Below, in pieces: positions 1-64,000 of a stretch of DNA of 64,000 nucleotides (position 1 is the stretch's first letter; every line of letters starts with the position of its first letter). A program made the position numbers and the translations under genes. The notes under the pieces were generated by a model, which saw only the letters and a program-made list of their open reading frames with translations, ran no database searches and was not told where the DNA came from. The stretch is from NCBI RefSeq assembly GCF_020509005.1, contig NC_063018.1, positions 2,604,001-2,668,000 of the forward strand, given 5' to 3'. This DNA is from Fulvia fulva. Its lineage: Eukaryota > Ascomycota > Dothideomycetes > Mycosphaerellales > Mycosphaerellaceae.

Positions 1-2265
1 AGCGGCGCGAAGAAGAGCTGGGCTAGCATGTTTGCTGCACCTAAGCCTGTGCCGCAGAAGCAGATTTTGACCAAAGAGACCGCACCTGCTGCAGTAGTTG
101 CCGCAGGTATCGAAGCTCCACCAGCCGCCGCCCAGGCGGTCCTCGAGAAGATAATAGCTCAAGAGGATCCTGCCCAAAGCCCGGATGCGGAGCCACTGCC
201 ACTGCCAACTGCTGCACCTACCATCGAGGAGCCCTTGGCGACTGCGCCCGCTGCTAACGTGCCAACGCCAGCTACCGTCGACACTGATGCTGCCGCCGAG
301 CCTGTAGAACGCCCTGTGACATCGAATGGTGAAGATCTTACGCTGACACCTTCAAAGGACCCGTTGACAGAAGAGAATGTTGAACACCTCCCCGATGAGT
401 CGCATCCACCTGCCACCCAGACTGTCGCGAGCACCGCAGGCTCTGCAGACCCGCGTAACCTCACACCAATGCCTAACAAACAGGCCCCGATTGGACGTCC
501 ACCACTTGGTGGCTACGCCGTCAGCGCAAACCGTTTGGCTGGTTCAAGCGGCAGGAGCGCCAGCTTCCAGCGGAGGGTACAAGAACAGCAAGAGGCGGTC
601 GTGATGCCAGGACACAACGCAGTCGACAGAGCTGCAGTACAGTTTGGAAGTATGGGACTGAACGGCGAGCCAGGTCCAGATGTTGACGAGGAGCGAGAAG
701 AGCCGGAGACACGCCATGCGCCTCAGCACTCACCTCCGTCGCAACCAAAGACGTCTTTGCCCCCTGCGCCACGCGAGACTGCAGCTCCACAAGCTGCTCC
801 AGGTCTGCCAGAAGCGCTGCCAACACCAAAGCAGGCACCTGGCCTCCCGCCAGCCTCAGCGCAGAACCAGCAGCAGATCCAAGATCCCGCACTAGCGCAA
901 AGCCTTCCACAAGAGCAACAGATGCCACAGGCGTACAATCAGTATGCCCGTTACGGCCAGCCAGGTATGCCACAGCAACAGCAGGAATCAGGCACTCCAC
1001 AGCAGAAGCCATACGATCCCTTCAGTCAGCAGGGACAACCATCGCACTACGACCAGTATGCTGCCCAGCACCAGCAGCCTCAACAACAAGCACAGCAAGC
1101 ACCGGCAGGTTTCGGCCTTTCCTCTGCTCCAAGCGAGTACTCACAGTACTACACCAGTGATCAGACTCGCAACGCTTACAATCAGTACTACGGTAGCTCC
1201 TATGGTCAGCAGGACACTCGTGGTCACCCAAGTCAAGCCCAGCCACAAGTTCAGCACGAAGCACTTGGTCCACAGCGATCTGCAAGTGGTTTCGGAGCTG
1301 GAGCGAACGAGTCGGCTTTTGGTTCACAGGCGCAGCAGACACAATCGCGCTTCGCTGAGGCTCCTGGCTCTGGTAATAACACTCCCAACCCAGTCATGAG
1401 CGGTCATCAGCAGGCGGCACCCAGCGGTCAGCAATCGCAGCACATGATGCACCAGGTCCAGGCCCAGGCCCACCAAGGTGGGTACAACGCAGCAGGCTTC
1501 CCGTATGGTCACCCATACTACAATAGCCCCTACCAGACAGCATACCAAAACCAATTTGGCTACAGCCAGCCAGCCGGCTATGGAGGATATCCACAAGGAC
1601 AAGGCCAGAAGGGCGGCATGTACGGTCAGCCACATGCCGGCTACGGCATGGGCTCGCAATCATCGTTTGATCAGCATTCATCTTCACCGGCCAATGCGAA
1701 TGCCTTTGCCCAAAACCAGCAGAGCTCAATGCGCAGCACAAGCGGCATGGGCTCCGGTCTTGGCGGACTTGATGACTATCAGCGATCGTCAGCTCAGAGT
1801 GGTGCTCACCAGCAAAGCAGCAATTTCGGCGGTATGAATGATCCTTTTGCGCGATCCACTTCCGGCTTTGGTACTCAAGGATATGGCCAGCAGATGTCAA
1901 CTGCGGGACCCGAAGATTCACTGAAACCATTCAGCGATTCCAAGGGCGGTCCTTCACCAGCCTTGGGTCAGCCAGGTCGTCCAGGCTCAGCCGCCAACAG
2001 CGCTGCCGGCGTCTCCCAGTCTGGCTTGCCTCCGCCACAAGGCCAACAGTCTGGCTATGGCGGATACCCAGGCTTTCAGAACCAGAGCAGTCAATACGGC
2101 GGTCTTGGCGGTCTGGGATCTCATCAAGGCAGCCAAGGTGCCGGACAGCAGAGCGGCTATGGAGCTCAGCAGAGTGCCTATGGCGGCTACGGTGGCTTCA
2201 ACCAGACCTACGGCAATTACGGGCAATCGCGTGGCGGCTGGAGTGCTAACTACGGCGGACATTAG
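1..2265 (+). CDS. DEF1: DEF1-like RNA polymerase II degradation factor, C-terminal part (5' end outside window)
   Basis: The frame is open from base 1, so the gene starts left of the window; 754 residues are visible. The first residues read SGAKKSWASMF, a short motif I associate with fungal Def1 homologues. About 300 residues rich in Ala, Pro and Glu follow, then a long low-complexity tail rich in Gln, Gly, Tyr and Ser with repeated YGGY, GYGG and QQ runs, ending GGWSANYGGH. In yeast, Def1 promotes ubiquitin-dependent removal of stalled RNA polymerase II through an N-terminal CUE domain and a Gln-rich tail; the CUE domain would lie upstream and cannot be seen. Another Gln-rich fungal protein is possible because low-complexity tails align poorly. 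Codons and dinucleotides look normal, with no RIP. Confidence 0.72.
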   Translation, partial: SGAKKSWASMFAAPKPVPQKQILTKETAPAAVVAAGIEAPPAAAQAVLEKIIAQEDPAQSPDAEPLPLPTAAPTIEEPLATAPAANVPTPATVDTDAAAEPVERPVTSNGEDLTLTPSKDPLTEENVEHLPDESHPPATQTVASTAGSADPRNLTPMPNKQAPIGRPPLGGYAVSANRLAGSSGRSASFQRRVQEQQEAVVMPGHNAVDRAAVQFGSMGLNGEPGPDVDEEREEPETRHAPQHSPPSQPKTSLPPAPRETAAPQAAPGLPEALPTPKQAPGLPPASAQNQQQIQDPALAQSLPQEQQMPQAYNQYARYGQPGMPQQQQESGTPQQKPYDPFSQQGQPSHYDQYAAQHQQPQQQAQQAPAGFGLSSAPSEYSQYYTSDQTRNAYNQYYGSSYGQQDTRGHPSQAQPQVQHEALGPQRSASGFGAGANESAFGSQAQQTQSRFAEAPGSGNNTPNPVMSGHQQAAPSGQQSQHMMHQVQAQAHQGGYNAAGFPYGHPYYNSPYQTAYQNQFGYSQPAGYGGYPQGQGQKGGMYGQPHAGYGMGSQSSFDQHSSSPANANAFAQNQQSSMRSTSGMGSGLGGLDDYQRSSAQSGAHQQSSNFGGMNDPFARSTSGFGTQGYGQQMSTAGPEDSLKPFSDSKGGPSPALGQPGRPGSAANSAAGVSQSGLPPPQGQQSGYGGYPGFQNQSSQYGGLGGLGSHQGSQGAGQQSGYGAQQSAYGGYGGFNQTYGNYGQSRGGWSANYGGH

Positions 2266-2979
2266 AAGGGTCCGCCGACAGTGGGCCAACGTGGCAAGGA
2301 GAATCACCAAAACAAAGACGTCGATGATGACTCGACCTTTATGGGAGGATTGCGATAAATGCAACTGTAACAAGATACTTGACTCGACTCTTCAGTTTAT
2401 GGAAATGGCGCTTTCGGGACGGACACGAGATTGCAACATTGAACAAGACCATGGCCTGGGCTTGAGAAAATGGGTTTGAGATAGCACTGTTTTGCAGCGG
2501 CGTTGTGAGAATGCGGTCAGTACTACAGCGCGCTCAGAAGAGATTGCATGACGCCTGAGCGATCACGCGAGATGGACGAAGGCCTTGAGGCGAACGTGCA
2601 ATGTTATATAGTCGGCAAATGAACGGCAGCAGTGATGCGCCTTTTGACCAGAGCGTGCGACTTACATGATGCCAATAGTCCTTGACGCCTATGCTCCCAG
2701 TGTTGCAGCTCATCACTCTGGTGTAAGCTCCTTTTGGGCGGATATGGTCTCGTTGATACGGACGGTGCTTGTGCAATGCGGATACGTGCACGTGGAAGTC
2801 AGCGTTCAGGGGCTCGTGATACTTTCGGTACCTGGGCCGAAGGCCAGCTTCACCTGAGCGACATCAATTTAATCCCTGTCTGCATTGCCATTGACCACTC
2901 CACCAACTACAGTCACTCTTTACGCCTATCGAAGGACAACACTTCCACCTGACAGTGCTCCACCCCACAACTCGCGACC
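2266..2979. other. Intergenic region between DEF1-like gene and DPM1
   Basis: About 710 bases with no convincing ORF. It should hold the 3' end of the DEF1-like transcript and the promoter and 5' leader of DPM1. I see no clear promoter element. Base composition is ordinary and CpA and TpG are common, so it has not been hit by RIP. Confidence 0.6.
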
Positions 2980-3773
<794 letters not shown>

Positions 3774-4500
3774 GGTGGATGTGCGATTGGTGATACCTCA
3801 GCGCGGCGTTGGATCGGTGGGTAGAGATGGCGTTTTGGAATGGCATGGTCTGGGCTGGAACTGCCAGGACAGCCTTGCTTGTACCATATATCGGCTATCG
3901 AAGTCCTCTTCAAAGCTTTGTCATTGGCAGCGAGCATGAGAATGGGCTAAGAGTGGCTGCCATTGATCAAGACGAACGAGGGCAGGTGACAAAGTTGATT
4001 GCCGCCAAGCGCTTCGATTTGTTATTAAAGCCAAGGCCTTTCTCTAAACATGCTGGCGCGTAGCTAAGTAGCAAGGCCGTACTGATAAAGTCAGGCTTGC
4101 GGCGCGTCGCCGTATGTATGTATATATTATAAACGGCCATAGCGCCCGTTAGACAGTATTTTGAAAAGTAGGGTTGAGACCTAGACCGTTGACGTACTTT
4201 GTCACCAGCCCTTGGAAGGAGAGGTGCACGGAAGAGTTCCGCGCCACCGACACAACCAACAACCAACAACACCTTGCTGCACGCATGTCGAACACTACAT
4301 GTATCTTCTTTTGCGAATGTCAGACTGCTATACTCAACGCCCTCGGCCTGGCTGACAAGGTTTTGCTCTCGTTGTGGGGTACGACCAGACTCCAAAGCTG
4401 CTGCTGCGTCGTAGGTGTTGTGTCCATCTCATGTTCCTTTGCTTCGTCACTTTTCTTCCCCAACTACAACAATTACATCTCGCTGCAGACAGACGCCACC
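3774..4500. other. Intergenic region: DPM1 3' end and promoter/leader of the next gene
   Basis: About 730 bases. A frame is open upstream of the next gene from 4174, but its translation looks unstructured and the ATG at 4501 has a much better context, so I treat 4174-4500 as leader or promoter. A TATATATTATAAA stretch near 4121-4133 is TATA-like but lies 370 bases from the start codon. Confidence 0.5.
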
Positions 4501-5532
4501 ATGGCCCCTAAAGGCTTCAAACAGAGGGCCAAGCAGGATAAATCGACATCGACACAGATCCCCGCCCCATTCACCAAAGCTCCTTCCTCCCTCGAACCAC
4601 TGCTCCAACGTTTCGACCCGAAACTCGTCCACATCACCCACATCGACCGCCAACCTGCCGACTACAAGAAGTCTATCTTCCTCATTCCAGTCCTGCTCAA
4701 CACCACAATCACCGCCCTCCTACTATGGCGTCTTTACGTTGCAGTCCCAAAGTACTTCACCTTAGCCCAAACCCTCCTAGGCTACTACACACCCCTCACG
4801 GTTGACACTACATCCACAACTCGCAAACAGCAGATTGGCATCCTCCTCCGTCGAACTCTGATGTTCCTTCTCGACTTCCTGCTCTTTCGATTTGTAGGAC
4901 CGTGGCCGTTGACATTCTTCCTGGAACGACCTTCGAACCCGGTGCATTATCGGTGGAAGCTGGGGTTTAGGAAAGATGAGATCATTGTCCGAGTCAGTCG
5001 TGGTTGGGGTACGGAAGATTTGATGCAGGGCGTCAAGCAGGGTGAAGAGAATCCCTTCTTCAAGACGAGAGTCTTGCCTGCAATTAGTCGGGAGGTCATG
5101 GGGAAGACGGGGTATCTGATGATGGATAAGAGCTGGGATCTTGATTTTGAGGTGATGTTGGACTCGCATGAGCTGGTGAAAAGGGAGGATGTGAAGAGTA
5201 AGGAGCTGGATAAGGTGGTGTTTGCATTCCTGGAAGGAGCGGGTTGGGTGCAGTGGAAGTGGGAGGGTGAGGGACAGGTTGATGTTGTGGAGGGAAGGAG
5301 GCAGAAAGTTGTGGCCTTCAAGGAGACGCTGGGGAAGATGGGTAAAGAGAGTCTGTTTTGGAAGTGGACGGAGATCGTGGAAGAAGAGAGGGACAAAGAT
5401 GGTGGTTTCACACGAGAGAGGCAGGAGAGGGTTGCGAAGAGGGTGCAGATGGAGTTTGAGAAGAATGGCGTGGACTTCGATGAGGTTGTAAAGAGCAGTG
5501 GTGGTCTCGATGAGGTCGCCCCTAGCAAATGA
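4501..5532 (+). CDS. Conserved-looking fungal membrane protein, function unknown
   Basis: 343 residues, single exon. The start at 4501 sits in a near-perfect Kozak context (gccaccATGg) and is chosen over the in-frame ATG at 4174. The N-terminus is short, basic and polar (MAPKGFKQRAKQDK). Two hydrophobic segments follow, at about residues 58-79 (FLIPVLLNTTITALLLW) and 118-141 (TLMFLLDFLLFRFVGPWPLTF), with a short loop between. A charged soluble C-terminal domain of about 200 residues contains RWKLGFRKDEIIVR, WDLDFEVMLDSHELV and WVQWKWEGEGQVDVV. This suggests a two-helix integral membrane protein with both ends on the same side. I do not recognise the family. Codon use is normal and there is no RIP. 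Confidence 0.85.
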   Translation: MAPKGFKQRAKQDKSTSTQIPAPFTKAPSSLEPLLQRFDPKLVHITHIDRQPADYKKSIFLIPVLLNTTITALLLWRLYVAVPKYFTLAQTLLGYYTPLTVDTTSTTRKQQIGILLRRTLMFLLDFLLFRFVGPWPLTFFLERPSNPVHYRWKLGFRKDEIIVRVSRGWGTEDLMQGVKQGEENPFFKTRVLPAISREVMGKTGYLMMDKSWDLDFEVMLDSHELVKREDVKSKELDKVVFAFLEGAGWVQWKWEGEGQVDVVEGRRQKVVAFKETLGKMGKESLFWKWTEIVEEERDKDGGFTRERQERVAKRVQMEFEKNGVDFDEVVKSSGGLDEVAPSK

Positions 5533-6294
5533 GTGCGCTAGCATTCGTTCCAACAGGCTTGGCGAAGTTCTGCGAAGTTCTGCGACTTGTGGCGAGCAGT
5601 ATTGCCAGGCACGACCGCTAAGCACACCGTCGACGCATCCTCCCGTACGCACGCCTCGCCTTTGATCGACGATGCAAAAGCAGTCATGCTCGTTATGACT
5701 GAAGAGAGACTTGGCGCTCTCGAACAGTTCCCAGTCGTCTAATGCCATCGGCCGAATCTTCAGGGAGATTTGATAGCACACACTTCCCAGGTGTTTCAAC
5801 AGAATCTTGCCTTGAGTCTTACGAATGGCCACTCTCGAGAAGAGGATGCTGGTCCATCCTAAGCAACCTTGGTGAAACCTCAAGTCGTCCTCGAAGAGTC
5901 CCACTGGTGATCACCTGGATCTTTTGGTGGATCATATGTCTCCCCTGATACGGACCACCGTACCCAAAGCTTGTCGAGATAGTTCCTGTGAGCCGGGTCA
6001 AGGGCTGTGGACAAAGTTTGTTGCCGCCGAGCGCGTCGTCTTCTTCACTACAAACATCGATGCTTGAACCTGCCGGCGTGCTAAAGCGATGCGGCGATCA
6101 TGGCTACTTGCGCGAGGCGCTCGCGCATTGCTACATCTTTGAGCGCAACACTGGCACTCCTCGCTTCCCTCCATTTCGCTTCCGCCGAGCGCGCTCGGTG
6201 CAAGTTCGTCAACATACTAATGACCATGACAATTACCGTAGCGACCGAGTATAGGCTTTGACTGCATTGAACACACGATAATGTCTAGACTCAC
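5533..6294. other. Spacer with weak signs of minus-strand coding
   Basis: No complete gene. On the minus strand about 5540-5904 is open and reads segments such as MALDDWELFESAKSLFSHNE and DCFCIVDQRRG, which have a natural amino-acid mix; 5819-6001 is open in another minus frame (GPYQGRHMIHQKIQVITSG). These could be exons or decayed parts of a gene together with the candidate exon at 6295-6374. I cannot assign a product. Composition is normal (CpA and TpG present). Confidence 0.3.
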
Positions 6295-6374
6295 CTTGTC
6301 ATCACCAAGTGTAGTGTAGTAGCCGTAGGACATTGAGCCCGACTGATCCATCATGAGACTCACAAGAACGGCGT
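6295..6374 (-). pseudogene. Possible single exon with a MIDAS-like DxSGS motif
   Basis: On the minus strand, 80 bases between a CAG acceptor and a consensus GTGAGT donor (6289-6294) read DAVLVSLMMDQSGSMSYGYY and then TTLGDDK. The D-x-S-x-S core resembles the metal-ion site of von Willebrand A domains. It ends just before the RIP-mutated block, so the rest of the gene may have been destroyed or lie in the uncertain spacer to the left. It is a single short match and may be chance. Confidence 0.25.
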
Positions 6375-6499
6375 CTGCTCACGATGATCCCTGCCTTTCC
6401 GCCCCCAAATTTGCCAAGAGCCTAATTCCAAGTTCCAACCTCGAGACCGAGCGGACGAACTCGATCAATTATCCCACAACATCGCCATCAGACTCTTAG

Positions 6500-7277
6500 C
6501 GCGTCGCCGATTACTATATATACCGTTAGTACTATATCGTAGAAACAGTCCTTTAAGTACGACGACTTACGCTATAAGCGTAAGTATCTAGTAGCCTATT
6601 AGACCGCGAGGAAGGCTCGGGAGGCTCCGAAGACTACGGCGGACGATACTACGCCGAAGGCTCGAGTAGATTAGTAAAGGAAGAGCGTCCTCGATAACCT
6701 TATATAGATATTACGAGACCTAAAGATATAAAGAAGAATAACGGATAACTATAACTTTTGTATTAAGGATATAGACGACGTCGCTTAGTAGCTATCGGTA
6801 AGGTACTCGATAGTATTATCTACGAAGTAGTACTTAAATAAGGCCGGTATAAAGGGCGAGCCCTTAGGTCTTAGTACGGGCTAGGCCTATACTTCCGACC
6901 GTAGACTTTATCGCGGCGCCCGATAGCCCTTATTATTAAAGAGGTATAGTATATATACGTATAGAAGTTAGGATAGGTAATAGGGAACGAGGAAGGACTA
7001 ATATAGTATTCGACGGTATATAGTAGAATAGCTTTTAGTTATAAAGATATCTTATTCCCTAGGATTAGAGACGTAGTCTCTTATACCTATATAGGGGGAA
7101 TCTAGATCTCTAGCCCCTGCTCCTTTCCCGACGCCTTAGCGGTTTTACCTAAGTTTTACTATATAATGACGATCTCTATAGTAGTCTCGTACTAACGCTA
7201 TACTAGTGTCTCGACTAATACGGTATACCTACCGACCTATATTCGTAATACTTATACTCTCTCCGTATTAAACTTAC
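6500..7277. repeat. Heavily RIP-mutated repeat, family not recognised
   Basis: The change from normal to mutated DNA is sharp, at about 6490-6500. From here CpA and TpG nearly vanish; 6601-6660 contains neither. The plus strand can be followed through TAG/TAA stops with lysine- and arginine-rich segments near 6540-6800, but no motif identifies a family. It is probably a transposon fragment because RIP acts on repeats. Confidence 0.55.
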
Positions 7278-8029
7278 TATATAAATAAATAAATAAATAT
7301 ATTTATAATACCTATCTAGCTCCTAAAAGGTCTACGAGGCCGGGGGCTATTAAGTAAGAGAGAGGGGAAAACCGTCGTACGGGGAAAAACCCTCTTTAGG
7401 TATTAGTAAGTTCTCTCTATTACTTATTAGTTAATCTATCGTACTAGAAGCGGTAAGTACTAGGTAGTTAGCCGCCCCGGAGTACTAATCTACTCGGTAC
7501 CTAGGAACGAGTATTAGTAGCTAGCCGACTATCGAATAGACGATAGGTTGACTATTAGTAGAGGCGGGTCGCCTATCGAGTAGGAGATAGGTCGACCGTC
7601 GAGCGGAAAACGAGCTAGCCGTCGAGTAGACGACGAGTCGACCCTTCCGGGCTCCTATACTCTATTAGTACTCCTATCGCTATTCCTCCTACGCTCGGAG
7701 TCGCTATAGGCTACGATCTACCCGTCTACGTAGTCGTCGGTACTACCGGAGTTCTACTACGTCTATAGGTAGGGCGCCTTCGAAGGCTTCCTAGAGCTCT
7801 TCCTCCTAGGCTATCTCCCCTATTCTTACTACTATCTTACCCGCTATCTAGAACTACTATAGTAGGCCGGTCCGTATTACTATTCGTACCGCTACTCGTA
7901 TCGTACGCGCTATACCTATTATATATTAGAAGTCTATAGCCCTAGTCTCGAGGCGTATTACCTACCGGGCTTCTATAAAGCGTAGGTAGAACAGTACGAC
8001 GTATTTCGGCGTCTAAATACGTCTATATT
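7278..8029 (-). mobile_element. LINE B, 3' part (C-terminal region and 3' tail)
   Basis: In minus orientation the sequence ends on the left in a TTTA-repeat tail (7276-7300 reads as ATAA repeats on the plus strand). About 180 bases next to the tail recur inverted at 42837-43012, which marks this as a separate repeat family. The body continues after the inserted LINE A1, at 13033-14827. Strongly RIP-mutated. No protein motif is readable in this 3' part. Confidence 0.55.
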
Positions 8030-8043
8030 TATATAGGCTACTA
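8030..8043. repeat. Left TSD of LINE A1 (14 bp)
   Basis: TATATAGGCTACTA here is repeated exactly at 13019-13032, directly after the LINE tail. A duplication of this length is typical of target-primed LINE insertion. Confidence 0.85.
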
Positions 8044-11000
8044 GGCACTCGACGCGTCGGCTCATCGATCTCTACGTCAAAATAAGACATATTCGAAAGC
8101 TCTTATTAAGGCCATTCTAACGATATATAAAGCAGGCCACTGCCCCTAGGACTAAGGGAGTTCTACCTTATTTAATCTAGACAGCTTGAAGCTCTCTTCA
8201 CCCTGTTTCTTTAGCTCCAAACGCCGCGGAGGTACCTAGCTACATTAGGCAACTCCTAGGTAATAGTAGCCTAGGCTACGGCACTAACGGCGCCTACGGC
8301 CCTATAGGCGAAGCCCCCCTAAGACAACTAGTAGCAACTTATAGAGGACGCAAAAAGTATAGAAACTAACGATCAGCTCCCTTACCGGTCTCTATAGGTA
8401 ATGATTACTTAGCTACGTACGGCGCTTGTACTGTCGTATTACCGAGGGTAATAAGAAATAAGGACGACGTCCTAGGCGATTAGCAAGGCCACCCGGAATT
8501 AACACCCCTATAGCTAGGCATCGGTCGCGGCATCGATACTAGGCCCCCGCCTAACGCACGATATAGTTACGATCCGCATTGTAGCAAAGGAAGACCAGGC
8601 CGAAGTTACGAAGCTATCGAACAAGGAGCTCGCCTAACGAATTAACTAACTAGGGGTGGTCGTAGTGAACTAACAGTCTAACGGCACTCTATAGATCTAT
8701 ACTAGCTCTGCTACTACTAGGAGGCACCTAGAGGCATAGCTATAGTGGGCATCTAAGGTTGCGGCATTAGCGAAGGTCTTAACGAAACAATTCACGATCC
8801 TAGTCCACGATATGCCTAAGGAGTTTGACCTAACTAACTAGGGTCACCTACGCGCTCTCTAAGAGGACAACCCGGTCACTCTTAACTCTCTAATCCAGAA
8901 GGCGACTTGGCTCTATAGGAAATGGCTAGAAGGCAAGAAGGCCTCGGCGCTAATAGTATAGCTATAAGACGCGAAAGCGGCGGATCTAGCGATAGAACAA
9001 GGCCTAGTCTAGCAATATAGCCTTAAGACAGTAGAAAAGCACTCCTTATCCTTTCGTGTCCTCTAATGCTTCAAATGCTAACAGTATAGACATCAAACCT
9101 ACACGTACACAAATAAGTAGGCCTGCTCGAACTGTATAGGAGACTATATATCTAGGGACTATATATCGACTACGAGACGGTACGCGAACTGTCCGGGGCA
9201 CTACCTATCGTATAGTACGGAATGCCTATAGCGGAAACTAGCGAAAAACAAGGCAATCACAAACAGAACCGTCGCCCTAAGATTCTACGGCGACCGTAAG
9301 GCTAGCCTATACCGGAACTAACTAGCGGCGGTCGGGCATAAGCGCCCTAGGGCCGAGAACGATGTAAAGGATGCGTAACCTAGAGCGTACGGGAGGCTAC
9401 GTACTCTGCTAGCTGCGGCGAGGGAATCTAACTAGGCCCGGCTCCCCTTTAGTATATAGCCGATAGGCGTAGACCAGGACGTATAGGGCAGTAGGACATA
9501 GGACGATATAGAGGAAATGATTGTCGATGCCGATAACTAGCCTCGACACGCTTAGCATCATCTAGTATAACGTTAACTATAGCAAGGATATAGTCTAGAA
9601 CCATTTCCTATACGAGGCGGACCCGCGCGTCTACTACGTCCTTATAATCTAGGAGCTATAGATTAACCCGCACTATAAGAGACTAACGACCTACAAGTCA
9701 CTAGGCTATACGACATGCCTACGAGGCGACGGTAGACCCCGTACGTGCTTCTATATTAGCAAGGACATACTAGAATCCGACTAGGAGGTAGTGTACTACG
9801 TAGACGAAGAAGGCGGGGGCGATATTACCTCCCTCTACGTAGGTAGTACCTAGATACGCAACCTATATATACAACCGCTAGCCTCGAGGTCTAGCCGCGA
9901 CCTAGGGGTCTATAGACACCTAGACAGTACGCTTAAGAGACAAGGGTGCCACATCGTAGTAGGAGACTTCAATATATACTACCCTTCCTAGGAAAGCCTT
10001 ATGTAGCCGCACCCTATAGCCGACGAAGTACTCGACTTGATAGCGAGCAACGCAATTGCCCTTAATACCCCGAAGGACCTAGGTACCTAGAAGAGAGGGG
10101 GACTCTAAGGCACGATCGACCTCTCCTAGATCTTAGATAGCTACTACTACACGGTAACCTACTATAGGATCGAACATGAACTCGAGGCGTCGTTAGACTA
10201 TATACTAGTTAGGACCTCTATTACGACATAGATATAACGTATACTAGCGAGAACCCCTAAGCTAAACTAGGGAAAGGCCTACTAGGCCAACATCTAGGCG
10301 TACCTCGATGACTCTTAGAGGCTAGTCTAGATCGCGTAGTAGTAATACAACAGTAAAGACGAGATAGACGAAGCAGTCTAGGGGTTGATAGACGAAATAA
10401 GAAAAGCGACCTTACTTCACGTTCCGCTTGCCTAACTAACGACATAGTCTAAACTATACTAGACGCCGGAGTACACTACGGTAGTAAGAGAAGCAAGGAG
10501 AGCCCGCCGGGTATAGACGAGCAGCTATAGCGAGGAGGCCTAGAACGTATATAGGGAGGCATACTAACAGAAGAAAGCTATAATACGAAGGGAGAAAGCA
10601 GTCGGCTAGAGGGCTATAGTAGAAGAAATCGCCGGCAAGCTAGAGAGGATATAGAAGCTAGCGAAATGGGCCCGACAGGACCCTATATAGGGCCCCTCCT
10701 TCTCTATCCTAGCGCTACAATCGCCTAGTAGCCCGGTTAGCGACCCCGAGGCTAAGGCGCGTCTACTAGCTAGCAAGTTCTTCCCGCCCCTAGTCGAGGC
10801 TAATCTAAGCGATATAAACAGCTCTACTCCCCTAGCCCCTAGTATCGCGGTCTAATAGGAGGTGTCCGAAGGAGAAGTTGCCGCTATACTAAGGAAGTTG
10901 CCGGCGAAGAAAGCCCCGGGGCCGGATAGGATCCTAAACGAGCTACTAAAGAAGTATAGAGATTAACTAGCCCTAGTAGTTATAGCGATCTTTAACGCCT

Positions 11001-13018
11001 GCCTACAGACCGGATACTACCCGATAGCTTTTAAATAATCGACGACAGTAGTCCTACGTAAGCCGTAGAAGGAAGACTATACGTAGGTGAAGTCGTACCG
11101 CCTAATTGCGCTCCTTAACACTCTTAGGAAGGCGCTTAAGAAGCTAGTTATAACGAGACTCTCCGAGGCGGTAGAGGAATACTCCCTACTCCCGGACACC
11201 TAGATAGGTGCGCGCCTATAGCGATCGACGCTATCCGCGATAGAACTTATTACCTCTTAGGTAAAGGCTATCTAGTATAAGAATAGGGACAAGGTGGCTT
11301 CCTTACTTAGCCTAGACATATCGGGAGCCTTCGACTACGTATTATATCCGCGGCTACTCTATATCCTAAAGTCGAAAGGACTCCCTAAGTGGCTTGTCAA
11401 CTTCGTACGGTCCTACCTCTAAAACCGTAGTACGTCGATCCTAGTCGGCTAGTATAGAAGCCTATTTCAAGCAGTCTATACTAGAATCCCGTAAGGCTTA
11501 ACGCTAGTATCTATTCTGTTCCTCTTCTTTATAGCGACGCTACTCCTAGCCCTAGAATCCTAGAACACCGCTACGAGCGGCTTCGTAGACGACACAAACA
11601 TCCTAGCGTAGTCTTCCTCGACTAAGGAGAACTGTAGGCTACTAGAAGAGAAGCACAAGATCTACGAGGACTAGGCTAGGAGGCACGGGGCTCGGTTTGC
11701 CCTAGAAAAGTACAATCTGATACACTTTACGCGCCGGCCACGGTTCTACAATATATAAGCTTCTATCTAGATATAGGGGCATACGACTAACCCGGCAAAT
11801 CAGCTTAGGATCCTCGGACTATAGGTGGACCCGGCGCTACGGTAGAGGAAGCACGTATAGGCAATATTACGGAAAGCTAAACAGAATATAGCATCATGCT
11901 AGAGGCTCACTACGTCTATATAGGGGGCGGACTTCCGGCAGTTACGACTTCTATATACGGCTATTATACGGCCAGTCCTTACCTATAGCAGCCAAGTGTA
12001 GTCCTTAGGCGAGAGGGCCTGCCTATCGAAGGGACTCGTCGCGCCGCTAGCGAAGATCTAAAACCAATGCCTAAGGAAGGTCACCGGGGCATATAAGTCG
12101 ATACTAACGAGGATACTTAAGTACGAGACCGCTATACCGCCGATCGACCTATATATCTAGGGACTACGGACCTCCTACTTAGGCAAGTCGGCACAGTACC
12201 TAGTATAGAAGGTCATCGCTAGTGTAGTCGTAAGGGCCCGCGAATTAGTACTAGCGTATAGGGGCATTCGACCCGGAAACGAGCCGAACTACCGGGTTAG
12301 GGACGAATAGCTAGTAATATAATAGGAAGGTAAGAAATCGTTTATAGAGCAACTATAGAAAGAGAGGTAGAACAACTAGGTTATAGGGTATAGTGGACGC
12401 CCTTAGCTAGCGGGACAACCTAAGGAATGGTTAGCTACAAAATCCGCGGTCAAGCACCCCCCGAAGCTTATCTACTACCGCCTTATAAGGGCATAGAGTA
12501 GTATAGTAACCTAACTACGAAGCGAACACATCGGCCTCTAGGGGTACCTATTATAGAGGAAGGTTCTAGGATATACGAATACTAGCTGCCCCTACGGCTA
12601 TCGCTCCTAGAACGTACGGTACGCACTCCTCGTCTGTCCGAGGTGGTCGCTAGGAAGGGGGGAGTGGATAGCAAAGGCGAGGAACCGGACGATTAGGGCA
12701 CTTCTTAACAACGCTAAGGACCTACGGCGTATTACGAACTAGATACTAGAGAAGGGCTAGCTAGAACAGTACCGCCTAGTAGGAATAGTATAGGAAGAGA
12801 GGATACGACGTAGCGCGACGAGACCGGCTAGGAGCGGGGGCTAACGGGGTAGTGACATAGACTACGTACGTTCAGAGGGAAAGCTAAACTAGATAAGGAG
12901 TAGTCGGGGGCGGGAAGGGTTTTCACCTATTCGGGTTTCCCTTTGTACATAACAATAGATATATACCTATATAGGCCGGATAGGGTCCTAGAACAGGGGA
13001 ATAACAAATCTATCTATC
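8044..13018 (+). mobile_element. LINE A1, full-length non-LTR retrotransposon (Tad1-like), RIP-inactivated
   Basis: About 4975 bp, between 14-bp TSDs, ending in an ATCTATCTATCTA tail. Reading through RIP stops, ORF1 (about 8200-9500) ends in a run of CCHC-type zinc knuckles (CFKC near 9068, CSNC near 9128, CPGH near 9200). ORF2 has an APE-like endonuclease (about 9545-10230; VVGDFNIYYPS and TIDLS), a reverse transcriptase (about 10860-11900; RKAPGPD-like and LDISGAFDY motifs, SGFVDDTNILA) and a C-terminal Cys-rich motif (CPYGYRS ... LLVCPRW near 12590). Dozens of TAG/TAA codons replace Gln and Trp. Plus-strand neighbour copy A2 differs from it almost only by CpA-to-TpA changes. It inserted into LINE B. 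Confidence 0.9.
9545..12860 (+). pseudogene. LINE A1 ORF2: endonuclease, reverse transcriptase, Cys-rich tail (broken by stops)
   Basis: A single reading frame can be followed apart from in-frame TAG and TAA. The order is APE endonuclease, RT fingers/palm, then the HHCC-like C-terminus usual for fungal Tad-like LINEs. RT landmarks: VVLRKP near 11050, ALLNTL near 11110, SLDISGAFDY near 11310, FVDDTNILA near 11585. The stops sit where related LINEs in this window have Q or W (for example KP-stop-KEDYT against KPQKEDYT in LINEs C and D), as expected for CAG or TGG turned into TAG. Not translatable as it stands. Confidence 0.88.
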
Positions 13019-13032
13019 TATATAGGCTACTA
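13019..13032. repeat. Right TSD of LINE A1 (14 bp)
   Basis: Exact repeat of 8030-8043. Confidence 0.85.
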
Positions 13033-14827
13033 TCTACTCCCGGTACCTTTCGGCGATATAGATAGTCCTTAAACCTAATATATTCCGAGCGGAGTAGTAT
13101 CGCGACTATTACCTATAGGCGGGTAAGGGCTCGGAAGAGTATTACTCTATCTCGGCTAATAGGTCCTATCTTCGCCGCTACCTCGTCTTCTTATTAGTAC
13201 GCTCGTCGCCGTAGTAGTTACCCGTTTAGATACCTTTCGCCTTTCTCCTAGCGCTCGTTCTAGATTCTCTATATATATCTACGGACCGCGTTTACTATAG
13301 CCTTCCGTTCTTTACGTCCCTATCCCGCTCCTATTACTAGTATACTACTAGCTAGGGCCTATACTCGGAACTTTACTATCGGGGTTTATTACGTATCTAG
13401 CTACCGCTAGGCCTATAATCCTATCTTCTTTTTAGGCGCTATAGATCGAAGGCGTATCGTTATCGCCTAGTACGCCGCGCGGATATCGCTCCCTACCTTA
13501 CTATTCGCCGTCTAGAGCGTATAGCCTATAGCGAGCTATTAGAGGTAAAGGTCTAGTAGCGCGATTTACGTATCCGCTTCTAGGACCTACGTCGGTATAG
13601 TACGTATACCCCGGTCGCCCTACGTAAACATTCGTTCTATACGTTTTCAATCTACTTTATCTAGCTAGTCGCGTAGGATAGATACTAGACTAGTACCCTA
13701 AAGGTAATCGCCGGTCGGACAATAGAGCTATATAGCTAGCGTGCCTTTACGAAGGCTACGCCCTATATAGAGGCCGCGAGGTATATAACTAAGGCTTTGT
13801 TCTAGTCTCCCCGCTACCGGAGCTACTTTAGGTAGGCGTACTACCGGAGTTACGTATCTACTTAGAACCTAGGACCCGGATAGATAGCTATAGAGTAATC
13901 TAGCTTACGCCGGTCACGGCCTCGATCGTAGCTTAGAGGTTATACTCCTTCGGGGTCCTCGTAAGGTAGATTATCTAGTACTTCTTAGGTACGAAGACAA
14001 CCCCGTATCGCGCTACCTAGTCGTTATATACCTCGAGCGCCGCTTCGAGTTAGCGGTAATTAGTCTCGGTTAAGTCGCTATATATTAGTATATTTATGTC
14101 GTCGATAAAGCCTATATAGGAGTTAGTACCGCCGGCGCTTCCCCTAAGTAGCAGAAGGAGCGTAGAGGCGAAGAAAAGGAAGAGGATCGGAGAGAGCGAT
14201 AAGCCCTACGGGATCCCCGTTTCTATAGGCCGTATCTAAGGTTTACGCTACTCCTCTAGGACGAGCTACGTAGACCGGTTACTAAGGAAGGACTTAACAA
14301 ACGCGACGAGCTAGCTAGGTAGACCTTTCGCCCGGAGGTTATAGAGTAGTCGGGCGTAGGAAACTTTATCGAACTAATACGGACAAGGCGTAAGATAGGG
14401 CGTAAACGTATTAATACCTTAGAATCGAATAAGTTCTACGAAGAAGAGAAGATAAGAAAGTCGCGAAGCTATAATAAAGTAAACGTCGAGGTTAGGGTCT
14501 AGGGTCCGGGCGCGCTAGCGTACTAGGTTACGTAATACTAAGTATAGTCTTACGAGGTAAACCGTAATAATACCCCCTCTCTTAAACCGCCGTACGCTCT
14601 CGTACGCGGAAATATATCGCCGCGGGGTATATCCGTAAGTAAGAACCGTACTATTAGGAAGCGCTAGCTTACGTCGGGTTAACCGTAGAGAGACTATATA
14701 TCTTACCGTAGTAAGCCTTAAGTCGAGAGTCTATATTATACTGTAGTATACCTTAGATAAGCTAACTATATATTAAGCCTTAGCTTGCCTTAAGTTATAT
14801 CTATATTACGCGGATATTGTAGGGTCG
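13033..14827 (-). mobile_element. LINE B, reverse transcriptase part, RIP-inactivated
   Basis: On the minus strand, through stops, 13950-14420 reads LINE RT motifs: FDKVSYARLLYNLRAKGLPS, then FVKSFLSNRST, LSLSPILFLFFASTL and the catalytic FIDDINILIYSD (F-x-DD box near 14100). The sequence differs clearly from LINE A, so it is a second family. Upstream of FDKVS the frame is lost, so the copy is 5'-truncated or rearranged near 14450-14827. Its 3' part lies at 7278-8029, beyond LINE A1. Confidence 0.75.
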
Positions 14828-17369
14828 ACTATTAGTAACAATATCTAGGTCGTCTAATATCTAACCTTTAGGCTTACGCTATCTAGGTAGTAGACCGGCC
14901 GCTAATAGGTTCTTATAATAATAATCTACTATTACTTCCTCGGTACTACCTTTTAATTTACTATAAGGCACTTCTATAAAAGTACTACCTTCCTAACGGA
15001 CGGTATACTTTATATACTTCTTAGCTCTACTAGTCTATCTACTATCTATAATCGCCTTAACCGCGTATTTATCTAGCTCCTCGCTATCGCCTTCGGAGGC
15101 CTCGATAAGTAGTTGACCTTAGCTCTAATTAGGGAATAGGTCGTCGTTTACTAGGCGTAGTACGCTCGTATAGAACCTCGGGTATATACGTATACTTTTC
15201 TAAAGGTCGAGCTCGTATACGTCTACGTTAATCTTACGGGTAATCGTAAAGGGACCTATATTCTTATAGTCAAGTTTCTTATAGAGCCTTCGAGTACGGA
15301 TATTTCTAGTATCTAGCTAAACCTTATCGCCGATAGCGTATCTTAGTATAGGCTTACGCTTATTCGCTATAGTGTCTACGTACCGCTCTTAGGTATATCT
15401 AAGCTATATAATATAGTATACGTTAACGTTCTCTATAAAAGGCGCGAAATCTCCTACGTACTACTTCGATAAGGCCTATACTTTCGGAAGCTTAGTACTA
15501 TTACCGCTCGTAGCCTAAGGTAACACCTCTATTCGAGGATTACGGCCTAGCGTTACGAAGAACGGTAATATACCTATAGTAGCGCTCTATTAATTGTTTA
15601 GGGTAAACTCTACGATAGGTAACTACTAGACCTAATCGTCCTACGTATAGTTAACGTACGCGCGTAGGTACTATTCTATAGCTTAGTTCGTACGTTCTAA
15701 CTACCTATTAGTCTAAGGGTAAAAGGTAGTCGAGATCTTTATACTTATAGCTAGACGCGCTATTAGAGCCTTCTAGAATTAGCTTACCTACTAACTACTA
15801 CGGTCTAATACTACTATATCGAATAGGCCCTAATCCTTAATTACGTACTTTAATACGGCGTCGGCCGCTACCTTAGGGGTCAAATCTACTACGGGTATAA
15901 GATACTTCCTCTTAGTAAGTCTATAGGTTAGGGTAAGGATAGCGTTATACTTTACGCCCTTAGTACTATAACTATCCGGTAGCTCTACTACGTAATCGAG
16001 TACTACCTCCTTATAGGTACCCGAGGGTACGGGTAACTATCGGAGTATACCTTAGTACGTATTATAAAAAGCTTTAGATCGTATATATAGGTAACAATTC
16101 TTAACGTACTTAGTAACATCTACTACTAGACTAGGCTAGTAGTACGTATGCGTAAGTAGGTCGACTATCTTCTTACGCCTAGGATATCTAGCTAATAGAG
16201 TATCGTAGTACCTCGCTATTAGCTCCGGACGAAGCTTATACGGTACGTATATACGTCCTTAGATCTTAATTAGGTCACCGTCTAACTTATAGTCGCTAAG
16301 TAAGATATAGCTAGAGCCTTCTAGGTTTCGTAGTAAAGTACGAGTATTGTCGTCTAGAACCTTCTTAATACCGTACGCTAGCTCGTCTTTAGTATAGGCT
16401 TCCTCGATAAGTTCTTCGATAGAGGCCTTGTTTACTTCGAGTACGTAAAGTGCTAATTAATACTAGTCGGCCGTAGTACGCGGAGTAGTTATAGCTAATA
16501 GCTTTAAGCGCTTACGTATATTAGGAGGGAGATTACGTAGCTTTAATATAGCTTACTACCTATGTTCTATATCATCCTTATCGTCTATATCTTGTCTACG
16601 GCGCGTAAGGCTATCGGGCTTTGTCCTAAGCTTACTAGGGTAATATTCTATCTAGAAGTCGAGCCCGGATAGAAACTCGCTCTAGCGCGCTTATCGGCGG
16701 GTCAGCTACTTAGTCGTTATGAACTACTTTAAGCCCTTATAGTCGGTAAGAACCTTAGAAGGAGCGCTTATTAGCTCCGGCCTCTATTCCTCGAACGCTC
16801 TAATAATAGCTATTAGCTCCTTATCGTAAATCTCGTAATTATATTCTACTAGGTTCATCTTTATCGAGTAGAATGTAATAGGATATAATTTACCGTCCTC
16901 TCTAACCTAAGACAATACGCTAGCTATATACCTATCTAAGGAATTAGTTTCTACGACGTAGGGCTTAGTAATATCAAAATATACTAATACTAGGCGTTTA
17001 TAGAATGCTACCTTTAGGGTCTCGAACGCACTTTAGTAGTCTAGGCTCTATACGAAGGGTATACGATTCTTAAGTACGTTACCGCGTATAAGGTCGGTTA
17101 ATAGTATAACGATACCGGAAAAGTTATTAACGAACCTCCTATAGAAGTTAGCTAGCCTAAGGAAGGATAGTATATCCTTTAAGCTCTATAGAGTAGCCTA
17201 ATCTATAATAGTCTAGACCTTAGATTTATCTATCTAAATACCCTTATTAGTAATAATTAGTCCTAAGAACTTGACGCTCTTCTAGAAGAAGCGGTACTTA
17301 TAGACGTCTATAGGAAGTCGAGCGTCAATTAGATACTTAATAATAGTGCGTACGTGTTTTACGTGTTCC
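14828..17369 (-). mobile_element. Gypsy E1: Ty3/gypsy pol (RT end, RNase H, integrase), RIP-inactivated
   Basis: Nearly identical to 48167-50688. In minus orientation, through stops, it reads from the end of RT (ANFYRRFVNNFSGIVIPLTD) into RNase H ([29 protein letters not shown], then FDFxIEYxPSKLRTKPDSLT), then integrase (LTKRKYLIPVVDLTPKVAAD followed by AVLKYV) and ends near a C-terminal ILKGSTEEAIVDYYY segment. Its 5' side is cut at 17369 by an LTR of gypsy F; its far end borders LINE B. Confidence 0.85.
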
Positions 17370-17563
17370 TATCACGGCCGCTCCGTAAGTAAAGGATCGG
17401 CAAAGAGGCACGTGACCTCAGATCACGTGACGCTCGGCCCGAAGCCGACCTATAACACCTCGGCCCTTAAGTATAGGCCTCGACCTTAGAACCTACTTCT
17501 CTCTTTAGCTATCGACTTTGTTAATGTTATACCCCTATACTCTCGCACTATAGCCTCGTAACA
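17370..17563 (+). repeat. Gypsy F LTR, left copy (194 bp)
   Basis: Starts TATCACGG (TGTCACGG in the right copy; TG has become TA) and ends CTCGTAACA. It matches 34833-35026 almost base for base. It contains two CACGTGAC boxes near 17410 and 17424. It interrupts gypsy E1: the uninterrupted target is seen at 61205-61230 (ACGTGTTCCTTAAATAG). The flanking bases GTTCC do not match those after the right LTR (GTCGT), so the two LTRs may not belong to one undisturbed insertion. Confidence 0.8.
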
Positions 17564-17881
17564 CTTCGATAGCTTATTAATAAGGACGCTACTATATTTG
17601 GCGCCGCTTAGCTCAAAAATCGCGATAGCGCGACTCCTCAAAATCCCCGACCCGTACTAGCGTAGAAGCGTAGTACTCTCTCTCTCCCTCCTAGTAAAGA
17701 CGCTAGAAGGGCGCACTATACTTATAGTATAGCGAGACCGTAGGGCACCGGCCCTAGCGGCGGCGCGAATACTTAACGTATTGTACGCTATACGCGACTA
17801 ACTCGAAACTTAGAACTCTTTACGCGAGCCGATTAGTACATCTAGTCCGATGACTCCGTCCTACTAGATCCCTATACTAAG
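17564..17881 (+). mobile_element. Gypsy F leader and start of gag, RIP-mutated
   Basis: Follows the LTR directly and continues beyond copia 1 at 23335. No clear tRNA primer site directly after the LTR; TTTGGCGCC occurs about 36 bases downstream. No ORF survives. Confidence 0.5.
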
Positions 17882-17886
17882 TACGC
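17882..17886. repeat. Left TSD of copia 1 (TACGC)
   Basis: Five bases repeated at 23330-23334 directly outside the right LTR. Confidence 0.85.
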
Positions 17887-18104
17887 TGTTAAGAATATGT
17901 AGGTCATAGGGTCAATATTAGGTACTTAGGGGGATTAGTAATTAGGGCTTACTAGTCAAGTCCTAAGTATAGCTGTCCCTCCTAAAACACCTATACTAAG
18001 ACCGGCGATACTATATGTAGATACACGCTATCCTATTAGGTCCTTCTTCGTCTTTCGTATAATCCGCCGTCTTCTACTACTACGTAACTCGTACCTGTTT
18101 AACA
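17887..18104 (+). repeat. Copia 1 5' LTR (RIP-mutated)
   Basis: 218 bp. Differs from the 3' LTR mainly by CpA-to-TpA and TpG-to-TpA changes (for example TGTTAAGAATATGTAGG against TGTTGAGAATATGCAGG). Confidence 0.93.
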
Positions 18105-18119
18105 GGTTATGAGCCCGGG
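18105..18119 (+). promoter_or_regulatory. Copia 1 primer-binding site, matching the initiator tRNA-Met anticodon arm
   Basis: GGTTATGAGCCCGGG begins directly after the LTR. Its complement, CCCGGGCTCATAACC, contains the CAT anticodon and neighbouring stem of initiator tRNA-Met rather than a tRNA 3' end. Drosophila copia is known to prime with a half tRNA cut in the anticodon loop. The same site is at 30927-30941 (minus) and, mutated, at 35412. Confidence 0.8.
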
Positions 18120-18605
18120 TTAGCAACTCGGTGTTTCACCCTCGACAAAGTCGTATTAGAGTTATTCCTCTTTAGAACAAAAGGAAGGCAGACTAGAGGC
18201 CGCACCCGCCTTGTATAGAAAGCTATAGCCGTGCTGTAGGTGTATATAAGACGTGAAAGAGCCTAGTAAGGCACTGTTAGACTCCGAGTCAGGGAGCCTA
18301 TACTAATACCTTAGACAAGTAGGCGAGCTTACTAAGAAGAGTCGCTCTCCGGACATCGCGTTCGCATCGACTAACTGTTTATTCTAAGAGAGCCGCAGTG
18401 TCTCAGAAACCCCCTCTACTAAGAGAGTTACGCTACAGTGTCTTAGCACTAACACGATCCTTCGACTTTCCTCCCCTTCCCGGCGGATAGCCATCCTCTC
18501 CGCCATTAACCTCGCGTTCGTTTTATCCCATTTCGATCCGATCGCGTACGACCGAATATATCCTTTTACCTAAGGGCAGCCAACCTGTCCCTTAACTTAC
18601 AAAAA

Positions 18606-21600
18606 ATAGAGAACGAGACTGGGTTTATAAGAAAGAGAGTAGCACCTGTTCTAACAAGAGAGAACCACGAAACATGGTTCAAGCTGATGAGAATACACCT
18701 AGTATTAAAGCAGGTTGACTAGGTCCTCGAAGACATTATTACGGACATTCCCGCTATAACCCTATCTATAGCGACACCCTCTACATCATCGGAGTCATCC
18801 CTTCCTTTAGATCAAGCGATAAGGAAGGCATCGTATAGACGGCACAATGTAACGGCCCTATATGAGATGTACATCTGTCTGTCGACAGATGACTAAGAGA
18901 TGACATACGAGATCCGGCATGCGAAGGAGTTGTAGGAATGGGCCGAAGCCAAATACAAGAGAAGACTTCTCGCTACTGGAAGAAGTTTGCTTCAGCAATA
19001 CACCAATTTCGTGATGACAGAGGACCAGTCAGTAGATGACGCCTAGCAGGAGCTTAGCTCAATTGTAAGGAGGGCTGTTTTAATCTCGCCTCAGTTCCAA
19101 GATATCAAGACTGAGGACAGAAAGATCCAGCAACTCTTAGCAGCTCTGCCAGACTCATTTGGCTCAATTCGCGATGCAATTGATGCCCAGGTGAGTCTCT
19201 CACCACAAGACATTCTTGCAATCCTTAGGGAGAAGCAAGAATCAATGATTCATCAAGGGACAGCCATGTTCGCTAAGAAGGGTTTCCAGGGCAAGCTCAC
19301 GTGCCATCTCTGCAATGGTGACCATTTTATGAGCAAGTGCCCACACCTTTCTGCAGCTCAGCAGGCTGTTAGGAACAAGGACAAACTAGCTAGGGTTACC
19401 TACCCTGCTAAGAGACAACCGTCACCACCTCGTAGGAGGTCATCATCACCAAACCTTCGTGATGTCCTCAAGGTGATGACGGACCTTGCAAAGCAGATGA
19501 AGGAGAGCCGCAAGCCAAAGGCCTCCTCTAGTAAGAAGCCTGCAAGGGCCCGTGCGACCCAGGAAGACGCATCAGACCCTGAGATACCATCAGAAGATGA
19601 TGATGTTGATGAGGTTGCCCATTCCACTGTGGAAGCCAAGGGCAAGTACCCCTCGTCCGAGTGGTTGCTTGACTCTTGTGCCTCATCACATATGACTGAC
19701 CAAGATTCACTATTCAGGACACTGAAGCCTCTTCAAAAGAGGAAGTGGATCAAGGTTGGGGGTGGCTATCTACAAGCTACACATATGGGAAGTGCAGTAA
19801 TGGGTGGTCCTTCTGGAAAGCAAATTGTCTTAGAAAATGTCTTGTTTGTTCCTGGCCTTGGAGTTAGTCTTGTTTCTTGGAATCAGTTCAGCCAACAATT
19901 TGCTGTCCAACCACCCAGTTTCACCCTTAAATCCCTTTCTGGAAAACCTGTTGTCCAGACAAAACCGAGAGGGGGTGTTCTATTCATTCAAAGTGTTTCA
20001 GAGCAGCTTGAAGCTATGCCTCAAGCATATGCCTCTCTACAGGAGCGTGACTTGGATCTGTCCAAGTTAGGTACACATTTTGAGTGTGAATTGGAACAGG
20101 CTATGACTGCCACTGAGTCCTAGGACCAGTGGGAGCTATAGCATAGAAGATGTGCAAACCTTAGCAAGGGACTGCTAAGAAACCTGCATAGAGTCACTGA
20201 CAAGAAAGATCCTATTCCTGTTCCTTCTGAACACCAGAACTGCAAGATCTGCTCCCTTGCAAACATGAGGAAGTTCAAAGGACCTGCCACAGAGAGGAAA
20301 GGAGAGAGGCTGGCCCTCATCTCTATTGACATCTGTGGGCCTTTGCAAGGGGCAGTCTCAAGACTTGGCTTCAAGTACTGGCTTGAGATTGTAGACAACT
20401 TCTTGAGGAAGAAGTAGGTAATCCCTTTGAAGGCTAGGAGTGATGCTCCTACAGCTCTAAAGGAATGGAAGGTTCAGGTAGAGAACAGCTCAAGGTGTTT
20501 TCTATCTGCAATCCGTAGTGATGGTGCAAGGGAAATTCTTTCCTTGCTAAAACAGTGGGAGAAGGAGTTTGGCATTCAGATGGACACAACTGATGCCTAC
20601 AACTCACTTCAGAATGGACCTGTGGAAAGGTCAATCCAAGCCTCTGAGAATACAGTGAGAGCTATGCTTAAGGACTCGAGTATGCCAGCTGAATTCTGGC
20701 TAGAGGCCCTTATTGCTCAAACTGTGGTCAGAAATAGACTTCCAAATGGACCAATAATAGATGGTACTACTCTTTTACTAGAAGAAGCCTTCACTGGCCA
20801 GGTACCATCAGTTGACCATTTGAGAGTCTAGGGATGTAAAGCAGTGGTCTGTGTAGACCCGAGATCCCAACCTCAAGGCTTGAGAAGTGACGAGCTCATG
20901 AATAGGGGTAAAGAAGTTGTCTTTGTTGGCTATGTGGAGGACACCACAAAGCAATGGCTCTTCTGGGAGCCTGACATGAAAGCCATCAAAACACACGGGC
21001 AAGTTGACTGGTTTGAGAATGAGAAGGGGGGTGATATGGATCTTGGCATCACCTTCACAAACCAGTTAAGCAGAGCCCTGAAGAGAAACCCCGTTGGAAG
21101 ACCTCCTGCTCAGGTCTCCAGTTCACCAATGCAGCCACAGCAGCTCCAGGCAAAGCCTCTGTTTGTGCAACTTCCCCAACCTCTAAAAGACATTAGAGTG
21201 TACCAGAAGAGTGGAGTAGAGGGGACTCCAAGAAAAGAAAAGGAAGAGGAACTTGTTCAGGAGGATCAACCTCAACAGCCACCTCAGCTTGCAGGCAACA
21301 AGAGGTCAAGGGGGATGAAGATGATGGCTTTGCTGAGCATGAAGCCAAGCATCATAGGGCATTGATTGCTCAGATGTTTCATCTTGATCCAACTATGAGC
21401 TGGGTTGAGGAAATCCTGAATGATGTGGAGGGATATGCATTTGCTGCTGTTAGGCAGGCCATAGCCTACCAGCAGGAAGTGCCAATCCTAAAGTCCTATA
21501 AGGAGGCAGTGGGAGACCCCAATTGGGGACATATGTGGAAAGAGGCAATCCAGAAAGAACTTATTGCCTTAGGAAGCAACAACACCTTGGATCCAGTTGT

Positions 21601-23077
21601 ACCACCAAGGGGTGCAAGCCTGGTTACATCTAAGTGGGTTTTTGATGTGAAAAGAATGATCAGTGGAGCCATTGAAGAGTTCAAGGCAAGACTGGTTGCA
21701 AGAGGGTTTTCACAGAAATATGGTGTTGACTTTGAAGAGACCTTTGCACCTACTGTTAGGCATGATACCCTTAGGGTCTTCATGGCTGTAGTATGTGAGA
21801 GAGATCTTGAGATACACCAGGTGGATGTGAACAATGCTTTCACCGAAAGCAGCCTTCTTGAAGACATCTACATGATCCCACCCCTAGGTGTTGAAATTCC
21901 ACCAAATATGGTCTTCAAGGTCCTTAGAAGCCTGTATGGACTGAAGCAAGCAGCTAGAGATTGGAACAAGCTCTATGTTGCCAAGCTAGAACAGATTGGA
22001 TCCACCTAGTCCCAGGTGGATCCATGCCTACTCATCTACAGAGGAAGAGACCTCATGGTCCTCACCTATGTGGATGACATCCCCATTGCAGCTCCAAAGC
22101 TGTCAGATGTTCAGTGGTTTAAGGCTGAGCTTGGAAAAGTGTTTAAGATTAAAGATCTTGGTGAACCTACGAAGATCCTTGGAATGAGGATTATAAGAGA
22201 CAGGTCCCAAGGCACTGTAAAGCTTGATCAAGGACACTACATCCAAACTAACCTTGCCAAGATGGGCATCTCTCCAGAGAAGGCCACACCCACACTCTCA
22301 CCTATAGACAGCTATGAGGATCTGAGACCTTCAGCTACTATGGATGAGAGGTGCAACAAACAGGAGTACCAGGGTTGCAATGGTACCTGGATGTGGCCAA
22401 TGACAATGACAAGGCCAGACCTTGCTTTCCCCCTTGGAAGAATCAGCTCATATGTTGCTGACCCTCCAAAGCAACATCTTAGAGCTTTGAAGAAACTCTC
22501 CAGGTATCTGAGATCATACCCGGACCTGGGCTTGATGTACAGAAGAGGAGGAGGTATTCTCCAGGGATACTCAGATTCTGGTTATGCTATGGACAAGGCA
22601 GACAGAGTCTTAATCCTTGGACATATATGGTTCCTTTGTGGATCACCTATGTCCTGGATGAGTAGGAAGCAGAAGTCTGTTGCCACATCAACAATGGAGG
22701 CTGAGTTCATGGCCATGAATGCAGCAGCCAAGTAGTCACAGTTTCTTGCTGCAGTCCTTAGGGAGATGAGGTGTCCTGACCTGGTTGGAGAGTGTTCATT
22801 CCAACCTAGGATCAAGGCAAGCAGTACTGTTGATGAGCTGAGACCCGTGGAGCTTATGGGTGACAACCAAGCAGCTTTGACCTTTGTCAAAGATGCCCAT
22901 GTCCATGACAGGTCAAAGCATATTGATGTTGCATACCACTATGTCAGGAATCTCTCGTGGCAAAGGAAGATTGCAGTGGATTACTGCCATATAAAGGACA
23001 TAGTTGCTGATAGGCTGGCTAAGCCCCTCAATGGCCAGCAGTTTCAAAACTTTGTAAGGCAGCTCCAGCTTGTATAA
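18606..23077 (+). pseudogene. Copia 1 gag-pol polyprotein (broken)
   Basis: Collinear with the intact 25908-30434 ORF. The start codon has become ATA at 18606 (ATG in copia 2). Longest open stretches: 19191-20123 (zinc knuckle CHLCNGDHFMSKCPH, protease DSCASSH), 20427-20831 (integrase, ending before a stop at 20829), 21362-22009 and 22016-22735 (RT with YVDDIPIAAP near 22070) and 22766-23077 (RNase H end). Stops occur at 20120, 20416, 20829, 22007 and 22733 among others; most look like TGG or CAG changed to TAG. There is at least one frame change near 21300-21365. It cannot make a polyprotein. Confidence 0.92.
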
Positions 23078-23111
23078 GGGATTGTTTGAGACCTTCTGAC
23101 CTGAGTGGGAG

Positions 23112-23329
23112 TGTTGAGAATATGCAGGTCATAGGGTCAACATTAGGTGCTTAGGGGGATTAGTAATCAGGGCTTGCTAGTCAAGTCCTAAGTACAGCTG
23201 TCCCTCCTGAAACACCTACACCAAGACCGGCGATACTGTATGTAGATACACGCTATCCCATTAGGTCCTTCTTCGTCTTTCGTGTGATCCGCCGTCTTCC
23301 ACTGCTGCGCAACTCGTACCTGTTTAACA
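23112..23329 (+). repeat. Copia 1 3' LTR (unmutated)
   Basis: 218 bp, TGTTGAGAATATGC...GTTTAACA. CpA and TpG are intact throughout. The polypurine tract GAGTGGGAG is directly upstream. Confidence 0.95.
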
Positions 23330-23334
23330 TACGC
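23330..23334. repeat. Right TSD of copia 1 (TACGC)
   Basis: Matches 17882-17886. Confidence 0.85.
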
Positions 23335-25639
23335 TAACACGGAGCGCGAGATTCTCGACTAGCTTCTAGAAGAGGAGGAAGGTAACGAGATATAGCTCGA
23401 AATCTCCGACACTCTTAACCTTACTACGTTATTATACGAGGGCGACATTATTAAGTATAAGAACGACGATAGGTCCTACGATAATACTCGAAAAGACTTC
23501 GCCGTTGACTTTATAGACGCCTAGGGTCGCGGTAGCACCTAGCGTATCCTACTCGAGTAGCTACGTATACTCGACTCGACCTAGCTTTACGATCACGTTA
23601 AGAATCAACTAGAAGCTATCTTATACGTACTTCGTAAGCTCGAAGCCGATCATCGTCAAGCTATCCTAGATAGGGCGGCGTTATATAAGGCTAACGAGCT
23701 AAATAAGAAGAAGTTTAAGGATATATATACCGAGTTATAATACACTACGAAGTATGAGTAGGAATATAAGTAAGACCTCGAACAAGTAAACGAGGACTTA
23801 AGTAAGGCAAAGTAGGACGTAACTAAGTATAGGAAGTAGGCTAACGAATAGTATAATTATACCAAGTCTACTAAGAAGGAAGTTAGTATACTTAAGGCTA
23901 AGGTAGCCGAACTCGATAGCCTCGTACCTAATAAGACCGTACCTACTACTATAGACGTAGTAGGGCTATAACAGAAGATTTAGACGCTCTAGTAGGAACT
24001 CGAGGAGGCTAAGCGTAGCCGTACTACCGAGAAACTAAAGGAACGTAGTACTCGTTCCCTCTCCGAGTTACGACGCCGCCGCGGTAACAAGCCTACTAAT
24101 ACGCCCGCCGGTAAGCCTGTCGCTAAGGGGACTAAGAAGTAGCCTACCGCCCGTAAGTACCGTAAGTAGCGCGTCTACGACTTATCTAATCTAGATTTAT
24201 CCGACTTATCCTCCGACTCCAATTTCCGACGTCGATCTACCTCCGCGTAAGAGTAAGGGCAAGAAGAAGGATAAGAAGAAGAGTAAGGAACTAGTTATTA
24301 TTAAGGAGGACTACGAGATAGTAGATACTAGCGTCGACGTGGTCCGCTATAATCCTACTATATCTAAGGACTTTAAGACTAGTAGCCGCGTCGACATACC
24401 GAAGCCTAAGTTCTCTAGTAAGAACTATAGTAAGGACTCCCTAAGCCTCGACAAGTAGACTATATAACTTGGTAACAAGTTCGCCGTCTCGACTTTTAAG
24501 GACGTACTATCCGCCCTCCGCTTCGTTTAAGAATATACTACCGGATTAGTATAGTAGATGCTTCGAAACTATATTCTATAGAAGATCCTTATCGGAAAGT
24601 ATATAGTTAGTAAGCCCTTTAAGTCCGTATAGAAAGCCCTTAAGTTTCTTAACCGTAACTTTAGCGACTATAACCCCGAAGGTACGGTACGTAATAATAT
24701 AGACGTTCTAAAGATAGGAGAATTAGACAAGTTCTCTCTATTCTACGCTAAGTACTAGAAGGAACGCGCTCGCCTACCGCTAGCTTTAAGCCGTAGGTAG
24801 GAAACTCTTAAGCTAAAGAAGAAGCTTAGCTTTAAGTACCGTACCCATCTTATAGGACGTACGGAATTTAAGACAGTCGAGGGCCTAGCTTCGTAATACT
24901 ATCGCCTAGAGAGCGAGATAGCTTAGCTCGATATCGACCTACCTCGAAAGGTTAACGATAACAAGGACAATAAGAAGCTATCTAGTAGTAAGCCTCCGGG
25001 CGCGACGCTAGGTATAACTACGCCTACTATCGGCTAGGTAACACCGCTAGCGATTCCCGCTAATACTAGTATACCGCTTAGTCGCTCACCGTATACTAAC
25101 TAGGCCTTGCTTCTATAGAAGGACCGGCCTAAGCAATATAAGAACCTCGTACTACTTACCTAAGATTAGCGTACCTAGATTATTATAAGCGGTAGCTACC
25201 TACGGTACCGCGGTACCGGACACGCCTTAGGAGTAGCTAGCTATCTACTCGACCCCTACGAGCGCCTAAAGCGAAAGACCGCTAATAATAGTCTAACCGC
25301 TATAGTAGTAGTACTACCGGCGGAAAACGTCTAGACTATTATCTAAGCGTAATAGATAATAGTCCGATATAGGAAGTGTTATTTTAGTATAAGTACTATT
25401 ACTTACCTTATAAATACGAACACGAACATAAACATTACGGTATAAGAACAGTATAGGCATTTTCCTTATAAGCCCGTCCGAATACACCCTCTATAGAAGT
25501 AGATAAAGGACCCAAAGTCTCGTATTACTTTATAGTAGAGAGTAGAGCAAATAGACATTATATATATACCTTTCTCGATAACGGTACTAACTCTAAACTC
25601 GTAAACACTTCCTACGCGTAAAAACACAACTTCTATTTA
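23335..25639 (+). mobile_element. Gypsy F gag (and start of pol), RIP-inactivated
   Basis: Plus strand, through stops: an acidic and lysine-rich, coiled-coil-like gag (LEADHRQAILDRAALYKANE near 23640-23700; SILKAKVAELDSLVPNK near 23890), a basic stretch near 24060-24170 (SLSELRRRRGNKPTNTPAG), an acidic DLSNLDLSDLSSDS segment near 24185 and a lysine run near 24250. A Gag-like alpha-helical region follows at 24380-24960. Copia 2 cuts it at 25640; protease, RT and most of integrase are missing before the element resumes at 33707. Confidence 0.65.
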
Positions 25640-25872
25640 TGTTAAACAGGTACGAGTTGCGCAGCAGTGGAAGACGGCGGATCACACAAAAGACGAAGAA
25701 GGACCCAATGGGATAGCGTGTATCTACATACAGTATCGCCGGTGTTGGTGTAGGTAGATGCTAGGTGTCCGGATGTTTGCCAGCCTATAGGCTGGCAAAC
25801 CCTAGTCACGTGATCTATCACATGACACACCCACACCTACATGCTTGTCCTGCGGCCTGTATGTTCTCAACA
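25640..25872 (-). repeat. Copia 2 3' LTR (233 bp, second U3 type)
   Basis: The R/U5 half matches the copia 1 LTR, but the U3 half is different sequence. U3 contains a perfect 26-base palindrome at 25775-25800 (half-site GTTTGCCAGCCTA) and a nearly perfect 22-base one just beyond it with TCACGTGAT. The solo LTR at 62395 has the same U3. Confidence 0.9.
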
Positions 25873-25907
25873 CTCCCACTCAGGCCACATGGTCTCCTAC
25901 AATCCCT

Positions 25908-28900
25908 TTACGCAAGCTGGAGCTGCCTTACAAAGTTTTGGAACTGCTGGCCATTGAGGGGCTTTGTTAACCCATCAGCAGCCATGTCCTTTGTATGGCA
26001 GTAGTCCACTGCAATCTTCTTCTGCCACCAGAGATGTCTGACATAGTTATATGCAACATCAATATGCTTTGACCTTTCATGCACATGGGCATCTTTGACA
26101 AGTGTCAAAGCGGCTTGGTTGTCACCCATGAGCTTGACTGGCCTTAGCTCGTCAACAGTGCCCTTGCTTGCCCTTACACTCGGCTGGAAAGAGCTCTTTC
26201 CTACCAGTTCTGGGCACCCCATTTCCCTGAGGACAGCAGCAAGAAATTGTGACTGCTTTGCGGCTGCGTTCATAGCCATGAACTCAGCTTCCATTGTTGA
26301 TGTTGCAACAGACTTCTGCTTCCTACTCATCCAGGACACAGGTGATCCACAAAGGAACCACACGTATCCCAGAATTGAGACTCTATCCACTTTGTCCATA
26401 GCGTAGTCAGAGTCCGAGTATCCCTGGAGATTGCCCCCTCCCTTTCTATACATAAGACCTAGGTCTGGGTACGACCGCAGGTATCGGGAGAGCTTCTTCA
26501 AAGCCTTCATATGCTGCTGCGAGGGATCAGCAACAAATGAGCTAATTCTTCCAAGGGGGAATGCTAAGTCTGGCCTTGTCATTGTCATTGGCCACATCCA
26601 GGTACCATTGTGGCTCTGGTAATCCTGTTTGTTGCACCTCTCATCCATAGGTGCCGTAGGCACTAAATGCTCGTAGCTCTCCATAGGTGAGTGGGTTGGC
26701 GTAGCCTTCTCTCTAGCCATGTTCATCTTGGCTAAGTTAGCGTGGACATAGTGTCCTTGATCAAGCTTCAAAGTGCCTTGGGACCTGTCTCTTGTAATCC
26801 TCATTCCAAGGATCTTCGTAGGTTCACCAAGATCTTTAATCTTAAACACTTTTCCAAGCTCAGCCTTAAACCACTGAACATCTGACAGCTTCGGAGCTGC
26901 AATGGGTATGTCATCCACATGGGTAAGGACCATAAGGTCTCTATCCGTATGGATAAGTAGGCATGGATCTACCTGGGACTGGGTAAATCCAATCTTCTCT
27001 AGCTTCGCAACACAGAGCTTGTTCCAGTCTCTAGCTGCTTGCTTAAGCCCATAAAGGCTTCGTAGGACCTTGAACACCATGTTTGGAGGTGCTTCAACTC
27101 CTGGGGGTGGGATCATATAGATGTCTTCAAGAAGGCTGCTTTGGGTAAAAGCATTATTCACATCCACTAGGTGCATCTCGAGATCTCTCTCACATACTAC
27201 TGCCATGAATACTCGGAGAGTATCATGTCTAACAGTAGGTGCAAAGGTCTCTTCGAAGTCAACCCCATATTTCTGTGAAAACCCTCTTGCAACTAGTCTT
27301 GCCTTGAACTTCTCAATGGCTCCACTAATCATTCTTTTCACATCAAAGACCCACCTAGAAGTAATTAGATTCGCACCCTTTGGCGGTACAACTGCTTCCC
27401 AGGTGTTGTTGCTTGCTAAGGCAATAAGTTCGTTCTCGATTGCCTCTCTCCACATATGTCCCCATTCGGGGTCTCCTACGGCTGCCTTATAGGACTTTGG
27501 GATTGGCACTTCCTGCTGATAGGCTATGGCCTGCCCAACAGCAGCAAATGCATGTTCTTCCACGTCGTTCAGAATCTCCTCTACCCAGCTCATTGTAGGG
27601 TCTAGATGGAACATCTGGGCGATAAGAGCCTTATGGTGTTTAGCCTCATGCTCTTCAGAGTTATCATCTCCGTCCCCCCTTGACCTCTTGTTGCCTGCAA
27701 CCTGAGGTGGCGCTGGGTGTTCGGATGGGTCGAACTGAACGACATCTTCTTTTTCTTTCATTGGAGTACCCTGATCTCCAAACTTCTGGTATTCCCCAAT
27801 GTCCTTTGGGGGAGGGGGAAGTTGCACAAACAGCGGTTGCTGTGGTGTTGATGACTTGGGTAGGTTCTGTATAGATCCACCGTTATCGGCCTTCGACAGT
27901 GTTGAAACCGCCTCAATATTTTCTCCTGGCCTTCGTAACGGTGTCTCTGATAATCCCCTATCGGAAAATTTCGCCCCAAAGGGCTTCCTCCCAACAGGAT
28001 TGCGCTGTGGCGCTCGACTCGGCTGGTTAGTGAAGGTGATACCAAGATCCATATCTCCCCCCTTCTCATTCTCAAACCAGTCGACGTGACTATGCGCTTT
28101 TATTGCTTTCATGTCGGGATCCCAGAACAGCCATTGTTTTGTGGTGTTTTCTGAGTAGCCCACAAACACGGCTTCTTTTCCTCGGTTCATCAACTTGTCT
28201 CTCCTCAAGCCTTGAGGTTGGGCTCTTGGGTCTACATAGACCACAGCTTTGCATCCCCAGACGCGGAAATGGTCGACTGACGGTACTTGGCCAGTAAAGG
28301 CTTCTTCTGGTGAAAGAGCAATACCATCAATGATCGGACCATTAGGCAGTCTGTTTCTGATCACAGTCTGTGCTTGCAAAGCTTCTGGCCAGAACTCAAC
28401 TGGCATGCCAGAGTCTTCAAGCATAGCCCGGACTGTGTTCTCAGAGGCTTGAATTGACCTTTCCACAGGTCCATTTTGAAGAGAGTTGTAGGCATCAGTT
28501 GTGTCCATCTGAGTGCCAAACTCCTTCTCCCACTCTTTTAGCAAGGCGAGAATTTCCTTTGCACCATCACTGCGGATCGCAGACAGAAAGCACCTTGACT
28601 GCCGTTCTGCCTGGACCTTCCAATCCCGTAGGGCTGCAGGAGCGTCGCTCCTGGCCTTCAAAGGGATTACCCACTTCTTCCTAGAGAAGTTGTCTACAAT
28701 CTCAAGCCAATATTTGTATCCTAGCCTAGAGACTGCGCCCTGAAAAGGCCCACAGATGTCAATGGAGATGAGGGCCAGCCTCTCCCCTTTCCTCTCTGTG
28801 GCAGGTCCTTTGAACTTCCTCATGTTTGCAAGGGAGCAGACCTTGCAGTTCTGGTGTTCAGAAGGAACAGGAATGGGATCTTTCTTGTCAGTGACTCTAT

Positions 28901-30608
28901 GCAGGTTTCTTAGCAGTCCCTTGCCAAGGTGTGCACATCTTCTATGCCATAGCTCCCACTGATCTTCGGACTCAGTGTTAGCCATAGCGGTACCGTCACG
29001 TTCTTGAGAGAGTATGCCAGCATGCTGTGGCTCAAGAATTTCCGAGATCGAGTGGATAAACGGTACTCCTCCTCGAAGTTTGGTCTGGACAACGGGTTTA
29101 CCAGACAAGGATTTTAGGGTGAAACTGGGTGGTTGGACAGCAAACTGTTGGCTGAACTGATTCCACGAAACAAGACTAACTCCAAGGCCAGGAACAAACA
29201 GGACATTTTCTAAGACAATTTGCTTTCCAGAAGGACCACCCATTACTGCACTTCCCATATGTGTAGCTTGTAGATAGCCACCCCCAACCTTGATCCACTT
29301 CCTCTTTTGAAGAGGCTTCAGTGTCCTGAATAGTGAATCTTGGTCAGTCATATGTGATGATGCACAAGAGTCAAGCAACCACTCGGACGAGGGGTACTTG
29401 CCTTTGGCTTCCACAGTGGAATGGGCAACCTCATCAACATCATCATCTTCTGATGGTATCTCAGGGTCTGATGCGTCTTCCTGGGTCGCATGGGCCCTTG
29501 CAGGCTTACTAGAGGAGGCCTTTGGCTTGCGGCTCTCCTTCATCTGCTTTGCAAGGTCCGTCATCACCTTGAGGACATCACGAAGGTTTGGTGATGATGA
29601 CCTCCTACGAGGTGGTGACGGTTGTCTCTTAGCAGGGTAGGTAACCCTAGCTAGTTTGTCCTTGTTCCTAACAGCCTGCTGAGCTGCAGAAAGGTGTGGG
29701 CACTTGCTCATAAAATGGTCACCACCGCAGAGATGGCACGTGAGCTTGCCCTGGAAACCCTTCTTAGCAAACATGGCTGTCCCTTGATGAATCATTGATT
29801 CTTGCTTCTCCCTAAGAATTGCAAGAATGTCTTGTGGTGAGAGATTCACCTGGGCATCAATTGCATCGCGAATTGAGCCAAATGAGTCTGGCAGAGCTGC
29901 TAAGAGTTGCTGGATCTTTCTGTCCTCAGTCTTGATGTCTTGGAACTGAGGCGAGATTGAAACAGCCCTCCTTGCAATTGAGCTAAGCTCCTGCCAGGCG
30001 TCATCTATAGACTGGTCTTCTGTCATCACGAAATTGGTGTATTGCTGAAGCAAACTTCTTCCAGTAGCGAGAAGTCTTCTCTTATATTTAGCTTCAGCCC
30101 ATTCCCACAACTCCTTCGCATGCCGGATCTCGTATGTCATCTCTTGGTCATCTGTCGACAGACAGATGTACATCTCATACAGGGCCGTTGCATTGTGCCG
30201 TCTGTACGATGCCTTCCTTATCGCTTGATCCAAAGGAAGGGATGACTCCGATGATGCAGAGGGTGTCGCTATAGATAGGGTTGCAGCGGGAATGTCCGTG
30301 ATGATGTCTTCGAGGACCCAGTCAACCTGCTTTGATACCAGGTGTATTCTCATCAGCTTGAACCATGTTTCGTGGTTCTCTCTTGTCAGAAGAGGTGCTG
30401 CTCTCTTTCTTATGAACCCAGTCTCGTTCTCCATTTTTTGTAAGTTGAGGGACAGGTTGGCTGCCCTCAGGTAAAAGGATGTATTCGGTCGTACGCGATC
30501 GGATCGAAATGGGATAAACCGAACGCGAGGTTGATAGCGGAGAGGATGGCTATCCGCCGGGAAGAGGAGGAAAGTCGGTCGGTAAGGATCGTGTTGGTGC
30601 TGAGACAC
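25908..30608 (-). CDS. Copia 2 gag-pol polyprotein, uninterrupted
   Basis: 1566 codons open; the likely real start is the ATG at 30434 (MENETGFIRKRAAP, 1508 residues), because upstream residues look like leader and copia 1 aligns from there. Domains, numbered from 30608: Gag helices about 60-270; zinc knuckle CHLCGGDHFMSKCPH near 285-300; aspartic protease DSCASSH near 413; integrase with HRRCAHL zinc finger near 554 and D, D, E core residues in SIDICGPF, IRSDGAKE and NGPVERS; RT near 1060-1300 with VDVNNAF and HVDDIPIA; RNase H near 1430-1560 with STMEAEFMAM. The RT box reads HVDD where copia 1 has YVDD. The order protease-integrase-RT-RNase H defines Ty1/copia. The missing 5' LTR means there is no normal promoter. 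Confidence 0.95.
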   Translation of the reverse strand: MSQHQHDPYRPTFLLFPADSHPLRYQPRVRFIPFRSDRVRPNTSFYLRAANLSLNLQKMENETGFIRKRAAPLLTRENHETWFKLMRIHLVSKQVDWVLEDIITDIPAATLSIATPSASSESSLPLDQAIRKASYRRHNATALYEMYICLSTDDQEMTYEIRHAKELWEWAEAKYKRRLLATGRSLLQQYTNFVMTEDQSIDDAWQELSSIARRAVSISPQFQDIKTEDRKIQQLLAALPDSFGSIRDAIDAQVNLSPQDILAILREKQESMIHQGTAMFAKKGFQGKLTCHLCGGDHFMSKCPHLSAAQQAVRNKDKLARVTYPAKRQPSPPRRRSSSPNLRDVLKVMTDLAKQMKESRKPKASSSKPARAHATQEDASDPEIPSEDDDVDEVAHSTVEAKGKYPSSEWLLDSCASSHMTDQDSLFRTLKPLQKRKWIKVGGGYLQATHMGSAVMGGPSGKQIVLENVLFVPGLGVSLVSWNQFSQQFAVQPPSFTLKSLSGKPVVQTKLRGGVPFIHSISEILEPQHAGILSQERDGTAMANTESEDQWELWHRRCAHLGKGLLRNLHRVTDKKDPIPVPSEHQNCKVCSLANMRKFKGPATERKGERLALISIDICGPFQGAVSRLGYKYWLEIVDNFSRKKWVIPLKARSDAPAALRDWKVQAERQSRCFLSAIRSDGAKEILALLKEWEKEFGTQMDTTDAYNSLQNGPVERSIQASENTVRAMLEDSGMPVEFWPEALQAQTVIRNRLPNGPIIDGIALSPEEAFTGQVPSVDHFRVWGCKAVVYVDPRAQPQGLRRDKLMNRGKEAVFVGYSENTTKQWLFWDPDMKAIKAHSHVDWFENEKGGDMDLGITFTNQPSRAPQRNPVGRKPFGAKFSDRGLSETPLRRPGENIEAVSTLSKADNGGSIQNLPKSSTPQQPLFVQLPPPPKDIGEYQKFGDQGTPMKEKEDVVQFDPSEHPAPPQVAGNKRSRGDGDDNSEEHEAKHHKALIAQMFHLDPTMSWVEEILNDVEEHAFAAVGQAIAYQQEVPIPKSYKAAVGDPEWGHMWREAIENELIALASNNTWEAVVPPKGANLITSRWVFDVKRMISGAIEKFKARLVARGFSQKYGVDFEETFAPTVRHDTLRVFMAVVCERDLEMHLVDVNNAFTQSSLLEDIYMIPPPGVEAPPNMVFKVLRSLYGLKQAARDWNKLCVAKLEKIGFTQSQVDPCLLIHTDRDLMVLTHVDDIPIAAPKLSDVQWFKAELGKVFKIKDLGEPTKILGMRITRDRSQGTLKLDQGHYVHANLAKMNMAREKATPTHSPMESYEHLVPTAPMDERCNKQDYQSHNGTWMWPMTMTRPDLAFPLGRISSFVADPSQQHMKALKKLSRYLRSYPDLGLMYRKGGGNLQGYSDSDYAMDKVDRVSILGYVWFLCGSPVSWMSRKQKSVATSTMEAEFMAMNAAAKQSQFLAAVLREMGCPELVGKSSFQPSVRASKGTVDELRPVKLMGDNQAALTLVKDAHVHERSKHIDVAYNYVRHLWWQKKIAVDYCHTKDMAADGLTKPLNGQQFQNFVRQLQLA

Positions 30609-30926
30609 TGTAGCGTAACTCTCTCAGCAGAGGGGGTTTCTGAGACACTGCGGCTCTCTCAGAATGAACAGTTAGTCGATGCGAACGCGATGTCCGGAGA
30701 GCGACTCTTCTCAGTAAGCTCGCCCACTTGTCTGAGGTATTGGCACAGGCTCCCTGACTCGGAGTCTGACAGTGCCTCACTAGGCTCTTTCACGTCTTAT
30801 ATGCACCTACAGCACGGCTGTAGCTTCCTGTGCAAGGCGGGTGCGGCCTCCAGTCTGCCTTCCTTTTGTTCTGAAGAGGAATAACTCCAATACGACTTTG
30901 TCGAGGGTGAAACACCGAGTTGCTAA

Positions 30927-30941
30927 CCCGGGCTCATAACC
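30927..30941 (-). promoter_or_regulatory. Copia 2 primer-binding site
   Basis: Plus strand CCCGGGCTCATAACC; identical to the copia 1 site on the other strand, complementary to the initiator tRNA-Met anticodon arm. Confidence 0.8.
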
Positions 30942-30950
30942 TGTTAAACA

Positions 30951-32629
30951 CCGTGTTGGTGAAAACCCCTCCTCCTTCCCGCCTGTCTTTTCCTCCTCGT
31001 TGTCGTCTTAAATTTCCCTTGTTAGGGGTACGCTAGTGTCATAGGCCTGCCCTGATGACTACCCTATCTGCAACCCCCCTCGCTTCCGCCTCTTGTCTAT
31101 CCACTCCTCCGTCTCGCTCGCGAGGCTAAACTGCTGGAGGTATCCCTGCTGTAGTATCCACCGAGAGATTCGGCGAATGTTGCCTTTGTCCCTAATAATT
31201 GACTTGTAGTCTCTCCTTCCCGCTTGGTGCCTCCAATTTCCCCTGCCTCTCGCCCACTGCGGGCATCGTAGTAGCATATGTTCTGGGTTTTGCGATGGGT
31301 AGCCACACTGGCAGGCTGGGCTATAGATGTCTAGTGCGCGTCTCCTGAACAGGTAGGCCCTTAATCCAATGTGTTCGGACCTGATTTGGATCGCTATGCT
31401 TGCTTCGGCCCTTGTCAGGTCCCTATATAGCTGGTAATTGTGTCTCTGGAAGGCTCGGAGCGCTATCGGGCCTGTTGTCTTAGGGGGCTTCCTTTTCCAG
31501 TCCTGCTCCCATAGGCAGCTCGCTATCTGTTCCGCTAGGTTTTGGGTCTTAGCCTTGCTCCCGCCGGCCTGGCGAGTCCTACGCTCCTCCTCCTTTCGTG
31601 CTAGCCATTCGGTGCTTGTCTGTACGGCCGTAAAGGTAGTAAGGTCATCCTCTTTTTGGCTTGTCCTATATCCTGCCCCTCTCCGGTAGCGGCTTTCTAT
31701 CTTATTCTTTGCCTCCTAGATCGTGGTTTGTGCTAGGTAACCTGTCGTCTTTGCCGCGTATTGAATTCTCATTCCCCGGATGTACTGGCCGATTGGTGGT
31801 ATTCCTGTCTCCATTTCTACCGTGCTTGTTGACGTTGTCTTGTATGCGCCTAGTACCCTACGTAGGTTGCCTGCCTGTTTCCTGTTTAGGGGTTGCTCTA
31901 TCCGTTTCGGGATCGGCTTGCCTGCGCCTCCTATTCCCCAAATCTGTGCCCCGTACAACATAGCTGGTCTGACGATCGCCTTATACATTACTCTTGCCTT
32001 GTCGAATGTTGCTCCCCATGTAGATGCCGTAAGCCTCTTTATCGAGGCTTTATTGACTTGCGCTCGACTCTGGGCTTTCTTAATCTGTACATTCTAGCTT
32101 AGCTTCGGGTCGAGCCAGATCCCTAGTACTCGTAGCTCCGCTGATGGCTTGGTCTCGTAGCCTTGGATTCTTACCGCCGCCTTCATATTATGGTGTGTTC
32201 TCGCTTTACTGAAGTGTATAAGTTGGTACTTTTCAGGGGCGAACCGGGCACCATGCTTCTTTGCCCACTCCTCGCATTTCTTGTGCCTATCTTCAAGGAG
32301 GCGACAGTTCTCTTCTGTCGAGTCTGACCAGGCTAGGATGTTTGTATCGTCTACGAACCCCGATGCTGAGGTTTGCGGAGAGGTGAGTAGGGGGATTAGA
32401 TCCGACATAAATATCAGAAACAGGATAGGGGAGAGAGTAGATCCCTGAGGTATTCCAGTCTCTGCCTTCACCGGGTCGGACGTGTACCTTCCTAGGACTA
32501 GGTATGTCGTCCGTTCCTGGAGAAAGGAGAAGACGAACGACGTTGCCTACTAGGGGATGCCTTTCTGCTGTAGGATATGTATTAGCCTTTAGTGTGAGAC
32601 GTTGTCGAAGGCCCCTGCGATGTCGAGGG
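30951..32629 (-). mobile_element. LINE D1, 5'-truncated, hardly mutated
   Basis: Minus-strand LINE from the RT core to near the 3' end. 32094-32471 reads ETGIPQGSTLSPILFLIFMS, then SGFVDDTNILAWSDSTEENC and FAPEKYQLIHFSKAR; 31716-31988 reads YKAIVRPAMLYGAQIW; 31059-31277 holds the Cys/His end (MLLRCPQWARGRGNW). A few TAG stops interrupt. It matches 63570-64000 (LINE D2) almost exactly. At 32629/32630 LINE homology stops abruptly in the RT at the codons before VGAFDNVSH, and repeat R1 begins. The 3' tail is missing, cut off where copia 2's leader begins. Confidence 0.88.
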
Positions 32630-33706
32630 CAAGGAAGGAATCGTATTTAGCAAGCTAGCTACGAGATAAGGTGACAAGTCTTAACCGCGCTTTCCCACTC
32701 ATCTAGCACCACCGTGTAGCCTCGTTTCGAGAGGTTAGCCCGGAGCAAAAGCTTCCCTCTACGCCCTCCCTCCCTGTTTGCTCCTTAAGCCAATATCCAC
32801 CTCCATAGGCCTGAGCCCTTTAGTGCTCTCTATTGACCGACATGCGCATCCGTCCTCTCGGGCTGTACAGACAGTGTCAGCCGTCGCTGCCAGTGTACAC
32901 CACGCCCCAGGTTTTGACGCCCTTCGCGTTACCGCAGCCTATCTCTAGAAAGCGGCCGTCCATGCCTCGCAGGTCTGCTCGGGGCACACACCACGCCGGG
33001 CAGCGTACTCCTTGCGTTTCCACCTACTAACCAATATGAAGTTCCTTATCACCCTGCCCTCGATCCTCCCCGATCACAGAACTAATCCACTTGCATTGTA
33101 CGTCTTTTCCCCGTCCTAACAGCCGTCTTTTCCTTGCTCAGGCTATCGTCTTTTCCTCGTCGCAATCTACTATGTCAGACTAGGTGCGTTGTGTAGCGGG
33201 ACAGGCAGTGCCTTAGGCAAAACCCTCGTTCCTATACCGGGTGTTCAACAGGCCCTTACAGGCTTCGTCGCGTGTCCACCTACCCACCGCATTGCCCGCT
33301 GGCAAACACCAGATTGTTTCGTAGTCCGCTCGACGCCGTTGCATAGTCCGCTCAGTTGTTGTTCTGTAGTCCGCTCGTCTAATGTTCGTCGCTTAGCCCG
33401 CTCGGTTTGCGGTCTCCGGAGGTGAAAATTCTGCACTTATACCAGAGGTGTCCTGTCGAGCGTATAGGCCACGGTTCCGCGCCCTTCTTACACGTAGAAA
33501 GAAGAGGGACTCGCTCCCGACACGAGTACACGCTCGTCGGATGGTTTTCATACCCGTTTTGCTGGTAGTCCTCTGTTCGCCGCGGCTTCGCCTACGCTAC
33601 GCGCCCGTCGCGCCCACGACGCTCCAGCGTGAGAATACTTGGCTCTCTCGTAGCTAGACGAGAGGTTCGTAGCCGACACCACGTACAGGTGATTCTCGTC
33701 GTCGAC
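32630..33706 (-). repeat. R1: non-coding repeat R joined to the truncated 5' end of LINE D1
   Basis: About 1.08 kb; least mutated copy of R. Orientation is given in LINE sense (minus): it starts GTCGACGACGAGAAT at 33706 and ends CGATTCCTTCCTTGC at 32630. No convincing ORF (longest 60-80 codons). Contains four TAGTCCGCTC-type boxes (plus strand, 33322, 33344, 33367, 33394) and a 7-bp hairpin CTCTCGT-6 nt-ACGAGAG at 33645-33664. Other copies: 41263-42324, 53169-53572 plus 59869-60096, and 60097-61174. Confidence 0.85.
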
Positions 33707-34832
33707 CTAGTAACTTTAATAGTAACTTACCGAGGCGCCTTATACCTACTAAGTAACGTATTAGTACTAAGAAAGCGGAGCGCTTCGTATAGTAGATAAA
33801 GGACTTCTACGAGTACCTATATAAGTGCCTCCGTTATAATCAAGCCCTATAAGCTAATAATATAAATATGTACCGTACCGTACCGCCTAGATACTAGGAA
33901 GGCGACCGCGTCTATATTAATACTAAGAACTAGAAGTTATCGCGACTATCTAAGAAGCTCGACGTAAAGTAGTACGGACCGGTTACTATTACCGCTATAC
34001 TAGGACAGAACGTATATAGAGTCAACCTCGACGAGACCCGTATACGAGTATATAACTCGTTCTACGCAAACCTTCTACGACCGGCGGATCCCGAGGATAA
34101 TATACGTCCCCCGCTAATTAAGGTTATAGATAATATAGGCAATACGTTTAAAACGTAGGAGATTAAGCGCATTCTAGATTCAAAGCCGAAGGGCAGAGGC
34201 ATTACTATACTAGTGAAGTAGTAGGGATATTTAGATAGTAAGTCTACTTAGGAGCCCGCGTGCGTAGTATATAAAGATATACCGAAGGTAGTTATAGACT
34301 TCTAGTATAATAACCTAGCGAAGTCTATACCGGTTAACTTTTATCCGCTACCTAGTTAGATCCCGAATAAAACATTACGCGATATAAGACCTAAATTAGA
34401 TATATATAGTATAGATCTAGTACCTTAGGTAACTATAGTCGTACGACCTCCCTTTAACGGTACCGGTACTATAGCTCTTCCTATTAGTAACTATACGCCT
34501 TCTAATATTGCTATAGGTAATGTTAAAGGAGTTTTAGTACCTACTTCTAGTATATTATTAAGCGAGAGTACTAGCTCGACTATACCTTTATACGCTCGTA
34601 TAGGCCAAGTTAACTACCCGCCGGTATAGTAGGAGGGCGTAAGCGATATAAAGGCTTACGGTAAGCTAATAGATATAACGAGGGATGTAACGATAGAGGA
34701 TGTAATTAAAACGGCCTAGATAGAGCTACTTAATAAGACGGACGGTATAGAGGATAACGAAGCCTTCGTATATATACTAAGGAAGATTTCAGGACATACG
34801 CTTCGAGACGAAGGTGTTTTAAGGGGGGGTAG
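33707..34832 (+). mobile_element. Gypsy F: integrase C-terminus, chromodomain and 3' end, RIP-inactivated
   Basis: Plus strand, through stops: ADPEDNIRPPLIKVIDN near 34085-34135 after GDRVYINTK and YGPVTITAILGQNVYRVNL (integrase C-terminal fold), then a chromodomain-like ITILVK-stop-stop-GYLDSKST near 34200-34250. The 3' end is non-coding with the polypurine tract AAGGGGGGG at 34821-34829 directly before the LTR. The chromodomain makes it a chromovirus. Confidence 0.8.
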
Positions 34833-35026
34833 TGTCACGGCCGCTCCGTAAGTAAAGGATTAGTGAAGGGGCACGTGACCTTAGATTACGTAACGCTCGG
34901 CCCGAAGCCGACCCGTAACACCTCGGCCCTTAAGTATAGGCCTCGACCTTAGAACCTACTTCTCTCTTTAGCTATCAACTTTATTAATACTATACCCCTA
35001 TACTCTCGCACTATAGCCTCGTAACA
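34833..35026 (+). repeat. Gypsy F 3' LTR
   Basis: TGTCACGG...CTCGTAACA, 194 bp, matching 17370-17563. One of its two CACGTGAC boxes is intact; the other has become TACGTAAC. Confidence 0.88.
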
Positions 35027-35187
35027 GTCGTCTAAGGCGGGGGTAGTCCTAGCGGGGTTCGTAGGCGTATATTAAGGCGATTAAGTACTACTTACGCGTT
35101 AATAGGAACTAACCCTATAGCCTTAAAGGCCTTCTTATAGTTTAACGCGGTAAACACGTCGAAAAACGCGTCTTTAAACGCCGGAAG
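35027..35187 (-). pseudogene. Pogo/Fot1-like transposase C-terminal remnant
   Basis: Minus strand reads FFDVFTALNYKKAFKAIGLV, then PINA, a stop, VVLNRLNIRLRTP. This matches the familiar end of fungal pogo-family DDE transposases (F...AFT..NI..AF..TGLVP.....VL..L..KLRTP). Only about 50 residues remain, between the gypsy F LTR and the copia 3 LTR. RIP-mutated. Confidence 0.65.
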
Positions 35188-35942
35188 TGTTAAGAATATA
35201 TAGGTCATAGGGTCAATATTAGGTACTTAGGGGGATTAGTAATTAGGGCTTACTAGTCAAGTCCTAAGTATCGCTATCCCTCCTAAAACACCTATACTAT
35301 TAACTAGCAATACTATATATAGATATATACTATCCTATTAGGTCCTTCTTTATTATATAATCTATAATTTCTATCTTCTACGGCTACGTAATTCGTGTCC
35401 TATTCCTAATAGGTTATAAGCCCGGGTTAGCCTTTAGGTCTTATAGATTAAAGTCGTAGTAGTTATTCCTCTATAATACTAAAAGGAAGGGTAGACTAGA
35501 GGCTGCCTCCGTATTATATAGGAAGCTATAGCTCGCTATAGGTATATATTAGTCGTAAAAGAGCCTAGTAAGGCACTATTAGACTTTGACTAACTTAGGG
35601 GATTAGAAGAGAAGCCTATACTAATACCTTAGAAAGGTAGGCGAGCCTACTAGGAAGAGTTGCTCTTAGGACATCGTATTGTCCTTACTAACTAACTGTT
35701 CCGTCTAAGAGAGCCGTAGTGTCTTAGAACACCCTCTCCTAAGAGAGCTATAGACAGTGTCTTAGAAATACGATCCTTACGACCGACTTTCCTCGCTTTC
35801 TAGTAGATAGCTATTCTCTCTACTATTAACCTCGCGTTCGCTTTACCTCCTATCGATCCGATCGCGTACGAACGAATACCTTTCTTCTATAGGTAGCTAT
35901 CCTATCCTATACATAAAAGTAGTAAATAGCGAGTGTAGGGAA
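35188..35942 (+). mobile_element. Copia 3: 5' LTR, primer site and leader only, RIP-mutated
   Basis: The LTR at 35188-35411 (TGTTAAGAATATATAGG...CCTAATA) matches the copia 1 type. The primer site GGTTATAAGCCCGGG at 35412 has TG changed to TA. The leader follows copia 1 (compare 18160-18560) until about 35940, where LINE A2 begins. The coding part is absent. Confidence 0.85.
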
Positions 35943-38900
35943 TCATCGATCTCTACGCTAAAACACGACATATTCGAAAGCTCTTATTAAGGCTATTCTA
36001 ACGATATATAAAGCAGGCCACTACCCCTAGGACTAAGGGAGTTCTACCTTATTCAATCTAGATAGCTTAAAGCTCTCTTCACCCTGTTTCTTTAGCTCTA
36101 AACGCCGCGGAGGTACCTAGCTACATTAGGCAACTCCTAGGTAATAGTAGCCTAGGCTACGGCACTAACGGCGCCTACGGCCCTATAGGCGAAGCCCCCC
36201 TAAGACAACTAGTAGCAACTTATAGAGGACGCAAAAAGTATAGAAACTAACGATCAGCTCCCTTACCGGTCTCTATAGGTAATGATTACTTAGCTACGTA
36301 CGGCGCTTATACTGTCGTATTACCGAGGGTAATAAGAAATAAGGACGACGTCCTAGGCGATTAGTAAGGCCACCCGGAATTAACACCCCTATAGCTAGGC
36401 ATCGGTCGCGGCATCGATACTAGGCCCCCGCCTAACGTACGATGTAGTTACGATCCGTATTATAGTAAAGGAAGACTAGGCCGAAGTTACGAAGCTATCG
36501 AACAAGGAGCTCGCCTAACGAATTAACTAACTAGGGGTAGTCGTAGTGAACTAATAGTCTAACGGTACTCTATAGATCTATACTAGCTCTACTACTACTA
36601 GGAGGCACCTAGAGGCATAGCTATAGTAGGTATCTAAGGTTACGGTATTAGCGAAGGTCTTAATAAAACAATTTACGATCCTAGTCTACGATATGCCTAA
36701 GGAGTTTGACCTAACTAACTAGGGTCACCTACGCGCTCTCTAAGAGGACAACCCGGTCACTCTTAACTCTCTAATCTAGAAGGCGACTTGGCTCTACAGG
36801 AAATGGCTAGAAGGTAAGAAGGTCTCGGCGCTAATCGTATAGCTATAAGACGCGAAAGCGGCGGATCTAGCGATAGAACAAGGCCTAGTCTAGCAATATA
36901 GCCTCAAGATAGGAGAAAAGCACTCCTTATCCTTTCGTGTCCTCTAATGCTTCAAATGCTAATAGTATAGACACCAAACCTATACGTGTACAAATAAGTA
37001 GGCCTGCTCAAACTATATAGGAGACTATATATCTAGGGACTATATATCGACTACGAGACGGTACGCGAACTGTCCGGGGCACTACCTATCGTATAGTACG
37101 GAATGCCTATAGCGGAAACTAGCGAAAAACAAGGCAATCACAAACAGAACCGTCGCCCTAAGATTCTACGGCGACCGTAAGGCTAGCCTATACCGGAACT
37201 AACTAGCGGCGGTCGGGTATAAGCGCCCTAGGGCCGAGAACGATATAAAGGATACGTAACCTAGGGCGTACGGGAGGCCACGTACTCTACTAGCTACGGC
37301 GAGGGAATCTAACTAGGCCCGGCTCCCCTTTAGTATATAGCCGATAGGCGTAGACTAGGACGTATAGGGCAGTAGGACATAGGACGATATAGAGGAAATG
37401 ATTGTCGATGCCGATAACTAGCCTCGACACGCTTAGCATCATCTAGTATAACGTTAACTATAGTAAGGATATAGTCCAGAACCATTTCCTATACGAGGCG
37501 GACCCGCGCGTCCACTACGTCCTTATAATCTAGGAGCTATAGATTAACCCGGACTATAAGAGACTAACGACCTACAAGTTACTAGGCTACACGACATACC
37601 TACGAGGCGACGGTAGACCCCGCACGTACTTCTATATTAGCAAGGACATACTAGAATCCGACTAGGAGGTAGTGTACTACGTAGACGAAGAAGGCGGGGG
37701 CGATATTACCTCCCTCTACGTAGGTAGTACCTAGATACGCAACCTATATATACAACCGCTAGCCTCGAGGTCTAGCCGCGACCTAGGGGTCTATAGACAC
37801 CTAGACAGTACGCTTAAGAGACAAGGGTGCCACATCGTAGTAGGAGACTTCAATATATACTACCCTTCCTAGGAAAGCCTTATGTAGCCGCACCCTATAG
37901 CCGACGAAGTACTCGACTTGATAGCGAGCAACGCAATTGCCCTTAATACCCCGAAGGACCTAGGTACCTAGAAGAGAGGGGGACTCTAAGGCACGATCGA
38001 CCTCTCCTAGATCTTAGATAGCTACTACTACACGGTAACCTACTATAGGATCGAATATGAACTCGAGGCGTCGTTAGACTATATACTAGTCAGGACCTCT
38101 ATTACGATATAGATATAACGTATACTAGCGAGAACCCCTAAGCTAAACTAGGGAAAGGCCTACTAGGCTAATATCTAGGCGTACCTCGATGACTCTTAGA
38201 GGCTAGTCTAGATCGCGTAGTAGCAATATAATAGTAAAGACGAGATAGACGAAGCAGTCTAGGGGTTAATAGACAAAATAAGAAAAGCGACCTCACTTTA
38301 CGGTCCGCTTACCTAACTAACGATATAGTCTAAACTATACTAGACGCCGAAGTATACTACGGTAGTAAGAGAAGTAAGGAGAGCCCGCCGGGTATAGACG
38401 AGTAGCTATAGCGAGGAGGCCTAGAACGTATATAGGGAGGTATACTAATAGAAGAAAGCTATAATACGGAGGGAGAAAGCAGTCGGCTAGAGGGCTATAG
38501 TAGAAGAAATCGCCGGCAAGCTAGAGAGGATGTAGAAGCTAGCGAAATAGGCCCGACAGGACCCTATATAGGGCCCCTCCTTCTCTATCCTAGCGCTACA
38601 ATCGCCTAGTAGCCCGGTTAGCGACCCCGAGGCCAAGGCGCGTCTACTAGCTAGCAAGTTCTTCCCGCCCCTAGTCGAGGCTAATCTAAGCGATATAAAC
38701 AGCTCTACTCCCCTAGCCCCTAGTATCGCGGTCTAATAGGAGGTGTCCGAAGGAGAAGTTGCCGCTATACTAAGGAAGTTGCCGGCGAAGAAAGCCCCGG
38801 GGCCGGATAGGATCCTAAACGAGCTACTAAAGAAGTATAGAGATTAACTAGCCCTAGTAGTTATAGCGATCTTTAACGCCTACCTACAGACCGGATACTA

Positions 38901-41262
38901 CCCGATAGCTTTTAAATAATCGACGACAGTAGTCCTACGTAAGCCGTAGAAGGAAGACTATACGTAGGTGAAGTCGTACCGCCTAATTGCGCTCCTTAAC
39001 ACTCTTAGGAAGGCGCTTAAGAAGCTAGTTATAACGAGACTCTCCGAGGCGGTAGAGGAACACTCCCTACTCCCGGACACCTAGATAGGTACGCGCCTAT
39101 AGCGATCGACGCTATCCGCGATAGAACTTATTACCTCTTAGGTAAAGGCTATCTAGTATAAGAATAGGGACAAGGTGGCTTCCTTACTTAGCCTAGACAT
39201 ATCGGGAGCCTTCGACTACGTATTATATCCGCGGCTACTCTATATCCTAAAGTCGAAAGGACTCCCTAAGTAGCTTGTCAACTTCGTACGGTCCTACCTC
39301 TAAAACCGTAGTACGTCGATCCTAGTCGGCTAGTATAGAAGCCTATTTCAAGTAGTCTATACTAGAATCCCGTAAGGCTTAACGCTAGTACCTATTCTAT
39401 TCCTCTTCTTTATAGCGACGCTACTCCTAGCCCTAGAATCCTAGAACACCGCTACGAGTGGCTTCGTAGACGATATAAACATCCTAGCGTAGTCTTCCTC
39501 GACTAAGGAGAACTATAGGCTACTAGAAGAGAAGTACAAGATCTACGAGGACTAGGCTAGGAGGCACGGGGCTCGGTTTGCCCTAGAAAAGTACAATCTA
39601 ATACACTTTACGCGCCGGCCACGGTTCTACAATATATAAGCTTCTATCTAGATATAGGGGCATACGACTAACCCGGCAAATCAGCTTAGGATCCTCGGAC
39701 TATAGGTAGACCCGGCGCTACGGTAGAGGAAGTACGTATAGGCAATATTACGGAAAGCTAAACAGAATATAGCATTATACTAGAGGCTTACTACGTCTAT
39801 ATAGGGGGCGGACTTCCGGTAGTTACGACTTCTATATACGGCTATTATACGGCTAGTCCTTACCTATAGCAGCTAAGTGTAGTCCTTAGGCGAGAGGGCC
39901 TGCCTATCGAAGGGACTCGTCGCGCCGCTAGCGAAGATCTAAAACTAATGCCTAAGGAAGGTCACCGGTATATATAGATAGATAGATTTGTTATTCCCCT
40001 GTTCTAGGACCCTATCCGGCCTATATAGGTATATATCTATTGTTATAGATAAAGGGAAACCCGAATAGGTGAAAACCCTTCCCGCCCTCGACTACACCTT
40101 ATCTAGTTTAGCTTTCCCTCTAAACGTACGTAGTCTATATTACTACCCCGTTAGCCCCCGCTCCTAGCCGGTCTCGTCGCGCTACGTCGTATCCTCTCTT
40201 CCTATACTACTCCTACTAGGCGGTACTGTTCTAGCTAGGCCTTCTCTAGTATCTAGTTTGTAATACGCCGTAGGTCCTTAATGTTATTAAGAAGTGCCCT
40301 AACCGTCCGGTTCCTCGCCTTTACTATCTACTCCCCCCTTCCTAGCGACTACCTCGGATAGACGAGGAGTGCGTACCTACCGCCGATCGACCTATATATC
40401 TAGGGACTACGGACCTCCTACTTAGGCAAGTCGGTACAGTACCTAGTATAGAAGGTCATCGCTAGTATAGTCGTAAGGGCCCGCGAATTAGTACTAGCGT
40501 ATAGGGGCATTCGACCCGGAAACGAGCCGAACTACCGGGTTAGGGACGAATAGCTAGTAATATAATAGGAAGGTAAGAAATCGTTTATAGAGCAACTATA
40601 GAAAGAGAGGTAGAACAACTAGGTTATAGGGTATAGTGGACGCCCTTAGCTAGCGGGACAACCTAAGGAATAGTTAGCTACAAAATCCGCGGTCAAGCAC
40701 CCCCCGAAGCTTATCTACTACCGCCTTACGAGGGTATAGAGTAGTATAGTAACCTAACTACGAAGCGAACACATCGGCCTCTAGGGGTACCTATTATAGA
40801 GGAAGGTTCTAGGATATACGAATACTAGCTGCCCCTACGGCTATCGCTCCTAGAACGTACGGTACGTACTCCTCGTCTGTCCGAGGTGGTCGCTAGGAAG
40901 GGGGGAGTAGATAGTAAAGGCGAGGAACCGGACGATTAGGGCACTTCTTAATAACGCTAAGGACCTACGGCGCATTACGAACTAGATACTAGAGAAGGGC
41001 TAGCTAGAACAGTACCGCCTAGTAGGAGTAGTATAGGAAGAGAGGACACGACGTAGCGCGACGAGACCGGCTAGGAGCGGGGGCTAACGGGATAGTGATA
41101 TAGACTACGTACGTTTAGAGGAAAAGCTAAACTAGATAAGGAGTAGTCGGGGGCGGGAAGGGTTTTTACCTATTCGGGTTTCCCTTTATACATAACAATA
41201 GATATATACCTATATAGACCGGATAGGGTCCTAGAATAGGGGAATGACAAATCTATCTATCT
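35943..41262 (+). mobile_element. LINE A2, near full-length, RIP-inactivated, with an inverted self-insert
   Basis: Matches LINE A1 (8062-13018) along its length, with the same ORF1 zinc knuckles (about 36950-37130), endonuclease (about 37430-38110), RT (about 38750-39790) and Cys-rich end (about 40830). Differences from A1 are almost all CpA/TpG-to-TpA in one copy or the other, so both were mutated after divergence. It is interrupted at 39969-40377 and ends in the ATCTATCTATCTA tail at about 41250-41262, directly against repeat R2. No TSD was found. Confidence 0.88.
39969..40377 (-). mobile_element. Short LINE A 3' fragment inserted backwards in LINE A2
   Basis: 409 bases match the reverse complement of the last part of LINE A1 (about 12610-13018), beginning with the tail (GATAGATAGATTTG). 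About 47 bases of the host LINE (A1 12088-12134) are missing at the site instead of duplicated. Confidence 0.82.
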
Positions 41263-42324
41263 ATTTAGTAAGCTAGCTACGAGATAAGGTAACAAGTCTT
41301 AACCGCGCTTTCCTACTTATCTAGTACTAACGTATAGCCTCGTTTCGAGAGGTTAGCCCGGAGTAAAAGCTTCCCTCTACGCCCTCCCTCCCTATTTAGT
41401 CCTTAAGCCAATATCTACCTCTATAGGCCTAAGCCCTTTAGTACTCTCTATTAACCGATATACGTATCCGTCCTCTCGGGCTATAAAGATAGTATTAGCC
41501 GTCGCTACTAGTATACACTACGCCCTAGGTTTTAACGCCCTTCGCGTTACCGTAGCCTATCTCTAGAAAGCGGCCGTCTATACCTCGTAGGTTTACTCGG
41601 GGCATACACTACGCCGGGTAGCGTACTCCTTACGTTTCTACCTACTAACTAGAATAAAGTTCCTTATTACCCTACCCTCGATCCTCCCCGATTATAGATC
41701 TAATCTACTTATATTATACGTCTTTTCCCCGTCCTAATAGCCGTCTTTTCCTTACTTAGGCTATCGTCTTTTCCTCGTCGTAATCTACTATATTAGACTA
41801 GGTACGTTATATAGCGGGATAGGTAGTACCTTAGGCAAAACCCTCGGTCCTATACCGGGTATTTAATAGGCCCTTATAGGCTTCGTCGCGTGTCTACCTA
41901 CCTACCGTATTGCCCGCTAGTAAATACTAGATTATTTTGTAGTCCGCTCGACGCCGTCGTATAGTCCGCTTAGTTATTGTTCTATAGTCCGCTCGTCTAA
42001 TAGTCGTCGCTTAGCCCGCTTAGTTTACGGTCTACGGAGGTAAAAATTCTATACTTATACTAGAGGTGTCCTATTAAGCGTATAGGCTACGGTTCCGCGC
42101 CCTTCTTATACGTAGAAAGAAGAGGGACTCGCTCCCGATACGAGTATACGCTCGTCGGATAGTTTTTATACCCGTTTTACTAGTAGTCCTCTATTCGCCG
42201 CGGCTTCGCCTACGTTACGCGCCCGTCGCGCCTACGACGCTCTAGCGTAAGAATACTTAGCTCTCTTATAGTAAGACGAGAGGTTCGTAGCCGATACTAC
42301 GTATAGGTAATTCTCGTCGTCGAC
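41263..42324 (-). repeat. R2: RIP-mutated copy of repeat R
   Basis: Matches R1 from TATTTAG(T)AAGCTAG to the terminal GTCGTCGAC, about 1062 bp. CpA and TpG are largely gone, and the hairpin and box motifs are partly changed. Its left end abuts the LINE A2 tail in opposite orientation; its right end stops at the same base as in R1 and R3b, after which LINE A fragment sequence begins. Confidence 0.82.
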
Positions 42325-42836
42325 TATATAGATATAATATATACTAGCGAGAACCCCTAAGCTAAACTAGAGAAAGGCCTACTAGGCTTATATCTAGGTA
42401 TACCTCGACGACTACGAGAGGCTAGTCTAGATCGCGTAGTAGTAATATAATAGTAAAGACGAGATAGACGAGGCGGTCTAAGGGTTAATAGACGAAATAA
42501 GAAAAGCGACCTTACTTTACGTTCCGCTTACCTAACTAACGATATAGTCTAAACTATACTAGACGCCGAAGTGTACTACGATAGTAAGAGAAGTAAGGAG
42601 AGCCCGCCGGGTATAGACGAGTAGCTATAGCGAGGAGGCCTAGAACGTATATAGGGAGGTATACTAATAGAAGAAAGCTACGATACGAAGGGAGAAAGTA
42701 GTCGGCTAGAGAGCTATAGTAGAAGAAATTGCCGACAAGCTAGCGAGGATATAGAAGCTAGCGAAATAGGCCCGATAGGACCCTATATAGAGCCCCTCCT
42801 TCTCTATCCTAGCGCTGTAATCGCCTAGTGCTTACC
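42325..42836 (+). mobile_element. LINE A3 fragment (end of endonuclease, start of RT domain)
   Basis: About 510 bases matching LINE A1 10225-10735. Both ends are abrupt. RIP-mutated. Confidence 0.8.
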
Positions 42837-43012
42837 GCTTCTAGTACGACAGATTGACCGATAAGTAATAGAGAGAACTTACTAATACCTAAAGAGGGGT
42901 TTTCCCCGTACGACGGTTTTTCCCCCTCTCTTCCTTAATAGCCCCCGGCCTCGTAGACCTTTTAGGAGCTAGATAGGTATTATAAATATATTTATTTCTT
43001 TATTTATATATT
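42837..43012 (+). mobile_element. LINE B 3'-end fragment with tail
   Basis: Inverted match to 7280-7455, ending in TTTATTTCTTTATTTATATAT. In this orientation it is a plus-strand 3' end. RIP-mutated. Confidence 0.65.
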
Positions 43013-45040
43013 TATTGTTATATATAAAGGGAAATCTAAATAGGTGAAAGCCCTTCCCGCCCTCGACTTCTCCTTATCTAGATTAGCTTTCCCTCTAAAC
43101 GTACGTAGTCTATATCACTACCCCGTTAGCCCCCGCTCCTAGCCGGTCTCGTCGCGCTACGCCGTGTCCTCTCTTCCTATACTACTCCTACTAGGCGGTA
43201 TTGTTCTAGCTAGGCCTTCTCTAGTATCTAGTTTGTAATACGCCGTAGGTCCTTAATGTTATTAAGAAGTGCCCTAACCGTCCGGTTCCTCGCCTTTACT
43301 ATCTACTCCCCCCTTCCTAGCGACCACCTCGGACAGACGAGGAGTGCGTACCGTACGTTCTAGGAGCGATAGCCGTAGGGGCAGCTAGTATTCGTATATC
43401 CTAGAACCTTCCTCTATAATAGGTACCCCTAGAGGCCGATGTGTTCGCTTCGTAGTTAGGTTGCTATACTACTCTATACCCTCGTAAGGCGGTAGTAGAT
43501 AAGCTTCGGGGGGTGCTTAACCGCGGATTTTGTAGCTAACCATTCCTTAGGTTGTCCCGCTAGCTAAGGGCGTCCACTATGCCCTACAACCTAGTTGTTC
43601 TACCTCTCTTTCTATAGTTGCTCTACAAACGATTTCTTACCTTCCTATTATATTGCTAGCTGTTCGTCCCTTACCCGGTAGTTCGGCTCGTTTCCGGGTC
43701 GAATGCCCCTATACGCTAGTACTGATTCGCGGGCCCTTACGACTATACTAGCGATGACCTTCTATACTAGGTACTATGCCGACTTGCCTAAGTAGGAGGT
43801 CCGTAGTCCCTAGATATATAGGTCGATCGGCGGTATAGCGGTCTCGTACTTAAGCATCCTCGTTAGTATCGACTTATATGCCCCGGTGACCTTCCTTAGG
43901 CATTAGTTTTAGATCTTCGCTAGCGGCGCGACGAGTCCCTTCGATAGGCAGGCCCTCTCGCCTAAGGACTACACTTAGCTGCTATAGGTAAGGACTGGCC
44001 GTATAATAGCCGTATATAGAAGTCGTGACTACCGGAAGTCCGCCCCCTATATAGACGTAGTAAGCCTCTAGTATAATGCTATATTCTGTTTAGCTTTCCG
44101 TAATATTGCCTATACGTGCTTCCTCTACCGTAGCGCCGGGTCTACCTATAGTCCGAGGATCCTAAGCTGATTTACCGGGTTAGTCGTGTGCCCCTATATC
44201 TAGATAGAAGCTTATATATTATAGAACCGTAGCCGGCGCGTAAAGTGTATCAGATTGTACTTTTCTAGGGCAAACCGAGCCCCGTGCCTCCTAGCCTAGT
44301 CCTCGTAGATCTTGTGCTTCTCTTCTAGTAGCCTATAGTTCTCCTTAGTCGAGGAAGACTACGCTAGGATGTTTATGTCGTCTACGAAGCCGCTCGTAGC
44401 GGTGTTCTAGGATTCTAGGGCTAGGAGTAGCGTCGCTATAAAGAAGAGGAACAGAATAGGTACTAGCGTTAAGCCTTACGGGATTCTAGTATAGACTACT
44501 TGAAATGGGCTTCTATACTAGCCGACTAGGATCGACGTACTACGGTTTTAGAGGTAGGACCGTACGAAGTTGACAAGCTACTTAGGGAGTCCTTTCGACT
44601 TTAGGATATAGAGTAGCCGCGGATATAATACGTAGTCGAAGGCTCCCGATATGTCTAGGCTAAGTAAGGAAGCCACCTTGTCCCTATTCCTATACTAGAT
44701 AGCCTTTACCTAAGAGGTAATAAGTTCTATCGCGGATAGCGTCGATCGCTATAGGCGCGTACCTATCTAGGTGTCCGGGAGTAGGGAGTGTTCCTCTACC
44801 GCCTCGGAGAGTCTCGTTATAACTAGCTTCTTAAGCGCCTTTCTAAGAGTGTTAAGGAGCGCAATTAGGCGGTACGACTTCACCTACGTATAGTCTTCCT
44901 TCTACGGCTTGCGTAGGACTACTATCGTCGATTATTTAAAAGCTATCGGGTAGTATCCGGTCTATAGGCAGGCGTTAAAGATCGCTATAACTACTAGGGC
45001 TAGTTAATCTCTATACTTCTTTAGTAGCTCGTTTAGGATT
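43013..45040 (-). mobile_element. LINE A4: 5'-truncated copy (RT to 3' end)
   Basis: Reverse-complement match to LINE A1 about 10930-12960, from the 3' UTR on the left (AAAGGGAAATCTAAATAGG) to the RT entry region (GAGCTACTAAAGAAG) on the right. RIP-mutated; several places keep TpG that A1 has lost. Confidence 0.83.
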
Positions 45041-45764
45041 CAATAGACGAATAGCTAGTAATATAATAGGAAGGTAAGAAATCGTTTATAGAGTAACTAT
45101 AGAAAGAGAGGTAGAACAACTTAGGTATAGGGTATAGTAGACGCCCTTAGCTAGCGGGATAACCTAAAGAATTGTTAGCTACGAAATCCGCGGTTAAGCA
45201 CCCCCCGAAGCTTATCTACTACCGCCTTACGAGGGTATAGAGTAGTATAGCAACCTAACTACAAAGCAAACATATCGGCCTCTAGGGGTACCTATAATAG
45301 AGGAAGGTTCTAGGATATATAAATACTAGCTACCCCTACGGCTATTACTCCTAGAACGTACGGTACGTACTCCTCGTCTATCCGAGGTAGTCGCTAGGAA
45401 GGGGGGAGTAGATAGTAAAGGCGAGGAACCGGACGATTAGGGCACTTCTTAATAACATTAAGGACCTACGGCGTATTACGAACTAGATACTAGAGAAGGG
45501 CTAGCTAGAATAGTACCGCCTAGTAGGAGTAGTATAGAAAGAGAGGATACGACGTAGCGCGACGAGACCGGCTAGGAGCGGGGGCTAACGGGGTAGTGAT
45601 ATAGACTACGTACGTTTAGAGGGAAAGCTAATCTAGATAAGGAGAAGTCGAGGGCGGGAAGGGTTTTTACCTATTCAGGTTTCCCTTTATATATAATAAT
45701 AGATATATACCTATATAGGCCGAATAGAGTCCTAGAACAGGGGATTGACAAATCTATCTATCTA
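45041..45764 (+). mobile_element. LINE A5: 3'-terminal fragment
   Basis: Matches LINE A1 from about 12303 to the tail (GACAAATCTATCTATCTA). Together with A4 it forms a head-to-head pair. RIP-mutated. Confidence 0.82.
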
Positions 45765-47480
45765 ATACGGTTATTATAGCGCGAGTTTAACTTACGGAGT
45801 AGGAAGTCCTTCTCGAGTTTCTTTTCCTTCGCGCCGTTATTAAGGTTAACGATATCGGTATTCTTACGGAAGGATAGGTAGAAGTTACTAAACTTCTCCT
45901 AATCACCCTACTATAGACTATTAAGCTTAGTTATAGTATTAGTATAGGTATTACGGGTACCGTAGCGCCGGGCTAGATCTTCTATTATCTTATCTATAGA
46001 AGCGTACTAAGTAGTTATACCTTCCGTAGACTTAGTAAGACTAGGGATCTTTAAGTCGATATAGGTCTATATACCGTTCTTTAACTAGCTCTAGACGTTC
46101 TAAAGGGAGTCCTTTACGGTACGGTACTTTAAGGCTTAGAGCTTAGCTTCGGTAGTACGCTACTACTCTTAGAACTTAATATCGTCGCTCTTTAAATCGA
46201 ACTTAGGAGGGGCCTTTAGCTCGTTAGAGGACTTGATACTAGTAGTTATATCGGCGTCGTAAGTCGTATATACGGAGATAGGGTTACTATCTAAGTCGGT
46301 ACTCGGGCGATTCTTCCTACCCTTACGACTACTATCCTTACGGCTATTCTTACGGCCCTTATTACCGTCGTCCTCGTTGTCTAATAAGTCCGCTAAATCC
46401 GGGTCCGACTTCTTCTTATTAGGCTTACCTCTATTTTACCGACGCTCTAGTAACTCTTTAGACTCGGTTTGCTAGGGTAGTAGGTCTTACTTTTCCTTAG
46501 ACCGGCTACGGTCCTTCTCTTACTTCTTAAGCTTAGTAATACGCTTCTCGGCTACTACGAGCTTAGTCTCGGTCTCTACTAGCTTACTCTCTACTACCTT
46601 ATACTATATACGATACACCTTCTTTATATCTTTAGCCCTCGTAAGCTCGTCTAGGTTAATAACGATAGTGTTATCGCGCTTAGCGATCTCCTCCTTTAGT
46701 CGCGTAACCTTCTCTTCTAGGGACTGTCTAGTCGCCTATTTCGTATCGATTATATCCTCGAGTCGGTCTATCTAGTCCTTAGTATCTTACGCCTTACGGA
46801 GGTTAATACGGTTAGCTATATCGAGCGTAGTATTAAGCTTATACGTACGTCGGTAATTAGACTCGATATTATAGAGGATCTTATAGATCTACTAGGGATA
46901 GTTATTAACCGTCTTCTTAAACTTATCTATATTCAACCCGTTTAACGAGTCGAAGGCTTCCTAGAAGTTATCGATAGTAACCCTCCTCTTCCTCGATGCC
47001 TTAGTACCCTTATCTTCTATCTTATCCTTAATAAACTCCGCCCTATATAGGTTAGCTAAGTTTAGCTCTATCTCGACCTCCTCTTCCTTAATCGCCTTAA
47101 GTTAGTCGAACACCTTCTTATACTACTTACGGTACTAGTTATTCTCGTCGAGGAGCCTATTTACGATATCCTCTTTACGTCCTTAAGTCTACGTCGCTAG
47201 GTTCGCGCTATCGTTATCGGGCAGATTAGATAGTAGGGTAAAGGAGGATAATCTATTAAGGGACGCGCGATAAACGCGTCTGTCCGTATTCTCTATACTT
47301 ACGCCTAGTACGCCGGTACCGGTCTGTCTCGCTATTATTACTATATCAGCTATAATCTACTTTAAGGTACGACTTAGCGAGTACGATACCTAATCTTAGT
47401 ACTTCCTCGTATACTATCGCGGTTTCTCTATAATCTCCCGAATATAGCTTCTCGTATCCCTCTATATATTAGTAATAATC
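45765..47480 (-). mobile_element. Gypsy gag-like region, RIP-inactivated
   Basis: Minus strand, through stops: a coiled-coil-like region (LVETETKLVVAEKRITKLKK near 46570), an acidic DLADLLDNEDDGNKG segment (near 46390), then a basic RKNSRKDSSRKGRKN (near 46340) and a helical stretch to 45770. The layout resembles the gag of gypsy F but the sequence differs. Cut at 45764 by LINE A5. Confidence 0.55.
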
Positions 47481-48166
47481 TATTCGAAGTGTTATAAGTA
47501 GGTATAAGTACGTAGTCGGGTAAGGTATAAGTTGAATAGATATTCTATCTAAGAGAGGCGCGGAGGGCGCGAGAGTTATATACGGGCGCTTAGCCGCTAG
47601 TCGGATTAGTTAGCGGGCGCGAGGTCTAGGTACGTACCCGCGGGTTTAAGTAAATGTACGCCGGTACGGTAATACTTAGCCCCTTATAGAATAGACTTAC
47701 GATCTCCTTAATATCTCTAGACTAACTACTTAACTAGACGCCGGATCCGCCTTCCTTACGTATAACTTATAGGTATAGTTTCTTAGTTTATATTAGGCGT
47801 AGCGGAGGTAAAACTAGGGACAGTTTCGTAATAGAGGAGGATATATTAACGAGCTAAGGGCCCCCTTTAGACCCTGAAATTTGCGCGTCGAATCTCGTTA
47901 ACCTTTAACGGTTAATTACGTAGCGGGGATATATAGAGGTACTACTAAGATATATATAGTTAGGAGGCGACCTTAGTAGAAACGTAGGATTTACGAAGAA
48001 TCTCTCTATAAGGCGAAAATATAGGAATCTAAAAATTTCAGATTTATTATCTTTCAGGATTACTATATATATTTTACGGCCCGCGGACCGGCAAGTATAT
48101 ATAACTACGCGTAAGCTATCCTAGGGTCACTAGGCGCGCCCTTACTTACTAGGGTATTTAGTCGTC
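47481..48166. repeat. Non-coding RIP-mutated region between gypsy gag and pol, possibly an LTR
   Basis: No coding signal in any frame even through stops. It lies where gypsy E2's 3' LTR should be. A TAAAGGGGGCCC stretch near 47870 could be a purine tract. I could not find a duplicate LTR in the window, so the ends are not set. Confidence 0.4.
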
Positions 48167-50688
48167 TATACTATCGGTAACGATATCTAGGTTATCTAAT
48201 ATCTAACCTTTAGGCTTACGCTATCTAGGTAGTAGACCGGCCGCTAACGGGTTCTTATAATAATAATCTACTATCGCTTCCTCGGTACTACCTTTTAATA
48301 TACTATAAGGCACTTCTATAATAGTACTACCTTCCTAACGGACGGTATACTTTACGTACTTCTTAGCTCTACTAGTCTATCTACTGTCTATAATCGCCTT
48401 AACTACGTATTTATCTAGCTCTTCGCTATCACCTTCGGAGGCCTCGATAAGTAGTTGACCTTAGCTTTAATTAGGGAATAGGTCGTCGTTTACTAGGCGT
48501 AGTACGCTAGTATAGAACCTCGGGTATATACGTATACTTTCCTAAAGATCGAGCTCGTATACGTCTACGTTAATCTTACGGGTAATCGTAAAGGGACCTA
48601 CATTCTTATAGTTAAGTTTCTTATAGGGCCTTCGAGTACGGATGTTTCTAGTATCTAGCTAAACCTTATAGCCGATCGCGTATCTTAGTATAGGCTTACG
48701 CTTATTCGCTATAGTGTCTACGTACCGCTCTTAGGTATATCTAAGCTATATAATATAGTATACGTTAACGTTCTCTATAAAAGGCGCGAAATCTCCTACG
48801 TACTACTTCGATAAGGCCTATACTTTCGGAAGCTTAGTACTATTACCGCTCGTAGCCTAAGGTAACACCTCTATTCGAGGATTACGGCCTAGCGTTACGA
48901 AGAACGGTAATATACCTATAGTAGCGCTCTATTAATTGTTTAGGGTAAACTCTACGATAGGTAACTACTAGACCTAATCGTCCTACGTATAGTTAACGTA
49001 CGCGCGTAGGTACTATTCTATAGCTTAGTTCGTACGTTCTAACTACTTATTAGTCTAAGGGTAAAAGGTAGTCGAGATCTTTATACGTATAGCTAGACGC
49101 GCTATTAGAGCCTTCTAGAATTAGCTTCCCTACTAACTACTACGGTCTAATACTACCGTATCAAATAGGCCCTAATCCTTAATTACGTACTTTAATACGG
49201 CGTCGGCCGCTACCTTAGGGGTCAAATCTACTACGGGTATAAGATACTTCCTCTTAGTAAGTCTATAAGTTAGGGTAAGGATAGCGTTATACTTTACGCC
49301 CTTAGTACTATAACTATCCGGTAGCTCTACTACGTAATCGAGTACTACCTCCTTATAGGTACCCGAGGGTACGGGTAACTATCGGAGTATACCTTAGTAC
49401 GTATTATAAAAAGCCTTAGATCGTATATATAGGTAACAATTCTTAACGTACTTAGCGATATCTACTACTAGACTAGGCTAGTAGTACGTACGCGTAAGTA
49501 GGTCGACTATCTTCTTACGCCTAGGATATCTAGCTAATAGAGTACCGTAGTGCCTCGCTATTAGCTCCGGACGAAGCTTATACGGTACGTATATACGTCC
49601 TTAGATCTTAATTAGGTCACCGTCTAACTTATAGTCGCTAAGTAAGATATAGCTAGAGCCTTCTAGGTTTCGTAGTAAAGTACGAGCATTATCGTCTAGA
49701 ACCTTCTTAATACCATACGCTAGCTCGTCTTTAGTATAGGCTTCCTTGATAAGTTCTTCGATAGAGGCCTTGTTTACTTCGAGTACGTAAAGTACTAATT
49801 AATACTAGTCGGCCGTAGTATACGGAGTAGTTATAGCTAATAGCTTTAAGCGCTTACGTATATTAGGAGGGAGATTACGTAGCTTTAATATAGCTTACTA
49901 CCTATATTCTATATCATCCTTATCGTCTATATCTTATCTACGGCGCGTAAGGCTATCGGGCTTTGTCCTAAGCTTACTAGGGCAATATTCTATCTAGAAG
50001 TCGAACCCGGACAGGAACTCGCTCTAGCGCGCTTATCGGCGGGTTAGCTACTTAGTCGTTATAAACTACTCTAAGCCCTTATAGTCGGTAAGAACCTTAG
50101 AGGGAGCGCTTATTAGCTCCGGCCTCTATTCCTCGAACGCTCTAATAATAGCTATTAGCTCCTTATCGTAAATCTCGTAATTATATTCTACTAGGTTTAT
50201 CTTTATCGAGTAGAATACGATAGGATACAATTTACCGTCCTCTCTAACCTAAGACAATACGCTAGCTATATACCTATCTAAGGAATTAGTTTCTACGACG
50301 TAGGGCTTAGTAATATCAAAATGTACTAATACTAGGCGTTTATAGAATACTACCTTTAGGGTCTCGAACGTACTTTAGTAGTCTAGGCTCTATATAAAGG
50401 GTATACGATTCTTAAGTACGTTACCGTATATAAGGTCGGTTAAAGGTATAACGATACCGGAAAAGTTGTTAACGAACCTCCTATAGAAGTTAGCTAGCCT
50501 AAGCAAGGACAGTATATCCTTTAAGCTCTATAGAGTAGCCTAATCTATAATAGTCTATACCTTGGATCGATCTATCTAAATGCCCTTGTTAGTAATGATT
50601 AGTCCTAAGAACTTGACGCTCTTCTAGAAGAAGCGGTACTTATAGACGTCTATAGGAAGTCGAGCGTTAATCAGATACTTAATAATAG
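48167..50688 (-). mobile_element. Gypsy E2 pol: RT end, RNase H, integrase, RIP-inactivated
   Basis: Near-identical to gypsy E1 (14828-17369). Minus strand reads RNase H ([17 protein letters not shown] near 50170), the FDFxIEYCPSKLRTKPDSLT stretch near 49970, integrase (KYLIPVVDLTPKVAAD near 49220) and a C-terminal YSILKGSTEEAIVDYYYKNP near 48270. Its upstream part continues at 61176 after the LINE C/R composite. Confidence 0.87.
50674..50688. repeat. Left TSD of the LINE C/R composite (15 bp)
   Basis: GATACTTAATAATAG, repeated exactly at 61176-61190. The uninterrupted target is seen in gypsy E1 near 17331-17350 (GATACTTAATAATAGTGCG). Confidence 0.9.
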
Positions 50689-53168
50689 ATAGATAGATGA
50701 TTCATTTACCCGTTATGGTGCCCTCCGGCCTATACGGGTTTATGTCTATATATGTTACTATATAAGGTAGAAAACCTGTTCCTAGGTAAAAACCTCCTCT
50801 CCTTCTCTAATAGCTTCCTTGCCATGAGTTCTCAGTTTTCCTTCCATTAGGGTGCACTAGTGTCATAGTAGTTAGCCTCTAACTACCTTGTCTGCAACCC
50901 TGGAGTTGTCCCCCTCTTCCTGCTCTCCTCCTCCTTCTTTCTCTCCTCAATCCATCTCTCTGTTTCCCTAGTAAGAGAGAACTGCTCCAAAAATCCTTAG
51001 TGGATAATCCACCTTGTAATTCTCTAGAGGTCTCCCTTATTGCTGATCATGGCTTAGAAGTTTCTGTTCCTTGCCCTTGCCCTCCATTCACCTCTCCCTG
51101 TACTCCATTCTTTGTAAACCAGAAGTCTATGTTCGACATTCTGGGACAGGTAGCCGCATAGGCAACTCTTGTCTTCGATACCTAGGACTTTTCTCTGATG
51201 TAGGTATGCCCTAACTCCGATGTGTTCAGAGCGGATTTGTATTGCTATGCTTGCTTCTGACCTGGTCAGGTCTGAGTACAGTAGGTAGTTGTGGCTACCA
51301 AACTGTTGGAGTGCCTTTGGGGTTCCTGGCCTCTGTGGGGTTCTTGTCCACTCAGTCTTCTAGAGGAGTCCTGCCATCCTTTCAGCTAGAGACTGTTGCT
51401 TCTTCCCTTGGCTGGCTGCTGATCCTCTCCCTTAAGCCCTTCTGTCCTGTTCCTGCTGGGCTAGGTGCAGCTGTTCTGTTAGTTCTTTGAACTTCTGCAG
51501 GTGCTGCTGCTTCTGTAGGGCTGGATTGGGTCTTGCTTGTCTGTGCCTTCTTGTGCACTGGCTCCTGATTTTGTTGACTGCCTTCTGGATTACTAGCTAG
51601 GCTGGGTATGTAGACGTCTTTCCTGCATACTGGTATCTCAACCCTTGAAGGTAGAGCTTGGCTAGTGGGGAGCCAGACTCCATTTCGACCACCCTTGTTG
51701 GAGTTGACTTGTATGCTCCAAGCACCTTTTTCAGACAGGAGGCTTAGGCTCTGCTGATGGGATCTGCAATTCTCTTTGGGATCTTGTCTTGGGCTGACCA
51801 GATCTGGGCTCCATATAGCATGGCTGGCTTCACAATGGCCTTGTACATAACCTTTGCTTTCGCAAATGTGGCTCCCTATGTGGAGGCTGTAAGCCTGTCA
51901 ATTGATTGCCTGTTGTTGTCTGCTCTTGCCTGTGCTTTCTTGACCTGTGGTCCCTAGCTGAGCTTTGGATCCAGCCATATTCCTAGCACCCTTAATTCAC
52001 TTAAGGGTTCTGTTGTGTGTCCCTGAATAGTGATTAGGGCTTGCATATTGTGTCTGTTTCTAGCTCTACTGAAGTGGATGAGTTGATACTTCTCTAGGGC
52101 AAATCTGGCTCTATGTTTCCTGGCCCATTCCTCACATTCCTTGTGTTTCTTCTGCAAGATTCTGCAGTTCTCTTCTGTGCTGTCTGACCAGGCTAGGATG
52201 TTTGTGTCATCCACAAACCCTGAGGCTGATGTGTTTCTAGAGTTTAGCTTTGCTAGCAGGTCTGCTATAAAGAGGAGAAACAGGATTAGAGACATTGTTG
52301 ATCCCTATAGGATTCCTGTCTCTGTAGGCATGCTGTCAGATTTGTATCTGCCCAGTCTTAGTCTTGTGGTTCTGCCTCTAAGGAAGGACTAGATGAACTG
52401 GACTGTCTAGTTAGGGATAGCCTTCTGTTTCAGGATGTGGATCAGCCTCTGGTATGAGACATTGTCAAAGGCTCCTGATATGTCCAGTGAGAGGAGTGTG
52501 GCTGCTTTATTGTTCCCAAAGTGCCACAGGGTCTTGATCTGCTCTGTGATAAGTTCTATAGCTGTTAGTGTTGATCTTTGTTTCCTGCCTCCCATCTGTT
52601 CTTTAGGAAGGATTCCATGTTCTTCAGCTAGGTTTGTTAGCCTTTCTGCTATGATCTTTTCCAGGAGTTTGCCTAGTGTGTTGAGTAAGGCAATAGGTCT
52701 GTATGCCTTTAGCTTTGTGTAGTCCTCTTTCTGTGGTTTCCTCAAGACCACAGTCAGTGACTCCTTAAAGTGTTTAGGGCAGTGTCCTTAGGCTATGCAC
52801 TGTAAAAAGATGTTTGACAGTGCAGGGGGGATCTGGTCCTTGCATGTCTTGATGAACAAGTTTGGAATCCCATCTGGTCCTGGGGCCTTGTTTCCTGAGA
52901 GTCTCTTAATGATGCTCTTGATCTCTCCCTCTCCCACTGTGCAGGATTGCTCTAGTAGTGTTGGATACACACTGCCCTCCAGATCCTGCAGGTCAGCTTC
53001 TACCTGTGTGCCAAAGAAATGTTTCCCCAATGCCTGTGCCTTTCCTGGGAGAGTGTGTTGGATTACTCCTTCCTGGTCTTCAATGTTTAGAAACTGGGGC
53101 AGCATGTTTCTGTCCTGTGTGGGTCGTCTTGCCCACTTTGCTAGTTTCCACATCTTCTCAGGATTCTG
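50689..53168 (-). mobile_element. LINE C, 5'-truncated, not RIP-mutated, CpG-poor
   Basis: Begins at its 3' end on the left with an ATAGATAGATGA tail. Minus-strand ORFs: 52788-53153 (MWKLAKWARRP, GNKAPGPDGIPN), 52407-52751 (VVLRKPQKEDYTKLKAYRPI, SLDISGAFDNVSYQRLIHIL), 51954-52295 (SGFVDDTNILAWSDSTEENC, FALEKYQLIHFSRAR). A few TAG/frame breaks separate them, so it is inactive. The protein is close to LINE D, but the DNA is CpG-depleted: 52201-52260 has no CG at all. LINE homology ends at 53168, upstream of the RT, where repeat R begins. Confidence 0.88.
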
Positions 53169-53572
53169 GCAAGGAAGGAATCGTATTTAGCAAGCTAGCT
53201 ACGAGATAAGGTGACAAGTCTTAACCGCGCTTTCCTACTCATCTAGCACCACCGTGTAGCCTCGTTTCGAGAGGTTAGCCCGGAGCAAAAGCTTCCCTCT
53301 ACGCCCTCCCTCCCTGTTTGCTCCTTAAGCCAATATCCACCTCTATAGGCCTAAGCCCTTTAGTACTCTCTATTAACCGATATACGTATCCGTCCTCTCG
53401 GGCTATAAAGATAGTATTAGCCGTCGCTACTAGTATACACTACGCCCTAGGTTTTAACGCCCTTCGCGTTACCGTAGCCTATCTCTAGAAAGCGGCCGTC
53501 TATACCTCGTAGGTTTGCTCGGGGCATATACTACGCCGGGTAGCGTACTCCTTACGTTTCTACCTACTAACT
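53169..53572 (-). repeat. R3a, left half (truncated R joined to LINE C)
   Basis: Starts GCAAGGAAGGAATCG, exactly as R1 does at its LINE junction, and follows R until gypsy G interrupts it after CTACTAACT. The first 170 bases keep CpA/TpG; the rest is RIP-mutated. Confidence 0.85.
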
Positions 53573-54092
53573 TGTCAGGGCGAGAGCCTGGCCTATGAGA
53601 TGCAAGGGTGAAAGCGAGAATGTAGGTGCGAAGTGTAGATACAAAAGGGTATAGTATGATTGCTACACAAAACAAAAGACGAAGAAAGCAAGAGAGGCCT
53701 AGGGAAGGCCAGATATTTATACGCGACCCTCGCGAGTGCGTGTCCCCGCATCAACAGGGCTAACCCGTGCGGAGCCGCGCTTAGTAGCTTTGCTCAAAAC
53801 CTTATTCCAACCTGCCCTACGTTCCGAGTCTTCCACGTGCTTCTTCTAGGGTCCAGCGCAGTCGCGGGTGCTCGCGGGAGTGCCGTGAGTCACACAGTCA
53901 CGAGCCGAAGTGAATCTGTCAAGGTTTGGTAGAGGGGTGAATTTGGAGGGCTAGGTCCCGTAGTGAATGTTGCGGGGCATATGATTCTTGGCGCTCATAC
54001 ACCAAGCTGGACTGTCACTTCTTGACGACTTCTGAGCGCTCTGAGGCTCTTCTGTCCCCACCTTCTGTACACTCTGTGGGGAGACCATGACA
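53573..54092 (-). repeat. Gypsy G 3' LTR (520 bp)
   Basis: TGTCAGGGCGAGAGCC...ACCATGACA. Differs from the right LTR mostly by C/T and G/A transitions. Confidence 0.94.
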
Positions 54093-54099
54093 GTAGCCC

Positions 54100-57000
54100 C
54101 CCCGAACAAAGCTGAGTTCCTACGAAGCCGTAGTAGTTCCATATATCGAGGATGTTCAGCTTTAGTACCAGGCCTAGGCCTGATGTTATGGTCGATACAC
54201 CATTGGTAAGCCCCGTCGAAGAGCTCAGATTCGAAGAGCCTGCCGATGTTGACTTCTGGGCCGTCTGCGCGGGCGTGGTATTCTTCGATTGCTTGACGAT
54301 TGAAGATGATATGTTGGATAGGTTCCTATGAGGTATCCTACTTAGGGCAACCTTGCCATTCGACTTCATACTTCATCGGCGGTAGTCCTTTAACGTCGTT
54401 GGGCTCTACGCGGATTCCCCGGATCTTGCGGACGGCATAGTCGTCAGAAGGTAGGTTAACAGGCTCGTCGACTTCTACTTCATCGGGAGGACCTGGCATG
54501 TCTTAGTTTTGGTTCGGGAATGGGTCCTTAGCCGACGGCCGAAGGCGTACGGGATGGAAGACGTCGTGGATCTTTATGTTCGTAGGAAGAGCTAGACGGT
54601 AGGCGTGTGAACTGATACGCTCGGTGATCTCAAAAGGACCTAGGTTCTTCTAGTTTAGCTTCTTGGAGGGGCGGTCTGTCTTGATGTTCTTGGAGTTGAG
54701 GTAGACCATATCGCCTACTTAGTAGTCGGGAGCTGGCTGGCGACGACGATTGGCTTGATCCTCGTAGATTGCTTGTGCGTACACTATCTCGTCGTGAACT
54801 TCTTCATAGATCTGTGAGAGCATAGTAGCGAACTCGTCTGCTGCTTGCTCGTTTGCGTCTTCGGTAGGCGGGAGAGGTTCTTCTAGTTCCATGCCTATAC
54901 GAGGGTGGTAACCTCTCGTAGTATAGAAGGGAGAGTAGCCAGTAGTCTCCGAGTCCTAGTTACGAGTAGCGAACTCCACCGTAGGGATATGCTGAGGCCA
55001 ATCCTTCTGGTGGTAGTCGACGAAGCAACGAAGGACCTGCTCGAGGATAGCGTTCGTAATTTCGGTCTGGCCGTCGGTCTGTAGCTAAAAACTGGTCGAG
55101 AGGTTATGCTTGATGCCTAGGATAGCACACAGACGCTTCCAGAAGTGCGAGATGAACTAGGTGCCTCTGTCAGAGGTGATGCTATCCGGGAGGCCCTGAA
55201 AGCGCCAGACGAATTCGTAGAACAAGCGAGCAGTCTCCTTTGCGGTCATGCTCTAGCACGGGATCATATACCGGTCCTTAGAGTGACGGTCCACGATCAC
55301 TAGAAGGGCCTTTGCTTTCACGCCGCTGAAGGTCTTGCCGTAAGGAAGATCGGTGATGAAGTCTATAGTGATGTGCTTCCACGGACGATTAGGAGCCGGG
55401 AGAGGGTATAAGAGACCGTAGGGACGGTAGCGGTTAGCTTTGGCTCTTCGGCAAGCAGCGCAGTTCAGCACGTAGCGGCGGACGTCCTTCTAGGAATGCG
55501 GCCACCAGTAATACCTAGCGAGGAGCTTATAGGTCTTGGCTACGCCTAGGTGACCCCTAGAGGCGGAGTCGTAGATGATTTGAAGAATCTCAGCTCGGAT
55601 ATTAGAGCCTTCGGGCTGCGGTACGTAAAGCTTCTTACGGAAGTAGACGACACCTTCCTAGAGCTCGCACTCGGACAGCGAGAAGCCCGGGAATGTCCTC
55701 GCGCCAGATTCAAGGGCCTGAACTAACTCTTAGGCGTCTATGTCGGCATCGTACGCTGTTCGTACTCGTGCCATGATGCCTTCGGGCTACTCCTCATTAT
55801 CAAACCCCTTAAAGTCTGATTCGGATGAGCCGTCGGTCGTTACTAAGCCCTCTTCATCGTCGTTCAAGTCCTTAGCGTCCGAGGCGTATTCTTTAGGCTC
55901 GGATTCATCGTCACTCTCGTCAAGGTAGGCAGGAGCGAGCACGAGAGTAGCAAAGGAAGCGGCGAGCGTAGGCTAGCCGTTCGATAGGTACTCTCGAAGC
56001 TCGGAAGAGAGGTTGTGCTCTTTGATGACTTGTTGCCCTACGATTTGCCGGCCCCCTCTTCGATCAACTGGAGAGTTACTAGGGCGGCGGGTAAGGGCGT
56101 CGGCCATCGAGTTGGCCTTGCCGGGCGTGTACGAGATCACGAAGTTGAACCGGGAGAGGAACTCGCTCTAGCGGGCCTGGCGACGATTGAGCAGCTTGCT
56201 CTTCATAAAGTAGACGAGGTTCTTATAGTCGGAGCTTACTTAGACGGGCATAGTAGAGCCTTCGAGCTCGGGGCGCCACTCTTCGAAAGCTTTGACGATG
56301 GCGAGAAGCTCCTTGTCGTAGATCTCGTAGTTACACTCCGTAGCGGTCATCTTCTTAGAGAGGAAGGCGATAGGTAACCAGGGGGATTCAGGCGAGCGGC
56401 GTTGTAGCAGGACACCGCCCACCACGCCGTCGGATACGTCGGTCTCTACACGGGTCTCCAGTTCGAAATCGAAGTGCCGTAGAAGCGGGTTCTTAACAAA
56501 CTTCGCTTTGAGCAAGTCAAAAGCCTCCTGGCATTCGTCGGTCTAGGCGAACTTCTTACCCTTGCGCGTGAGCTTCGTCAAAGGGCGTACCACGCCCGAA
56601 AATGCGTGGATAAAGCGGCGGTAGAAGTTGGTAAAGCCTAGGAAACCCTGGACCTCTTTGACGTTCGTAGGAGCATCCTATTCGACGATAGCGTCGATCT
56701 TCTCTTAGTCCATCTTGATGCCGTCTGCGGTAATGATCAAACCAAGGAACTTGACTTCGGTCTTCTCAAACTCGCACTTGTCGATGTCGAGCTGCAAGCC
56801 GGCGTCTACGAGCTTCTAAAGGACCTTATAGACGTGCTCGCGGTGCTCCTCCTTGGTCTCGCTATAGACTAGGATGTCGTCGATATAGGCAGTGCAGAAC
56901 TGATCGAGGAACTCCTAAAGGATGTCGTTAATGAAGTTCTAGAAGGTACTAGGCCCGTTATAAACGCCGAAGGGCATAACGAGCGACTCGAACAGCCCGT

Positions 57001-58090
57001 AGCGAGTACGGAAGGCTGTGAGATACTCGTGTCCTTCTACTATTCGTAACTTGTTGAACGTAGCGATGACATCGAGCTTAGTGAAGTACTTGGCCTTAGA
57101 GAGGCGCTCGAGCGTCTCCTAAATCAACGGTATTGGGTAGCGGTTCTTCTTTATAACAGCGTTTAAGCCTCGGTAGTCTACGTAGAAGCGTAGACCACCG
57201 CCGGGCTTCTTGACGAACATGACGGGACTGCTAGCGCTAGAACGGCTCGCTCGAATAAACCCCTTCTTTAGGTTCTCTTCGAGGTATCTCTTAAGGACGA
57301 TAAGCTCTTCTCGGGACATAGAATATAACGGTCCGAACGGTGTCTCTACACCTTCTTCTAGCTCAATCTTGTGGTCGTAAGGGCGATGAGGAGGCAGCTC
57401 GTCTACGGCTTTAGCATCGAATACGTAGAGGATGTGGTGTGCCTAAGGAGGGACCTTCGTAGTAGGGTCGGTAGGTGTACGCTTCTTATCGAGCTTCTCG
57501 AGGGCGATGTCGATATCGCGGAGAGAGGCGGCGAAGACTTGAGCTTTGGGCTGCTTAGTAGCAGTAGTGAAGGCAGCGGCGTTCACCTAGAAGATCTTAG
57601 TATACTCAGGACCGCGCTAAGGCGGCGGAGAAGGCGGAGGTGCCGGAGGAACTTCTAGAGGGAAGCTGACAGTAAGGGAAGTCCAGTCGATGATAGGTCG
57701 GTGTCGTCTGAACTAGGGGAGGCCGAGGATAAACTTCTGATGCGGTAGGGACGTAAGGAAGCTAGTGATCGACATACGCTTGCCTCCGAGGGTGATTGAC
57801 GTGTGTACAACATGAGTAATCTTACTAGTGGTAGTCTCCGTGCCGTTAAAGAGTTCAAGGGTGCGAGGGTACTTTAGTTCCTAGGGTTCGAGGTTGAGAG
57901 AGGTCGCGAGTTTATAGTCTATAAAAGACTCGCCTAGTGCGCCAGTGTCTATGAGAGTGAGATTGGAAGAAGAGAGTTTCTTTAAGCCGATATTTACATT
58001 CGTGACGAACGGTTTATAAGCGTAGTCCTTGCCCGTCTCGTCGTATAGGTCTAGCTATGCTATATTGATCCTCAACTTCTTTCCTCTCTT
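54100..58090 (-). pseudogene. Gypsy G pol: RT, RNase H, integrase, chromodomain (broken)
   Basis: Minus strand. RT start at 57119-57319 ([20 protein letters not shown], then [20 protein letters not shown]). RNase H at 56240-56515 ([34 protein letters not shown]). Integrase at 55253-55471 (CAACRRAKANRYRPYGLLYP, ITIDFITDLPYG, IVDRHSKDRY). Chromodomain near 54290-54375 (KYEVEWQGCPK, then EPIQHIIFNRQAIEEYHARA). Stops are mainly TAG at Gln or Trp positions. The order RT-RNase H-integrase is Ty3/gypsy. Confidence 0.9.
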
Positions 58091-59300
58091 TACTTTCGGT
58101 AAACGTTGTTCTTGGTCTTTATCGCGTCGATGAGGAAGACCTAGGCTTTTTCCTACTTAGCGGGAGCAGCAGGAGCAGGCTCGATAGCGCCGACAGCGCC
58201 GCGAACCGGGTTGCGGGCGTTACGGGTAGCGAGCTACGGACAGTTAGCTACGATGTGGCCTGGACCGCCGTAGTAGGTGTAGAGTCCGGCCTGGCGACGG
58301 CGAAGCTTCTCTTCGGGAGTGAGCTTACCGTTGACGAGGCCCTAGACTCGAGGGACGGCGGCACTAGCGCTAAGATCTATAGCGTCACCTATAGAGACGG
58401 GAGGGAGAGCCGTAGGAGCGGCGGCGCCTAGTAGAGCAGCGAAGTGGCTTCCGGGACCACGAGGCTAACGACCTTGAGAACGGGAAGCGAGGAGAGAGGC
58501 GGTGTGTTTTATGTTAGAGTCGAGGCGCTAGTAGGTCTCGACGAGCTCACGGAAGCTTATAGCACCGACGTCCTTGTCCTCGAGGGCTCGAAGAAGCTCT
58601 GCTGACAAACCACGGCGGAGAGTGCTCTTCTTAGTCTCTTCGTTATAGCCGGTGAACCCGATGTCGCGGTTAAAGGCCGCGAGATACTCGGCGAAGCTCT
58701 TGTTCTTCTAGAGGAGGTTGTAGATGGCGTTCTAGGCGGTAGCTCTACGGTCTGGATCACCAAAGGCAGCACGGAGGTCCTGCATCAAGGTGAGGACGTC
58801 CGGGCAGCCGATAGTCTGCGTGGCGTTGTCGATATAGTGTTGTACCTGAGCCGCGGCGTCTCCCCGAAGGAGGGAGAAGACGTACGTGACTTTGTCCTTC
58901 TCTTACGGAAAGTGGTCGGCATTAGCTAACAGCTTGATAGTAAGCTGTGTCTCAAATGCCTTAAACTTGCTCTTGTTGCCGTCGAACTCGTCTGGGTCGT
59001 TGACCTTCTTAGAGAAGTGCTGGCGGTGGTTGTCGTCGGCGTGCGGGGCGAGGTTCTAGAAGGTGTTTACAATACCTTGAAGGTATATTGCTTGGTTGTT
59101 TGCTTGCTCGACCTGCTAGGCGGTCTCGCGGAAAGAGGAGACGGTGCGGTTGATGAGAGCGTAGGCGGTGTCGGGGTTGGCGTTTGCCTAGGTACCGAAG
59201 GTAGCGGCGTTCGAGAAGGGGATGTCAGTCCACTCACTAAAGTGGAATAGAGTGTCTTAGTTGTCGAGGTTGACACCTCTATCGGTGGCGTGGTCACCTA
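58091..59300 (-). pseudogene. Gypsy G gag (broken)
   Basis: Minus strand, through stops: FDGNKSKFKAFETQLTIKLL near 58960, YVFSLLRGDAAAQVQHYIDN near 58850, FREYLAAFNRDIGF-type helix near 58660, then a single CCHC-like knuckle near 58250 read as YTYYGGPGHIVANCP, in which the expected Cys residues are Tyr (TGC/TGT to TAC/TAT, as RIP would do). Standard retrotransposon Gag architecture. Confidence 0.85.
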
Positions 59301-59343
59301 TAAGGATGACTCGAGTGGTTGACGGTTTGTTGGTCTTTTGTGA

Positions 59344-59863
59344 TGTTAGGGCGAGAGCCTGGCCTGTGAGATGTAAGGGTGAAAGCGAGAATGTAGGTAC
59401 GAAGTGCAGATATAAAAGGGTATAGTATGATTGCTACACAAAACAAAAGACGAAGAAAGCAAGAGAGGCCTAGGGAAGGCCAGATATTTATACGCGACCC
59501 TCGCGAGTGCGTGTCCCCGTATCAACAGGGCTAACCCGTGCGGAGCCGCGCTTAGTAGCTTTGCTCAAAACCTTATTCCAACCTGCCCTACGTTCCGAGT
59601 CTTCTACGTGCTTCTTCTAGGGTCCAGCGTAGTCGCGGGTGCTCGCGGGAGTGCCGTGAGTCACACAGTCACGAGCCGAAGTGAATCTGTCAAGGTTTGG
59701 TAGAGGGGTAAATTTGGAGGGCTAGGTCCCGTAGTAAATGTTACGGGGCATATAATTCTTGGCGCTTATATACTAAGCTAGACTGTCACTTCTTGACGAC
59801 TTCTGAGCACTCTGAGGCTCTTCTGTCCCCACCTTCTGTACACTCTGTAGGGAGACCATGACA
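59344..59863 (-). repeat. Gypsy G 5' LTR (520 bp)
   Basis: TGTTAGGGCGAGAGCC...ACCATGACA. The bases directly inside it (TCACAAAAGACCAACAAACC in element sense) do not look like a complement of a tRNA 3' end, so the priming mode is unclear. Confidence 0.93.
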
Positions 59864-59868
59864 TAACT

Positions 59869-60096
59869 AATATAAAGTTCCTTATTACCCTGCCCTCGAT
59901 CCTCCCTAATCATAGAACTAATCTACTCGTATTATACGTCTTTTCCCCGTCCTAATAGCCGTCTTTTCCTTACTTAGGCTATCGTCTTTTCCTCGTCGTA
60001 ATCTACTATATTAGACTAGGTACGTTATATAGCGGAATAGGTAGTGCCTTAGGCAAAACCCTCGTTCCTATACCGGGTACTTAATAGGCCCTTATA
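59869..60096 (-). repeat. R3a, right half (truncated R)
   Basis: Continues R directly after the gypsy G TSD (AATATAAAGTTCC...) and stops inside R, at ...GGCCCTTATA. There the next complete R begins with GTAAGGAAGGAATCG. Confidence 0.85.
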
Positions 60097-61174
60097 GTAA
60101 GGAAGGAATCGTATCTAGTAAGCTAGCTACGAGATAAGGTAACAAGTCTTAACTACGCTTTCCTACTTATCTAGTACTAACGTATAGCCTCGTTTCGAGA
60201 GGTTAGCCCGGAGTAAAAGCTTCCCTCTACGCCCTCCCTCCCTATTTGCTCCTTAAGCCAATATCCACCTCTATAGGCCTAAGCCCTTTAGTACTCTCTA
60301 TTAACCGATATACGTATCCGTCCTCTCGGGCTATAAAGATAGTATTAGCCGTCGCTACTAGTATATACTACGCCCTAGGTTTTAACGCCCTTCGCGTTAC
60401 CGTAGCCTATCTCTAGAAAGCGGCCGTCTATACCTCGTAGGTTTGCTCGGGGCATATACTACGCCGGGTAGCGTACTCCTTACGTTTCTACCTACTAACT
60501 AGAATAAAGTTCCTTATTACCCTACCCTCGATCCTCCCTAATTATAGAACTAATCTACTCGTATTATACGTCTTTTCCCCGTCCTAATAGCCGTCTTTTC
60601 CTTACTTAGGCTATCGTCTTTTCTACGTCGTAATCTACTATATTAGACTAGGTACGTTATATAGCGGAATAAGTAGTACCTTAGGCAAAACCCTCGATCC
60701 TATACCGGGTACTTAATAGGCCCTTATAGGCTTCGTCGCGTGTCTACCTACCCTCCGTATTACCCGCTAGTAAACACTAGATTGTTTCGTAGTCTACTCG
60801 ACGCCGTCGTATAGTCCGCTTAGTTATTGTTCTATAGTCCGCTCGTCTAATGTTCGCCGCTCGGCCCGCTCGGTTTACGGTTTCCGGAGGTAAAAATTCT
60901 ATACTTATACTAGAGGTGTCCTATCGAGCGTATAGGCCACGGTTCTACGCCCTTCTTATACGTAGAAAGAAGAGGGACTCGCTCCTAATACGAGTATACG
61001 CTCGTCGGATAGTTTTTATACCTGTTTTACTAGTAGTCCTCTATTCGCCGCGGCTTTACCTACGTTACGCGCCCGTCGCGCCTACGACGCTCTAGCGTAA
61101 GAATACTTAGCTCTCTCGTAGTAAGACGAGAGGTTCGTAGCCGATACTACGTAGAGGTAATTCTCGTCGTCGAC
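60097..61174 (-). repeat. R3b: complete repeat R, RIP-mutated
   Basis: 1078 bp, starting G(C/T)AAGGAAGGAATCG and ending GTCGTCGAC, the same two ends as R1. In LINE sense it is the 5'-most part of the composite; the TSD follows one base beyond its end. Confidence 0.87.
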
Positions 61175-61175
61175 C

Positions 61176-61190
61176 GATACTTAATAATAG
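61176..61190. repeat. Right TSD of the LINE C/R composite (15 bp)
   Basis: GATACTTAATAATAG, identical to 50674-50688. Confidence 0.9.
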
Positions 61191-62394
61191 TACGTACGTA
61201 TTTTACGTGTTCCTTAAATAGACTATACATAAATATTATATAGTCGTCTAGGTATATAGATACGAAGTCGTCTAGGTGTCTATATAATGCTTTATTAATA
61301 TATACCTAGAACGCGCTTAGTACGTTATAGAGACTAAATAGTACTATAAGCTATTCGTAGGTACTATATCGGGTAGTAAAGGCTGTCTTCTATTCGTCGC
61401 CTTTACGGATACGTAGCTCGTTAAGTACTATAATAATGTCTAAGGTAGTGAACTACGATTACCGCTTATACGAGCTAGGGTCTTACGGACTTAAGGTATC
61501 GGGTACCTATTCTAAACGGTAATAGCGTTAATAGCTCTATAGTCTACGTAGATACGGAGTCCTCTACCTAGCTTCTTAATAATAATAATAGGACTAGCGA
61601 TCTAGGACGTAGAGCGTCGGATTTTACTAGCGGCTTCTTCCTTATTAACGTAGGCTTTAGTTATATCGAGCTCTAGTTTCGATATAGAATAAGGACGCTT
61701 AAAAGGTAGCTTAGCGCCTTTAACGAATTCAATCGCCAAATCTAATTCGGGCGATAGGGAGGTAGGCCTTTAGCGATAGACGGGTCAAATCCGTACTTTA
61801 GGTCCTTTAGCTATTAGGGTAGTAAGGATTCGACTTCTCGTATAGTCGCTTACTTCTTGTTTATATAGATAGCCTTGTCTTTAGCTAATATAGTACTTAG
61901 CCGTATACTAATATCGTAAACAAGTTCCTTAGTCGTAGGCTCTAGCTTATTAGGGTTAAGACTCCCTATTTCCTAAATAAGGTCATCTTTATCTAGGTTT
62001 TCTTTGTAGGCTTCGCTAATCGTTATACTAGACACCTAGATATTAGAGTCTAGAGTCTATAAACAAGGGATAGCGTACTATATACGAACCTTCGTACCGC
62101 CGATAGTCGTAGGGTAAGGATCGTAATAATCCGTAGAGTACTTTTTAGTAAATATAAATATATTAGCTCTCTAGTCTAGTATAGGCATTCTAGAACTAGG
62201 GTATACTAAATATAAAGTCGTAGTCGAGGTTAGTAACGAAGTAACTAACTTCCTCGATATAACCGTTTAGGTCGACCTTAGTCTTAATATATTCTATAGC
62301 TTAACTAGATACTTTAGGGTTAGCTCCTAGGCCTATCTTCTGAGCCTAAGGTAGTCGTATTTATAATAGGTGTTTCTTTATAAACTTCGTATTA
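61176..62394 (-). mobile_element. Gypsy E2 pol: protease/RT part, RIP-inactivated
   Basis: Begins with the right TSD (61176-61190) and is the upstream continuation of 48167-50688. Minus strand reads EFVKGAKLPFKRPYSISKLE near 61700, IIIIKKLGRGLRIYVDYRAI then NRYPIPYL near 61520-61590, typical gypsy RT entry motifs. The part right of 61750 is less certain, probably protease. Ends at the solo LTR. Confidence 0.82.
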
Positions 62395-62627
62395 TGTTAA
62401 GAACATACAGGCCGTAGGACAAGTATGTAGGTGTAGGTGTGTTATATAACTAGATCACGTGACTAGGGTTTGCTAGCCTATAGGCTAGTAAATATCCGGA
62501 CACCTAGTATCTACCTATACTAATACCGGCGATACTATATATAGATACACGCTATCCTATTAGGTCCTTCTTTGTCTTTCGTATAATCCGCCGTCTTCTA
62601 CTACTACGTAACTCGTACCTATTTAAT
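62395..62627 (+). repeat. Solo copia LTR of the second U3 type, RIP-mutated
   Basis: Plus-strand match to the copia 2 LTR (233 bp), TGTTAAGAACATACAGGCC...ACCTATTTAAT. The U3 palindrome is present in mutated form at 62468-62493. No primer site or coding sequence follows; LINE D2 begins directly. No TSD was found, so it may be a truncated element instead of a true solo LTR. Confidence 0.8.
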
Positions 62628-64000
62628 CGGTTCCCAAACGACGCTAGGGGTGAAGGCGATAGAGGAGCCAGCAAACGAACCACGCCGTAACTGGAAGAAG
62701 GCACGCTGGGACGACATAAGAGGCTTCCTAATAGCGAACCTACCACAGCATAGAGAACTCGAGACGATAGCTCAGCTAGATCAAGCAGCGGAACAGATTA
62801 CCTCGGTCATATGGCAAGCAGCGGAACAATACACGCCGTTACTCCGGCCCTCAACGCAGCAGAAGGCCTTCTGGACCCCTGAATGCTCTACGAAGGTAAG
62901 GGAGGCTAGAAGGGCAAGGCGACAGTGGACGAAGGAGCACACCCAAGAGACGTGGGAGCAATACTGCCACGCGACACAAGAGAAGAAGGCACAGATAAGA
63001 CGCGATAAGCTGTAGGACTGGAGAGCGACGATCGGGCTCGTTACAGAAAACCCGGAACAGATGTGGAGACTTGCTAAATGGGCACGACTACCTGAAGAGC
63101 AACAAGCCCCTCACTTCCCCCCAATCGTAGACCGCGAAGGGATTGCCCAGGCTACGCCCCGGGGCAAGGCAAAAGCGTTAGCCGACCATTTCTTTTCGAC
63201 GCAAGTAGAGGCAGACCTTACGGACATCGACCCGAGCAAATACCCGGAACCCCTGGACATGGATTGGGCGGTTAGCTCTAACACAGTAACAGGAGTCATA
63301 AGTAAGCTAAAGGGACGAAAAGCCCCAGGCCCAGACAGGATACCAAACGTACTGCTAAAAGAGTGTAGAGAAGAGATCGCGCCGAGCCTTGCAAACCTAT
63401 TTACCGCGTGCCTACGGCTAGGGTATCACCCGAAGCCGTACAGAGAGTCTATGACAGTAGTGCTACGCAAGCCACAGAAGGAAGACTATACTCAGCCCAA
63501 GTCGTACAGACCAATAGCACTTCTAAATACGATAGGGAAGGTCCTAGAAAAGATAGTAGCCTAGAGACTTACGCAGCTTGCCGAGGACAACCACGTACTC
63601 CCAGCAACACAGATGGGGGGAAGAAGCCAGCGATCGACACTAACAGCAATGGAGCTAATTACGGAGCAAATTCAGACCCTCTGGCACTACGGCAGGAACC
63701 GAGCGGCGTCCTTACTATCCCTCGACATCGTAGGGGCCTTCGACAACGTCTCACACCAAAGGCTAATACATATCCTACAGCAGAAAGGCATCCCCTAGTG
63801 GGCAACGTCGTTCGTCTTCTCCTTTCTCCAGGAACGGACGACATACCTAGTCCTAGGAAGGTACACGTCCGACCCGGTGAAGGCAGAGACTGGAATACCT
63901 CAGGGATCTACTCTCTCCCCTATCCTGTTTCTGATATTTATGTCGGATCTAATCCCCCTACTCACCTCTCCGCAAACCTCAGCATCGGGGTTCGTAGACG
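62628..64000 (+). mobile_element. LINE D2, 5'-truncated, continues past the window
   Basis: Plus strand. 62650-63015 is the linker after the endonuclease (RRNWKKARWDDIRGFLIANL). 63061-63564 holds the RT start (GRKAPGPDRIPN, TVVLRKPQKEDYTQPKSYRP). 63613-63798 holds SLDIVGAFDNVSHQRLIHIL. The tail reaches SPILFLIFMSDLI and SGFVD at the window edge. Only three TAG stops (63013, 63562, 63796) break one frame, each at a likely Gln or Trp codon. Almost identical to LINE D1, so a recent family member. Confidence 0.9.

Follow-up and report, generated by a model that had tools for sequence, protein, structure and literature searches.

Magnaporthe carries a LINE of the Tad1 clade, MGL. In Magnaporthe grisea/oryzae, 5'-truncated MGL copies are fused to WEIRD, a sequence of 1,113 nt, to form an element termed MINE, which has 31 copies and a switch motif on the LINE template, GCC*A/U (Gogvadze et al. 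2007, PMC2104539). The same report ascribes mammalian chimeric retrogenes, in which U6 or B2 is joined to L1, to template switching (PMC2104539). MINE is the closest known system to the chimeras described here, and the parallel, already drawn in an earlier note on this DNA, holds for the architecture and for a very similar switch motif. Our search of the open-access literature turned up no description of R from Cladosporium fulvum, nor of any MINE-like element there.

Within the window (the whole 64-kb stretch of DNA analysed), a single 15-bp duplication encloses, in LINE sense, a complete copy of a repeat, R, a 5'-truncated R and a 5'-truncated Tad1-type LINE. The parts of this element and the other features of the window are as follows.

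8044..13018, plus strand: LINE F that keeps its own 5' end and lacks R; target-site duplication (TSD) TATATAGGCTACTA at 8030-8043 and 13019-13032
17332..17346: gypsy copy E1, target site without an insertion
30950..32629, minus strand: LINE D 3' part, whose join to the young R falls at the cut site used most often, ..CTAT/CCCTCGAC (here and below, the slash before the kept sequence marks the cut)
32630..33706, minus strand: the young R of that LINE D chimera, full length; the majority sequence of 30 young copies differs from it in 5 places
41262..42324, minus strand: older R copy without its last 14 bases, adjoining a LINE F tail
50674..50688: left 15-bp TSD, adjoining the LINE 3' tail
50689..53169, minus strand: LINE C, 5'-truncated 3' part, 2,481 bp, with an ATCT-type tail
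53170..53572, minus strand: second R (5'-truncated), 3' half, as far as the gypsy G insertion
53573..59863: gypsy G, a later insertion bounded on either side by 520-bp repeats
59864..60097, minus strand: remainder of the second R, beginning with the TAACT duplication at 59864-59868 and running to the truncation
60098..61174, minus strand: first R, complete, 1,077 bp
61175, minus strand: extra G (LINE sense; C on the forward strand) at the R 5' end, shared by the majority of R copies
61176..61190: right 15-bp TSD

The duplication, GATACTTAATAATAG, stands exactly at 50674-50688 and 61176-61190, where the earlier note had placed it, and again at 17332; shuffled controls gave 0 in 100, and the genome holds four occurrences in total, the fourth on contig C12. 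The site in E1, which had been proposed near 17331 as the empty target, is identical to the left flank of the element in 297 of 315 columns and matches the right flank in 37 of 39 columns from the start of the duplication (24 bp beyond it), after which the sequences diverge. The proposed layout of R and LINE stands with slightly shifted coordinates, the complete R starting at 60098 (first base C to T). As claimed, LINE C is cut upstream of its RT region, though a 2.48-kb 3' part is still present; the kept LINE begins CCAGAATCC, the uncopied bases before the cut are ...TTAC, and its identity to the copies at L006, L015 and L023 is 96.7-97.6%. Gypsy G, flanked by TAACT at 53568-53572 and 59864-59868, split the second R afterwards. 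The single base that the note saw between R and the right TSD is a C at 61175, that is, a G in LINE sense; it recurs genome-wide, and is either the true first base of R or a cap-derived base.

R is a ~1.1-kb non-coding repeat with fixed ends, 1,078 nt long with the 5' G included. Exact words from R, counted over the 67.17 Mb and 14 contigs of the genome, occur 530 times for the 5' end, 556 times (540 + 16) for the middle and 565 times for the 3' end, with 0 for controls; R copies are mostly full length, because the counts for the two ends are nearly equal, and word counts put the R share of the genome at an estimated ~0.9%. The base preceding the 5' word is G in 452 of 530 cases and A in the other 78, of which 12 were fetched and one (L085) was not R. 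A complete R with G ahead of GTCGAC was seen in 30 of the 30 best-scoring copies, a set chosen by score and hence biased. The window's R copies were located at 32630-33706, 41262-42324, 53170-53571 with 59864-60097, and 60099-61174. No sense ORF of at least 80 aa is present in the R of locus L007, a protein search with the longest antisense ORF of R gave no match, and Rfam, whose ribozyme and intron families were covered, gave none either, for L007 at E values up to 5 and for the window with gathering scores as the threshold. A Pol III SINE identity was rejected, as A-box and B-box matches came only with two mismatches and T4 runs lie inside R at 280, 486 and 958. Strong RNA structure was also rejected (z = +1.9 for the full R over 20 shuffles; z = +0.4 for the 3' 200 nt over 60 shuffles). 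The motif TAAATA ends 14 nt short of the R 3' end, and no R with its own tail was seen. Nor was a source gene found, which counts against the template-switch reading considered below; only G or A precedes the R 5' end, and all seven cases in which two purines come after the R 3' end proved to be LINE or R joins. A source, if any, looks either to resemble the other copies or to have fallen outside the 75 junctions read of ~565 ends.

The 75 junctions comprise 69 that lead into sense LINE by sequence (67 matching LINE DNA directly, with L023 and L029 placed through longer LINE bodies), 2 into LINE by inference only (L040, L049), 3 into R and 1 that is unplaced (L045). R lies 5' of a shortened LINE, or rarely of another R, in every placeable neighbour, and at least four LINE families are joined to it. 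Collecting the junctions and mapping the cuts, as the earlier note had suggested, gave 46 distinct cut sites, of which 43 fall in LINE and 3 in R, from 70 junctions comparable with a longer copy, so there is no single fixed join point; the commonest, one LINE D site, accounts for 9 of the 70. These cut-site counts leave out L035, L051, L052, window D and L087, which are the same physical places as L018, L032, L031, L005 and L055, respectively. Among tails on contig C1, 33 of 100 with the LINE D word have an R 3' end upstream (2 on the opposite strand), as do 11 of 61 with the LINE C word (1 on the opposite strand). LINE F tails on the same contig are linked to R in 4 of 100 cases, equal to the opposite-strand control (4 of 100), which counts against the template-switch reading considered below.

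A pyrimidine occupies position -1 at all 46 distinct cut sites, purine-pyrimidine (RY) lies directly upstream of the cut at 42, and RY/C is found at 34 of the 46 against a background of 0.063. The three R-R joins (L019, L055 and the window element) have the same layout, two being RY/C and one RY/G, and the cut in the window's second R, ...GAAGC/CTATAAGG, fits the RY/C rule too. Every R-LINE chimera seen whole has one TSD around it. Beyond the window element, duplications across the outer ends were found at L009 (14 bp), L010 (13), L015 (16), L016 (15), L024 (14-17) and L034 (14), which are all the loci, among the 30 best, with a recognised LINE tail inside the 1.5-kb flank examined (6/6).

The R variant is independent of LINE partner and cut site. 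Variant 517G turns up in two LINE D chimeras, in an R-R-LINE D chimera and once with LINE F. L020, L022 and L025 are cut at one site, yet carry three different R sequences, of which 517G and 212G also occur with other partners and 473C is private. Because same-site chimeras carry different Rs, two of them common to other partners, they look, judged from their sequences, like repeated switches and not copies of one chimera. The first and second R of the window element have six non-RIP-type differences across 631 shared positions. Three of these differences are seen again in another R copy, which suggests that two template molecules were used. The R at 41262-42324 has 672T/673C/839T/995T in common with the complete R at 60098-61174. 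However, the variants carried by the Rs of the window element and by the one at 41262 do not fit a tree, which counts against template switching; R copies may have exchanged sequence by gene conversion or recombination.

We consider it highly probable that the chimeras are made by template switching from LINE RNA to R RNA during LINE reverse transcription, and that this happened twice in the window element, as the earlier note had proposed; the architecture, the TSDs, the variable LINE cuts with their motif, the fixed R ends and the independence of R variant from partner support such jumps. R would be a non-coding RNA whose two ends are fixed, measuring 1,078 nt with its 5' G and supplied in trans, and as a free RNA it would be expected to start GGUCGACG and end ...CCUUG(C) without poly(A). 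A Tad1-type LINE enzyme copying LINE RNA at a nicked target would halt before an RY dinucleotide, mostly at RY/C, shift to the 3' end of R RNA and copy as far as the 5' end, and the LINE-R product would be sealed into the target with a TSD. For the window element, the enzyme would have passed from LINE C to a first-used R RNA, left it part-way, and copied a second R RNA to its end. That most R copies are complete while the LINE parts break off at many different positions speaks for integration being helped when the enzyme arrives at a true RNA 5' end, so that finishing R would favour it. A Pol II RNA should carry poly(A), but none was found at the R junctions seen, and this counts against the template-switch reading. 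More tentatively, and rather less likely true than false in our estimate, R may be a template-switch parasite, an unrecognised kind of selfish element that never starts its own copying and spreads only when the enzymes of several LINE families take it as second template. It would perhaps be re-expressed from its fused copies, and its run-off 5' end would help truncated LINE cDNAs to become sealed into genomic DNA.

Could the fusion of R to cleaved LINE RNA instead precede reverse transcription, through a ligation or trans-splicing-like reaction, with the fused RNA then copied without a jump? Such joining would suit a fixed R 3' end facing a sequence rule on the LINE side, and the rule is absent from the two placeable R-less LINE truncations (L094, gg/A; L103, aa/T), so the RY motif may be tied to R capture and not to general RT stopping. 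We nevertheless regard it as improbable. AG, as in ordinary splice acceptors, is at -2,-1 in 0 of 46 sites, on which ground spliceosomal trans-splicing was rejected; group I-like reverse splicing was rejected because L007 and the window lack an Rfam ribozyme or intron match; and an R-R join would demand that R attack R likewise. Less likely still, the chimeras could be transcribed and copied as units, most copies descending from a few master chimeras. The recurrent cut sites, with 9 of 70 junctions at a single LINE D site, would fit this, and chimera transcripts have been reported for MINE (PMC2104539), but 46 distinct sites among 70 junctions do not, and propagation from a single source was rejected because R variants cross partners at the same cut site, L020 and L022 carrying different variants, each also present with other partners.

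The idea that R is ordinary LINE 5' sequence brought next to the LINE 3' part by internal deletion, or that DNA recombination united separate insertions, has in its favour the sense orientation and 5' position of R relative to the LINE at the placeable LINE junctions. It is effectively refuted. One R is common to at least four LINE families, R-R joins exist, and the R-less F-family LINE of the window, 4.97 kb long and bounded by a TSD, begins with its own 5' sequence, so that R as a normal LINE 5' UTR, the outcome that the earlier note had set against its own reading, was not upheld. A single TSD spans each chimera seen whole. Nested separate insertions were likewise rejected.

The R chimeras suggest that the WEIRD/MINE arrangement is not confined to Magnaporthe and is present in a fungus of another class, and hundreds of joins in one assembly make it measurable where LINE template switching occurs, onto what and how often. 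As far as the accessible part of the MINE report goes, MINE and the R chimeras both have a full-length ~1.1-kb non-coding 5' part fused in sense to a variably cut LINE, a TSD around the whole, recurrent cut sites and no solo copy found. A tripartite element, of which MINE has one, is likewise common to the two, the middle part being a SINE in MINE and a second R here. The MINE switch motif is seen here in broader form (RY/C at 34/46, RY at 42/46), and 17 of 18 switch sites counted by us in Table 3 of PMC2104539 end purine-pyrimidine-pyrimidine, matching the RY/C rule with a one-base shift. The TSDs here, of 13-17 bp, lie within the 10-20 bp expected of a MINE-type element, and the 31 copies of MINE compare with ~565 R ends, about eighteen times as many; a published MINE primer of uncertain position matches R no better than shuffled primers, a result that speaks neither for nor against kinship of R and WEIRD. 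Mammalian chimeric retrogenes share with R chimeras a sense join of an RNA to a truncated LINE inside one TSD, but their 5' parts are known RNAs, whereas R (L007) matches no Rfam family and makes up ~0.9% of the genome. SINEs are, as R would be, non-autonomous RNAs copied by LINE enzymes; they initiate copying via their own 3' end, whereas R would be taken up mid-copy.

Exact words from R, a non-coding repeat of about 1.08 kb (1,078 nt counting its 5' G), occur in the genome searched (67,169,167 bases, 14 contigs) 565 times for the 3' end and 530 times for the 5' end, at least one of the 5' matches (L085) not being R. Middle words number 556; at position 517, 540 of them carry A and 16 carry G. 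Reversed R words, used as a control, had no genome match. At 565 x 1.08 kb, R makes up about 0.6 Mb, or 0.9%, of the genome. Cladosporium (Fulvia) fulva Race 5 is reported at 67.17 Mb in 14 chromosomes, with 16.3% LINE Tad1 (PMC9453070). A DNA search, with 40 of 656 candidates scored, listed, besides one tandem partial copy, 40 copies of full length at 99-100%; 12 of the 30 best-scoring copies match the majority sequence exactly. Among the matches listed on contig C1 (100 of each end, two 5' ends beyond range omitted), 80 of 98 R 5' ends pair with a 3' end at full-length spacing, leaving 18 5' ends and 20 3' ends unpaired; together with the word counts, this indicates that truncated Rs are few. 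C>T/G>A changes reach 119 per copy, other changes at most 16 (15 copies compared), and this excess is a mark of RIP.

We read 75 distinct R junctions: 30 from the best-scoring loci, a choice that favours young copies; 37 from alternate entries among the first 79 R 3' ends listed on C1 (40 sampled, 3 already in the set); 6 picked because the next base was unusual; and the window's own 2. LINE DNA is matched directly at 67 (34 family D, 23 F, 9 C and 1 of the L016 family). Longer LINE bodies allowed L023 and L029 to be assigned to LINEs as well. At L049 a LINE D tail lies 5.1 kb further on, and L040 is 94% like L049 over 136 nt. Three junctions are R-R (L019, L055 and the window), and L045 alone has no placed partner. 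All four LINE-side stretches examined contain RT or endonuclease domains. At L074, R is joined to a LINE ~68% like known families, possibly a further family. The top-scoring named relative of the LINE C RT is P0005 of Passalora (Fulvia) fulva (47% over 90%; rank 5 of 118 in a protein search). A 4.97-kb LINE F copy at 8044-13018 lacks R: it begins with a 5' end of its own, GGCACTCGACG..., is flanked by the TSD TATATAGGCTACTA, and likely shows the natural 5' end of that family. The last 160 bases are alike in the divergent families C, D, F and L016 (TTTTCACC...GGTTTCC...GCATAGGCC...ATCTATC tail), as if the 3' ends were under common constraint.

Exact tail words number 579 for LINE D, 269 for C and 1,184 for F, although the D word is not wholly specific, since 5 of 20 D-word loci matched none of the D, C and R references upstream. 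On C1, 33 of 100 listed LINE D tails have a same-strand R 3' end within 6 kb upstream (opposite-strand control 2), as do 11 of 61 listed LINE C tails (control 1) and 4 of 100 listed LINE F tails (control 4). The LINE F link thus equals its control on C1, yet F supplies 9 of the 30 best chimeras.

The earlier note expected a variable join point and TSDs across the outer ends, and both were borne out. Longer LINE or R copies reveal the uncopied bases at 70 junctions, which represent 46 distinct cut sites, 43 of them within LINEs and the other 3 within R, and 13-17 bp TSDs surround 6 of 6 chimeras with the LINE tail in the DNA examined (30 best loci). Immediately before the cut, the uncopied stretch ends in a pyrimidine at 46/46 sites (background 43%) and in RY at 42/46 (23%); RY|C, the bar marking the cut, occurs at 34/46 (6%), the background being all positions in the 1.5 kb downstream of R at the 30 best loci. 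Three sites (L016, L036, L073) rest on a comparison copy <80% identical, and three come from loci picked for a next base other than C. The splice-acceptor pair AG was found at 0/46 sites. Two placeable R-less LINE truncations, too small a sample for a conclusion, depart from the rule. One LINE D site accounts for 9 of the 70 junctions; aligned by eye, LINE C and F cuts fall no more than ~3 nt from the corresponding position, where the sequence encodes the RT motif LDI.GAFD. At L111, a short TSD and a truncated LINE D are separated by ~50 nt that belong to neither and may stem from switching to a non-R template.

R variants at 212, 362 and 517 are common to chimeras of differing LINE families or cut sites, and three chimeras sharing one site differ (L020 has 517G, L022 212G and L025 a private 473C). 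R therefore seems to be supplied in trans, by at least two templates, and chimeras that share a site look like products of repeated switching.

The window is rich in repeats and partly RIP-damaged, and the following ORFs sit there:
25908-30608, minus strand: uninterrupted copia-type polyprotein ORF, 1,566 aa, with gag, integrase and RVT_2 domains
28-2265: ORF, 745 aa, no Pfam match
2885-3709: ORF, 274 aa, no Pfam match
4174-5532: ORF, 452 aa, no Pfam match

The element at 50674-61190 has the composition first proposed for it, a complete R, a truncated R and a truncated LINE C within one TSD. Read in LINE sense, the order is TSD, G, complete R, 5'-truncated R, 5'-truncated LINE C with ATCT tail, TSD; gypsy G, with TAACT at both sides, split the truncated R later. 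The empty site seen in gypsy copy E1 matches both flanks, the right one traceable for just 24 bp beyond the TSD. From 61215 that match ceases, and another insertion or rearrangement seems to begin. The two Rs have three non-RIP-type variants in common. Six further variants separate them, each carried by the complete R, and three of these six recur in the R at 41262-42324. These six differences argue for two R molecules as the source rather than tandem duplication after insertion, although gene conversion could conceivably have produced the same variant pattern. The RIP-type changes of the truncated R (53170-53571, 59864-60097) are a strict subset of those of the complete R (60098-61174), with 56 common, 17 complete-only and 0 truncated-only.

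We favour a model in which LINE target-primed reverse transcription would switch template to R. The base at the R 5' end is fixed, G in 452 of 530 and A in the other 78, as would be expected if copying ran off the genuine 5' end of an RNA. No strong fold and no good Pol III boxes were found in R, and copy L007 had no Rfam match. A TAAATA element near its 3' end suggests, from sequence, a Pol II 3' end, but poly(A) is absent at the junctions read, which is at odds with a Pol II RNA.

The arrangement is a MINE-type chimera, in line with the parallel that the earlier note drew to the WEIRD-LINE joins of Magnaporthe, and its host appears to belong to a different fungal class. We found no description of an R RNA in the literature listings searched. 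Template switching is likewise argued for MINE in PMC2104539, whose Table 3, by our count, has switch sites ending purine-pyrimidine-pyrimidine in 17 of 18 rows; these fit the R rule if one shared C is given to the 5' partner. In F. fulva the chimeras draw on several LINE hosts, follow a sharp switch rule, reach high copy numbers and include the R-R-LINE form, which is new.
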